Positions 1 through 64,000 of a stretch of 64,000 nucleotides of DNA are shown here, piece by piece. The position numbers and the translations under genes are program-made. Below the pieces are notes generated by a model, which saw only the letters and a program-made list of their open reading frames with translations, did not search any database and was not told the origin of the DNA. Where the stretch lies: positions 248,001-312,000 of the forward strand of contig CAWUHX010000300.1 of the NCBI GenBank assembly GCA_963922205.1, read 5' to 3'. The stretch comes from Romanomermis culicivorax (lineage: Eukaryota; Nematoda; Enoplea; Mermithida; Mermithidae). Positions within the stretch are counted from its first letter, which is position 1. Each line of letters starts with the position of its first letter.

Positions 1-138
1 TGTTATCTGGCACAAGTTTTTGAACTAATCAACAATTTCGGTATTCCTGCTGGATGTGTTCATCCATTTGCTTATAACAATTACCAAGTTATAGCATGCA
101 CAAAGCTGTCGTCCCGCTTAGAATCCTATGCTATAACA
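1..138 (+). CDS. Partial open reading frame at left edge, unidentified
   Basis: Frame 1 is open from the first base for 45 codons and stops at TAA after a tryptophan codon; a possible 5' splice site (GTAATG) overlaps the same place, so this could be the last exon or an internal exon of a gene lying mostly left of the window. The predicted peptide is of mixed, protein-like composition (two cysteines, a Gly-Ile-Pro-Ala-Gly stretch, several aromatic residues) and unlike the lysine-rich noise frames typical of this AT-rich DNA. I do not recognise the family. It does not resemble the missing first exon of the PHAF1 gene downstream. An open run of this length can occur by chance, so confidence is low. 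Confidence 0.3.
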
Positions 139-888
139 TGGTAATGTTTTGAGGTAGGTGGACGGAATACCACAATTCTTCTTAACTTTTAGATGCTTTA
201 AATTTTCGGGATTTCCTTATTCCTCCACGACAAAATCATCATCTGTTTGCGTTTCCTCTGTCGTCATTTGTCCTTGAATCACTGAAATATCTGTAACATC
301 ACGCAATATTGCCACGAAATTGAAAATTGTCTCATCTAATTATGAGTTGCAGTGCGAATAGCTTGCTATTAGCGGCTGCGTTCTCAAAAAGGTAAATGGG
401 TTTAGGTGAATGAATAAAAGTCACATAGTAGTAAGAGGGGGGTTGTCATTAATGACTTAGATGTCTGCCACACACAAAACATGGGCAAATTTTCCAACCT
501 GACAGGGTGCCAAAAGCACCCGGGGGTCCGCCTTTGGCTACCACGTTTATGCTTGAAGGAACAATGCTGACCATCATTACAACTACTTTCTTGCTTTTTC
601 ATAATAAACTATGTTTGACTATTTATAGACAGAACTAAAATATTTGAGTTTTTTTATGTCTATTTTATTTGAAGCAATTTTTTTTTAAATTCCCACTGAT
701 TTTTCCAAAACATATGCCAATATTTCTAAAACGTGCACTGATTTTTTCAATGTATGTACCAGTTTTTTTTTGCCGGAGGCAAATGAAAATTTTTGAGGAC
801 GAGGAAATTTGAGGAAAGAACGAAATTGAGTTGGTCATTTGTACATGTACAAACGGCTCTCTCCCCATTGAGGGAAGAAAATTTTGGG
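139..888. other. Non-coding stretch, nothing recognised
   Basis: AT-rich sequence with only short noise frames on either strand. A 16-bp palindrome reading TTTGTACATGTACAAA lies near 838-853 and recurs near 1783-1798. No gene, RNA or transposon end could be assigned. Confidence 0.5.
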
Positions 889-1475
889 GATCAGATACAG
901 AAAAGACGCATTTTGGTGCATTTTAGAAGGTCATAATCTCAAAATTTTCCGGCGCTTCGCGCCGGTTATAACTTTAATGATCATTAATATGTATTACCAA
1001 GCTCAGACGCGGCTTTCAGAATGTCTACCTTCACCTATCATTTAACGTACAATAGTTCTCATCATCCCAAACGTATTATCTTATGTTTTAAATCGTAATG
1101 TTCAATATTTTATTTCGATATTTAATGAAGATTCACAGTTTCTCCTTGAAACATTTTTTGGGAAAGATCAATATACGTCAAGTCTCTAAACTTTTTGAAG
1201 CGATTATTCCTTTCTTAATGTAAAATCAATTCGGAAGCTTCATGGAAGTAGTTTTCGGAGATTTCTACTCTTCCACTCATGTCTTGTCGGCCAAGTTCAT
1301 GAGGGTCAACGAATAAATTACTGGTTTTAAAAATTTTCAAATAATAAAATTCTAAAAATTACGACTTTTGAACACAAAATTTGAATTTGATTCTTGAAAT
1401 AAATGTTTGGAAAATTGAATTTGCTGCGTCGCCGAATGTCAATTGACGAAAAATTTTTCCGGCGCTCAGCGCCGT
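889..1475. repeat. Dispersed repeat J, copy 1 (about 590 bp)
   Basis: This stretch recurs in reverse orientation at 13499-14091. Shared landmarks are the segment with AGAAGGTCATAATCTC next to a GGCGC/GCGCC hairpin at one end, the middle part with TTTTTGAAGCGATTATTCC, and a second GGCGC/GCGCC hairpin or its relic at the other end. Copies differ by many substitutions and small indels, so the insertions are old. No coding capacity is visible; a non-autonomous element is the likely explanation. Confidence 0.75.
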
Positions 1476-1832
1476 AAAGATTAACATCTTTTTCCGGCTT
1501 TCACTTGTCATTATAGAAGACTAACCATCAATTTATCATCTAATGCAAATTCATTATGCTATTGGATAGTTTTCTAGAAAATTTGTTCCACAATGCTTGT
1601 AAAACTTGTAAATCTCGAAAATTTCAATTTTTTGTTCAATTTTAGTGTTTGTAGTTATAAATAAAATTTGAAAATTACACAGATTTGGTTATTAGTCGTT
1701 GGCCATGGCGTAGAATAACACAGGTTACTTATTACCTATTTTTGCTATGCACAAATTGTACAAATGAAATATTGGCTGACGTTTGTACATGTACAAATGG
1801 GTCATGTACAAAAAAACCCTGGCATGCACCGA

Positions 1833-2010
1833 TCACACATGTAATTGGGGTCAAGTTCTATTGGAATCCCCCCCAGAAATCGTCGGCTATATGGCTAGCC
1901 ATTGGACGACCACCAAGATTTTCCAATCCTATGGCTAGCCATATGGTAGTCATAGGAACCCCCTCACTTTTGGTCGGAAAAATACTGAAAAATGTCAATT
2001 CTTGATGAAA
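1833..2010. repeat. Dispersed repeat G, copy 1
   Basis: Contains the signature palindrome ATGGCTAGCCAT twice, CCCCC tracts and the segment TCGGAAAAATACTGAAAAAT. The same order of motifs occurs at 11386-11560 and 16502-16738. The left end resembles ACATGTAATTGGGG, which is the terminal motif of copy 3. Confidence 0.7.
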
Positions 2011-2157
2011 AATGCAATTTTTGAACAAAAAATGGTCAAAAATTACTGAATGCAATTTTTGAACAAAAAATGGTCAAAAATTACTGAATGCAATTTTTGA
2101 ACAAAAAATGGTCAAAAATTACTGAATGCAATTTTTGAACAAAAAATGGTCAAAAAT
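2011..2157. repeat. 38-bp tandem repeat, about four copies
   Basis: Units start at 2011, 2049, 2087 and 2125 and are virtually identical; each contains GAACAAAAAATGGTC. The array sits at the right end of repeat G copy 1 and seems to have grown from its sequence, because G copy 2 has a single related segment (GGTCATTTTTGAGCAAACGG). Near identity of units indicates recent expansion. Confidence 0.9.
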
Positions 2158-2394
2158 TTGCTTTCATAAAATTTAGTATGTTTTTCAGTATATTGTCATC
2201 ATCCATTGTATCTTAAGCCTAAACACTCAGTCTGTATGGTTTTTGTTTCTGCTCATTTGTAATAATTCATTGTACTTACTTAGATTGAGATCTACTGATA
2301 CATGGTGATTTTCTATAACATTATTTCTTTGTCTAATTTTTTCATTATGAAGTGTATCGGCTGCTTCTTCTGGCCAATGTCACGTGGAACCATG

Positions 2395-3113
2395 CAGGGT
2401 TTTTTAGCACGGTTGAGAAATGTTACTTTTTTGGTGACAAACTAATGTAGGAGCTTATCAATTCTGATAACATGCTTTTATTGTATGACTCATGAAATGA
2501 ACTCATGAAATCATGCTTGACGTTGGTACTTTCAAAAGCAATAAGGCTGTCACCTCATTCTAATTAAATTAACTTATTCTTACATTATGCACTTGGTTAG
2601 TTAACCAAAAAAGTAAACATTCAGTGGTTAGTTTGACAGTTACGCTTTTAGGAATAGCTAGTCATTTTTTTGGATAAAAGATTACATGTTTTCATTGTTT
2701 CTGAAATTGCGCTTCATCTTCAATATAGGTTGTTGATCGATTTTTTTCAGGAAACGTACAATTATATTTGCTGTTCACTATAACTGATTTGAACAAACTT
2801 CAGTATATGTCAAAACAGCTGTTTTCAAATTACTCAAGTAGTGTACAAGAGGTTAGAGCCGAAGCTGATGCAGATTCGGGTTACAGTCATTTGCTAAGCA
2901 AAAGAGACCAAGAGAATGAAGAAACTAACAAAGTTTTTATTTGTGAAAACGACGATTTTTGATTTTTCACCACAATTGTGTGATATCTTCGATTTTTTTC
3001 TCGAACTTTTTTTTAAATATTTCTCCCTTTCGGTCATTAGACGGCGTGCTAACTTCAAAAAAAATTACATTAGCACGGCTTTGATTTCATTGGCATCGTG
3101 CTAAAAAACTTCC
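2395..3113. repeat. Probable degenerate DNA element with TTTTTTAGCAC ends
   Basis: The left end CAGGGTTTTTTAGCACG and the right end CGTGCTAAAAAACTTCCAGG are imperfect inverted repeats and match the termini of the short F elements at 8353 and 14650. No 8-bp target duplication is visible, so borders are approximate. The interior (about 2440-2890) is paralogous to 15425-15655, including a stretch that reads ...QEVRAEADADSG in one copy and ...QEVRADADSDSN in the other. This may be the remnant of a mobile-element coding exon, but it is too short to identify. Confidence 0.5.
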
Positions 3114-3251
3114 AGGTGCACACTTATCTACATAATCATTTATTCTTCCGCATGAAAACATATTATGTGCAATCGGAATCAAAAAGACGGATATCCAACA
3201 TTGCGCAAAAGTGATACACTTGAACTAATTCTCAAGTCTCAATTTTTGCAG

Positions 3252-5658
<2,407 letters not shown>

Positions 5659-6313
5659 TTTGAATTTTATTCGCGCTGACTTCAAAATCGCAAAATTGTC
5701 GTTTCTGTATTATTGTGTCAATTATCGGTTCAGATCATTGTCGACCACGCTTTCAGGTTTTGTCATTCATTTATAGTGCTGCAGGGCAGTGATTGTATAA
5801 TCTTTTCTCATCATTTGTCTCCTATTCATGAATTCAACAAAAGAGAACAAACCGTAGAAACTTTTTGAAGTTGATACCTAATAAAGTCAATTTTGACAAT
5901 AGTTATGATCAACATCACTTTAAAATCTTCACATTGAAATGACTCATATTCAGTGAGTGAATTACTTCTTGAGTTGAGCGCGATTAGTTCGCTTTTGTCT
6001 GGAATGGCTCCTGACAATTTTCCTGCTCGTCAAAAAATTTTCTCAATTTGATATTTGAGAAACCAACAGGATTAATTTTCCTCCTTGTCTTATTGTCAAT
6101 TTTTTTGAACTGATTTGTTTTTGTATGTTTGTTGCAACTTTATGTGCATTCGCGTAAAATGCTGGAATTCGTTTTCGTGAAAAAAACATTGCTTACCGAC
6201 CCAATTTTTTAGAAACACCATAAATGATTGTCTGGATCACAATTATATGAATTTCTATGAAATTATGCCCCTTTTTTTAAACGCTTGTCTTCTCTTTTAG
6301 GTGTACACGCAAA
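5659..6313. other. Intergenic spacer between PHAF1 and coiled-coil gene
   Basis: No coding exon recognised. The right end carries a pyrimidine-rich tract and an AG at 6299-6300, the acceptor used by the next gene. The 63-codon reverse frame here has no family resemblance and is treated as noise. Confidence 0.5.
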
Positions 6314-6997
6314 ATGACGTCACAACTCGAAGATCTAATGGCGGCTATAAATAAAAAATATTCGACGGAGAAACGTGAATATTTATCAGAAATTGGGATG
6401 CTAAAACGCAATTTAGACGTCAAAGAATTGCAACTGAATTCTAAAGGCGAAGAAATTTTACGTTTGCGGCAAGAAAACGACGGATTACGGAAGAAAATGG
6501 CGCAATTTCAGCGCCGATGTAGTAATGATTTTTTGGACATCCTTCTAGTAAAATCAAATACTGCTTCGCGAGGTAATTTATGTTCGAAAAATAGTGGAAA
6601 ATTTTTTAATAATGAAATCGCAGAGCCTTCAACTTCGGTAAAAATGTCGACATTGATCGATTCTTATTGTCAAACGGAAAATTTCGAAGATATTATAGAA
6701 AAAGAATTGCAATTACGATTGGAGGCGTTTATTAGATTATACGCTAATGAAAAAAATGATCCGAGAAATTTACGATTGGAAAGCGACGGTGGTGATCAGG
6801 AAGAATTTTCATCCGCCGAAGAATTTGCTTCAACAGAAGATTTAGTTAGCCAAGAGTATTCGCCTACCAAATCGAATTTCGAACGAAACGATAACAATTT
6901 AAAAGATTTTCTAATATCAACTCCAAAACGAGAGATACCAAGAGACGAATTTTCTCTACCGAGGTTGTCTTTGAGGTCTTGCAAAGAATTGACTTAA
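6314..6997 (+). CDS. Uncharacterised coiled-coil protein, 227 aa
   Basis: A single open frame from the ATG at 6314 to TAA at 6995-6997. Residues about 1-70 are highly charged with leucine/isoleucine heptads and should form a coiled coil (for example LRQENDGLRKKMAQFQRR). A second helical segment lies near 115-150. Residues about 155-200 are acidic and serine-rich, with repeated SAEEF/STEDL motifs and an SPTK site that look like phospho-acceptor clusters. The context favours a real gene: codon use is not random, a strong acceptor (CTCTTTTAG) lies 13 bases upstream of the ATG, and conserved genes in the same orientation flank it. No transmembrane or catalytic motif is visible and I cannot name the family. 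Further exons at either end cannot be excluded. Confidence 0.6.
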   Translation: MTSQLEDLMAAINKKYSTEKREYLSEIGMLKRNLDVKELQLNSKGEEILRLRQENDGLRKKMAQFQRRCSNDFLDILLVKSNTASRGNLCSKNSGKFFNNEIAEPSTSVKMSTLIDSYCQTENFEDIIEKELQLRLEAFIRLYANEKNDPRNLRLESDGGDQEEFSSAEEFASTEDLVSQEYSPTKSNFERNDNNLKDFLISTPKREIPRDEFSLPRLSLRSCKELT

Positions 6998-7685
6998 TAT
7001 TCCGCAGTAAGTCCACCTTCAATCAATACTCTTCGTATTAAATCATTCTTTCAGCGTTCTCTCAAAAAATTCTGTCACTCTGCGATCCTCAAAATGCAGA
7101 TCATCCAAGAAACATTTTTCGAAAGCATCTCGGTTTATGACTTTGGTTTACTATTCTTGACGTAAAAAATTAAAATGGAAAAAATCATAAATCCTTTAGA
7201 TCACTTTTTTTATGGCAAACTGATATTCAAATCTGAATTTAAACCTTTTCTTCCAGATTCTAATCCTCGACGAATAAGGCAATAATGTACGCTGGCTCAA
7301 AGTTGGTACCTATATAATATTGCTTTACTTACTGCTTTCACACTGTAGAAAATTTTGATTTGTTTTCCGAAAATTTGAATAGGTACCGTGATGAAAATTA
7401 ATTATCTCCTCAGATGCATTAACGATTTTTGATCCTTCTAGAATAAAATGTTTTGCGTTCTGATTTCGTAATAAATATGGTGCCGGAAAGTGTTTGCTTG
7501 TATTACATTTTAGTTGATGAATTTGCAGATGTATAGGTTTGTTGCGGAAGATTGTATCAAACGAAGATTGAATTTCACAATCTGGTTCATTTCCCTGAAA
7601 ATTAAAACATCGCAGAATTTCAACTCAGTTCCAAATAAGTCAAAACTCGAATTTCAGGCTCATCCGAATACTATATGTCCACATA
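6998..7685. other. Intergenic, nothing recognised
   Basis: AT-rich sequence with several AATAAA-like stretches (for example near 7181 and 7440) that could serve as the polyadenylation region of the upstream gene. No conserved frame. Confidence 0.4.
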
Positions 7686-8293
7686 CAGGTTGTTCCAAAA
7701 AAGTAGTACCCCAGCTAGAAAGCTAGAGTGTTTGGGTTGATTTCATTAGATAGCCTATTTACTCTAGTTTATCATCTCAAAATTCCATGTTGATCTGCAG
7801 AGCTTTTTCGATGCGATTTTTATTCCACTCTTCAAAAATTAAGTTATCAATTTTTAGCTACTACAACGTAAGATGACTCCAAAAATGTCTTACCACAAAT
7901 GAAAACTTTATGGACTAAACAGCGAATGTCCGATTTCTGTGCTGCGATTGTATATTTTGATAATCATGAACGAAAGTATTGTTTTCAGCCAACTGCACAT
8001 CTCTGAATTTTCAATGTTTTTCCAATTGAAGGCTGCTGAATTATCCTAAATTTGCTCAACATGGATTAGAATCATACATAACGATCTAAAACTCAAAAAA
8101 TTATCGATGAAAAATGGCAAAAATGAGTGCTTCTGCTTTGAGATATGCCAATCGAACCGTAAATTTTGAAGATTCATAAATCTCTGTATGGTACTAGATT
8201 GATTTCGCTATTTAAAGCAAACAATAGAACCTTAGAATTGGATGTCTTTTGGTTATTGTATGATGTTGGGCGGACCGTTTTTGGACCATCCTG
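7686..8293. mobile_element. Tc1/mariner-like non-autonomous element (608 bp)
   Basis: Ends are CAGGTTGTTCCAAAAAAG and its imperfect inverse TTTTTGGACCATCCTG, each flanked by TA (7684-7685 and 8294-8295), the target site of the Tc1/mariner superfamily. The TIR form (CAGG-TG-TCCAAAAA) is typical of that group. No transposase frame remains. It lies between the coiled-coil gene and frataxin. Confidence 0.75.
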
Positions 8294-8352
8294 TATGTAC
8301 GCACCTCGCAAATCATGCTCAAAATAAAAATTTTACTTTTTGATATATGATG

Positions 8353-8487
8353 CAGGGTTTTTTAGCACAAGTCCCATTAGAACAGCCGCTACTTTCCTTA
8401 ATTTGTTTTATTTTTTCTCAGCAAGACTAAAATTTTCATTAGCACCGGTCCAACTTTATTAGCACGGTGTTAAAAAAGAAAACCGTG
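8353..8487. mobile_element. Short F-type MITE, copy 1 (135 bp)
   Basis: Begins CAGGGTTTTTTAGCAC and ends AAAAAAGAAAACCGTG (inverse CACGGTTTTC). Flanks are ATATGATG (8345-8352) and GTATGATG (8488-8495), a 7/8 match, so an 8-bp TSD of hAT type. It shares its whole length with the copy at 14650-14789. Confidence 0.85.
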
Positions 8488-8495
8488 GTATGATG

Positions 8496-9106
8496 CAGAT
8501 GTGTTAAAAAAGACAAATTAGCATGAATTGGAAAAAACCGAACAGATCATGGTAGACCAAAATGACACGGCCATGCACGTTACGGAGCTCCGAGGTCTGT
8601 GGGTTCAAGGGATTTTTTTGGTGCGGAGGGTCATCGATTGTTCAAAATTTTATGAAGGTGTCCATTATGGAAAAAATTCGATTTTTCCATTAAAAAGGTC
8701 CGAAAATGGTTCAGAAATAGTATTGTCTGTCTAACAAACTGTAAAGAATGTATTTTTAGCGCGAAGTTTTCAGCAAATGACATTTTTGTTCTATAATGAT
8801 CATTTTTCATTACATTTTTCGATATTTTCCCGATCAAAATCGCGGCTAACCATTTGATCGACGGTTTCTGGGAGTTCTTACGACACTTCTCTCTAATTTA
8901 CACGTATTTATGGATACGGCATATTTTTGAACTAAAAAAGCGTCTGGTTTTGCAGTATTTCATTATTTCACTCCAGTGATATGACCTCGGTCTTGTGTTG
9001 AATTCACAAATCATTACTCTAGATTCGGAACTATGACCTGTGCCTTAGTCTGGATTCCTGTTTAGACATTGCCGTTCGAATTATTTAAAATTTTTCAGAT
9101 TTGCAC
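8496..9106. other. Region upstream of frataxin
   Basis: No exon recognised. A polypyrimidine tract and CAG at 9091-9098 sit eight bases before the frataxin ATG. A cis intron or a trans-spliced leader could use this acceptor. Confidence 0.5.
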
Positions 9107-9673
9107 ATGGCTTCCCAGAGACTGTTTTGTTTTCGGCAGCAATTAACTCTCAAACGCTCATTATGTTGGACTGCGCTAAAACCACATGCTAAATTTGCAT
9201 ATTTGAACTCAAGTTATTTGTCGAGCAGTATTTCAATTCGACTTATAAATCATGAAAGAATACGCCCGTTGACCTCTGGTCAAATGAGATTTATGCCGGA
9301 TAAATTGACTGAAAATCAATACCATCGATTAGCCGACGAAACCTTGGAATCGTTATGCGATTATTTCGAGAAACTGAGTGATAAATACGGCAAAAGCTCT
9401 AATTTGGACATAGACGTTGCCCATTCTATGGGCGTTTTGACCGTTAGTTTAGTTGGCTCGAACGGCGGAATCTTCGTGATCAATAAACAAACTCCCAATA
9501 AACAAATTTGGCTTTCGTCACCATTTTCCGGGCCTAAAAGGTACGATTTTTGTTCTGGAAAATGGTTATATTCGCACGACGGTAGTTGTTTGCACGATCT
9601 ATTGACGAAAGAAATTTCGGAGGTTTTTCGCGATGGAAAAGTCGATTTCGGCGTTTGTGCTTACGGAAAATAA
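9107..9673 (+). CDS. FXN: Frataxin, mitochondrial iron-sulfur cluster assembly factor
   Basis: An intronless frame of 188 codons from ATG at 9107. Residues about 1-55 are rich in Arg, Lys and Ser with almost no acidic residues, as expected for a mitochondrial presequence. The frataxin fold follows: an acidic first helix (LADETLESLCDYFEKL), then beta strands with DVAHSMGVLTVSL, the near-invariant NKQTPNKQIWLSSP and GPKRYDF, the W-YSHDG segment, and the last helix (LHDLLTKEISEVF). Frataxin stimulates the cysteine desulfurase-ISCU complex in the mitochondrial matrix. I preferred 9107 to an upstream in-frame TTG because it is the first ATG after the acceptor at 9098. Length and domain order are normal, so the gene looks intact. 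RTN4IP1, the next gene in the same direction, is also mitochondrial. Confidence 0.96.
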   Translation: MASQRLFCFRQQLTLKRSLCWTALKPHAKFAYLNSSYLSSSISIRLINHERIRPLTSGQMRFMPDKLTENQYHRLADETLESLCDYFEKLSDKYGKSSNLDIDVAHSMGVLTVSLVGSNGGIFVINKQTPNKQIWLSSPFSGPKRYDFCSGKWLYSHDGSCLHDLLTKEISEVFRDGKVDFGVCAYGK

Positions 9674-11788
9674 ATATTTTCGAATCAAGTGACTTTTTCT
9701 TAATCTTTCTGCTTTCGATAGTTGTACTTACTTTGATTAGTCTTAATTGTTTGAGTCTTTTAAAGACTAAAATCGCCACTATTAAATTACGATTTTCAGA
9801 ATTTCAAACGATTGTAGGAAATTCCGGCTATATAATATATGAGCTGAAATTTGTTGAATCGTAATTATTCGAAAATTCTTGTGATCGAACGCCTCGGATC
9901 CAGTTGTGTACTTCAAATCGTGAAGTATGTAAAGGTTCAGGAAAAAACTGGAAGAAAATACGGATGTCGGGAGTTTCCCCGACAAATACGGGTAGATAGG
10001 GGACCCAGGGTTTTATTTTTCATTTTTTCTCCACAGGCCTATTGGCTCCTAGGATCAAAATTTTACAGACCAATCCGAATTTCAACGAGCCCAAACTAAA
10101 ATGTTTGTAGACGAATGTGGTAGTAAAATACAGTTTTTTCAACAAATTCATTCAAAAAAACGCTTCAAAATCACACAGTAGAAGCCCATATAACAGATCA
10201 AGCGTTTTGAATACATTTTCTATCACACAGAGAATAATAAGGGTCACATTAGGTCAGTCACTATTCAATCAATGATATGTATTACAATTTCAGTTTAAAT
10301 ATTCAATCTTATAGTGTAGCACTTCTGTTCTTTTGTCTATTCTTCGTCTAATTGAGCGAAATGAACAGTGCATGCAACTTTTCTGCTTTACTGATATCAA
10401 CTCAGCTTTTACGACAAATGAAACATTTTGCATTAGCACGATTCTACCAGGAACAGACGAGGCTGATTTTGCAACAACTGCCGTTTTAGCTGTTTCGAAT
10501 TCCTGGCACTTCTTTGATTGCACAAGAATATTTTTACATAAGCCATGCGACATCACCTTGTTGATTCGACCGAATTCAATAGTTAAATATCTACATCTAT
10601 TGTTTTTTTTCAAGCTAGATAAATTTTATTCGTCTTTAGACAAAATACATTCAGAAAAGAATAAAGGAATTATATTATCACGAGCTTAGAGGCGATTAGT
10701 ACCGCGCGGATATAAGCTCAAAAAGGCTGTTTGTCAAAAATACATAAAGCTCTCATTGTTGTGTAAATGAATATTTCGTGCAACACATCTGATATACACA
10801 ACTACAGCATCACAGAATAATTTTTAAAAACATAAGGTAAGTACAGATAATATAATTCCGCGTAGAGGCGACGTTGTTTGAAATTCGAAGCTGAAAACAC
10901 CTCTAAATTGCGCTAAAATTCTTAGATTTTTACAAGCCAATTTGGCTTGTGCCGCTAAATTTTTAGGAGCCAATTAGGATTTTTAAGAGCCATGGCTCCC
11001 AATCGGCCTAAAAATAAAACCCTGATCCCACCCTCCCCCAATTCGGTCGAACACTGAAAAAATATCCATGGTAGGAGGCAGTATATAAATTCCCAAAAAA
11101 TGTCCACCTTTTGAGACCCCTTACCTCCATGAGGCCAGATATTCTTCCAGTGAACCTCGACGAGATATTACGTGCGTGGCTTTTCAATTTTCTCAATGTT
11201 GATTTTGATTCCATAGTTCGAGATTACCTTATGTCAATCATTCTCGAAATATAATAATTTTGTTAAAAGCTTGCGCTTTATCGTGAATCAAAAGTATGTT
11301 CTCTGAGAGACTTTCTGAGTGAATCGGACTTTCCAAAAATTTTCCGTCAAGTCATACGTGTGATTTGGAGGAAGTGTCGTAAGAACCCCAAAAATCGTCG
11401 GCCATATGGTGACCCGCTCAAGATTCGCTAAGCAATATGGCTGCCATAGAAATCTCCATCCTCTTGCTCGAAAAAAAACTGAAAAATGTCAATTTTGGAT
11501 AGATAATGGTCATTTTTGAGCAAACGGTGAAGTGTGTCAATTTTTCATTGCTTCGCGCCATAAATACATATATTCTTACGGGGTTTTAGACAAAAATTAC
11601 TATTTTCTGAACTCTTGCATCGTCCTTAAGGCAAAAAAATTTTCTCCAATGACCCCCGAAAATTTTGAATAGTCAGTGACACTCCGCTTCAAAAAATAGC
11701 TTTATCCCTCTAGGCTTCGGAGCTCCGTGACATGTATGCGTCAGATACTCATCTTTAAAAATTTTTAATTTTTCAGATTTTTATCGTC
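9674..11788. other. Intergenic between FXN and RTN4IP1
   Basis: Contains an old repeat with alternating TTTTACAAGCCAATTTGGCTTG and GAGCCATGGCTC palindromes (10930-11025; relatives at 13090-13180, 14105-14190, 22110-22210 and 36645-36720) and repeat G copy 2 at 11386-11560. A reverse open stretch at 10290-10613 is discussed under findings. The acceptor for RTN4IP1 is at 11771-11776. Confidence 0.5.
11386..11560. repeat. Dispersed repeat G, copy 2
   Basis: Shares with copies 1 and 3 the order CCCC, AAATCGTCGGCCATATGG, AGATTCG, TCGAAAAAAAACTGAAAAAT and the hairpin relic GCTTCGCGCC. It is more degraded than the others. Its right end may extend to about 11733, where CTCCGTGACATGTATG resembles the right terminus of copy 3. 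Confidence 0.6.
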
Positions 11789-14700
11789 ATGAAATTAGTA
11801 AGCGTTCTATTTCGGAAAGTAGCCACTAATAATATTATTCGGAAAAGTGACCCTAATTTAATGGCCGCTTGGCAAATTTCGAAATATGGCGTGGAAAAAT
11901 GTCTATTAGAGTGCAGTCGGGATGTCGCCATTCCGGCTATTAAAAAGCCTGACGATATTTTAATTGAAATAAAAGCTGCCAGTTTGAATGCTCTAGATTT
12001 AAGGATGAAAGGTAAGGTTCTGTATGTGTTCTTGAGATTGTTCTTGAGAAGAGAAAATTTGTTTCGTTACATGTACTTTGGTACTTAGAATTTATTACAG
12101 TGCACGGCAAAAATGCGTTCAATAATAAGAATAGTTATATTAATTGTAGCTTAAAAAAGGAAAGCAAAGAACATTAGTAAATGAAACGGAAAAAGTCGGT
12201 TTACAAATGAATTAGATACTATAAATGTCGTACCAGAATGTCATATTTTGTCGTGCTTGATCATGAAGGCTTAATTCATATTTGTTCAGAAGCAAATTTT
12301 TCTGACAAAACTTTAAATACCCTATTATTATCGGCAAAATCTATATGCTGAGACTGATTGTTCCAAATGCTGAAAGAGAATTTCTTGGTGTCATTTCCAG
12401 TTTCAAGTTGTTTTGTCATTTTCTAGCCCACTGCATTATGGCGCGGAAGTCTTACTTCAAATCAGTTTCTTGATAAGGTATTTTATGTACTATAAGATAA
12501 CAATACAGTTCAGGAATTTCCCTTTTTCAAACGTATCTAGTTTCAGAATTGCGGGTCACACACAATTGAAAAAAATCGGGTAATCTATAAAACGCTTTGA
12601 TAAATGTTTTTTTCCAACAGTTTTAAAATAGGTATGATCATACAATTGTAGCATATTCAAGTAAAAGTCTCCCATTAACTTAGCATGCTTTAGTTTAGTT
12701 TACTAACATAAAGTCTGAAAATATGATAAAGTCTAGAATAAGCAATTTTTACTGTTGTACTGATATTTAATTAGATTTCCCATTTTCGGGAACATTACAT
12801 TCTAATCTTGGATATATTCGGGAACATCACACTCTAATCTTGGATCTGTTTTGAGCAGAATTTTAATCACTAATCCTGTATTTATATTTCGGAATATTAC
12901 TGCCGCAGTACAGTGGATGACAGATTAAGTTGAAATTCTACTGCATCCAACCACTGCATTTAGAGTGCATTATGTTGTGGATACTTTAATTTATTCGTCT
13001 GTATAGATGTTAACATTATCAGCAAAGATAAGCATTTAACATTGATGTTGCTTCGAGAATGCACGGCAAGAATTTTCTAGGGACGATAGCAGAGTTTTTT
13101 TTTGACCTACGAGTCACAAGCCAAGTGGCTTGTTGACCTAAAATTTTACAAGCCATTCCAAATTTTTACAAGCCAATTTTATAACATCACTATACGTGAA
13201 TAAATTCCAATGCTAGGTTATTTTTTAAAGAAAATATATATTGAGCATCATGGCAATCGATCAGAAAAGAGATGCCATTCAACATTTATTAAATAACATT
13301 TTAGAGCCGTTAATTCATTAAAATTCAGGAAACTTTTGAAATTTTTGAGTTTGATCGAAGTCGAATCTACAAGCATTGTAGAACAAATTTTCGAGCAAAC
13401 TATCCAAGAACATAATGACTTTGAATTACATGAGAAATTGGCGGGTAAATCGTTTATGATGAAAAGTGAGAGCCCAAAAAAGCTTTTAATCTTTCCTGCC
13501 TGAAACGCCGAAAAATTTTTTGGGTATTGACATTCTGCGATGTTGGAAAATCAATTTTCCAAACACTTATTTGAAGAATTAGATTCGAATTTTCTGTTCA
13601 AAAGTTGTAATTTCTAGAATTTTATGTTTGAAAAATTTTAAAACCATTAATTTATTCTCACGCTTTCATGAACTTGGCCGAAAAGATATGAGTAAGAAGA
13701 GTAGAAATTTCCGAAAACTACTTCCACGAAGCTTTTCAATTGATTTTACGTTAAGAAAGGAATAATCGCTTCAAAAAGTTTACAGACTTGACGTATTGAT
13801 CTTCCTCAAAAAATGTGTCAAGGGAAAAATGTGAATCAAAAAATGAAATCAAAAATGTCAAGATGAAATATTGAAGATTACTAATTAAAACATGAGATAA
13901 TACGTTTAAGATGATTAAAACTATTAAAGATTAAATGATAAGTGAAGGCAGACATGTTAGAAGCGGCGCCTGAGCTAAGAAATAAATAATAATGCTTATT
14001 TAAGTTATAACCGGCGCGAAGTGCCGAAAAATTTTGAGATTATGACCTTCTAAAATGCACCAAAATGCATCTTTTCTGTATCCGATATGATCAAACACAT
14101 GACTCAAAAAATTCTGACAAGCCATTTTGGCTTGTTGGACAAAAATTCTACAAGCCATTTTGTCAGTCCAACAAGCCATGGCTTGTAAAATGCTAAACAA
14201 AACTATGGACGATAGCCCTCGGACATTTCATCGAGAGGGAGTGGGGGGGGGGGGTGACAGCAAAAAAGCAGCAATCGAAGAAACCGGGGAATAACGGGGA
14301 TTTTCTTTTCCTAACCGGGAAAACCGTAAAAACCGGGAAATAACCGATAATTTCGAAAAAATGATGCAGTTTTTATCATTTTTAGGGCAAAGGCAAATTT
14401 CTACATATCTCAACAGACCTTATAGACGACGTTTTTTAACACGAGTCCCATTTACACTCGTGCTACGAGTCCCATTCACACTCGTACTAATCAGCGACGG
14501 ACGATTAAAATAATAAAATAAAGATAAAAATTATCAAGATTATGGTTCAAAAAGAATTCAAAAGCGAACAGCTGCATTTTAGTGAACTTTAGAAGGTCAA
14601 AATCTCAAACTTGGTACAATAATTATTTTCGGTCAGACATGGCTCTACTCAGGGTTCTTTTTTTGGCACAAGTCCCATTAGCACATCTGCTAACTTCCCT

Positions 14701-17700
14701 TAATTTGTATTACTTTTTCTTTGCATGACTGAAATTTTCATTAGCACAGGCCAAACTTTATAAGTACTGCGCCAAAAAAGAAAACCCTGGCTCTACTTGC
14801 ACTTACTAATTGACTTTCAACGGTTTCTATCAACTGAAAGGCCTCGTCTCTTTTTGTAATCAATAATTGAGATCGATTATCTCAATCTTTTCTCTTGAAG
14901 CTTGGAATTTTTCAGACGTTTCTAACATGAACTTTTGCATTTATAGACAATGAAGATTGAAGTGATCATTCTGGACTTTAATTTTAGAGCTTCTATTCAG
15001 GAATATTTGTTGCAGAGATTGATTTTCCAGCGTTTTAGAGGAAAATTTTTTAGTCTTTATATTCTAGATAAGGAACAAATTACGTTCTATTGGTTTGATT
15101 TTAATTTATTTCTCAACGTTGTGAAGGTTTATTTTTCAGCGTTTTAGATAGTGGAAATCCAAAAAATTTCCCGCGCTCAGCGCCGCTCTAAGAAACAATT
15201 CTCTAGTCGGCTCGATTTTGTGATTTAAATATTTGATATTTTTAATTGCTGTCTCTCATCTTTTTGAATTTAAAAAAAACGATGCGAATAATTTAACAAA
15301 AATATAAAAACTAAAGAAATTTCCGCATCCCCCCGCCTAAAAAAAAATCCTGTGTCCGCCACTTGTGCTAATGAAAAAATATTTGATCAGCATAGTTAGC
15401 ACGGCTGGCAAATGATACTGTATTGATCTGAAACTGAGTTTGTCAATTCTAATAACCTAGTTCATTGCGTTATCGACTCATGAAATCGTGCTTGATGTTG
15501 ATACTCTCAAAAGAAACTAGGCTCTCATCTGATTCTCGCTAGTACCGATTTACGTCAATTTCAGCACATGTTAAAGCAGCTGCTGTCAAGTTACTTAACA
15601 AGTGTCCAAGAGGTTAGAGCCGATGCTGATTCAGATTCGAATCACAATGCTTTTTATTTTTTCTTTCGTGATGTTGCTGCAATTATTATTATTCTTATTT
15701 ATACATTTTTGCAGTCCTATGTTACTCACAAATATTAAGAAATTAATGTTACACAAAGCAGCTCTCGTTAAAGTATTGTGGTTTAGCCGTTCTTTGATCA
15801 GGGCGATAAATTTCACTGTCTAACTAGCTCTCAGTATCTGGAAATCGTAATTAGAAGTAAACTTTTAAAACGTTTTCTTCATCTCCATCAATGATAAGGT
15901 TGTAACTATCAATGAAATTCTAATTGCTTTTCAAAAACCATTAAACATATTAATAGTTAGAGAGAGACGAAATACAACTACCGATGCACTAAAACAATTA
16001 AATGTTAATTGAGTAATGATACTGGATATCCTAAGAAATGCATTTCAGCCAAATCCAGATTTTAAATCGGCGCAAAGCGCTAATGTTTTCAAGTTTCAAC
16101 ATGAAAATTTTTCGGCTAATTTTTCAAGGTAAAAACAACTGCAGCATAACAATCGTAATCGAAATTCTCTGACTTTTCCAGAATTTCCACTTTTTACAGG
16201 TGAATGAGAAAATATAAAAAATCAATGAATTTTTTAAAAAAAACTTTCAATTCTTCGTCGCACAATATCGATCTGAAAATGATACCATATGCAGACTTGG
16301 GACCTGAACCCCTAAAATGTTTTGTTGCTTTTTCACAGATGAATTTTTTTGGAGAAAATGATTTCGAAAAGAGGGGAAAATGTGGGCTTTAACGTGGAAA
16401 AGATTACTTTGGTGCTTTTCGGGGGGTCCAAATCTCGTTTTTCTTTTTTGTTACTAAAATTTTAAACATGGAGCTGCATTTGATTTTGTATACATAATGG
16501 ACATACATGTAATTGGGGGGAAGTGCTAGGGGAACCCCCCCCCCCCAGAAATCGTGGACCATATGGCTAGCCATTGGGCGACCGCCTCCCCCCCAGGATT
16601 TTCCAATCCTGTGGCTAGCCATATGGTAGCCGTAGGGACCCTCATACTTTCGGTCGGAAAAATACTGAAAAATATCAATTTTTTGATGAAAAATGTCAAT
16701 TTTCTCGGCGCTCCGCGCCATGAATACATTTTTTGATCTTTGAGAGTAGTGATGGACCGATGCATCGGCCGATTGTTGCGTTTTTCTGCAATCGGCCATC
16801 GGCCGATATTTTGCCAAATAATCGGTCGATGGCCGATTGTTTGGCAACTTTTTGTTACCATGAATGCAGGTGCTTATGCTTAAAAACAGATTGTTCACAT
16901 ATATATTTTACAGCTACTTTAGTAAATACATTATTTTTTGTGAAAACGGTTGTTTAGCATATTTCGCATAATGGCATATTTGCCAGACATTAGTGTTGCC
17001 ATTGATGAACTATATAACACGAATTAAGCTATGAATGGGATATTTTAGCTACGGCGGTAAGAATATACTTTAATACATGTATAATGTATCCACACCTTAG
17101 ATAATTATGTTTTGGCAGCTTGTAAATTTGTTAAAATCTTTTGCAGAAACTGTTAAAATCTATGAATCTAAAAATGCCTGTATTTCGGAAGAAATAGCTG
17201 AAGAAAAGTAAGCTAGATTTTGTGCCTAAATTTTTTGAAAAACATAAATTAAAGAATCGTAGATTAAGAATTTTACGCCACTCAATCCATATTTCAACTT
17301 TCCTGGATTGGGTTCATTAAAGGAGGCATTGTCGGGAAAAATGAATCAATATTTTTATAGAAATGATAATCGAGCCCACTTTAAACCCATTTTTATAGAA
17401 ATGATAATCGAGCCCACTTTAAACCCATTGAAGACAATAGACTTCATGCTTTGGCATCTTTACTAGATCCTCGATTTAAAAAGGATGGATTGAAATTTGA
17501 AATATAACACATATTGATCATACAAATCAAAATTAATTTATTTAGGCTTTCTGTGATCCTCAAGCAGAAGACAAAGCTGAACTAGCTTTGGTTAGAATGG
17601 TTGCCGATCAAAAACAATAAAATCAACGCTTTTCTGAAAATATGGTTTAAAAGTTTGAATGAATCTTCAAACTCATTCTCCAAACTTTCTCAGTAAGCCA

Positions 17701-20700
17701 AAATTAATACTAATGTAAATAATTCAAGTATTTACACAAAACTGACCAATTTCAGGCACGGCCATTGCAAGTTCATCTGAAGATGAACTGTAGCCCGAAA
17801 AATATGCAATGACAACATTTAAGCAAGCAAAAGCCATTGTTTTGGAATAGATTACTAGAATAATGGAAGAAAAATGCTGCAACAAAACCAGAATTAGCTG
17901 ATGTGAGTCAAAATAGTGTGCAATTGAAAATAAGTTTCATTATGAAAAAAATTTCTTTAGCTTGCCATTAAGTTTTTATCAGCTCCAATTGGGTCAGTAG
18001 CTAGTGAATAATCATTTTGAAAGCAAAAGATGTTAGAAATAGAAAAAGATCCCGTTTATTGCTGAGATTGGATTCAATAGTGCAAACTGGAAAAACAAGG
18101 TGGAGTTGAAGAAGCTTCTAGTGAACTCAGCAATCAAAGTGAAGGTAGTACAACAGATGCCTTTGTTGATGACAAATTGGGTGAATGAAATGTGAATTAT
18201 TGAATGTTGAAAATATCAGTAGAACTTGGTGAATAATTTATAATAATTTTAAATTTATCACAGTGTAGCAACTTCAGTTTGCATTTTGTACATCTTACAG
18301 CCGATGCCATCAGTGACCCTGGCTGATGCATCGGCATCGGCCGATGGCAAATTTTTGGCCACCGGTCCGTCACTACTTGAGAGACCCCTCCCCCCAAAAT
18401 TTCGGGAGTTACCGACCCCGGCCCGAAAAAAGTCGCCCGATCCCCCCAGACCTTGGGGCCCCGTTACATGTATGATTATGGAAGTGATTTCCATAAATTT
18501 TCAAGTTTAACATGAAGTTTTTATATGAAAATATGGTTTTTTAAATTTGTATGATGATTGCAGAGAAAATTTGAACTTGATGCTTACTGAGAAAGTTATC
18601 CTAAAATTCATTTTCAAAGCATTTTAGTATATCAGAATCTAGAAATTTTTTCGGCGCTCGGTGGTGGAAAGATACAAGACAACGGAAGATATAAGGACAG
18701 AAGCTGCATTTTTAAGGCCCTATACTTTTGTGTCAGAAGGGCATGGACTCAAGTGCTACCTTCAAAGAAAGTTTCTGCAGAAATATACCAAATATCGTGG
18801 CTTTTTGCATTAAAATAATGTTCTTTATACACAGATTTTTCGGCCCATCTTTGAACATGTATGAAAAGACCTAACCAGGAAAACACTGTTTGGAAACGAA
18901 ATTTTCAACAGTAATTTTTTTGAACACGTATCAACTGATTGAATATCCATATAATTATTTATCTGAAAATGCCAGGAAATGGCAAAAAGGAGAATATGTT
19001 TTTCCTTTTTGCTTGTTTCACTGGCTTAAAAGTTCGATATTAGGCCTCCCCATCATTTCATTTCAGCAAAATTCTAACTGAAAAAAACTTTCCGTTTTCT
19101 GGGAAACATATACGCGCCCAGTTTTTTAGTCATTTCTAAAAATGCCTCTGCGCAAAAATGGACAAATCTTTGAAAAATTTCAGTAACAGTTATTAAAGTT
19201 GATTTTTACAGAAGAAAAAACTTTGGTTTAATGAAAAACCCGAAATCTTTGTAATTACTTATGTGCCATTCTTTGTTAGAATCTTTCATTACTGTATACA
19301 ATGCAGTGGCCTATACCTTGTTTCCGAAAAGCAGGTGGTAAACCCACAGTATTCCTGATTCGCAAGACAACGAATTTAGACAATTTGAAACAAATTCGAA
19401 AAATTAATTGCTGGTAAACAGCAAAATTTTTGTTGACGGCGATTTTTGGGAGACTGGCGAACATTATTTGAGTAAAATTAGCTAAAGCATAGTTTCAAAT
19501 AAGTTTAAACTAGCATTAATCGTATTAGAAATTTAAATTCCCGCGTTTTAAACTCGGAAAAAACAATACGTGTGAATCAAGAATACGGTGAGTTTACAAC
19601 CAGGTTCTCGGAAACGAAGTATAGTATTATGCTCAGTGAAATATGGGACAAGGAGAAACATATTCATCTTTTGCCACTTCCTAGTATTAAAGAATGGTTA
19701 TTGTTCTGTATAGTTTTTGTCAATTATAGCACTTTCTTGTACAAGCCTGTAATGAATTTTATACATGCCATTAGAAGCATCACGTGCAGAGCACCCCATG
19801 GGGGGTATGGGGGGGTATTACCCCCGTCTTAGATTTGGAAATTCATTTACTACCCCCATAAAAACAGCTCACTATGGCAAAAAATTTTGGTAGACTTCAT
19901 CCTCTCCCCAGTAGGTTATACTAATTCGAGAAAAATTGCAGAATGTGTGATTCTGAGGAATTACTCACTGCTCTTTTGACACATTTACTGAGAAAATGAT
20001 AATGGGAAAGTATGCAACTTCTGTGCCATATAGCGATTTTTAGGAAAGGATATCAGCACATTAATATATACTACTTGTAGGAAATCATTATAAATAGAAT
20101 TGAGAGATGAAATAATGACTTATGTATATGTGATTAATCAAAAAATCGCCCCTTGGGAAGAAAAACATTATGTTCTTGAAATTCTGCCTCTTCATGCGCT
20201 CTTTTCTTTTTCCCCGCTTCTGTGTTGGGTCTTCTGTGCGCATATGGTTACCCAAGCTGTGGCATACTTTCCTGCTATGAGTTGAGACATGTGAGGTCTG
20301 TTGACGTGGATCAGGAGTGGTACTTCGTTTCAAACTCGTAGTTCACAGTCTAATGGGATTAATAATACTAAAGCCACATTTAGCATCAGGACTTTCAAAT
20401 CAGTGATGGGATAAGCCCATACTGCTGAAGATGCTGGTTGAAACAATGTTTCCAAACGTATGCTGTGCCCGATTCTTGAAATGTGCAGGAATCAGTTGGC
20501 ACAACAGTCTTCAAAGTGTGACTATTCTGTACGTATAATTAGTGCATTAAAGTTGCATGATTGGGAGCTGGAAAATGGAGTTGAAATAGTAGTTTGACTG
20601 TAAAAAGCATAAAGTAGGGGCATTATTCATTTTTATAAGTTCTATGTGGTTACAGTACTACAACTCCCCCTCCTTCGCAAAAAGTTGGGAGCAAAAAAAA

Positions 20701-23700
20701 AGGTTACGGCATATTCCAAGTACTACCCTTAAAATTTACGATTTTACCCCTACCTAAATTTTCGACCTTTGGGACCTCTGATCACGTGTGTTCTATCATG
20801 AAAACGAAGTATGTATTATACATACAGTAATCATGTAGATTTGTAAAAATTGCTACAAGACAAGTGAATTTCATGCGCAGAGGCTTGAAAACGTTTTGTC
20901 TTTTTAAAAACTGGGCGCGTATATGTTTCTTAGAAAATGGAAAGTTTTTTTCAGTTAGAATTTTGCTGAAATGAAATGATATGGATGGGAGCAAAAACAT
21001 ATTCTCCTTTTTGCCATTTCCTGGCATTTTCAGATAAATATCGTACTTTCAAGCTCTTGCAAGGAAGGTGTAAAAAATTCTTTACTGAAAAAGTGTTTTT
21101 TCGAAGTATAGTACGAACGCCACTAAAATGTGGCGAATTTTACATTTTTGGCATATATCATTTATGCAAATTTTTAGCGTACGTTGAGATATTTCGAAAA
21201 ACAAAAATATGCATCAGGGACAACAAAATAGGCTTTTTGCAACGGCGCTACTTAAAATCGATGAATCGAAAAAAAATTTTGTAAACAACATTTATGCAAA
21301 TTTCTGACGTACTATACATTTTTACAAAGAACAAATATCAAAACTGGGGGGTAGAAAAAGAAGTCGTTTCAATGGTGCAACAAAATATCTGAAAATCGCA
21401 AAAAAATTTTTCAAGTATACATTTTCGCTTTGTTTACACTTTCTTTACACTGCACATACTAGATGTTAAGGTGGTTTACTGTGGGCATTTTACTCAGCTA
21501 TCGAACAAAAAAAGAATAGCTTTCTACGACTTATACAACTCGAGACATTTGTGCGATCATCTATCCCAACTCGGCCGAATTTGCATATTTTCTATGATAA
21601 TTAAGTTTACACTGCAAATTTCCAAACCGCCAGTCAGCATCTTGTACAACTCGAGGAGCTGCATCCGACGGAATAAGAATCGTCTAGAAAGACTAAATAT
21701 TCGCAAAGTTATTACTGGTCGGAGTTTTGAGATTTTTCTTAACACTGAAATAAGGTCGCATCTGCATATTTCGAAAAAATTTCGTGGTGGTCCCGACATA
21801 TGACCCTACTGAAGATATTAATAGCACAATCGAGCTAATCGGTTAGAATAATCGTTAGTTATGAAAGGGTGGAAAAACTGTACTCTAGTTTATCTCATAA
21901 CTTTAGCTACAGTATGTCTACAGTATTCTAAGTAGTACCGTGGTGTAGCCTGAATCGAGTTTTATATTGTTGCCAAATTTCAGCTTTGGATGTCTTATAG
22001 TTTTTTAGAAATCTGGTTCTAAACGTGAAAATCGGCGTGCCATAAACGAAACATATTGTAGTCTAGCACTAACGTGCTAGCTACGATATACATTCCCACA
22101 GCGTGTTACAAATTACAAGCCTATTTTTTCGGCATGTTAAATGAATTACAAATTTTTGAATCTCAAAATTTCAATTTGGCTCTTAAAAATTCAGGCCTAG
22201 GAGCCATTTGGTTTATGATTTTCAAAGCAGAGAAAGTTCGTATATGTTCTTATAAACCGGGGGAAACATGATATAACCGGGAAAAACCGGGAATTTCATT
22301 TTGGGAGAGTGCTGGCCACCCTGAAAAAGTTCCGCAAGCATGTTCATCATACATGATATGCATAAAATTAATCAATGTTCTTGAAAAAAGTTCTGGTGGT
22401 GGGTGTTTAAACATTTTTTCCAGCTAATAAGGTATGTGCTGGGTCTCAGGGTAAGAGGGTTTACTCCTCCCTAACTCCCTTTTGTGCATATATGGTTGCT
22501 TTTCAATAAATGACATTTACAACGTGTTTACCAGGGTGGCCACCAATCGGGAAAACCGGGAAATAACCGGGATTTTTTTTAGCCGCTGGGAAAACCGGGA
22601 GAACCAAGAAATAATCGGGAATTTCCTGGAGATCGTCATTTTTTGAGAATTTTAAGCAAAAAATGAATCTCAAACTTTTTTTCTGCCTGATACTAGAATT
22701 TTTTCTGCCTGATACTAGAATGGATAAACAGATACTTTACTCATGATCAAAGTTTATTTTTAAATTTGTACGAAACTATGAATAAAATCATCTATTCCAA
22801 TTAAACGAAGCAGTATACGTCTACCACCTGTCATTACATGCTAATAATGAAGCTGCACACCGTTTTTTACTCGGAGATTTTTTCCGCCTGAGAATCGTAC
22901 CCCAAATTTCTTTTCTCATTTCACAAAAATATTCAGCGTTTTTAAAAACCTTTATAATGTGACCACGAATGTTTTATTTCCTGCATCAACAAAAGCATAC
23001 CCAAATATTCTGATGTTTAAAGCGTCAGTAGCCTGCAAAAATGAAAAAATAGAGCAAATTCTAATCAGGTAAGTCACATTGGGCTGATGAACGGCACACT
23101 GGTTTAATGTTCTTCAATTGTTCAAGGCATATTAACGATAAGTTTCTCATGAATTAATCTGCTATTAAAGTTTCTGTTATTCAGATTATGAATATCGAAT
23201 TTCATCATGTATTCCTTCTTCCGGCGCCCAGCGCCGGAAAAATTTTCGGGTTTTTACATTTTTTACAAAATTTTCGGGTTTTTACATTTGTTTTTGCTTT
23301 AAATCGTTGTAGAAAGTTGTTCTATGATATATTTTAAAAACCGCGAAAATTTTGAAATGCAACCGGGAAAAAACCGGGAATTGGATTTCGTCAAACTGCT
23401 GGCCGCCCTGGACAGACTCTCGTCAGTGCTGGATGATGACGGAAGTTCTTGCTGGTCAAAGAATTTCAATTTTTGGTTGATTGTCTAATTTCTGAATTTT
23501 AACTGCTTTTTCCAATCTAAAACTGATTTGATTTCTGTGGTTTTGACCAAATTAATGAAAAATAATTGATTTACAGCTGAAATTCTGGTTTTTTAATTTG
23601 TTAGCAGCTCTATCTAGCCGATTGAAAATATCGGTATATTGCTCAGGTCTCCACTTATTGATATTTTCTCCAAAAAAAGAAAATTTTTGGAAAAATGACC

Positions 23701-26700
23701 TGGAAAACCTGTAATAGTCTGGGAATTCCATTTTGGAAAACCGCTCGACACCCTGCGTTTTGTAGAGGGATACGGTAGTAAAATAATCGAAGTTGCTCGA
23801 AAACTGGATCAGAGAGCTTTTTTTGGCGTCAAGAATACGTTGCCCTTGATTTTGGGGCGTGACTGCAGCGGTATTGTGGTCGACAAAGGACGTAATGTTG
23901 ATAAGGTCAAATTAGGGGACGAAGTAAGAGTAATTTCCTCGGGTTTTTTATTTTTGATGTCCGTTTTATCGCCACTTGTTTTGCTTAAGGGTCATTTATA
24001 CTTGCCTTTTTCGACGGAACGGAGCGGATCGCCAACAGCTTGAAACGTTCAGCCTGAAAATCCACTTTCCGTCGGAAAGGATAACTGCAATTTCGTGGAA
24101 AACGACCGACGGTAACCATTTGCATTTGATTGCATTCCGTTCCGTTCCGTTGGAAAAGGCAAATATAAATGACCCTTTAGTCTTCTATCGTTATTTTTTT
24201 CTGATTTCTTTTTTAATTTGTCGATTAAAACTTCCAGGTATGGTGTTCTATTGGCGCCGAGAAACAAGGTTGTTTTGCTGAATACGCAATCGCTCCTCAG
24301 GATCTGGTAAGAAAAATAATATGTTATTATTGATTATCGAAAAGTTGAATGCTTTTTGCATCGGAATTCCGTTTTCATTGCTATATGTGAAATCATACGT
24401 CAGCGTGAGGGCAGGCTGTTTTATGCAGGTCTTTACGAAAATTAGAATCCAAAAAATATCTCGGGCTTATGATTATTACATAATTTGCATCTTTTCCGCT
24501 ATAGTTGCAGCCGTTTTCATTTGTCTAATTTTGTCATTATTAAATATAAATACTGCGCTTGACATACTCCTTGATTTTCAATATAGGTCGTTTTGCAATT
24601 GGATTTACTGGTACAATTATGGTTGATACACTTACAAAAGTGTTTTAGCTCATTAGTTTATTAATTTCTTATCAAGGCGAGCCTTTTTTCTCTCATCAAG
24701 GCGAGCCTTTGAGATCTATCTAAAAATGACTTGGGTGACTTATATTCATTTTTAAAATAGTTAATAGGTGATTGAATTTGGTTAAAAATTGATTGACCTC
24801 CTAGATTTTGCTTCCGTGTCCAAATTGCCTTTCAGATAATACATTTCAAAAATTTTAATTTTAAGTTTGATGGTATGCTTTCAGTGATGTGTACGTGAGA
24901 TATATTGTCAAGTAGGTTTCTAGGAAAGTTGTTGGAAATTTCAAAAAAATTTCATCAACAGTACGTTTTCATCGTTCATCTTTAACATCCGTAACTCGTA
25001 CATACTTTCGATTTCATTTAGGTATCCCTGAAACCGAAAAATCTAAGTTTTGAAGAAGCTGCCTCATTTCCCTATGTCGCTTGTACAGTTTGGGGCGCCC
25101 TTTGTACCATTGCTCGATTGCATATCAACAACGATCCGAAGCTTTCCGTTTTGTTACACGCGGGATCTGGCGGTGTCGGAACTTTCGCCGTGCAAGTAAG
25201 ATTTTCTTCCGCTAGCTATCCGTCTAATTTTTGGTTTATTTGTACAACATAGGTGAATTCTGTAAACGTTTTTCAACTCTAAACATTTACTGTAAAATGT
25301 TATTCTAATTCTAGTCAGAAAAATTATTCTCTTTTCTTGACTTATCTTAAGCACGTTTATCAAAAAGTTAAAATATTAGATTTTGAGTACTTCAGCCCGG
25401 GATTCTTGAAAAACGCATTTTTTCTATTTTTATCGCTCGCCAAAGCATTTAACGCTCGGGTTACCGCAACCTGTAGTGCAGATGCCTTTGATTTATTGAA
25501 AAGCTTGGGCGCCGATAATGTGGTCGATTATAATGAAGCTGGTGCGTTTGAACGTCTGCTTGATTTTGGGCCGTAAGTCGTCTTATAAATTAATGTACAA
25601 TGCAGATTGTTGTTTAGAAATTATTCTTCAGGAATAACAAAATTGACATTTCATTTCTTGAAACAGCGTCGCTAAAATCGCTGGTTTTTCACTCATTTTC
25701 CGTTTTAGATACGATATCATTTTAAAATCGGTGGACACCGACTTGTCACGGAAATCGACCAGTTTATTGGGCCTCTGGCGAGGATCAGTGAACGTCGATA
25801 TTTGCAATCCTTTGCTGCGTAATACAGACGACGCCGGTTTGATGGCTGGTTTGATACAAAGTGCCGCAGAATTTACTTCTGAGTTTCTTACTGTGAGCCC
25901 AGTTAATTTAATTTGTAACATCATAAGTTTTGTTTCGATGTTTTTTAGCATGCTTTGGATGGAAGAATTTCCATATGGGGTTACGTAAAGTCTGACGGTT
26001 ACATTTTAGACAGTATCAAGCCGTTGGTTGAGGCTGGAAAAGTAAGTTTTATTGTGATGAGTTTCCAAGTAAAAGAAAGGTTCATTTTATCGGTACTTTC
26101 GAGTTACAAATCTTCCCTTGATAGGATCTTCCACTACCAGAAGTCTGCAGCATAGTCCCAAGAAATCTTTTCAGTCAGGCTCTATATATAGTCATAGAAT
26201 TTTTAGCAAAGATTCTCATTTTGGTACAAATATCACAAATTATTCTTAGTCATAGCATGCTTTTCAAAACAGAATTTATAGTAGTTATTGAATCGATTTT
26301 GTCGCTATCTTTTAGTTTTTTCTCCCTCAGTGCGAAATGTTGAACAATTCTTAAGACACGATTTCTGAGAGGATCTACCTTCTCTATGATAAGTTGAAAA
26401 TTAATCATATCTAAAATCCGGTTATTTTGGGTAGTTTTGTGCGCTGAGTTTCATGGTATCATTAGTTTTGATCAAAAACGAAAATTCATAGGACTACAGT
26501 ATGCCAGTTTTTAAAAATTGATCTATTTTTGGCAGTTTTCAGTGGTCTTGCTAGCTAAATAATATTTCAGGATCGGAATGATCTTATTTGACGAATATAT
26601 ATTCATTTTACAAAGGAGAAGATAAGCTATCTTTTAATGTAATATTAACAGCAAATAATTGCATATTACATATTTTACGAGAATTTAAAGTTTCAAACAT

Positions 26701-29700
26701 GAGCCGTCACAATTGGAAAAAATTTGTTTATGGCACTCCTGTGCATCTTCCCATCGGATGCCGCAGAATTTTAGTTTCTTATTTTATAGCTCATGCATTC
26801 TTACTGTATTGGTAAAATTTTCATTAAGATTCACGACCGTTTAGGGAGCTGCACACCTCTGAAGAAGGCTTACTCATGGAAATCGTTCAGAAATTTTTCA
26901 GGTGCCCCTTGTGCACCCCTCGTGGTACATTTATTATCTGTACTATAGAATGATCAAATAACTAACAGACTATAATATTATGTACTAATTGTTTTACAAA
27001 CGACAGTTTTACATTCTGGAAAAAAGTTTTAACTGTTGAAAATTAGAAGCAAAACAAAAGAAAAATCCTGCTTAGGGACACTCCCGAACACCTTCACCTA
27101 TGATGCCGGCGAATTTTCTCCTTCTATCCTGCAGTTCATACATTCCTACAGTAGCTGTGGAAGTAAAATTGTCATTAAGCCGCCCCGTTTTGGCAGCTGT
27201 AGAGATTTGCACACACTGCATTGTCGTTAAAACGTGTTTTTAAATCTGGATAAATGTTCATTCATTGAAATTCTGGGAACACAGGATGCGTCTTTACCAA
27301 ATACATCGGCAGGAAAAATGTGGCTTGAAGTCCTGGTAAATTTTCATTGAAGTAGGTTTGATGGTTTCTAACGAAGTGCTTCAAATGAAAAATCGAAAAC
27401 TTCGAAAATTCTCATTAAATTTCAGAAATTGAGTGATTGTTTGAAATCTATTTATATAAAGACGGCAAGAGATATTCGGATACTCTTTGCTTGGTTGCAA
27501 AGGTACTGCAATCTACTATCATTTGCTCTACTTTCGTCACGCTAACATCACGTTTTATGGAGCAGGGTGCACTCAACTCTAGAGCACTTTCGCACAGCTT
27601 ATAACATAGGCCGGAGTCAGACAGCCGACATTTATTTCGTAACATTGAACTTTCCAGTCAAATTAATTAAGAGAAAAACTTCTGTTGCATTTCTTCTGAG
27701 GGATCCTGTTGCACAACCATCAGAAATTGATCGGTTAAATTTTACTAGTGATTCGACTGACATCTTTTCTTCTTATTACTCTAATCTGAACGTTTTCAAT
27801 GTTTCTTGCTTAATGGCATTTTCTTGCTCAATGGCATATTTAATGGCATCAAACAGCATTTTTATACTAACTCTCAGAATGTGAAGACACCTACAGCTCC
27901 CAAAGCAGTACATAAATTTGGTTGAAATTTTAACGCAATACGTCAGAAATTAGTGGCTACATGAATCAAGAAAAAAATTCTGCGGCATCCTATTGGAAGG
28001 TGCCCTTAAAGGCCTCAAAGGACTTTTTCGGTTTCTTTTGACGTCTGTTTTGACATTTTAAAATGGAATAAAAAGTGTAAAGTGAGGGATTAAAATTTTT
28101 TCCATACTTGCATATAGAGCATCGTCTTCCACATGCAACGAACATTCAGCTTCAGACTCACGCCTTTTCTCAGCCGTGATACTTCGATAACGTGTGCAGA
28201 CCTAAAAATGCCAAAAAAATGTAAAAATTCCCAACTTTGGAGTACTGTAGCTATGCGAATTTTGATTTTTATGTAGAATGAACCTTGTCACGATACTCAG
28301 CACGTAAAACTGGTCAAAATATCTATTTTTCAGATATGATTAATTTAGAACTTGTTATGAGTCAATAGAGCAAAAGGTAGAATCTCTCGGAAATCTGGTA
28401 GGATTCAACTTTCTTCTGATGAGTAAAAAATTAACCCCACCTGAAAAACACATATGTGGTTAACTTGATGCGTTAGGAACAAAAATGATATCCATCTTGT
28501 TTGAAAGTCAAGACTCACATCGCTACAGTAAGACAAAAATCGAAAATTTCGATTTTTGACACTTACTTTTTTCAACTCTGTCAGGTTTAGATGCGCCAGA
28601 CGTCACGTTCTGTAAATTTATCCCGTATTCAGCGAATGAATGGGCTATAATTTGCTGTAGAATTTATAAGTGGAAAGTGCGTATTAAAAGTACAACGGTG
28701 TTCGAAACATCGAATTTTGAGATCAAGAATTGTAATTTTGTTATTAAAGTCACTATATTATCTACTGCTGAAGCTCAGAAGTATCCAAAATTTCCTTGTA
28801 CAATAGATAGGTTACAGTACCTTCTATCTTTCAATTTCATCAAACTTACTGCTTCAAGTTTTCTGCCATATGCATTTACAGCATTGTCTCTCAAGCTGAC
28901 TGATCGTGAAGCTGATATCTGAGTAAATACCGTATTCGAATGAAGAACTAACACATCCTTCTTCTGGAAAATCAAAGGGACTGTTGTTGCATTGTTGATT
29001 TTCATCCTTCTACAGCAATTTCTCGAAGCTGGACCTCTTTGGAATGAATTTTTGGAAGTAAAAATAAGACACATGGACTGATTTGGCTGGCATGCTATGC
29101 ATGAATATGTTCAATATTGAAACCAAAGTTGGAGTAGGAGTTTCTTTATGGCAGCTAAGTTTTTTTCGAATCGACTTTAGATAAAGGTTGTATCCTTGAC
29201 TCCCTCAAAAGTCATTGCGCAACAAATAAATTCTTTTGAGCTGGTGCATCTGATGTGAAGCAGTCCATTTCACGCCATTACTTCCAGGATCTTCATGAAG
29301 CATTACAGGCTTCTACCCTGCAAGAACTGTAATATTGTAAGAGAGATGGGTACTCGATCAAAGAAAATGTAACACTCACAACAGATCAGAAGCAGGTCTT
29401 ACTGAACTAATTACATGTAGGAATTCATTTCGAGAAAAAGTTTGATACTGAAATAATATCCAGATTTATGCACAAAAATGGACAGTTTTGCAAAGATGAA
29501 TTTCTAACAAAGCAACAAGCTTCAAGTTTCCGATAATGGGAAAAAAAGTCGCCGTCGTGAATACCAAGGAACCAAGTACAATATCCTGCTAAAGCAGACA
29601 GTTTATGCGAGGAAAATGAAGCAGAAGCAATGATGCCTGACACTCATATGATCCGAATTTGCAGACGGAAAGTGATTCATTTGAAACCGATTGCTTCAAC

Positions 29701-31462
29701 AGCTTGCAGCACTTTGTTTTTATATTTATATCCACTCCCAATACTTGACTATCATCTAATCTGAAGCCTAAAATTCAGCTACACCAACGTCGGTTGATCA
29801 AGAGTTTAAAAATTGAAATTTATTGACTTAAAAGTTAGTTCTTGTAGATTTAGTCCTCTTGCAGTACAAGAAGTTCCGTAATTTTTTGTAGGCAACTAAG
29901 ATACATAGTGAACTATCTACTGCATAGGGGAAATGTCGGTCCTTATGTGTTTTAGCCGTAGATAATTTCTGCGCAAAAAAACCTTTTACGGTCTAATTTT
30001 TAACATTTTAGAACTTTATGAGAAGTGTAAAATTCAGAACGGAGAAAACATTTTTATACCAAATTGTAGAGCATGTTCATGGCTAAGCATTGTGATGCTT
30101 AACCATAAAGTTGCTTCATCCATGGGCCGATGCATTTTAAGTCTCGTAAAAAAAGCTAAAAATACGAGAATTGTCAAGTTTAGGATATCGTAGTTGTGTG
30201 AATTCTACATTATATGCAAGGTGAGAATCATCTTCATATTCAGCATACGAAACTTGTGGAAATGTCTCATTTTAGAAATTCGTATAGTATCGATTCTTTC
30301 ACAATGGTGGTTGAAATTGTCAGAAATTCAATTATAAGTTAGTATTCAAACTCCAAGTCGTGCGAGCCCCTAGCAGTACATGAATTTTCGTGGTTTTTTT
30401 CAGCAAGTAGAAGGTATTGTAAACTATCTATTGTATAGGAAAATTGTTGGTGATTCTGAGCTTTAGCAATAAATATGGTGATTTTCATAAAAAAAATTTC
30501 AATTTTTGATCTCAAAATTTGATGTTTCGAGCATCGTTGAACTCTCAATACGCACTTTATGGTAGTAAATCCTACAGTAAATTGTAGCACATTTGTTTGC
30601 CTAATCAGAGGTAAATTTACAGAAGGCGATATCTGACGCACCTAAACTTGCGAAAGTTAAAAGAAGAATATGTCAAAAATCGAAAAATCAGAAAATTTTT
30701 AATTTTTGTCTTACTGTAGCAATGCGAATGTTGACTTTCAGACGAAATGGATATCATTTTCGTTTCTAACGCATCAAGTTACACCAAATATGAGGTTTTC
30801 AGATGGGTTTAATTTTTTACTTATCACAGTTCTCAGGATGTGTATCTTACGAATATCGAGCGTATCCGTTTTAACGTCAACAGAACATATATTTCTTCAT
30901 AAAAATCATCTGTTTCCAGCCCGTAGTAGACTCATTCTCCAGTGCTGATGTAATAGTCTGTTTTTCTCGAAAGGCTTCCAAATAATAAAGCTGGTAAGCA
31001 ACAAGTACTATATCTCATATTCTAACTATTTTCTCCCTACTGTCGTATACGTTCAACCTGAAATGAATTTATTAGTGCAAATTCGCTGCGAAAATCACAC
31101 GATGCAGGTTTATCGTCTGCCGCGCAAAGAAAGCAGCTGACGGATGATAAACCTGCGTCGTATGCTAAAATTTGCTTTTCTCAACTATAGAAGTCTAGTT
31201 TGCTGCTGTCAGTCTGAGAAAAAAGATGATCGCTCACTTGAAGAGAAGGTGTATAAACCACAGTCAATTTCTGAGTGAAAATTCTACAGTTAAAGCTTTG
31301 TGTGTATGACTCTGACTGTCAGTTACTATATTTTACTCTTATAATTTTTGTTTCAAGATTAAACCAGTTATCCATGAAATAGTCGAATTCAATCGATTAG
31401 ACGAAGCTATGAATACTTTCCAAAACGGTCAAATGCGAGGAAAAATCGTTGTCAAGATGTGA
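11789..31462 (+). CDS. RTN4IP1: RTN4IP1-type mitochondrial NAD(P)H oxidoreductase, 8 exons over 19.7 kb
   Basis: Exons: 11789-12011, 23766-23923, 24238-24306, 25022-25195, about 25436-25572, 25709-25892, 25949-26041, 31358-31462; all phases agree and give 380 residues (family about 390). The protein is a zinc-independent medium-chain dehydrogenase/quinone oxidoreductase. Visible landmarks are MAAWQISKYG with a basic presequence before it, the GroES-like domain with LGRDCSGIVVDKG and KLGDEV, then the Rossmann loop AGSGGVGTFAVQ, LLKSLGADNVVDY, and a C-terminal RLDEAMNTFQNGQMRGKIVV. In animals RTN4IP1 acts in the mitochondrial matrix in coenzyme Q synthesis (known of the family). Start: first ATG 13 bases after a TTTTTCAG acceptor. 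Introns 1 (11.75 kb) and 7 (5.3 kb) are swollen with repeats; the others are 56-715 bp. Oddity: exon 5 has no AG at the position demanded by phase and homology. Confidence 0.92.
12012..13498. other. Intron 1 of RTN4IP1, first part
   Basis: No exon recognised. The tandem-looking GGGAACATTACATTCTAATCTTGGAT / GGGAACATCACACTCTAATCTTGGAT pair is present near 12788-12848 as two diverged direct copies. A copy of the ACAAGCCA palindrome repeat lies at about 13090-13180. Confidence 0.5.
13499..14091. repeat. Dispersed repeat J, copy 2 (inverted relative to copy 1)
   Basis: Reverse complement of 889-1475 with many point differences. It ends in the same GGCGC/GCGCC-type hairpin (14011-14024) followed by AAAAATTTTGAGATTATGACC. 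It lies in intron 1 of RTN4IP1. A short further relic (AACTTTAGAAGGTCAAAATCTC) is seen at 14582-14604. Confidence 0.75.
14264..14360. repeat. CCGGGAAA-rich terminal repeat fragment
   Basis: Carries repeated ACCGGGAAA/AACCGGG words also found at 22230-22323, 22532-22640, 23340-23410 and 23695-23755. Better copies end in GGCCACCCTG or begin CAGGGTGGCCACC, a hAT-like terminus. The fragments are deletion relics with no matched target duplication. Confidence 0.55.
14650..14789. mobile_element. Short F-type MITE, copy 2 (140 bp)
   Basis: Starts CAGGGTTCTTTTTTTGGC and ends CCAAAAAAGAAAACCCTG. The 8-bp TSD is exact: GCTCTACT at 14642-14649 and 14790-14797. Full-length homologue of 8353-8487. It lies in intron 1 of RTN4IP1. 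Confidence 0.9.
15425..15655. repeat. Paralogue of the 2440-2890 segment
   Basis: Matches the left-hand region through CAATTCTAATAACCT, ACTCATGAAATCGTGCTTGA and AAGTGTCCAAGAGGTTAGAGCC. The best preserved part can be read as protein on the plus strand in both copies, which hints at a former coding exon of a transposon or duplicated gene. No family recognised. Confidence 0.6.
16747..18375 (+). mobile_element. Degenerate hAT transposon H (1.63 kb)
   Basis: Termini TAGTGATGGACCG and CGGTCCGTCACTA are inverted repeats; flanks TTTGAGAG (16739-16746) and CTTGAGAG (18376-18383) are a 7/8 match to an 8-bp TSD. Subterminal repeats of CATCGGCCGAT occur at both ends. It is inserted in repeat G copy 3. 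A 37-bp direct duplication lies at 17353-17426. Confidence 0.88.
17118..18178 (+). pseudogene. hAT transposase (BED-finger/ZBED-like) remnant
   Basis: Separate plus-strand blocks read as hAT transposase: 17118-17207 (LVNLLKSFAETVKIYESK), 17427-17490 (HALASLLDPRFKK, a hallmark hAT segment), 17538-17620 (AELALVRMVADQK), 17868-17905 (KNAATKPELAD), 17961-18060 (LAIKFLSAPIGSVASE, then after a stop and frame change KAKDVRNRKRSRLL, the C-terminal dimerisation region) and an acidic tail to about 18178. Some gaps have plausible GT/AG borders and could be introns, but in-frame stops and a frame change in the dimerisation region mean it is dead. The N-terminal BED finger is not recognisable. Confidence 0.85.
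18955..19165. repeat. Left arm of an inverted repeat flanking element L1
   Basis: Contains GGCAAAAAGGAGAATATGTTT, CAAAATTCTAACTGAAAAAA and ACATATACGCGCCCAG; the reverse complement of all three occurs in the same order at 20870-21040. Element L1 lies between the arms. Confidence 0.7.
19787..20780. mobile_element. Non-autonomous hAT-like element L, copy 1 (994 bp)
   Basis: Begins CAGAGCACCCCATGGGG and ends TTTGGGACCTCTG; flanked by a perfect 8-bp TSD ATCACGTG (19779-19786, 20781-20788). It is nearly identical to copy L2 at 44020-45024, so the family moved recently. The interior holds an 81-codon reverse frame (20088-20333) that stays open in both copies but has no recognised domain. Confidence 0.92.
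20870..21040. repeat. Right arm of the inverted repeat flanking L1
   Basis: Reverse complement of 18955-19165, with AAACTGGGCGCGTATATGTT and GGAGCAAAAACATATTCTCC. The two arms and the older sequence between them may be a foldback element into which L1 later inserted. Confidence 0.65.
21041..22229. other. Intron 1 of RTN4IP1, unassigned part
   Basis: No exon recognised. Short frames on both strands at 21471-21803 mirror each other and have no family resemblance. A copy of the ACAAGCC repeat is near 22110-22210. Confidence 0.4.
22230..23760. repeat. Cluster of CCGGGAAAA-type hAT-like element relics
   Basis: Four terminus-like blocks: 22255-22323 ending GCTGGCCACCCTG, 22532-22640 beginning CAGGGTGGCCACC, 23340-23410 ending GCTGGCCGCCCTG, and 23695-23755 ending GACACCCTG just ten bases before exon 2 of RTN4IP1. 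They are probably ends of two or more nested copies of a family with CAGGGTGGCC termini. A copy of another repeat (related to 36960-37083) lies at 22324-22500. Matched TSDs were not found. Confidence 0.6.
23988..24176. mobile_element. PIF/Harbinger-like MITE in intron 2 of RTN4IP1 (189 bp)
   Basis: Ends are AGGGTCATTTATACTTGCC and GGCAAATATAAATGACCCT, an inverted pair that continues inward with few mismatches (CGACGGAACGGA against its inverse). It is flanked by TTA on both sides (23985-23987, 24177-24179), the target of PIF/Harbinger elements. It makes up most of intron 2, so it has not blocked splicing if the gene works. Confidence 0.85.
26042..31357. repeat. Intron 7 of RTN4IP1 with a multi-unit inverted repeat (about 28080-30960)
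   Basis: Sequence around 28240-28900 recurs at about 29810-30290 and 30370-30960, some parts direct and some inverted. Anchor words are CTTACTGTAGCAATGCGAAT and its inverse, ACTATCTATTGTATAGGAAA and its inverse, and AAAATCGAAAATTTCGATTTT. It looks like a foldback repeat made of several copies of one unit of roughly 450 bp. A separate 95-bp hairpin with arms GATGCAGGTTTATCGTCTG / GGATGATAAACCTGCGTC is at 31078-31171. The rest of the intron holds nothing I recognise. Confidence 0.6.
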
Positions 31463-32725
31463 ACTGCAAACGTTATTTTATCGCCGTTTCTTCTAAATAT
31501 TAAGTTTTATAATCGATTCTGATGACACACTGTTGGTCACTATTATGACAATGCTTGACGTGCGTGAAACATAAGCTTTTGTTGTGTTAACCCGTGGTTA
31601 CTTACTTCGTCTGTTGTAAACATATTATATTGCAAATTTGTCAACGAAAGCACGATAAATATCAATAAGGATGTATACACGGGCGGCCAAGATAGGACGG
31701 GGGTAGGCGTGTCCCCAATACAGTGAAACTCAAAACGTCGAAGTCTCAATGCAGCGAGAAGTAAAAAGTCATATTCACTGGATGCGCTGCAGTTGCGGTT
31801 AGGTATGCACGAACTGACCATTGCAAAATCACAAAAAATTATCTGCCAGCTTGAGCTTGCGCCTGGCCTGGGCCTAGACTTGGGCTCAGGGCGGAAGCCC
31901 GAGCGCTCCATTTTTCCATTCTAAAGATAGCTTTTTTGAAAATTCGCTGTTTTGAGAGTCACCATATTGAGACTTCGCTGTACTGAGAATCGCGGTATTG
32001 AGTTTTATCGAATAGGGGTGAGACCTGACGGGAGTCGGGCTCTTGTGTTTGAACTGTTCCGCAACTACCGCGTAATGCAACCGTAACGCCGATCTCGTAT
32101 GCAACAGCCCAACTTCGACTGCGTGTCACCAATATAGACAAGTCTCAATACAGCGATTCTCATGACATCGAAGTCTCACAACAGCGATTCTCAAAAGAGC
32201 GATGCATACATCATTTTTATAATAAATATGCAAATTAGGTATATTAAATCGTTTTTTCTATATAGTTGAGATAGTTTATGTTTAGCCTCATTTGAACATC
32301 ATCTGTCAGAAAAACATTTTTGCAAAATAATAAAGAAACGAAAAGTAAAATAATAAAAAGTGAGTAAAAAAAGAACATAAGTACGCAACCTGAAAAATTA
32401 AACAAAAATAAAATGTGGCGCAAGATGAGAATATAAATGGGAATGTCAGTAAAGGAAAAAAGAAACAAAAAAGATGCATTAATAATAACAAATAATAATA
32501 AACAAACACCAGAGTAAGAAGCTGTAATGTCCTGAAAACACATGCTATACAGCAATAATTTGAGATATCTGGCGATGGGGCCAATATGTGTGACAACTAA
32601 CATCCACCAGATGAAAATGGAAGACCAGATAGGCCATGCATCAAACCGTCTACCCCGCCCAATCTCCATTCATAAGTTTTTTGAAAATTTGCTACTTTGG
32701 GAATTTGTTCTGAGATTTCGCTGTA
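31463..32725. repeat. Degenerate repeat rich in GAGACTTCGCTGT / ACAGCGATTCTCA words
   Basis: From about 31720 to 32210 the words ACTTCGCTGTACTGAGAATCGC and AAGTCTCAATACAGCGATTC alternate on both strands; related words resume at 33143-33215 after the CpG-rich MITE. An old inverted or satellite-like repeat. The long reverse frame at 32244-32669 is a product of A-rich DNA read backwards. Confidence 0.5.
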
Positions 32726-33142
32726 CACTACCAGGCGAAACTAACCGTCCATGCCGGTCGCGTCCAGGACGCATCCGGAACGCGTCCCGGACGCACCCAG
32801 GACGCGAAAAGCACACTATACCGACAATAAAATTGACAGGCCATGTGCTTGTGTCACACAAAGCCAAAGAATTTTGCTGAGGCTTCCTTCTTACCTCCCT
32901 ATAGAAAGCACACATTATTTACCAGATATAAACGAAAGGTCAACTGTTGTCATACTGTAGGTCAAAACAAAGTGCATATCCACTACACATTATGAAAGAA
33001 CTATGATTGACAGTTATTGCATGAATGTCAATTACTAAGAAAGATGAAAGTTTTCTTTGTGCTGCCGAAAAAGACGCGTTCCGGACGCGACCTGGACGCG
33101 TCCCGGACGCGAATTTTTGAGGGTTAGTTTCGCCTGGTAGTG
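32726..33142. mobile_element. 417-bp MITE with perfect TIRs and CpG-rich palindromic arms
   Basis: The first 21 bases (starting CACTACCAGGCGAAACTAA) and the last 21 are perfect inverses. Flanks are TA on each side (32724-32725, 33143-33144). Just inside each end lies an 80-bp imperfect inverted arm packed with GGACGC/GCGTCC words (32757-32807 and 33072-33112), far richer in CpG than anything nearby. The core (32815-33060) is ordinary AT-rich DNA. Likely a Tc1/mariner-class non-autonomous element. Confidence 0.92.
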
Positions 33143-33837
33143 TAATTAGAATCGTTGTTTTGAGACTTCGCTGTGAGAATCGCCGTTTTGAGTCTCGCTG
33201 AATAGGAATGAGACCTCTTCGACGTAAGGATGGTTTGTTATGAAACTGGGTCTACAGATACATCACGTTGAAATCATAAAAAAAGATAGTGGTGCGTATC
33301 AATTTTCGGCAGTGCTTTGTTCACTGTGGTTGACCTCCACTAGGTTTTCCTTGCCGGTAATTCATGCACGCAAACGGCGAGACAATTGTTTATCACTTTA
33401 GTATACAGATACGTAAATAGACTTTCACCCCATGTTCGGTTTTTGAAATGGAAATTAAGCTCAAAAAATTGAGCATTGTCTGTCTACTCATTTTCAAATG
33501 AGACTTGTAAAATAGAGAAATACCACCGCGGATGACAAACCTGCGATGATTAGGGGTTATTCATACTTTTTTGTTGAAAATCCGTCGCAAGTGATTGCAA
33601 CAATCAAAATCGAACATACCCCCCCCATTTTTTCTGTGCGCAACACAGATTTTGATGAGTTTTATTCAGTGACGTATATCTTACAAGAAAAATTTGCATA
33701 GTATATTGCAGATACAGCTATTTTGTAAGCGTCTTGCGGTTCTGGATTTTAAGTGCATAGTTTATACTTTCAGAACATGTTCTCTGTCTTCCGATCGGCA
33801 ATTTCGACATCTACCTTGCGATTTATTATATACTTAG

Positions 33838-34712
33838 GGCGGTAAATTTGTTGGCAGATTAAAGGTCGATTATAGTAATCGGCGATTAAACGCCGCCTAT
33901 AATACAGGATTAAATTTTTTCCGTGTTTGTCAGCCGATTAAACGTCGATTAATTTAATCCAGGATTAAAGCAATCGGTAAGTTCGTCAGCCGATTAAAGC
34001 TCGATTATCATAATCGGCGATTATAATAATCTGAGTTTTCAATCCTGCCCCACCCCAAATTTAAAAGGCCGATTATATCTGTTCTTGCGATTGCATAGTC
34101 GGTTTAATAGGTAAAAAAACTGTTGTTGATTTTTTGGAGGATCTAAACGAGGATAAAGCAGAAAATCAAGTTCAAACGAGAATGAAGCAGAAAACCAAGT
34201 ACAAATTCTTCATTCCCCGGATAGTTCGAATCCAATGGAAGCATATTCGAATGAGAAGTTCTAGTCGCGATTTAAACTATGTAAGGACAGTGCAGGAGAG
34301 CTAATCGGATAAAAAAAATCACTTTATTTAATTTTCTTCAAAATAGTTCAATTTCTTCAGAATCAAAATTGGTGGTTTTCTATGGAAACGCGAATTTTGA
34401 AGTGGATATCATGAGAAAAATTGATAACGATAAATTCATGACGAAAGGCGACCTACTGAAGGCAGAGCTGTACACCTACACTATAGACAGTATAAGCTGT
34501 ACAGTTTTCAATCAGCAATTATACTTTTAATCCTGGATTATACGGTTTCAATCGGCGATTATATTTTTGATCGGTGATTACGTAATCGTCCTTTAATCGG
34601 CTGACGAACTTATCGATTATTTTAATCGCCAATTAAATTTCAATCGACGATTACATAATCGGGGATTAAACGTAATCCTGGATTATTTTAATCGGCCAAC
34701 AAACTTACCGCT
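33838..34712. mobile_element. Foldback element of AATCGGCGATTA repeats (875 bp)
   Basis: Ends GGCGGTAAATTTGTTGG and CCAACAAACTTACCGCT are inverted; flanked by CTTAG on both sides (33833-33837, 34713-34717), a possible 5-bp TSD. Each arm of roughly 200 bp consists of many degenerate GATTAAA, AATCGGCGATTA and CAGCCGATTAAA words that pair across the element. The centre (34050-34480) is unique and non-coding. Confidence 0.85.
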
Positions 34713-34960
34713 CTTAGATAACTCCATTACTTCAACAGGAAATGGTTTGCGCCTATTTTTTTGTAAGAAAAGTATAGATGGTCCTTTAGGGGCATCTTGC
34801 CTATTTGCTAGTCATCTAAAGAAAGGACGTGGCATCTTTTTTTGTCCGCAACCGCACTTGGAAAAACAAAAAAAATTGAAATGAAAAATTACAGTACATA
34901 AGTGGATAGTAGAAAAAGGCGCACGGACCTCAAATGGAGTAATAATTTCAGGTAAAATTT

Positions 34961-37900
34961 TTAGCCATTTCCGCCACAATTTTCAAAATCTTGCAATAAC
35001 TCGTTGGTAATATCCGAAATTTGTTTCAATCGAGTTTTGAAATAATCGGAATCGCCCACCTTCTTTTCGCTTGCTTAAATTAAAAAATCGCTGAATTTCA
35101 GAAGAACAAATAACACAGACAAAATAATTTGATCAACTCAAGACAGACGACCGTCGTGTTTGTCAAGTCTAGTCTTCGTTAAGCAAATTTAACAATTTTA
35201 GCTTGTCTTAGTCTGTTTACAAAAACCAAAGTCTCGACAATATTTTGCTGGAATGTTCCAGTCAAACATTCGTCTCCATATGATTCTCTCGGTTTTCTGC
35301 GCGGTTAACGACGGCTGATTTTTTGAAAATACTAAAATATAAAGGCTATGCACCAGAGGTTCCCAAGGTCAGATTTTTCAGGTAGGGGTAAAGTTGAAAA
35401 TTTTCGGGGGTAGTGTAACTAAATCTTTACTAATCACTTCATTTTGTCTCAATATCAGGCAACCAGAGATCAATTTTTAGGACTTTGGGTGGAGTACTCC
35501 TTTTAACCCTCCCCATAGGGTGTACGAAGAACTAATGTGAATAAGCTCCGAATCGAAAGGGATGTTTGAACATGTATTATAGCAAAACTCTGAAATTAAC
35601 ATTGTATTATAAAATTTGATCTATATAGCGTAACATAACTTACGGCCCCTATATAAACTTTGGTTGATCAGAAATGATCAGCTGGACGTGTGACACCACC
35701 TTTAGAAATATGCTCCAAGAATTAATGACGAAAAAGTAAAAAAAGGAAAGTACCTTATAATTATGCATCGACTATCACGAAATGCCCAAGCATTAATTTC
35801 AAACCTGATCAACATTGCCAAACCTAGCAATTCCGAAATATAGACCAATTATTCTAAAACTTTTAATTATTCAAGAGAAAGAGAGTAGAATCCCGTCTAC
35901 ATGCACATCAATATTAATCGTTAGTTAGTTGAAACGCCAATCGTGACTTTTTTGCAGTCAGCAATAGTGATAATGCAATTTAGCTGGTTACACAATGGGT
36001 CAGGTTTTTAAACGAACTTACACCAGCAATGTATATATTATGAAGAGTCGACCTGAGTGGAAATCCTGAGGACACGATGAACACAAGATATTTTAGAGAT
36101 GCAACCTTTTCCACAAACCAAAGTCAAGTATCCAAAAGTTAAAAATACTAAATTTGCGTATTAAAATACATACCGTTCTTATCGAACGTTTCCAGAACTG
36201 TAGGAGCAACAAAAATAGTTTTTGGCAAATTTATTTACATTAGGAAGTCAGATGTCAGTCTGATAGGATAAGGATAGGATACTTCTACTAAGCATAAATG
36301 CAACGACACGACGTTATATTCCTACATTTCAACTCTTTAGAAATAAACTCATGCTTCAGAATGAATATTTGAACACCAGAGTGGGTTGGAGTTTTCAGAT
36401 CACGAAAGCTAGCTTATCAACTTATGATAATCAGATTTAAATTCTACGCGTCTAAAAATAAAGGCATTGAAAAGTACGGAAATGACAAAGTAATTTTAAA
36501 TATCTAAAAACATGCAACAAACGAGATAATCGCCAACATTTTACGTACAACAGAATGCAGTTTAGGCGCAAAATTTTGATCCTTAGACTTCTAAATAGCA
36601 TAGAAATTATCTAAAATGAAGAATATGAAAGTTTCATAAGCTAAAATTGGTTCCTTGGGCAAATTTCTTGAAAGCCACCATGCAGTTTTAGGGAGCCATG
36701 GCTAAAATTTGGCCTAAAAGAGCCTGCTCCACAAAAAACTTTTGCAGTTGTGTTTTCAAGGCAAACGGGAAATTTTTATTGAAAAACGCAACAAATCGGG
36801 TACGAATCGATAGATCTCGTTGAGATTTATTGAAAAAACGATTTAAAATAGTGTAACCTCCATTCTTGAATGGGTTGTGGGCAGACATGCACGGCAAGAA
36901 TTTTCCAAAGGGGAGGGTCCATGGACTTTTTTCCCTGGGGGGTAGGGGGGGTGAGGAAAAAAAACAAAAAAAAGTTCTGCAAGCCTGTTTTTCATACAAA
37001 ATATGCACAAAAATCATGAAAAAACCTGTCTTAGAAAAAGTTCAGGTAGGGGTGTTTGACGATTTTTTGGCCAGGGTCTCTGGCAGAGGTCCCCAAGGTC
37101 AAATATTCCAGGTAGGGGTAAAATTCAAAATTTTCGGGGATAGTGTAGCCTAAATGTCCACTAAACGCGTCATTTTGTCTCAAAATTAGGCAACCAGTGA
37201 TCAATTTTAAGGACTTTAGGTAGGGGTAATACCCCCCTCATACCCCTCCCCATGGGGTTGTCTGGTCTCTGGTATGGGGGTTTACCCCACTACCCCCCTA
37301 TATGAATGTATGGTTGTGAGTGACTCATGTTCGAATAAAAATTGACTGACCTTCACCAGATTTTCCTAGTTGTCGATGTGCGGTTGAGCCGAAAAAATAA
37401 CATTTACGATCAATTATGGTTTGAAAATGACCAATTTCTACCAAAAATTTCATTTTTCACTTTTTTCATTCTAAGGGATGAGAGTATCATATTATAGCCT
37501 TAAGATAGCCACATGATTGACAAATCTTAGATGTCGTCAATTATGCTATAAATCCCTTTACCCTAAGCAATGGAACTCTGCAAAAAATGGTGTCCCGTTA
37601 CTTCAACAATGCTATATGAATCTTCTAAAAATTCCCACAGGTAATACTTTTTAAAGTTCTAAACAAATTTAAACAAACCCTTAAGCAAGACACAAAAAAC
37701 GAAAGAAAAAGAAATATAAGACAAGGAAAGAACAGCATGAACATAAACAAAGACACAGAAAACGAAAGAAAAATAAATTCAAAAAAATAATAGTTAAAAA
37801 TGAAAAAAGTAAAATGTAAAGAAAATAAAGAAATTGAAGAAAAATAAGAACAAAAAGAAAAGTAGTTTGGCACCGAAACAGCCTTCACCAAAATGACCGG

Positions 37901-40655
37901 CACTGAAAAAGCTGGTGCCAAAACGGCATGTGCCAAACTGGCTGTTGCCCAAACGACGGCGCCGACGTTGGAGCGCCGGGACGTGCCTCTCCGTACTTTG
38001 CACGACCTTTCCATTCGTCTGTCTTTAGAGAAATCGTTGTGTGGTGATGAAAATTAAGAACCGAAAATATATGCGGGTCAGTAATTTGCTTGTATAACTT
38101 AACCTATACACACTGCGTTCAAAAAAAGGAAACACCTTGATTTTTTGATGATGTAACTTGGGTGCAGGAGATGACCTAAAGTTTCCCCTGTAGCGCACTT
38201 TACAACATACATTTTTTTTATAAACGATAGCCGCTTGGATACGCTACGGAACAATGCGTAGTTTTTACGCCACTTGCACACATCAGTGTAAACTGAAAAA
38301 GTCATCTTTTGAGTATGGTTCCGAACGTTGCCGAAATCTTTTGCACGATGTGCTCTACAATCTTACGGTTTGGTGCAAAGCAAAGAGAAGTGGGTAGGCT
38401 ATAATGTGGTGCGTAAAAGTCTGTGGGAAACCGAGGGATGCAAAAGTAGTGGAAGTTTTGTGCAATAGAAACTTTAACATAATTATTTTGGAAAAATCAA
38501 ATCGTCTGCATTTTGTAATAATTTTTAATAGTTTTGTAATTAATGTTCAAGTGTCAAAAAATTATTTTTAAAATCAGATAGATCTAATGAAGATAATTAC
38601 GTATAGTTATCGTTTAATGTTCATTACAGGTTATTTAAATTACAAATAAAAACCTCAACTATGAGCTGAAAAACTTTCATCATTTTATGAAAAAAATTTT
38701 TCCGGTAAAAAACTGCAACAACTTTGAACACCTGTTTTCCTTGTTGTCTGAATAGACGGAAGTTTTAGAATGGCGATGTATAAATTATTTAGACGGGCTA
38801 TTGTACCATAGAGCGAAATTTGCATATTGTTGAAATACATTTAAAATGATTAGCTGCAAAAGATCACTTCCATCTTAATGCAATTTTGAAAATTTATAGC
38901 ATTCTTGGAGTAAAGGGACACTTTGAGTAACGAGACACTTGGACTAATGGGACACTTAAAGAAAGGGGACATAACGCCTGTACATGTATGCAATATAAAC
39001 ATAGACGCAAAGCGGCTAGAAACAGTAAATTTAAAAGACTCAATTTCGGCAGCAGACAAAATCTGAGTAGATTAATCGAAAGAACAAGAGAAAGTTGTGA
39101 TGGTGTTTTGTCAGCCCATCGTTCGTACAGGTGAAAATGAGCCCGAAACAAAAAAATGGCGTAAACTGCATTACACATGATGGTAATGTCGTTTTCTGGG
39201 TATAATTATTTTCTGATTTGTCAAACATTGGGTCGAACCAAACGTTTTAGACACTGTGTCTAAAAAAGAATTCGCATCAAAAAGGTCAACGTCTAAAAAA
39301 GTTTTGGATTGGATTGATTGATTTTTCGATAAACCGCCTATAAGAAAGTTTCACCGATATTTTTAGAGAAAAAACATCGAAACTACGGTAGCAAGAGTAA
39401 TCAGAAACAACAAAAAATAGTTTTCTCACTTGTAGAAGAATCATCGCTTTCTTTTTCCGATATTTTATCCGTCGTATTTTCCGGCGGCGTTAAACAATCG
39501 CATTTCGCCAGCGTATTTTCTAATCGATCATTTTCACGTAGAATCGAACGAATTTCTTTCTCTTTGGCTTCTCGATAATTCTGAAAAATGATCTGACGAA
39601 ATCGAATACGGAATTTTTATTTATCGAACCTTGAAACTCATATATAATTTATCCAGATCCGTTTTCAAAGATCGGATAACTTCGGAATCGTACTCGTGCT
39701 GAACTTGCATCTCATTCAGTTCTTCTTGCTGTTGCTGAAATTTTAAAGAAAAACATAAGATTTTGAAATTTAAAAAGATGGGATTTGGGACAACGGAAAT
39801 CTAAAAAGTCCCCCTTCTACATTCTATTTCATGCACACTTCCTAGTACTCTAGTGGACCATACCTGTAAGACCTCCGATCAGTTGGGGGGGGGGGGGTGG
39901 GTAAATCCGAAATTTGGGGGGAGGGGGTCGAAAAAAGTCGCAATTTTTCCCAAAAAAGGCCAAAAAACATACACTCTTTTGCAATTTTCCAGACTGAGGA
40001 GAGGGGGTTGGGTATATGGTTGGCCAAGTTGGGGGGGGAGTCCCCCCAACCCCCCCAAGTACATGTATGTAATGGACTGCAGCTTTCAAGAAATAATTTA
40101 CTTTGTGGAGAAGAAGAACACGATTACGTTCGGTTTCTAGTCGGGAATTTTCTTGCTGACATTTGCCCAGTTTCGTCTGCAAAGCTGCAATTTCAATTTC
40201 TAATTCCGTTTGTTTTTGCTGCGAAAAAAATATGTCAGTTGTCGATACAGAAAATTGCATAACAAGATGGCATTTAATTAATAGAAATCATTCTTTTTTC
40301 TATGAACAAATTTAAAAGTAAATACTTTCCCAAATCGGCCTACAATAAACTTCAAAATCATTTAGAATCATCAGTTATGTTCGGGATAATTCAAGTTCAA
40401 ACCGAGAATCTTTGTTCTTCAATCTTTGTATATTACAAAAAGTCGATCAAATCGCACAATGCAAATCCCCTAACTTACCAAAACGGAAAGATACAAGGCG
40501 GATATGGGTTTTTCATCGGTGACAGTCAAAAAAGACGTACTGGCTTCCATGTCTTTCTTCCACAATTTACTCTTCGAATGTTTAAAAGTCAAATCTTTCA
40601 AAGATTTGCATTTAAATGGCGGCGACAGTGATAATTTCTTTTCGTCTTCGGGCAT
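34961..40655 (-). CDS. Uncharacterised coiled-coil protein, 5 exons, 220 aa
   Basis: Minus-strand exons 40655-40479, 40218-40102, 39734-39630, 39580-39430 and 35073-34961 join with correct GT/AG sites and phases (0, 0, 0, 1). The protein starts MPEDEKKLSLSPPFKCKS, has a basic segment to residue 35, and from about residue 60 to 165 forms a strongly predicted coiled coil (KQTELEIEIAALQTKLGK, EEIRSL-like heptads, IRSILRENDRLENTLAK). An acidic serine linker (ENTTDKISEKESDDSS) leads to a short helical C-terminus (YFKTRLKQISDITNELLQDF). The ATG follows an acceptor (GCGGTTGTCAG) by one base, as in other genes here. Intron 4 spans 4.36 kb with repeats L3 and L4 inside; intron 2 holds MITE K1 33 bases from a donor site. 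I do not recognise the family; a cytoskeletal or centrosomal adaptor is possible but unproven. A missing small exon in intron 4 cannot be excluded. Confidence 0.75.
35354..35525. mobile_element. Element L, truncated relic (L4)
   Basis: Begins CAGAGGTTCCCAAGGTCAG and continues with AGGTAGGGGTAAA, ATTTTGTCTCAATATCAGGC and CTCCCCATAGGG, matching L3 throughout. The expected CTCTG end and a TSD are missing. Located in intron 4 of the minus-strand coiled-coil gene. Confidence 0.75.
36880..37345. repeat. Repeat hosting L3, related to 22310-22500
   Basis: Parts left (36960-37083) and right (37265-37310) of L3 match 22324-22500, through GTTCTGCAAGCCTGTTTTTCAT / TTCCGCAAGCATGTTCATCAT and GGGTGTTTGACGATTTTTTGG / GGGTGTTTAAACATTTTTTCC. 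The unoccupied copy at 22324 confirms the insertion site of L3. Confidence 0.65.
37084..37264. mobile_element. Short element L, copy 3 (181 bp)
   Basis: Begins CAGAGGTCCCCAAGGTCAAA and ends CCATGGGGTTGTCTG; perfect 8-bp TSD GTCTCTGG at 37076-37083 and 37265-37272. It is an internally deleted relative of L1/L2 in the opposite orientation. Located in intron 4 of the minus-strand gene. Confidence 0.92.
37680..38330. other. A-rich low-complexity stretch and repeated TGCC words
   Basis: 37680-37870 is almost pure AAAGAAAAA-type sequence. 37870-37960 repeats degenerate GCCAAAACGGC/GCCAAACTGGC words. No conserved protein is supported on either strand despite two long reverse frames. Confidence 0.6.
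39859..40069. mobile_element. MITE K, copy 1 (211 bp)
   Basis: Begins CATACCTGTAAGACCTCCGA and ends CCCAAGTACATGTATG; flanks TAGTGGAC (39851-39858) and TAATGGAC (40070-40077) differ by one base. Contains long G and C tracts, including a run of over ten G. It lies in intron 2 of the minus-strand coiled-coil gene. Better-preserved copies fix the TIR as CATACCTGT/ACAGGTATG. Confidence 0.85.
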
Positions 40656-41021
40656 TCTGACAACCGCACGCATGCAAAAATATCTTAACAAATAAAATTA
40701 TGCCTTGCAAACTTACTACAGCGATCTTTTATGAACCATTTGGTCACTTTCTCAATCGGTCAAGTAAATCGGACTTGCTGAAAATAAACAAAATATGGCA
40801 GTTTCGACCATAACCAAATTTAAAAAGTGGCAATTAAGACAGAAACTCGAGTACTAAATTTTTTTATTGTAACATTGATCGAAGATCATGTGAACTACTT
40901 AACATACGTGTAATCAGTTTTTTCGACAAAACGCTGCTTTTGGCGAAAGAAGATTTGAAAATGTAAAAGTAAAAAAGCTTACGGACTCCTTCGCCGAAAG
41001 ACGAAAAAAATTGAGGAGCTT

Positions 41022-41302
41022 CGACCAGTTAGGGAGGGTAAGCTGTAAATTTTGGGGTGGGGGTCCCGAAATTTTCAAAATTTTGGAGAGGGAGTCGAAA
41101 AGACCCCAACAAAGTCGAAAAAATTTCGAAAATTTTTCCAAAAAGGTCAAAAAAAGCCACTTTTTTCTAATTTTTTCTAGTTTGGGGAGGGGTTGGGTAT
41201 TGGGTTGACTAAGTTGAGGGTGGGGGGCCCGACATTTGGGTATAAGGTTCGACCAAGTTGGGGGTGGGGTTTCTCCCCAACCCCCCCCCATTTACAGGTA
41301 AT
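41022..41302. repeat. Diverged K-related fragment
   Basis: Shares TCGACCAGTTAGGGAGGG, AAATTTTGGGG and the right end CCCCCCATTTACAGGTAATG with family K, but with internal duplications. Left end and TSD are not clear. Confidence 0.6.
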
Positions 41303-41312
41303 GTGTGCGCAA

Positions 41313-41985
41313 ATAAGTAAAACACGTGAAGACTTGCTCCTATAAAATTTCTGATATCATATTCGTAATCAGCGGCATCGATTTACCCAAGAAAATATTC
41401 TGATTTAAACAGGTAGATACTTATAATTGTTACAATGAGTAATTTGTGTATTTATGTTTTAAAATGAGGTAAAATGATCTCAAAATGTTTTGCTTTATCA
41501 GGAATAAAACTTTAGTGATGTTGCGTTTGCTTTATTTTACTTGGTTCAGATCCACCATTGTGAAATTTAAAAAAGCCCTGATAAAACCCAGGAAAAAAAC
41601 GATAAAAAACCCAAATTAGAAATTTTGAGAATGGGTTTTACTCAACCCTGCACAGGTATGATCAGGGTTGGGAAAAAACCGATTTCCAAAATTTCGAATT
41701 TGGGTTTTTTATGGGTTCTATTAGTTTTTTTAAATTTCATAATAGTGGATCTGAAGCAAGTAAAAATAAAGCAAATGCAATATCACTAAAGTTTCATTCC
41801 TCATAAAGCAAAACATTTTCAGATCATTTTACTCAATTTTAAAACAAAAATACACAAATTACTCATCGTAACAATTAAAATCATCTTCCTGTTTAAATTA
41901 GAATAGTCTCTTGGCTAAATCGATGTCGCTGTTTACCAATATGATATCAGAAATTTTATAGGATCAAGTCTTCACGTGTTCTACC
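41313..41985. repeat. Palindrome made of two head-to-head copies of family I
   Basis: Arms 41313-41650 and 41663-41985 are reverse complements with few mismatches; shared words include ACACGTGAAGAC, AAAATGTTTTGCTTTATCAGG and GATCCACCATTGTGAAATTT and their inverses. The two arms meet at AACCCTG and CAGGGTT ends with 12 bases between them. The left copy lacks its outer end. Confidence 0.85.
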
Positions 41986-43739
41986 GATTTGCATTCACAT
42001 ATCGTATCACAGGATATCATGCGTTTTTCCTTTTGTACTGAGTTGTGCTACTTTCCCACGAAACATTATTAACATCATCAAAAAAAATGCTAAAAATAGA
42101 CTACTCGATAATTGACGCACATAATAGGATTTATAGCCTAATATTTGTTGTGAAAAATTGTTTTGGTTTGATTTTATTAATAGCTGATCCGGCTATATAT
42201 GAATTCCGTCAATATACAGCAGACGAGAATATGGCAACACAAGCGTTAGTTCGTTACACTTTGTAACCTGCGTTTCCTGGACTAATCTAACTTGTCTTTC
42301 CTGTAGTTTGTTCATTTCGAACTTACATTACGTTGAAACTTTCATTTTGTTTTAGTTTCGTTTTTTAACCCTGTCCAATTTCTGGATATTTTTTTCGCTA
42401 TCTTTGCGTGTTTTCTTTTCACTTTTGTTCGGTTTTAAAAATGTTTTTAGTGTTTCACCATAATACTCTCTGGATTTTTGTATTTGCTTTCTTTTGTCAT
42501 CAACTAGTAAACATCACAACAACAACAATTTGCTAAGCAAAAGCAACTTTTGATTTCAAATCAAGATTTACAAAGGCAACAAAATCAACAAAAATTTTTT
42601 CAAATGATTTCTGACCCACGTGAAGACATGCTATACTAATACCTAATATGACAAAATTAATTTTGCCTTCAATATTTGTTTGTTGTTTTGTGTTATCTCA
42701 TCTCAAATCTGTTGTCACGTCAGTGTGAGGAGACTACATTGCAGTTACTACAGTTAGCTCAACTCTCAATTAAATCAGGAAGGAATTGGTATTCTTGTGA
42801 ACAAGATGGAAAAAATGATTTTTTTTAAAAACGCCCAAAAACCCCAAGTGCCCAATCAGGGTTTTTCTTGCACACAGCAACCAAATTTCGGGCTGTGCAA
42901 CCAAATTTTTTCTGTCACGTTGCACAGTGCAACTTGAGGCCTGACTGCTCTCTTGATTAGGTGATTGGGTTTTCTGTTCGGAGATGCATTTTTATGCGTT
43001 CTAAAATGGAAAAAAGTAAAAATTTGTAATTCATTGTAATTCATTTATAATTTTTTATAATATTCTAGTGCGCGGTTATAAAAGGCATTCCAGTAAGTGC
43101 TTATAAGTTATAATTATCAACGTATTATGGATAAATGTTTGATCCTGTATTGTTTGTTGACGAATTTGATGAAAACTAACATTTTTGTCTGTCATTTTCC
43201 CAAAAAATTTTTGCGATCTTCATAAAAATTTTGACTTTGTGTGATTAAAACCTTTTGAGTTCAAAAATTTTTGCCGATTGAAAGATCCAAATTCTTAGTG
43301 GCTTGCCTAATTTTTGAATTTTAGTTTGTCCGACTGAAAATTCATTACATTCACTGAGAAATCAAACATTCTGTCTGGGAAATAAAAGGTGAAAAGATTC
43401 ATTTTCCAGCGTTCTTGAATAACACATTACTCTACTCTAGTCATATTAATCTTTTCATTTTCTCTATAAAACTCAAAAAATTGAGTTTTAAATGTCTAAA
43501 ACTAACGCGGATCGAATGAAATACTAGAAAACTAGTTTGCGATGGTTTTTCCGATAAATTTAAGCAAATTTATCGATTTTAGAGTGGGCAACCAAAAATT
43601 TATCTGTGCAACCAAAATTTTTCCCCAAGTTGCACATTGCAACCTGGCCATTGAAAAAAAAACCTGTGCCCAGCCCAATGTTCCAACCCTAAAAACCCAT
43701 CAACCCAAAAACCCTAAAACCTAATGCCGACCAACCCTG
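41663..43739. mobile_element. hAT-like non-autonomous element I (2.08 kb)
   Basis: Ends CAGGGTTGGGAAAAAACC and CCGACCAACCCTG; flanks GGTATGAT (41655-41662) and GATATGAT (43740-43747), a 7/8 match to an 8-bp TSD. Inside are two GTTGCACAGTGCAAC / GTTGCACATTGCAAC segments next to AACCAAATTTT (42880-42935, 43590-43645) and no coding frame of note. Confidence 0.75.
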
Positions 43740-43858
43740 GATATGATAACTTTGAAATGATTCTTGACTAAGCTTTTATGGTTCAAACTTAACTTATGCA
43801 GTTAATTCTTTCGTGAGGACATCCAACTTGATCTTATGGTATTACCCAAACCAAGTAC

Positions 43859-45077
43859 CTGTAAGAGGTCCGACCAGTTGGGGGGGGGGGATCCGAAATT
43901 TGGGGGGGGGGGGGTCGAAAAAATCGAAATTTTTCTCAAAAAAGCCAATAAACATACACTTTTTTGCAAATTTTTTTAATTTTTTCCAAACTGGAGGGGG
44001 GTTGGTTGGAGGGGTTGGGCAGAGCACCCCATGGGGGGGGGGGTATGGGCCTCTTAGATTTGGAAATTCATTTACTACCTCCATAAAAACAGCTCACTAT
44101 AGCAAAAAATTTTGGTAGACTTCATCCTCTCCCCTGCAGGTTATACTAATTCGAGAAAAATTGCAGAATTTGTGATTCTGAGGAATTACTCACTGCTCTT
44201 TTTGACACATTTACTGAGCAAATGATAATGGGAAAGTATGCAACTTCTGTGCCATATAGCGATTTTTAGGAAAGGATATCAGCACATTAATATATACTAC
44301 TTGTAGGAAATCATTATAAATATAATTGGGAGATGAAATAATGCATTATGTATATGTGATTAATCAAAAAATCGCCCCTTGGGAAGAAAAACATTATGTT
44401 CTTAAAATTCTGCCTCTTCATGCTCTCCTTTCCTTTTCCCCGCTTCTGCATTGGTTCTTTTGTGCGCATATGGTTACCCAAGCTGTGGCATACTTTCCTG
44501 CTATGAGTTGAGACATGTGAGGTCTGTTGACGTGGATCAGGAGTGGTACTTGGTTTCAAACTCGTAGTTCATAGTGTAATGGGGTTAATAATACTAAAGC
44601 CACATTCAGCATCAGGACTCTCAATTAGAAGCACTGTTCCAAACCTAATCAGTGATGGGATAAGCCCATACTGCTGAAGATGCTGGCTGAAACAATGTTT
44701 CCAAACGTATGTTGTGCCCGATTCTTGAAATGTGCAGGAATCAGTTGGCACAACAGTCTTCAAAGTGTGACTATTCTGTACATATAATTAGTGCATTAAA
44801 GTTGCATGATTGGGAGCTGGAAAATGGAGTTGAAATAGTAAATGTTTTTTGACTTAAAAAGCGTAAAGTAGGGGCATTAATCAGTTTTGTAAGTTTAAGA
44901 AAGCACAACCCCCCCCCTTCCTTAGCAGAAAGTTGAGAAAAAAAAGGTCAGGGCATTTTTCAAGTACTACCCTTAAAATTCAAGATTTTACCCCTACCTA
45001 AATTTTCGACCTTGGGGACCTCTGGGGTTGGGTATATGATTGGCCTTGTTGGGGGGTCCCCTCCAATTACAGGTATG
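43859..45077. mobile_element. MITE K, copy 2, split by element L2
   Basis: The left part (43859-44019) starts CTGTAAGAGGTCCGACC; the right part (45025-45077) ends CCAATTACAGGTATG. Flanks CCAAGTAC occur at 43851-43858 and 45078-45085. The left TIR has lost its first bases CATAC. Confidence 0.82.
44020..45024. mobile_element. Element L, copy 2 (1005 bp), inserted in MITE K2
   Basis: Begins CAGAGCACCCCATGGGGG and ends CTTGGGGACCTCTG; perfect 8-bp TSD GGGTTGGG at 44012-44019 and 45025-45032. It is the sister of L1 at 19787 over the full length, with a small extra block near 44622-44650 that L1 lacks. The target is the G-rich part of MITE K2. Confidence 0.93.
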
Positions 45078-45244
45078 CCAAGTACAAGAAAGATGAACAA
45101 AAAATCGAATCGAATCAGCGTTTTTTGTGCACGGACATTTGTGCCAATTGGCACACGAGGCCAAAAAAATTTGTGCCAATGGCACAAAAAATTTTTTTCT
45201 ACTAGAAACATACTGAAAGCTGCAGAAAAGTTTTAGGCCAAAAA

Positions 45245-45443
45245 CATACCTGTAAGGGGTCCGACCAGTTAGGGGGGGGGTAAATCTGAAATTTTGGGGG
45301 ATGGGGTCGAAAAAAGTCGAAATTTTTCCCAAAAAAGGCCAGAAAACACACACTTTTTTGTCAATTTTTTCCAAACTGGGGGGGGGGGGTTGAGTATATG
45401 ATTGGCCAAGTTGGGGAGGGGTTCCCCCTCAATAACAGGTATG
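45245..45443. mobile_element. MITE K, copy 3 (199 bp)
   Basis: Perfect TIR CATACCTGT / ACAGGTATG and perfect 8-bp TSD GCCAAAAA (45237-45244, 45444-45451). Comparison with E2, which reads GGCCAAAAGTTTGATGG without interruption near 49635, confirms the insertion. Confidence 0.95.
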
Positions 45444-45882
45444 GCCAAAAAGTTTGATAACGTTTAACGCATTAATTTTTAGTAAAAATCGTGTCCTATC
45501 TATTTATCAGCTAACCATGTCAGTGAGATAAGAAAAAACTGTGCAGGAAAATAGTTCACGACGACTCGAAAAGAAATGGATGCTGAGAAAATTTAAATAA
45601 CTCTAGAATTGTTCAGGAAATTCAAACTGATTCAACTTTTGACTACGAATATATCTACTATAGGTATATATTTAACAACAATGTAAAGACTAGAGAAAAC
45701 AAAGTCTAAAACTGCGTAAATTTTCGGTCGAAACATTGTACCATTACCAGCGATATCGATTTTTCATAAATTCTATTTGAATCAATCAAACACAAAAAGT
45801 GAGAATTTCAGTTTTAAATCCGATTCTGACTGAATGAACAGAGAATATTCAAAATTTCTTTTCATTCATCAGTCAATCAAAT

Positions 45883-46063
45883 CATACCTGTACTTGGGGG
45901 TGGTTGGGGGGACCCCCCCACCCCAACTTGGCCAACCATATACCCAACCCCTCCAGTTTGGAAAAAATTGGCAAAAAAGTGTATGTTTTTTGGCCTTTTT
46001 TCGGAAAAATTTCGACTTTTTTCGATCCCCCGCCCCCAACTAGTCGGAGATCTTACAGGTATG
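45883..46063. mobile_element. MITE K, copy 4 (181 bp), reversed
   Basis: Perfect TIR CATACCTGT / ACAGGTATG and perfect 8-bp TSD AATCAAAT (45875-45882, 46064-46071). Orientation is opposite to K3. Inserted in E1. Confidence 0.95.
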
Positions 46064-46740
46064 AATCAAATAATTTTATTGTCACTGGCAAAATAGGTAG
46101 TAAGAACAAAACGCAATACAAACAAGAGTTATTGATTCGTGAACATAAATAAGAGAACAAAGCTCGGTGAACCAAAGGGTGCACGAGTCACTAGGTGACA
46201 TCATTTAACGTGCAACCCCTAAATACTTATCGAAATTGATTTTCGCGATTTTGGATTGAAAGATGTTGACAATGACAGTCTATAGAGTTTGCTGTGACGA
46301 TACTGATACACTGTTCGAAGAGAAATCGTTCGCATTCGGGTCAAATATACGAATAGAAAATATTATATTTGTTGACTCGGCGCGAAGCGCCGAAAATTTT
46401 TTGCGTTTTCAGACCCTAAAACGTCTAAAAATCAAGGAAATTTAATGAAGAAGAAAGAAGAAGAAAAAATTTATTTTTCGAACAAAGAGAAAAAAACAAA
46501 AACACATGTTAGTCTGGAAAATGAAATACAAGAAACATCGAGACTATTGGTTATTAATGCAACACGAAATAAAGAACAATGTGCAACTGTTAGCATATTA
46601 AAAGATTAAACAATACAGTGAGTGAGTGAAAGACAATACGAATTAATTTGCATACGGAGACATGCAGGTACAGAAGTACACTTACGCGCGCCCCGATGAA
46701 CGAAAAAGAGAAATCAACACAGAAATGAAAAAAAATCATA

Positions 46741-49187
46741 TTATATTAATGTCCTCGTATAAATTAATATATAAATAGAAAAATCTATATCTTTAAGTTT
46801 TCGAGAAAAAGATTCTACTGAAGTCGCTTTTACAACGTGGTCGGGTAATGTGTTCCATGTGTGAACGACTCGTTTAGCAAAGCTATATTTGTCAACGTCA
46901 AGATGAGAATAGCCTATGTTGAGTTTAAATGAGTTTCTAGCTCTAGTAGGATTTGTACAGAAGGAACAATAATTTTCGACTGGTAGAGTAGATTTTGGGA
47001 TGATGGAGTAAGCCATAATTAGATCGAAATGAACACGTCTAGTCTCTAATCTGATAAGATTCATCTCTTTTAATCTTTGTTTGAAAAGTTAATCTTTGAT
47101 CATAAGATAATGATTTGTCAGTACTAACCCATTCTGTGAATCTCCTCAGAAATTTTTCAACTGCCACAATATCTTTAATGAGATATAGATTCCAGACTAC
47201 TGTACTGTATTCTAGAATAGGATGTACATATGTGGTGAATGCTTTTGCAAAGAGAAATTTATCTTTCGAAAAAAAGCTTCTTTTAATCAAGCCACAGACT
47301 CGCATAGCTTTATTCACTATAAAGTTAGGATGGGCACCAGAAGAAAGGTTGTCAGAAACGAAGACCCCAAGATCTTTAATAGCGGATTCCGAGTCAGGAA
47401 CAGAAACCCCATTTAGATAGTAAGGATCTTTTGGGTTGTTTTTTCCAATGTGAAGTATCGAACATTTTTCACTAGAAACAGGTAGCTGCCACAAATCAGC
47501 CCAATTACTTGAGTGAAGTAAATCGAGTTGAAGTACTTCTTTTTCAAAAGCCAGGTTGAAAATCTTTACATCATCAGCAAAAAGGAATACCTTGCTATTA
47601 GACCTATGATCAGTAATATCATTAATAAAAATTTGAAATAATGTAGGTCCAAGGACGCTGCCTTGAGGGACACCACTGATTACAGATTTGATCTCTGATA
47701 AGGAGTCATTCAGCTTAATGCATTGGGTTCTACCTGCCAAGAAAGCATGGAGCCATCTCAGTGTAGTACCTCTTATACCATAGGCATCAAGTTTAACGAG
47801 CAACTTACTAAAGTCAATATATGCAACATCGATAGTTTGCTTATTATCAATTCCTTTAGTCCAAAGATTAGTACATTCTAGTAATTGATGCGTGCAAGAT
47901 TTTCCTTTCCGAAAACCAAATTGGTAGTCACTTAATGAGCCATTAGTTCGTAAATAAGTTTGTATGTTTTTGTTTATAATAGATTCCATCGCTTTACAGG
48001 TTACGCAACAAAGCGAGATTGGTCGATAATTTTTTGCTAGAGAAATATCGCCTTTCTTGTGAATCGGGATAACGATAGCATGTTTCCATAATTTCAGCAA
48101 GGACCCCGTGTGATAAGAAACTTCAAATATAGTACTGAGAGGTTTATTGAGGACATGCTTGAGTTTCTTGAGAAAAAAGCACATAACCCATCAGGTCCTA
48201 GAGCAAGAGATGGTTCAAGTTTCCCAAGAGCTTCCAGAACAACTTCATCACTAAAAGTTACTAATCCAGTTTGGTTGTTACACCTGGGAGGAAATAAGGG
48301 TTGAGTTCCATTATCATATGTGAAAACTGAACTGAAATACTCGTTGAAGAAATTAGACATAATTTTTTTGTCATAAACATTTTCGCCATCTACATTCTTC
48401 AAACAAGGAATCGAAGAAGTCGATGAGAGCCGTGTTTTTACAAATCTATAGAAAGATTTCAAGTTTTTGGATTTCAACAAATTTGTTTCTTGGTTGGCAT
48501 AGTGACCATAAATTTTGGCCTTAACTTGAGAGCAGACAGATTTATATTGAAACTTGAGCTCATTGCTATTTACTATTTTCAGCCTTTTCCAGATTGATTT
48601 TTTCTGTGCTTGAAGTTTGGTAATATGCCGGGGTAAATATTTCATTGACGTTGATTTTTTCAATGGTACAAAAATAGAAATACATTTGTGAAGAATTGAT
48701 AATAAAGCTGAGTAAAAGTCGTCTACGGTGATACAAGTAGAAAAACAATATGCCACTGGACAGGGCCGTGCGCAGGATTTTTTCATGGGGGGGGGGCGGA
48801 CTAGATTTTTTCACTGAATGGCCCCAGAAAATGTTGATTTTACGCCAATATACTGTGTGCATACTGCCTCTATGACCGCCCCCCCCCCTTGTGCACGGCC
48901 CTGCCACTGGATATTAGAAAGATATGCTACTAACAACTCACAATTTTCTTTAGAAAATCTCTGTTTTTTGAAGTAAAACACTTAGAAGAAGTAGAACTAC
49001 CCCTGAGGGAGAAATTAATGCTGCAATGATCACTAGAAGAAAATGGGACATCAGTATCAACATCGAAGACTAGAGTGCTGGGTATACATAGAACCAAATC
49101 AAGTATGTTATTTGTACGAGTAGGTTCACTAACAACAGAAGTTAGGCCAAGATAGCGAAAACAGTTTAAGAAAGTTTGATGAGTCTC
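46741..49187 (-). pseudogene. LINE endonuclease/reverse transcriptase, frameshifted and partly deleted
   Basis: From 5' to 3': endonuclease C-terminus (49187-48930; NNILDLVLCIPSTLVF and SSSDHCSI, the catalytic-histidine region); linker and RT entry (48760-48150, LEPSLALGPDGL); RT core (48184-47039) with NYRPISL, DYQFGFRKGKSC, GVPQGSVLGP and the catalytic FADD at 47559-47582; and the C-terminal domain (47064-46741) with YSFAKRVVHTWNTLPDHVV. Frames change near 48180 and near 47050. Between AYIDFSK and LLVKLDAYGI about ten residues are missing compared with relatives, removing the region just after the first catalytic aspartate. The copy cannot be active. Confidence 0.9.
48761..48903. mobile_element. 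hAT-like MITE inside the LINE (143 bp)
   Basis: TIRs CAGGGCCGTGCGCAGG and CCTTGTGCACGGCCCTG; perfect 8-bp TSD CCACTGGA (48753-48760, 48904-48911). Runs of G and C lie just inside the ends. It separates the endonuclease block from the RT block of the LINE. Confidence 0.95.
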
Positions 49188-49511
49188 ACCAACCAAAAAT
49201 TTTGCGCCAATTAGCACAAACACTCAAAATATTTTGTGCCATTCCATATTTTTTTGTGCCAAAAACCATTTGGCACAAAAAAAACACTGAATCGAATGAC
49301 ATTTGAAATAGCGTTTCTTTTGTGCCAATTGGCACAAAGGGCCAAAAAAATTTGTGCCAAAGGCACAAAAAAAATTTTCACTCTAAAAACGTACCAAAAA
49401 CCTTGAGAAAGTTTTGTGCCAAAAGTTTGATAAAAGCTAACTAAAGATACTTTCACCGCATTAATTTGCATTGCCTGCTTTATTTTCTCGGTATTACTGC
49501 AGCTGGTGCAC

Positions 49512-50333
49512 CAGCGTTTTTTTTGTGCATGGACATTTGTGCCAATTGGCACAAGAGGCCAAAAAAATTTGTGCCAATGGCACAAAAATTTTTTTTTCAC
49601 TAGAGACATACTGAAAACTGTGGAAAAGTTTTAGGCCAAAAGTTTGATGGAAAGTTATTGTTTAACGCATTAATTTTTTGTAAAAATCGTGCCCAACCTA
49701 TTTTTCAGCTAACCATGTCAGTGAGAAGAGAAAAAACTGTGCAACAAAATAGTTCACGAAATCCCAAAAGGAAATGGAATGCTGAGACAATTTTAATAGC
49801 TCTAGAATTGTTCAGGAAGTTCAAATTGATTCAATTTTCGACTACGAACAAATATCTATCTTACATGTATATTTAACAACCATGTAAAGACTAGAGAAAA
49901 TAAAGTCGAAAATCGTGTTAATTTTCGATCGAAACATTGTGCCATTATCAACGATATCGATTTTTCTATTTGAATCAATCAAACACAAAAAGTAACAATT
50001 TCAGTTTTAAATCCGAATCTAACTGAATGAAGAGAGAATATTCAGAATTTCTTTTCACTCATCAGTCTCGACAGCCTATAAAGTTTGCTGCAACGATACT
50101 AATACAATGTTTAAAGAGAAATCGTTCGCGTTCGGGTCAAATATACGAATAGGAAATATTATATTCATTGATTCGGCGGCGCGAAGCGCCGAAATTTTTT
50201 TGCATTTTCAGCCCCTGAAACGTCCAAAAATTAAGAAAATTTAATGTTTGACCAGCCAAAAAATTTGTGCCAATTGGCACAAACGCTCAAAATTTTTTGT
50301 GCCAACACCATGTTTTGGCACAAAAAAACACTG
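49512..50333. mobile_element. Element E, copy 2, uninterrupted (822 bp)
   Basis: Ends CAGCGTTTTTTTTGTGC and GCACAAAAAAACACTG; perfect 8-bp TSD TGGTGCAC (49504-49511, 50334-50341), which matches the single TGGTGCAC in the right arm of P. This is the reference copy of family E. It contains two TTTGTGCCAATTGGCAC palindromes and the hairpin GGCGCGAAGCGCC at 50176-50188. Confidence 0.95.
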
Positions 50334-50454
50334 TGGTGCACACTACCCTATAGCGCTATAATGATAAGTGTATATACAGTATATTTGTCAGATTATCGAT
50401 TACTGTAGCAAACAGATAAACTTGCTCATCAAATTCCAAAACATCTACAAGAAG

Positions 50455-50835
50455 CTAAAAATGCGTCAAACGGCAGGGACACAAGCTTGGGAGGCTTGGG
50501 CACGACCACACGACCCGCGGGAAGTCAAGGGGTAAGGCGCCGCACAATTTCTTGCAAATTGCTTTGTTTCTTGGAATCTTTTCGAAAATTTGATCAAAAT
50601 ATTGACTACTAAAATGAGCGTTAAGTGCGGTACATTGTAACGGGCCAGGCCACATGCCCCGCGGGAGGTCAAGGGGTAAGGCACCGCACATATTCTTGCA
50701 AATTGCGCTGTTTCTTAGAATCTTTTCAACAATTTGATTAAAATATTGACTACTAAAATGAGCCTTAATGGCGACACATTGTGAAGGGCCAGGCCACATG
50801 CCCCGTGGGAGGTCAAGGGCTAAGGTGCCACACAT
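50455..50835 (-). other. In-frame 48-codon tandem repeat, left arm of P
   Basis: The 144-bp repeat unit equals 48 codons, giving an open minus-strand frame of 126 codons with PLDLPRGMWPGP, AHFSSQYFNQIVEKI and AICKNMCGA recurring. The mirror copy is at 52790-53170. No signal that it is translated; no known domain recognised. Confidence 0.5.
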
Positions 50836-50859
50836 ATTCTTGCAAAATTTTTATTTTTT

Positions 50860-52780
50860 ATGTTTTTTCTTATAATTTCTTGTTTTTTGGTTTTTTATAT
50901 TCGTTTTTTCTTCTTATTTTTTCGTGCTTTTCTTAGTTAATTTTTTAGTTAATTGTATTTTTTCTTTTTTCTCGGTTCATGTGTTTTCTTCTAAATTCTT
51001 CTATTCTTTTGCTAGCTGTCTGTTTTTACTCATTTTTTCTTTTTCTTTTTTTGTTTTTTTGTTGAGCTTTGGTTTTTAGTTTTAATAATCGCGATTTCTG
51101 TGTTTGTATTTCTTATATATTTTTTCCTTTTTGTTGTTTCTTCATTTTTACTTATTTTTAGTTTCTTATCTTTTTTTTATCTGTTTTTTCTCCAGTTTTT
51201 TTATTGAATGTTTAGTTATTTTTTGTTTATTCATTTTAATTTATCTTTTTTCAGTTTATGAATTTTGTTGAGTTGTTGTTTTTCGATTATTTTTTTTACT
51301 TTCTCGTATGTATTTATTTTTTCAGTTTTAAATATTTTCTTTCAAATTTTTGTCTTTTGCTTGCTGTCTGTTTTTATTCATTTTTTTTTAAATTTTTTTT
51401 TGTTTTTTCAGTTTATTGGTTTTAATTGAAAATTGCGTTTCTCTGTTGTTGTCTTTTATTGACTTTGTTTTTTGTCAAGTTTTTTCATTTTTTGATTTAT
51501 TTTTTTGCTTTTGTCTTTTTTGTCGGTTTAAATATGGTTTTTATTGTCAAGTTTTTTGTTATTCTATTGAAAAATTATAGTTCAAGATGTCACACAATTA
51601 TGTAATTTTTGGGAAAACACACGGCAAGCTGACTATTGAACATTTTTCCACAATTTTTGAACATAAAATTCGACGTTGATCCAAAATTAAATCTGAAAAT
51701 TGAAATTTATCCGACCACTAGAAGAAAAAAATTGAAATTAAAAAAAATTAAAAATAAAAAAAAACTTTCAACAAAAAAATTTTTTTTACCTCAAGAAAAT
51801 AAAAACAGAAAAAAATACAAACGAAAAGCAAGTGCAGCACAAAAACCATAAAATTCATAACAATGCGCAATTTTCCAGAAAAAAATTTCAGAAAACTAAA
51901 AAACGTAGAAATGAACTACAAAAAAGCGAAAAAACAGATTAAAAAATTACGAAAAAAACATTTTTTGACGTAAAATAAACCATAAAAACAAATAAAATCC
52001 AAAAAACCAAATTCTATCATGAACTCTAACTTAGCAATCAAAAAAACAAAAAATCAACAAAAAAGAGAACAAAAAAATAAAACACAAAAAACAAAAAAAT
52101 TTAATCATAAACTATAATTTCAAGCCAAAACACTAAAAAACTTGACAAAAGAACAATAAAAAACACAAAAAAGAATAAATAAGAAAAAATTAAAAAAGCG
52201 AAAAGCAGCTAACACACCAAAAATGTCAGCATAAACTACAATTTTTTATTGAAAAAACAAAAACACTTTGAAAAAATAAAAACAAAAGAAACAAAAAATG
52301 ATCATAAACTATAATTTTCACACAAAAAATGATAGAAGTCAACAAAAAACAAACTAGAAAAACGGAAGAAAAGCAAACAAAAAGAACGAAAAATAAAATC
52401 TGCAATTCTTTCTAGAAAAAAACATAGGAAACAAAAAACAGAAAGCAAGTAAAACAAAAAAACAGAAAGCAAGTGATGCACAAAAAACAAAAATGTCAGC
52501 ATAGACTATTATTTTTTATTGAAAAAACGAAAACAGTTGAAAAAATAAAACACAAATGAAGAAAAAAATAAAAAACAAAAAAATTAAAAGAAAAAGAAAA
52601 AAATGAGTAAAAACAGACAGCTAGCAAAAGAACAGAAGAATTTGGAAGGAAACACATAAAACCGAAAAAACAAAAAATACGAAAACTAAAAAATTAACTA
52701 AAAAAACACGAAAAATAAGAGGAAAAACAAATATAAAAAACAAGAAATTATAAGAAAAAAATATAAAAAATAAAAATTTT
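50860..52780. repeat. T-rich to A-rich low-complexity core of P
   Basis: Nearly all T with scattered G/A to about 51560 and nearly all A with scattered C/G from about 51700. Short matching words such as GCTAGCTGTCTGTTTTTACTC (51012-51032) and its inverse (52610-52630) prove pairing of the halves. Frames in this region are artefacts of composition. Confidence 0.8.
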
Positions 52781-52789
52781 GACAAGAAT

Positions 52790-53170
52790 ATGTGCAGCGC
52801 CTTACCCCTTGATCTCCCGCGGGGCATGTGGCCTGGCCCCTCACAATGTGCCGCCATTAACGCTCATTTTAGTAGTCAATATTATAATCAAATTGTTGAA
52901 AAGATTCGAATAAACAGCGCAATTTGCAAGAATATGTGCGGCGCCTTTCCCCTTGACCTCCCGCGGGGCATGTGGCCTGGCCCGTCACAATGTACCGCAC
53001 TTAACGCACATTTTAGTAGTCAATGTTTTAATCAAATTGTAGAAAAGATTCCAAGAAACAGGGCAATTTGCAAGAAATTGTGCGGCGCCTTACCCCTTGA
53101 CCTCCCGCGGGTCGTGTGGTCGTGCCCAAGCCTCCCAAGCTGGTGTCCCTGCCGTTTGACGCATTTTTAG
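52790..53170 (+). other. In-frame 48-codon tandem repeat, right arm of P
   Basis: Mirror of 50455-50835: three units of 144 bp, open for 126 codons in the plus direction, ending CPSLPSWCPCRLTHF. Amino acid differences between the two arms are few. Confidence 0.5.
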
Positions 53171-53896
53171 CTTCTTGTAGCTATTTTGAAATTTGATGAG
53201 CAAGTTGATCTTTTTGCTACAGTAATCGGTAATCTGATAAATAAACTGTATATACGCTTATCATTATAAAGCTATAGGGTAGTGTGCACCAGCTGCAGTA
53301 ATACTATTTTCTCTAACAACGTGAGTGAGATAAGAAAAAATGATCTAGAAAACGGTTTCTGCGATCCGAAAAGAAATTTAATGCTGCGAAAATTCAGATA
53401 TTTTTATGGACTTTTTGTCATCAAGTTTTCCTTTGTCTTTTCGGCTTCCTTCGTAGCAACTATTAAAGACTGGATTAGGATGTCTTGTCTATAATTGCTT
53501 ACTCGTGAAAATAGCTAAGTCGAAAGTCGCTTCGCATAAATTTTTTGTTGGATAATTGTGCCAAAAATGTCAATTTTTTGTTTGAATCAAACACCAAAAA
53601 TATAAGTTTTGGTTCTCAATCCAACTGAATCATACCTGTACTTGGGGGGTTGGGGGGGGACCCCCCACAACTTGGCCAACCCAGTCTTACCCAAAATCAT
53701 TTACCCCCCCCCCCCCCCAGTTGAGAAATTTTGCGTTTTTAGCCCCTAAAATGACTAAAGGTCAAGGAAATTTAGCCTTGGACCAGTCAAAAAAATTGTG
53801 CCGATTGGCAGAAACGCTGAAAATTTTTCGTGCCATTCCAAATTTTTTTGTGCCAAAAACCATGTTTTGGCACAAAAAAAAAACACTGATTTGAAA

Positions 53897-56800
53897 GACG
53901 AATTATTTCGTTTATTCTACAGTAGGTTCAGGCGAATTGATGAAGTGCAAAACCCGTAAAAACTTGATTTTTGAAAATACAAAGGTGTTGCAGACAAATT
54001 ATCTCGAGAATACATTTTCCAACGTTTCATAAGCTTCTGTATATAAAAATTCTCCAGTGTTATGCACCGAATGCACAAAAATAACGCTCGGTCATTTATT
54101 AATCATTAATTTTCAGTATTCACTCTAGATTTTGTTGTAAATTGAGAACTTTCATCAAATTTAATGAATTCTCTGTCGCTTAACGTTTTCCAAGCTTGGT
54201 GAACACTAATTTTCTGATTGGGAGACGATGGATACACGATTTTCGGTTGAAAATGTAAAGCGTTTATTTTAGGGATAAGGGTTGAAAACATACAGGCACG
54301 TTGGGGGTGGGGGTTTGGGGGGGGGGGTATTGACCCCCAGCGGATTTTTATTGACCCCGAGCAGATTCTTGCTAACCCCCAGCAGATTTGACTCCGCCAT
54401 CAATGATTGAAAAGTTGACGAAGGGGAATGAGCAAGATAGAAGAGAAAGTCGTCATAAAAAATGGAAATGATGCTGTGTAGTTTAACAATTTTTTAAACA
54501 AAGCATACTTGATTCCAAAGGAGTAACATTAAAACTTTAATTGCTGTCTAAGCAAATTATTTCAAATATCTAACTGATATAGTTGTAAGACTATGCTGTT
54601 TGGATGTTAGACGTCGTTTCTAAGACCTTTCTTTTCATTATCAAGAAGAAAAAAATTTTGTATTCCACGCCCTGTCCTGGCTGACCCCCAGCAGAATTTC
54701 GACGCTGTGCATGTACGGTTGAAAAGACCCTTTTTCCAGCGATCTAGAATATCAAAATCTATACCCTATTTTTTAAATGCTTGTAACCGAAAAAAGATGA
54801 GATGAAGTATACATTGCTTCTTCAATTGCCGCGCGTTCGCACACTATACTGTATAACGGAAAAAAGGCGCTAGTTGAAGTTATTGACGGAATTGAAAGCT
54901 ATATTTGTTAGGAAGAAAGTTGGAAATGAGAAAAAAATTTGGCACAGGGTTCTCATTTAATGCAAAAAATTTGTGCGTTAAGATCATGATACAATTGGTG
55001 TGCTTCAGAAAGTTGAAATCTTAAAATCCGGCGCATCGCTGGTCATTTACTTTGCTTTTCGGTACAGAGCGAATATTTTTTTTAGCAGTGCAAATTTTTT
55101 TTTTGGACATTTCTCGCACACCGGACGGAAATTATTTTTAAAAGTTCTCAAGTTTAGTTAGGAGTTTAGTCACAGTTTACCGCGACCGGTTAAACGATTC
55201 CTAACATACAGTGAAAAACGATATTATCTCAGCACGAAATTCCGCATGCGTACTAACTTTCAGCATTTTTGCGTTACAAGCATTTGAAATAAAACAGACT
55301 ATAGAAATTGAGTCAATTGAAATCCATAACTCTTCAGCTCTAATCATAGAAATGTCAGAAGCAACCATTAATTTTGCTCAATCATTTTAAAATAATGCTG
55401 CTGCGATAGAAAAACAGATACGTTTTAGGATTTTCCTCCCAATCTACAATTGCCCTCATTTTACACATTTTTCAAATTATGTCAATTTGAAACGGAAAAA
55501 TTTCGTGTGCGGAAAAAATTGAGTAATTTCCATACATTGCAAGGTGTGTGAGAAAAAACTCGGATGTTTATCCGCTTTCAATTTGGATGTTTGACACCCG
55601 AATGTTACTCGAGAAATATCAGGGAAAAAACAATATCAGGGAAAATTTACTTCTGTAATAGTGTTTTGTGATAAGTCAAAACGAAACCATAGAAAACTAG
55701 ATACATGAATGGCTCTCAGCGTCAAAAACTACCATACATATATTTTCTTGAGGTCACTTCCTCATTACATTCACAACAGAGCTAAATCGTTTAACACTGC
55801 GTCATGGGACGAAACGGTCAGTTTTTCTGTTTACCAATCATGAACGAGAAATTCTCTTCATTCATTACAGTAATGAGCTTTGCTAATTTTTCCATGTTGA
55901 ATTTAATTTCATGGGGTCGATGTACCGATAATTTTGAAATGAATAAAGAATAACTTATAACTGTAATCAATAAAATAATTCTTTCGGCAGAGATCGGCGA
56001 ACAGAACAGCTGAAAATTTCTGTCAGTAACCTGGTTAAATGCTGAAAATTCCCCAGTACTAATGGGGCATCGATGCAGTTCTGTTTAAATCGAAAATGGA
56101 TAAGCATGATAATTTTTTAATAATTTTGTACTGTCAATCTCATGAAGAAATTATGTATCAAACTGAACCCACTTTTATGATTTTTGCTGCGTTCATCATT
56201 TTAAATTATGGGCCCATTGTCATTACATTCAACGTTTTTCTTATCGCAAATAACCAAAAGTGACTTGAGATTTACACTTGTCCAATAAATAATCACATGC
56301 AAGGCTGATTAAGTCAAAAATTGCCATAGAAAACATGATATTATCGATCATATGTAGCCCAAAACAGTATCGGTCGATATTTAAAAAAGTCAATTATCAG
56401 CGGATGCCAATACATCGATCGTTCACTACTCTCGTTCACTACCTTCATGGGAAAACTACCGAGGAAATTTTATTTTTGAAATATATGTAATGACTAAATT
56501 AATCTCATGTAGAGTAAAATTTTATTTGTTTTTTCTTCTATGAGTGAAAATGATCAATTGAATTTTTTCACCCATGACCTTCAATGCACAGAGGTATCCT
56601 AGATAACAGTTAAAATCAGGAGTCCTTTTTCCTCTTTCGGGTCGGGTCAGAAAATATGGGGGAGGATGCCGGGACAAAAGGTTCATTACATCCCTAATCG
56701 ATAGATTTATTTGTGGGATTCCATTTTTTGCTGCAAAGTATTTGCCATGTCTATTCTAAAAAATTACCAGACGATGAAAAATTTGAACTTATTGGACTTG

Positions 56801-57524
56801 CTTGTGAAAAAGAATTCCTGTGGAACGTTTAATCCCCTGATTACAATGACGTAAGGAAACACCGTGCCTATAAAGAAATTCGGGACGAACTCAGTATTCG
56901 GTCTTAATTTTATGGATCATGGAAAGTTCATCATACATGAAAAGAAATATTCATAAGTTATGCATTTTATGGGAAAAATTTGCTCGCGAAGTATGAACCA
57001 ACTCCGAGCATCCTCGGCAAGAAAGCTGCCCGCCGAACATCTTCAAGCATGCTCGGGGTAAATTTGTTCGCCGAGCAGAAGACACCGGGCTTAAGTCGTA
57101 TTTATTATTCACGGCATGGTCACGGCAGTTGACATCAAATTTCAGAACACGTGACATGCGATCAATCATATTTAACGCCAATTTTTCGGGACACTGATTG
57201 GTTATGGTCGCCATGGCTGCACCGTGAAGTATAAATGCCACTTAGACGGAATAGTGTTATCCTATAAGTAGATCACTTCCTACCCTCCGTTGTTATGTTT
57301 TATGAAGATGATGGGCAAAGATTACGCATTTGCCATAGGATCAGACTATTCTGACATAGTGAATTCTGCTCCCTTAGAATTTTATTTTTTATGAAGCGTG
57401 ATTTGAACGTGGTGAATTAATTTTCTGTCCAGAAATGAAATGAAAAGTGAAAAAAGAAAGGCTAAAAACTCCGAATAATCTATTTATTTGACATTGTATG
57501 TCACTACTTCGCATCAAATGGTAC
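53897..57524. other. 3.6 kb without recognised genes
   Basis: 54296-54400 and 54675-54700 share a CCCCCAGCAGA-type repeated word following a G-rich tract. 56995-57090 is a GC-richer patch with several GCTCGGC/GCCGAGC inverted words (CCGAGCATCCTCGGC, GCATGCTCGGGG, CGCCGAGCAG). No protein family, tRNA or rRNA could be supported on either strand. Confidence 0.5.
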
Positions 57525-58559
57525 TGTTACGTAAGGGTCACTTGTTACGTAAAGGGTAATTTTCCTGGTTATGTAAACGCCTCTAAAATATTCGTTTATT
57601 AAAATAGAATATTAACAGGCTAAATTACAATAATGTGGATAAGGCAGGGGACACGGGCAGGAGAATAAGAGCAACTGAGAGAAAAGGAATCTGAGAGCTA
57701 CTAAATATGAGTCGGGGAGGTGAGATTCCTATGCAGGGATAGGCGTTGTCTCGAAAATAAATTATTGGCGAATAAACGTCGCCGATAAACACACACAATT
57801 GGACGGATGAACGTCGTCCTCAAACAAATACAAACTAATTGGACAGGTGAACGTCGTCCTCGAACAAATACAAACTAATTGGACGGATGAACGTCGTCCT
57901 CAAACAAATACAAACTACTTGGACGGATGAACGTCGTCCTCAAACAAATACAACCTGCTGGACGGAATGAACGTCGTCCAAGAAAAATACAACACACGAA
58001 GAGGTAGGGAACTCACGTAGTCGGTAAAGTGAGACGCTGCCGATTTTCGAGAATCCAAAAGAACGAACTGACTGTTCTTTCCTTTTTTTTTCGAGGATGC
58101 GGAAAAAGAGGTGGGGTTTTTGGTGAGGGAAATCTCATTCGCTAGAGTTGTTTATTGGGAATGGGAGGAAAACGTTTGAACCTGATTGGTTGAACTTGTT
58201 TATGACGGGTTCCTTGAAGTTGTCCACCCATCGGGTGGGAGTTGGTAAGTGGACAAAAGGGATTAATAGCTCTCTGTTTTTTGAGCTCTTATTTTCCTAC
58301 TGTAATCCTTTCCATACATATTTTGCGATGGCCGAGTAAATAATGAAACGAAAATGCACTAATGGTTTTGGCAAATTATCGTCAAAAATGTACAAACAAT
58401 GGGCTACTTAACCTACATTTTCCCTAATGGTAAAAAATGGAAAAACAACTTAATAATGGATTACTGTACAATTCCTACACGAACTAATTTGGACGAAATT
58501 ATACAGTAACCTTAAGCTTAGCTTAATTTACATACTTTACAAATTCACTTATCGTGACA
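57525..58559 (-). repeat. 3' LTR of the Ty3/Gypsy element (1035 bp)
   Basis: On the minus strand it begins TGTCACGATAAGTG right after the polypurine tract and ends CCCTTACGTAACA, giving the TG...CA ends of LTRs. The 5' LTR is outside the window, so the left border (57525) rests on the TGTTACGTAAGG motif and could shift by a few bases. Five tandem 40-bp units occupy its 3' third. Confidence 0.8.
57760..57997. repeat. 40-bp tandem units inside the LTR
   Basis: Units begin at 57801, 57841, 57881, 57921 and about 57960, with a degenerate sixth at 57764. Each has the stem-loop word GGACGGATGAACGTCGTCC followed by an AACAAATACAAACTAATT spacer. Bases GGACG and CGTCC pair. The position within the LTR suggests a role in transcription or packaging, but this is only inference. 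Confidence 0.9.
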
Positions 58560-58571
58560 CCTCCCTTCTTT
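58560..58571 (-). promoter_or_regulatory. Polypurine tract, plus-strand primer of the LTR element
   Basis: On the minus strand AAAGAAGGGAGG lies directly before the LTR start TGTCACG. A purine run at this point is the primer for second-strand synthesis in LTR elements. It is 28 bases after the stop codon of the pol frame, leaving no room for a downstream env gene. Confidence 0.88.
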
Positions 58572-58599
58572 ATAAAGCAAACGTCCTCGTTTGGGCAGG

Positions 58600-61500
58600 T
58601 CACAATTCGATCGAAGCTGGCGAATTGGGTCGAGCAGAACGGTGGGTGGAGCTACGTTGAACTCGGCGGAAGGCGTTTTCTGGATGGGGACGTCGTTGAT
58701 TTTCATCGTTTGGTTGATTTGAACGGACATTGACTTTGGGATGATACGGCTGCGTATTGTTGACGTGAATTGCCTCTTCTCGATCCTTTTTGGGGTTATA
58801 GATCCAGAGGTTGGGGTAGGATATCCGCATAATTTTGTAGGGACCAAGGTGTAGGGGGGCCAACTTAGACGTTAGTCCTTGTTTTACTGTTTGGACGGGT
58901 TTGAGGACCAGGTCACCAACTTTATATTCATGGTTGTTGATTTTCATGCCATACTTTTTTGAATAAAGAGCTTGGCTATTTCTGATGTGGTCCTGGACAA
59001 CGGTCAAAGCAGTGTGAAAATGATGTTTGACGTCATTGACATAATCGTTCATGTCTATAGCGTAGGGCGATGGTGGGGTTCGAGAAATATCCGACGGGAG
59101 GTCCGGTTGTCGACCATATAACAATTCAAAGGGGGAATAGCCAGTGCTTTCATTTTGGTGAATATTTGTGGCAAAAATGGCAAAAGGGAGATGATCATCC
59201 CAATCAGTATGCCAATCGTCAACATACATCCGCATGCGGACAACAAGGGTTTGGTTTGCACGTTCGACTTCGCCATTGGCCATGGGATGGTAGGGGGTAG
59301 TGTGGACTTTTCTGGTTTCACAAAGTCGAGTTACTTCGGTCATGAGGATGGAAGTAAAATCAGTGCCACGGTCGCAGTGCAAAATTTTGGGAGCTCCGTG
59401 TCTACAAACAATTTTTTCGACAAAAGCTTTGGCAACGGTAAGTGCTGTAATATCGTGGGTGGCTATAGCTTCAACATATTTCGTGAAATAATCAATAAAA
59501 ACGATGATAAAACAGTTTCCATGTTCAGAAAGGGTCATGGGACCAACACAATCAACACCTACCCTTTCAAATGGGCGTTTGACTTGGATGGGAACCAGAT
59601 TAGCCGTAATTCTATGGTGTGTGGGTTTATTCACTTGACAAGGGTGGCATGATCGGCAATAATCAGTGATCATTTTTGCCATGTCCGGCCAAAAATACTT
59701 TCTTTTGGTAAGGTTGATCGTTTTTCTTATTCCAAAATGGCCGGAAAACTTATTATCATGGTTATCCTTGATAATAGTTTGTTGGAGAGCACTGGGTACA
59801 TAGAGTTTTTTGAGGGGGCCTTGCTGCTTATAAATCAAGTCATTTTCGAGGGAGAAATTTTGAACATGGACAGGGTCTCCGATTTCTATTTGTTCTTTGA
59901 TTTTCCGAAGGATAGGGTCACAAAGCTGCTGTTCTCGGAAATTTTTCAATATTTCTTCGTTTTCTGAAGCTTCTGCTTCTAAAACACTGTTGATGGGCAT
60001 GGGTTGCTCAGGACGGGACTGTGAAAAATTGTCAATATCAAAAGCAGAACGGGTGGTGGGAAGGGGAGTACGGGATAAAGCATCCGCATTTCCATTAGCT
60101 GTGCCTTTTCTGGGTTGGATGTTAAGCTTAAAGTCACTTAGGGCAAAGCCCCAACGGCAACTTTGGGGGGATGGGTTATTTTCTTTTTCCAAAATGCTTT
60201 TTACGGCTGTGTGATCAGTGTGGACCGTGACCTCATGTTGGTAGAGGTATGGGCGAAAATGACGAACAAATTCAACAACAGCGAGGGTTTCTAGACGGGT
60301 TATGGAATATTTTTGTTCATGAGGGTTTAGGCTGCGGCTTGCATACGCAATGGGGTGTTCCTTTCTGTCGGATCCTATTTGGCTGAGAACAGCGCCTATG
60401 CCAGTGACACAAGCATCGGTTTGCAAGATAAATGGTTGTGCGAAATCTGGGTGGGACAGGATGGGTGCAGATATGAGGTGTTGCTTTAGGCCGTCAAAAG
60501 CACTTTGTTGATCCTGTCCCCAGACGAAGGGAACATCTTTTTTTAACAATTTGCTAAGTGGGGAGCTGATTTTGGAACAATTTGGGATGAAACGACGGTA
60601 ATAAGAAATCAATCCCAAAAAGGACTTTATTTGTTTGACTGTTTTTGGGGCGGGCATTTTTTGAACTGCTTCAATTTCTTCGGGGTCAGGGGAAATTCCG
60701 TCGGCTGAAATTATGTGGCCAAGATATTTCACGTGGGACTGTGAAAATTTGCACTTTTGGACTTTCAATTTTAGTCCTGCTGACTGCATTCGAGAAAGTA
60801 CTTCTTTCAGCCTGTCCAGCATTTGGTCATGGGTTTTTCCAAAAACAAGCACATCGTCCAAGTAGACGAGACAGGTTTGCCACTGCAAGTTGGATAAGAG
60901 AACATCCATGAGGCGCTGGAAAGAGGCAGGGGCGTTACACAGACCAAAGGGTAGGAAATTAAAATGATAAAGGCCGGCGGGGCTGTTAAAAGCTGTTTTT
61001 TCTCTATCACTTTCCTTGATTGGGATACTGTAATAGGCATTGGTTTGGTCAAGGGACGTGAAAAACTGCATGCCGCGAAGGGTGTCGAAAATATCGTCAA
61101 TTCGGGGGATGGGGTAACTGTCTTTTTTGGTGACTTTGTTTAGACCACGAAAATCTATGCACAAACGCATGCCACCATCTTTTTTCTTTACAAGAACCGT
61201 GTTGGTGGAATAAGGGGACGTGCTCTTGGAAATGATACCCTGGCGTTCCAAGTTTTCGACTTCTTGACGAATAATATCCTTTTCTTTTGGGGAGGTACAA
61301 AAAAGGGGTCTCCGGACGGGTTTAGTATCCTCAGTGTCAATCACATGTTCAACCAAACTAGTGCGTCCATTATCGGCTTTGGAGGTTGAGTATAGTTCAG
61401 GGAACATTGCAAGGGTGGACAAAAGCTTTTGCTTCTCATTTGGGCTGATGGATGTTTGGGATAGGTCAACATTGGAGTTCAACCATTTCATTACATTATT

Positions 61501-63999
61501 GGGTGTTAATATTTCATTGGGTGTGGAATTACACTGGGCTACCATTGCTGATTTTTCGGTAAAAGTTTGGATTGTGCCCAATCTTGTTTTCTCATATAGG
61601 ACAACTGGGGCTTGGGTGGGATTGAAAATGGAAACCATGATATGGCCTTGAAAAATGGTGGAGACACTGTTAGCTGCGCAAATTCCGAATTTTTCAAATA
61701 ATTGATCACGTGGAAAGAATTCAACAGTTTTCGTATTTTCGTACATTTTTGATACGGGTACAGTAAACTCTGTGATGGTTCTGGGTGGAAGGGCAACATT
61801 ACCCGGCAAAGAAATTTCGCCTCGATGTTTGGGTGGGTTGTAGGAAATGCCTCTACATGGGACAACAGTTTTTCCAAAATGGACAAAGGAATTTTCATTG
61901 TTGAATTCGTAGCTTTTGAACCAGTTAGTGAAATTGGCACCTAAAATAATAGGTGAGGGACAATCGTCTTGTATTTGAACCACAATTGTTTCTTCCAAAT
62001 CGTCCACTTTTAGAGTCACGATGGCCGAACCTACTAAGGGGATAGGGAGTTTATTTGCAGCGGTGGCCATGATAGTGGGGGAATTTTTCCAGACAAGGTC
62101 ATTAATAGAACTTGCAACTTTTTTATCCATGATCGAGTAAGCTGCGCCAGAATCGACCATAGCATAAACGGTTTTTTGGTTATTAATTGTAAGCAAAACA
62201 TGTGGGATTCTATCAATTATATCATTTTTGGATGCAAAATGAAATAGGGGGGATGGGGCACTAGGAATTGCTCGTTTCACGTAATGAATGCTGCTGCTGC
62301 GCGTGTGAGTGGCTTCCGAGTTTTGGGCGTGGTGGGCTACAAGTTGGAACAGGGCTTGTCCGAGGGTTGGTAGAGGAGGCGGGTCTTCGCTAGAATAGTG
62401 GGGATTTTCGTAAAGGGATGCGGCAGATGGCAACAGTGGGGGCATTCTTTTGGCGCGCATGTTGTGGAGGTACGCACAAGACCAAAAGAGGACGAAAACT
62501 ACTGCAGCAATGCTGGCTATGACCACTAGACCATTAACGATTAATTGTAAGGGACCTTTCAGCAGGTTATTCAAGCCATCTGTAGCACTGTGGGCTACGC
62601 CACCGATAATCTGTTCCAATGATTTGGAATATCCTTGCATGGCCTTTGACATGCCTTGGCCTGCTCCTGACAGGGCTTCGTAAATGATGGAGGGATTCAA
62701 CGACATTTCTGAAGTATAGTTCATTATTCTATGCACATTAGCTTCTAAGCTGTGTACTTTGTACATGTACTGCTTCAAAAAAGCTAAATTGGAGGGGATA
62801 GATCCTAACTGATTATGAAAAATGGCTGGTGAGTCAAAATGAAAAACTTTGTATTTTCCATGCCAGAAAACTTGAACGGGTACTGTAGTGACGTGGGTGG
62901 GTCCAGTTTCTGTCATCCATTTGTCTCCATTTTTGTATATGCTTATGGGTCGATGATGGCAATCAATTTTTGGGCTAAAAGGAAGGAGATCAAAGGTGCC
63001 GGGGGTCACGAACCAAAGTGTATCATTAATTCTGACAGGAAGGTTTTTGTAACACGTTTCATTCACTTTATGGGAGGTAAAAATTTCTGTGGCATTTAGG
63101 GATTTACATTTTGAGATGGTAAGAACATCGCCAGTAAACTCGGCGATTATGTCAGTCCGATGTAAAAATGCACAGGCACCAAGGGTGGGGTCAAAATGTA
63201 AAAGTTGCCAAATGATGTCAAGATATCTTTGGGCTTGACAACACAATTCTGACCAAACATTTCGGAAATTTTCGTATTCCAAGTCCAAAATTTTTTGTGT
63301 TAAGAAATTTAACTTCGCATTCACTGGGTCTGGGTTGATAGGGTCTGAATTTTCATCCGAATTTGATGAGGCGAGTTGGGTCATATTTTTAAGCACTAAA
63401 ATGACTCCTTGGTGGGTTAGGACGGCTTTTTCAATTTTGGAACATTGAGTGTAAGCAGACTTTAGGGTAAATGCGCCCTGAATAGCGTCTATGACAACAT
63501 AATTATCGCTTAGGGTTCCGTTATATGTGCCTTTTAGTTGGAGGGAACAGGTGTCCTTGAATTTGGTATCGTCCCACAAAATTATTCCATCAGTGAGAGT
63601 GCACTGTCCGGCTAGGGGCTTGCAACCGCCGGAGTCGCCTAAATCGGTGGTCAAATGATCAGGGTCCCAAGAGGCAACGTTGCCTTCTTCGATAATCAAA
63701 TTTGTTACTGTAGTACAATGATCACTACAGCACCACTTAAAATCGACTTTTAGTGGGTTTTCTGTGCTCCAAAAACCAGGGGAGACGTGGGTCAAGTTTT
63801 TTGTTTGGTAACTTTTGGTGAAAAATGCTTCTCTCCACTCGGACGCGGGAATTGGGGCAATTTTTGAGGAGTCCAGGACAATGCCTTTTGATCCGAAAAA
63901 TCCCGTGTTTGTACAAATAGTTCTCGTACGCATTTGACATTTGAAGGCAGGGGCGGTATCTGGTTGGGTTTTTGGAATATAGACATCGGCCACTATTTT
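58600..63999 (-). CDS. Ty3/Gypsy polyprotein: glycoprotein-like region fused to protease-RT-RNase H-integrase (5' cut by window)
   Basis: One uninterrupted minus-strand frame, open to the right edge, so its start is not seen; numbering is from 63993. Residues 1-481: ectodomain-like, rich in Cys and N-glycosylation sites (NLT, NGT, NAT, NET, NDT, NYT), with a Gly/Ser-rich membrane-proximal part. Residues about 482-509: a single hydrophobic membrane anchor, then basic RAKR. Protease: VDSGAAYS with catalytic D614. [12 protein letters not shown] near 940, [13 protein letters not shown] near 1010, YLDD 1044-1047. RNase [11 protein letters not shown] with D1193. Integrase: HX6H at 1412/1419 with a CysXXCys finger, then D1481, D1541 and E1577 (35 residues apart, DD35E), and a GPY module near 1715. 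All catalytic residues are present and there is no stop, so the copy may be young. Gag is not visible. The fold of the ectodomain is not recognised with certainty. Confidence 0.93.
62465..63993 (-). other. Glycoprotein-like domain with membrane anchor (part of the polyprotein)
   Basis: This block precedes the protease without a stop codon. Features seen: paired cysteines (WCCSDHC, ELCCQ), at least six N-X-S/T sites, a Gly/Ala/Ser-rich stretch ([18 protein letters not shown]) before a 25-30 residue hydrophobic segment at 62465-62547, and a positively charged stop-transfer. Such organisation is expected of a type I viral fusion glycoprotein. Envelope proteins captured by invertebrate LTR elements come from several virus groups; the Gly/Ala-rich pre-anchor segment recalls class III glycoproteins of chuvirus or herpesvirus gB type, but I cannot prove this from sequence alone. 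Confidence 0.6.
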
Positions 64000-64000
64000 A

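What the first reader, a model, noticed from the sequence alone, without database searches (positions are those of the whole stretch)
58600..63999. Glycoprotein-like ectodomain fused in frame upstream of Gypsy pol
The sequence shows one open frame running from an N-glycosylated, Cys-rich, membrane-anchored region straight into protease, RT, RNase H and DD35E integrase; the polypurine tract and LTR follow the stop within 30 bases. In described env-bearing Ty3/Gypsy elements (errantiviruses) env is a separate downstream frame made from a spliced RNA. Here the env-like part occupies the position where Gag would be expected, or lies between an off-window Gag and Pol. How such a product would be cleaved and sorted is unclear; the protease could separate a membrane glycoprotein from the cytosolic enzymes, or a ribosomal or splice switch may decouple them.
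Basis: partly seen in the sequence, partly recalled or inferred. Interest (0 to 1): 0.88.

Follow-up and report, generated by a model that had tools for sequence, protein, structure and literature searches.

The report
Retroelement with envelope between Gag and Pol
A retrovirus-like element in an unnamed eukaryotic genome carries a herpesvirus/chuvirus-type membrane-fusion protein in the middle of its long reading frame, between the capsid part and the enzymes, a gene order unlike that of the envelope-carrying retroelements I know of.

Summary
Window 63999-58600 (minus strand) is one open frame of 1799 codons: class III fusion-glycoprotein ectodomain, one membrane segment, then protease, RT, RNase H and integrase, followed by polypurine tract and LTR. 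Extending the contig shows a matching 5' LTR (1021/1035), a 4-bp target duplication, and a Gag directly upstream in the same frame: LTR-Gag-Env-PR-RT-RH-IN-LTR. The window copy has two in-frame stops in its Gag part. In its genome 29 of 80 scored Env matches, 5 of them 99% identical to the window, lie in stop-free frames of 2471-2687 codons. Four database proteins of 2486-2973 aa have the same order. Env and RT histories agree, and Env is as constrained as RT in the two large families.

It is a real, old, repeatedly amplified Ty3/Gypsy-type element with a captured class III envelope inside its Gag-Pol frame. Most likely it is made as one polyprotein threaded once through the ER membrane (Gag and Pol cytosolic, Env lumenal) and cut by signal peptidase and its own protease; that is inferred, without RNA or protein data. 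A key 2025 paper on envelope-carrying Gypsy elements could not be read.

The parts
57525..58559 (-). 3' LTR, 1035 bp, TGTCACGA...CGTAACA; 1021/1035 identical to a 5' LTR at L009:3110-4144 (contig C300:314110-315144)
   Evidence: 4-bp direct repeat GTAC flanks both outer ends (read)
57797..57979 (-). 40-bp tandem repeat, 4.6 copies, inside the LTR
58560..58571 (-). polypurine tract AAAGAAGGGAGG, plus-strand primer site (function from general knowledge)
   Evidence: sequence
58600..63999 (-). Env-Pol part of the Gag-Env-Pol frame, 1799 codons, cut by the window edge; the frame goes on off-window (L009)
62545..63999 (-). class III fusion-glycoprotein ectodomain (about 56 codons before it in the same frame, with a signal-like segment, are off-window at L009:1001-1170)
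63892..63915 (-). conserved CTNTGFFG, candidate fusion loop 1 (inference)
   Evidence: C29, T30, G36 invariant in 7 rows; place compared with gB from memory
63727..63738 (-). conserved KWCC, candidate fusion loop 2 (inference)
   Evidence: C90, C91 invariant in 7 rows
62458..62532 (-). membrane anchor of Env (hydrophobic, followed by net charge +3 in 15 residues)
61930..62193 (-). aspartic protease (DSGA)
60709..61191 (-). reverse transcriptase (YLDD)
60130..60447 (-). RNase H
59623..59799 (-). integrase H2C2 zinc-binding domain
59284..59577 (-). integrase core (its catalytic E lies just beyond the Pfam match, at 59263-59265)
58831..58848 (-). GPY/F module motif LGPYKI
   Evidence: motif name recalled

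Best explanation
This is a copy of a Ty3/Gypsy-type endogenous retroelement in which a class III fusion glycoprotein, of the kind found in chuviruses and herpesvirus gB, sits inside the Gag-Pol frame, giving LTR-Gag-Env-PR-RT-RH-IN-LTR. Shown by computation: anatomy, gene order, shared frame in many copies, kinship of Env, joint history of Env and RT, purifying selection in the two large families tested. Inferred: the genomic RNA is translated as one polyprotein; the hydrophobic segment between Gag and Env acts as an internal signal sequence, the ectodomain enters the ER lumen, the second segment stops transfer, and protease-RT-integrase stay in the cytosol. Signal peptidase would free the Env N-terminus and the element's protease would separate Gag, Env tail and enzymes, much as alphavirus, flavivirus and HCV structural polyproteins are handled (recalled). 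Env would then give particles a fusion spike.
For: Gag directly upstream, in the same frame as Env (two sister copies without a stop between). Stop-free frames of 2471-2687 codons in 29 of 80 scored Env matches; 8 of 68 at 2480 or more in the profile search. Same order in P0002, P0004, P0009, P0046. In 10 of 10 frames that hold both borders (L018, L019, L027, L030, P0002-P0005, P0009, P0046; first 1500 residues scanned) one hydrophobic segment lies before and one after Env; L027 and P0003 each have one more elsewhere; the 15 residues after the second segment are net positive in 11 of 11 rows. P0003 has no Met between its last zinc knuckle and the signal-like segment and P0005 none within 315 residues before it, so Env there has no start codon of its own. 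Fold: Foldseek gB E 3e-17; first in BFVD a Keturi virus glycoprotein, E 7.5e-29, with chu-like virus glycoproteins at ranks 8 and 12. Env pN/pS 0.18 and 0.15 in two families, RT 0.15 and 0.12.
Against: No RNA or protein data at all. A 1:1:1 product is odd for Gag, which should be in excess. Gag and Pol tied to the ER would be unlike known Gypsy particles (recalled). In one search a Met lies within 40 residues before the signal-like segment in L018, L019, P0004, P0006 and P0010, so a separate Env start is not excluded there; 4 of 13 rows could not be placed. The signal-like segment is more positive before than after in only 7 of 11 rows (2 ties; L027 and P0003 the other way). P0005 ends after Env and P0003 loses its frame in RT. 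P0010 does without the ectodomain. Small families: Env pN/pS 0.52 (3 copies), RT 1.77 (2 copies). Model mean pLDDT 62.7; TM-scores among the rows shown at most 0.44.
Confidence: 0.62

Rival explanations
1. The single frame is read from different messages: splicing out Env (in frame) yields Gag-Pol, and a spliced message that skips Gag yields Env or Env-Pol, so no full polyprotein matters.
For: Errantivirus and retroviral Env come from spliced RNA (recalled; retroviral Env also in PMC10309623, passages; Cer1 makes a spliced cerv message, same passages). It would solve Gag excess and membrane problems. A Met stands within 40 residues before the signal-like segment in 5 of the 9 rows placed. The searches here take no account of introns.
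Against: No near start codon in P0003 and P0005, so a spliced leader would need an upstream start. Frames stay open across both borders in many copies, which splicing would not require. Splice sites were not scanned.
Confidence: 0.27
2. Env is no longer an entry protein; its signal and anchor segments are kept only as a membrane tether for Gag/Pol, and the ectodomain is a passenger.
For: P0010 lacks the ectodomain yet has two hydrophobic stretches (509-527 and 570-588; 1.63 and 1.61, against 1.43 for the best in its Pol and 0.7 in its Gag) between Gag and protease, and lies within the mostly Env-bearing clade.
Against: Thirteen ectodomain cysteines are invariant in 7 aligned rows and pN/pS in the two large families is about as low as in RT.
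Confidence: 0.08
3. Nested insertion or assembly chimera that put an unrelated viral gene between Gag and Pol of one copy.
For: None found.
Against: 33 of 41 Env DNA matches in the genome, the window's own included, at 94% or more; Gag upstream in 38 and RT downstream in 37 of 40 stretches of other families; relatives in other data sets.
Confidence: 0.01

Closest known systems
Errantiviruses (gypsy, ZAM, tirant) and envelope-carrying Gypsy elements of metazoans (Chary and Hayashi 2025, not readable here)
   Same: Gypsy-type Pol, LTRs, captured viral Env; some gypsy elements are said to have type III fusion glycoproteins (PMC13172572, passages)
   Different: Gene order in the 2025 set is unknown to me.
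Anakin (BEL/Pao with chuvirus glycoprotein, mosquitoes; PMC7642597, passages)
   Same: Chuvirus-type glycoprotein captured by an LTR retroelement
   Different: BEL/Pao, not Gypsy
Jingchuvirales glycoproteins next to Gypsy fragments in Hymenoptera and other insects (PMC10084718, abstract and passages)
   Same: Same kind of glycoprotein near Gypsy sequence; some may be decayed elements of the present kind (my inference)
   Different: The authors report mostly fragmentary copies and no clear capture by Gypsy; gene order is not given in the passages seen
Atlas virus (hookworm belpaovirus; PMC9094657, passages)
   Same: Env encoded in one uninterrupted polyprotein with Gag and Pol (2828 residues)
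   Different: Order Gag-Pol-Env, class II phlebovirus-like Env, BEL/Pao
Tas, Cer7, Roo (BEL/Pao with env)
   Same: Captured env; one of the three is linked to herpesvirus (PMC7642597, passage)
   Different: Env downstream of the polyprotein (same passage)
Monjiviricetes (chuvirus-type) glycoprotein and herpesvirus gB
   Same: Profile match and fold
   Different: Free viral gene, not fused to Gag and Pol

Membership tests
Metaviridae / Ty3-Gypsy | PR-RT-RH-IN order, GPY/F module | tested here: met
   (motif name recalled)
Metaviridae / Ty3-Gypsy | TG..CA LTRs with 4-6 bp target duplication | tested here: met
   TG..CA, GTAC
Metaviridae / Ty3-Gypsy | Gag with Ty3-type capsid and CCHC | tested here: met
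   Ty3_capsid E 4.5e-5 (23.4 bits, below Pfam's cut-off of 29.1), zf-CCHC 7.4e-6
Metaviridae / Ty3-Gypsy | RT phylogenetically inside the family | tested here: inconclusive
   Best PDB profile match is Ty3 Gag-Pol, E 4e-69, with a profile of the window Env and six whole relatives; the RT tree held no named reference lineages
Errantivirus | env as separate frame downstream of pol | tested here: not met
   Env lies upstream of PR in the same frame; the LTR follows pol by 40 bases
Errantivirus | Env expressed from spliced RNA | not testable with these tools
   no RNA data
Anakin / BEL-Pao | BEL-type Pol | tested here: inconclusive
   Relatives' Pol matches Ty3 best in the PDB; no BEL reference was compared
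Troyka | CG..CG termini, 3-bp duplication, no env | tested here: not met
   features from PMC12440569 (abstract and sections 5, 12)
Class III viral fusion glycoprotein | Profile match | tested here: met
   PF24664 53.9 bits, cut-off 27
Class III viral fusion glycoprotein | Fold | tested here: met
Class III viral fusion glycoprotein | Bipartite fusion loops | tested here: inconclusive
   partly conserved GFFG and KWCC at plausible places; not superposed
Class III viral fusion glycoprotein | Trimer, pH- or receptor-triggered fusion | not testable with these tools
   needs purified protein

The most novel reading that the evidence does not exclude
A lineage of retroelements that has abandoned the usual gag-pol-env order and works with a membrane-threaded Gag-Env-Pol polyprotein: each Env spike is born joined to a Gag on one side and to protease, RT and integrase on the other, so that spike, shell and enzymes are delivered together to the budding site, a strategy I otherwise know only from plus-strand RNA viruses.
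Probability: 0.42. Interest if true: 0.86.

Novelty: new variant of a known kind. Interest (0 to 1): 0.74.

Why it matters
Env in retroviruses and most env-bearing retroelements is made from its own message (recalled); a signal peptide inside Gag-Pol would seem to drag the enzymes into the secretory pathway. Here topology solves this on paper: one signal and one anchor leave Gag and Pol on the cytosolic side. If true it gives a second route from retrotransposon to retrovirus, by capture into the middle of the Gag-Pol frame, and makes the question of how Env, Gag and Pol amounts are set directly testable. Many stop-free copies and low pN/pS in the large families suggest fairly recent activity. 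It also warns annotators that Gag-Pol proteins of about 2500 residues may hold a viral glycoprotein.

Tried and rejected
Rejected: Env in place of Gag (Gag found). Rejected: separate frames for capsid, knuckles and Env in the window copy; a first listing looked like that because it starts at start codons, but stop-to-stop reading shows one frame with two stops, TAA in Gag and TGA before the signal-like segment. A conserved read-through stop between Gag and Env was considered and rejected: the nearest stop differs from copy to copy (29 of 40 copies placed) and five 99% copies lie in frames without one. Troyka rejected (LTR ends). Sequon density as proof of glycosylation dropped.

Led nowhere: IMG/VR scan with three aligned rows, 214 pattern matches, none confirmed; Rfam on the window, no match at the gathering score; tRNA scan of the window, none; host identity (COX1 and spliced-leader searches unanswered). 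The Gag DNA search of the genome, which would have shown copies without Env, was unanswered, as was one with a protease piece. Splice-site prediction was not done.

Literature: ten searches. None of the titles and abstract starts listed, nor the passages I opened, reports a Gag-Env-Pol order; 'gag-env-pol' with 'retrotransposon' gave 0 papers. Most listed papers were not opened. Chary and Hayashi 2025 (eLife 108449) is not held (one search was a preprint DOI guessed by me, also not held), so prior description there cannot be excluded.

Full report
What is in the window. The frame 58600-63999 on the minus strand has 1799 codons without a stop and runs off the window edge. In order it matches Monjiviricetes_fusion (PF24664, E 6e-14), aspartic protease, RVT_1, RNase H, integrase zinc domain and integrase core. 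A piece with Env and the start of the protease scores 53.9 bits for PF24664 against a cut-off of 27, with a Glycoprotein_B match below that family's cut-off. phmmer against the PDB finds herpesvirus gB chains at E 0.002 or weaker; different chains match residues 172-313 and 440-533.

What lies beyond it. The window is C300:248001-312000 of an unnamed 359-Mb genome in 595 contigs. The stretch to the right (L009) holds a 5' LTR 98.65% identical to the window's 3' LTR over 1035 bp. The LTRs run TG..CA, both outer flanks carry GTAC, and a primer-site-like TGGCGACCGT starts two bases after the 5' LTR (read; the tRNA was not checked). Between 5' LTR and Env, on the same strand and in the same frame, lie a capsid part (Ty3_capsid E 4.5e-5, below Pfam's cut-off) and two CCHC knuckles (zf-CCHC 7e-6). 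The window copy carries a TAA inside Gag and a TGA between Gag and the segment before Env; otherwise the order LTR-Gag-Env-PR-RT-RH-IN-LTR is complete.

Is the order fixed? All counts here are of copies found through Env, so Env-less copies would be missed; a Gag search did not complete. A protein search of the own genome with the window's Env piece scored 80 of 4004 candidates. Twenty-nine of the 80 lie in frames of 2471 to 2687 codons without a stop; five of these are 99% identical to the window copy (counted by me from the table). That such a frame is Gag-Env-Pol follows from its length; it was seen as far as RT in six of the 29 and over Gag and the Env start in two more. The Env DNA search found 41 matches, 33 at 94% or more, the window's own included. 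The profile search gave 68 scored places of 2320 candidates, 8 with open frames of 2480 or more. They fall in five nucleotide families of 23, 10, 3, 3 and 1 copies (over 80% identity across more than 1500 bp), none with the window; Env is 36-48% identical to the window's. Gag was found upstream in 38 of 40 (not L012, L041); RT downstream in 37 (not L016, L046, L047; L047 is cut by the contig end); protease, by the window query, in 35. In 7 of 40 Gag, Env and RT share one frame to the end of the stretch. Two copies of the window's own family, of 32 others at 94% or more, were read over Gag and the Env start: one frame, no stop.

Relatives elsewhere. Searching 5.8 billion proteins with residues 1-560, with lengths set by the whole frame, gave 5 hits, P0001-P0005; that length setting (about 990-3150 aa) favours long proteins. 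With the Env piece alone there was one hit, P0006, 536 aa. Searching with protease-RT gave 3687 hits, of which 120 are listed; four of the listed carry PF24664 (P0002, P0009, P0021, P0046). P0002, P0004, P0009 and P0046 are Gag-Env-PR-RT-RH-IN in one protein; P0003 is Gag-Env-PR and then loses its frame; P0005 is Gag-Env and then stops; P0001 is Env-PR-RT-RH and P0021 part of Env with the whole Pol, both without a visible Gag. P0010 is Gag-Pol without ectodomain, and P0019 has a hydrophobic segment at 37-55 before its protease and no Env match. Sources of these are given only as database codes; host species are unknown.

History. In an RT tree of 35 rows (18 of the 105 other hits used, no named references, midpoint root) 16 rows form a supported group (99/95) with 14 Env-bearing rows, several from the same families, plus P0010 and P0019; P0004 falls outside on a long branch. 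The Env tree of 18 rows repeats the groups L018+P0002+P0046 and L024/L030+L011+L019/L028. Across 12 rows, Env and RT identities correlate (Spearman 0.71; 0 of 5000 label permutations as high). So Env and Pol have mostly travelled together; P0004 suggests an older origin, a swap or a second capture.

Selection. pN/pS pooled over pairs of copies whose piece is covered at 90% and has no stop. Env: 0.18 (8 of 10 copies of one family), 0.15 (11 of 23), 0.52 (3 of 3), one family with only 1 of 3 usable. RT: 0.15 (9 of 10), 0.12 (12 of 23), 0.52 (3 of 3), 1.77 (2 of 3). The small families are uninformative or contrary; the large ones show Env about as constrained as RT.

How it may work. In 10 of 10 frames that hold both borders one hydrophobic segment lies between Gag and Env (or, in L018, just before Env) and one after Env; L027 and P0003 have one more elsewhere. 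The 15 residues after the second segment are net positive in 11 of 11 rows. The first segment is more positive before than after in 7 of 11 rows, with 2 ties and 2 the other way. By the positive-inside rule (recalled) the anchor puts Env in the lumen and Pol in the cytosol. P0003 has no methionine between its last zinc knuckle and the signal-like segment, and P0005 none within 315 residues; the window's frame after its TGA has none either, but is only 8 codons long there. Five other rows do have one within 40 residues, and 4 of 13 could not be placed. Env is therefore most simply made as part of a longer product, at least in some of these elements. Signal peptidase and the element's protease would do the cutting. 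The main difficulty is Gag excess, and splicing could solve it; no RNA evidence was available. P0010, with two weaker hydrophobic stretches and no ectodomain, suggests that the lineage can live without the spike.

Comparison. Env in one uninterrupted polyprotein is known from the belpaovirus Atlas, in the order Gag-Pol-Env (PMC9094657, passages). Chuvirus-type Env is known from the BEL/Pao element Anakin (PMC7642597, passages). A 2023 survey saw such glycoproteins beside Gypsy fragments in Hymenoptera and other insects but no clear capture by Gypsy (PMC10084718, abstract and passages). Envelope-carrying Gypsy elements are described across animals in a 2025 paper known to me only through citations, and type III glycoproteins in gypsy elements are mentioned in a follow-up (PMC13172572 and PMC12859917, passages). 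What seems new is the position of Env between Gag and protease in the same frame, in a Gypsy-type element, kept across several families and data sets. I rate this as a new variant of a known kind; the unread 2025 paper is the main risk to novelty.

Noticed in passing
P0010 residues 480-640 (protein database hit): A close RT relative without Env ectodomain has two weaker hydrophobic stretches between Gag and protease, as if only the ectodomain had been lost.
   Followed up: partly
P0009 residues 1360-1454 and 1774-1863: Two aspartic-protease-like domains in tandem between Env and RT of a Gag-Env-Pol protein.
   Followed up: no
G000:C180:404-17640: Three Env matches spaced exactly 8365 bases apart, each with one TGA, suggesting a tandem array of one provirus.
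   Followed up: no
P0006: A 536-residue stand-alone Env relative with a signal-like segment but no membrane anchor found; could be a fragment or a host-adopted gene.
   Followed up: no
window 47039-48184 (-): Another reverse transcriptase fragment (RVT_1 E 3.7e-28).
   Followed up: partly
window 50334-51063 and 52574-53291: About 730-bp inverted repeats, 91% identical, each holding 144-bp tandem units; perhaps ends of a DNA transposon.
   Followed up: no
window 19786-20780 and 44019-45024: A 1-kb direct repeat at 90% identity.
   Followed up: no
window 41301-42000: A 700-bp palindrome-like self-inverted stretch, 83% identical.
   Followed up: no
window 57797-57979: 40-bp tandem repeats in the LTR with the core GGACGACGTTCATCCGTCC, possibly promoter or enhancer units.
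   Followed up: no
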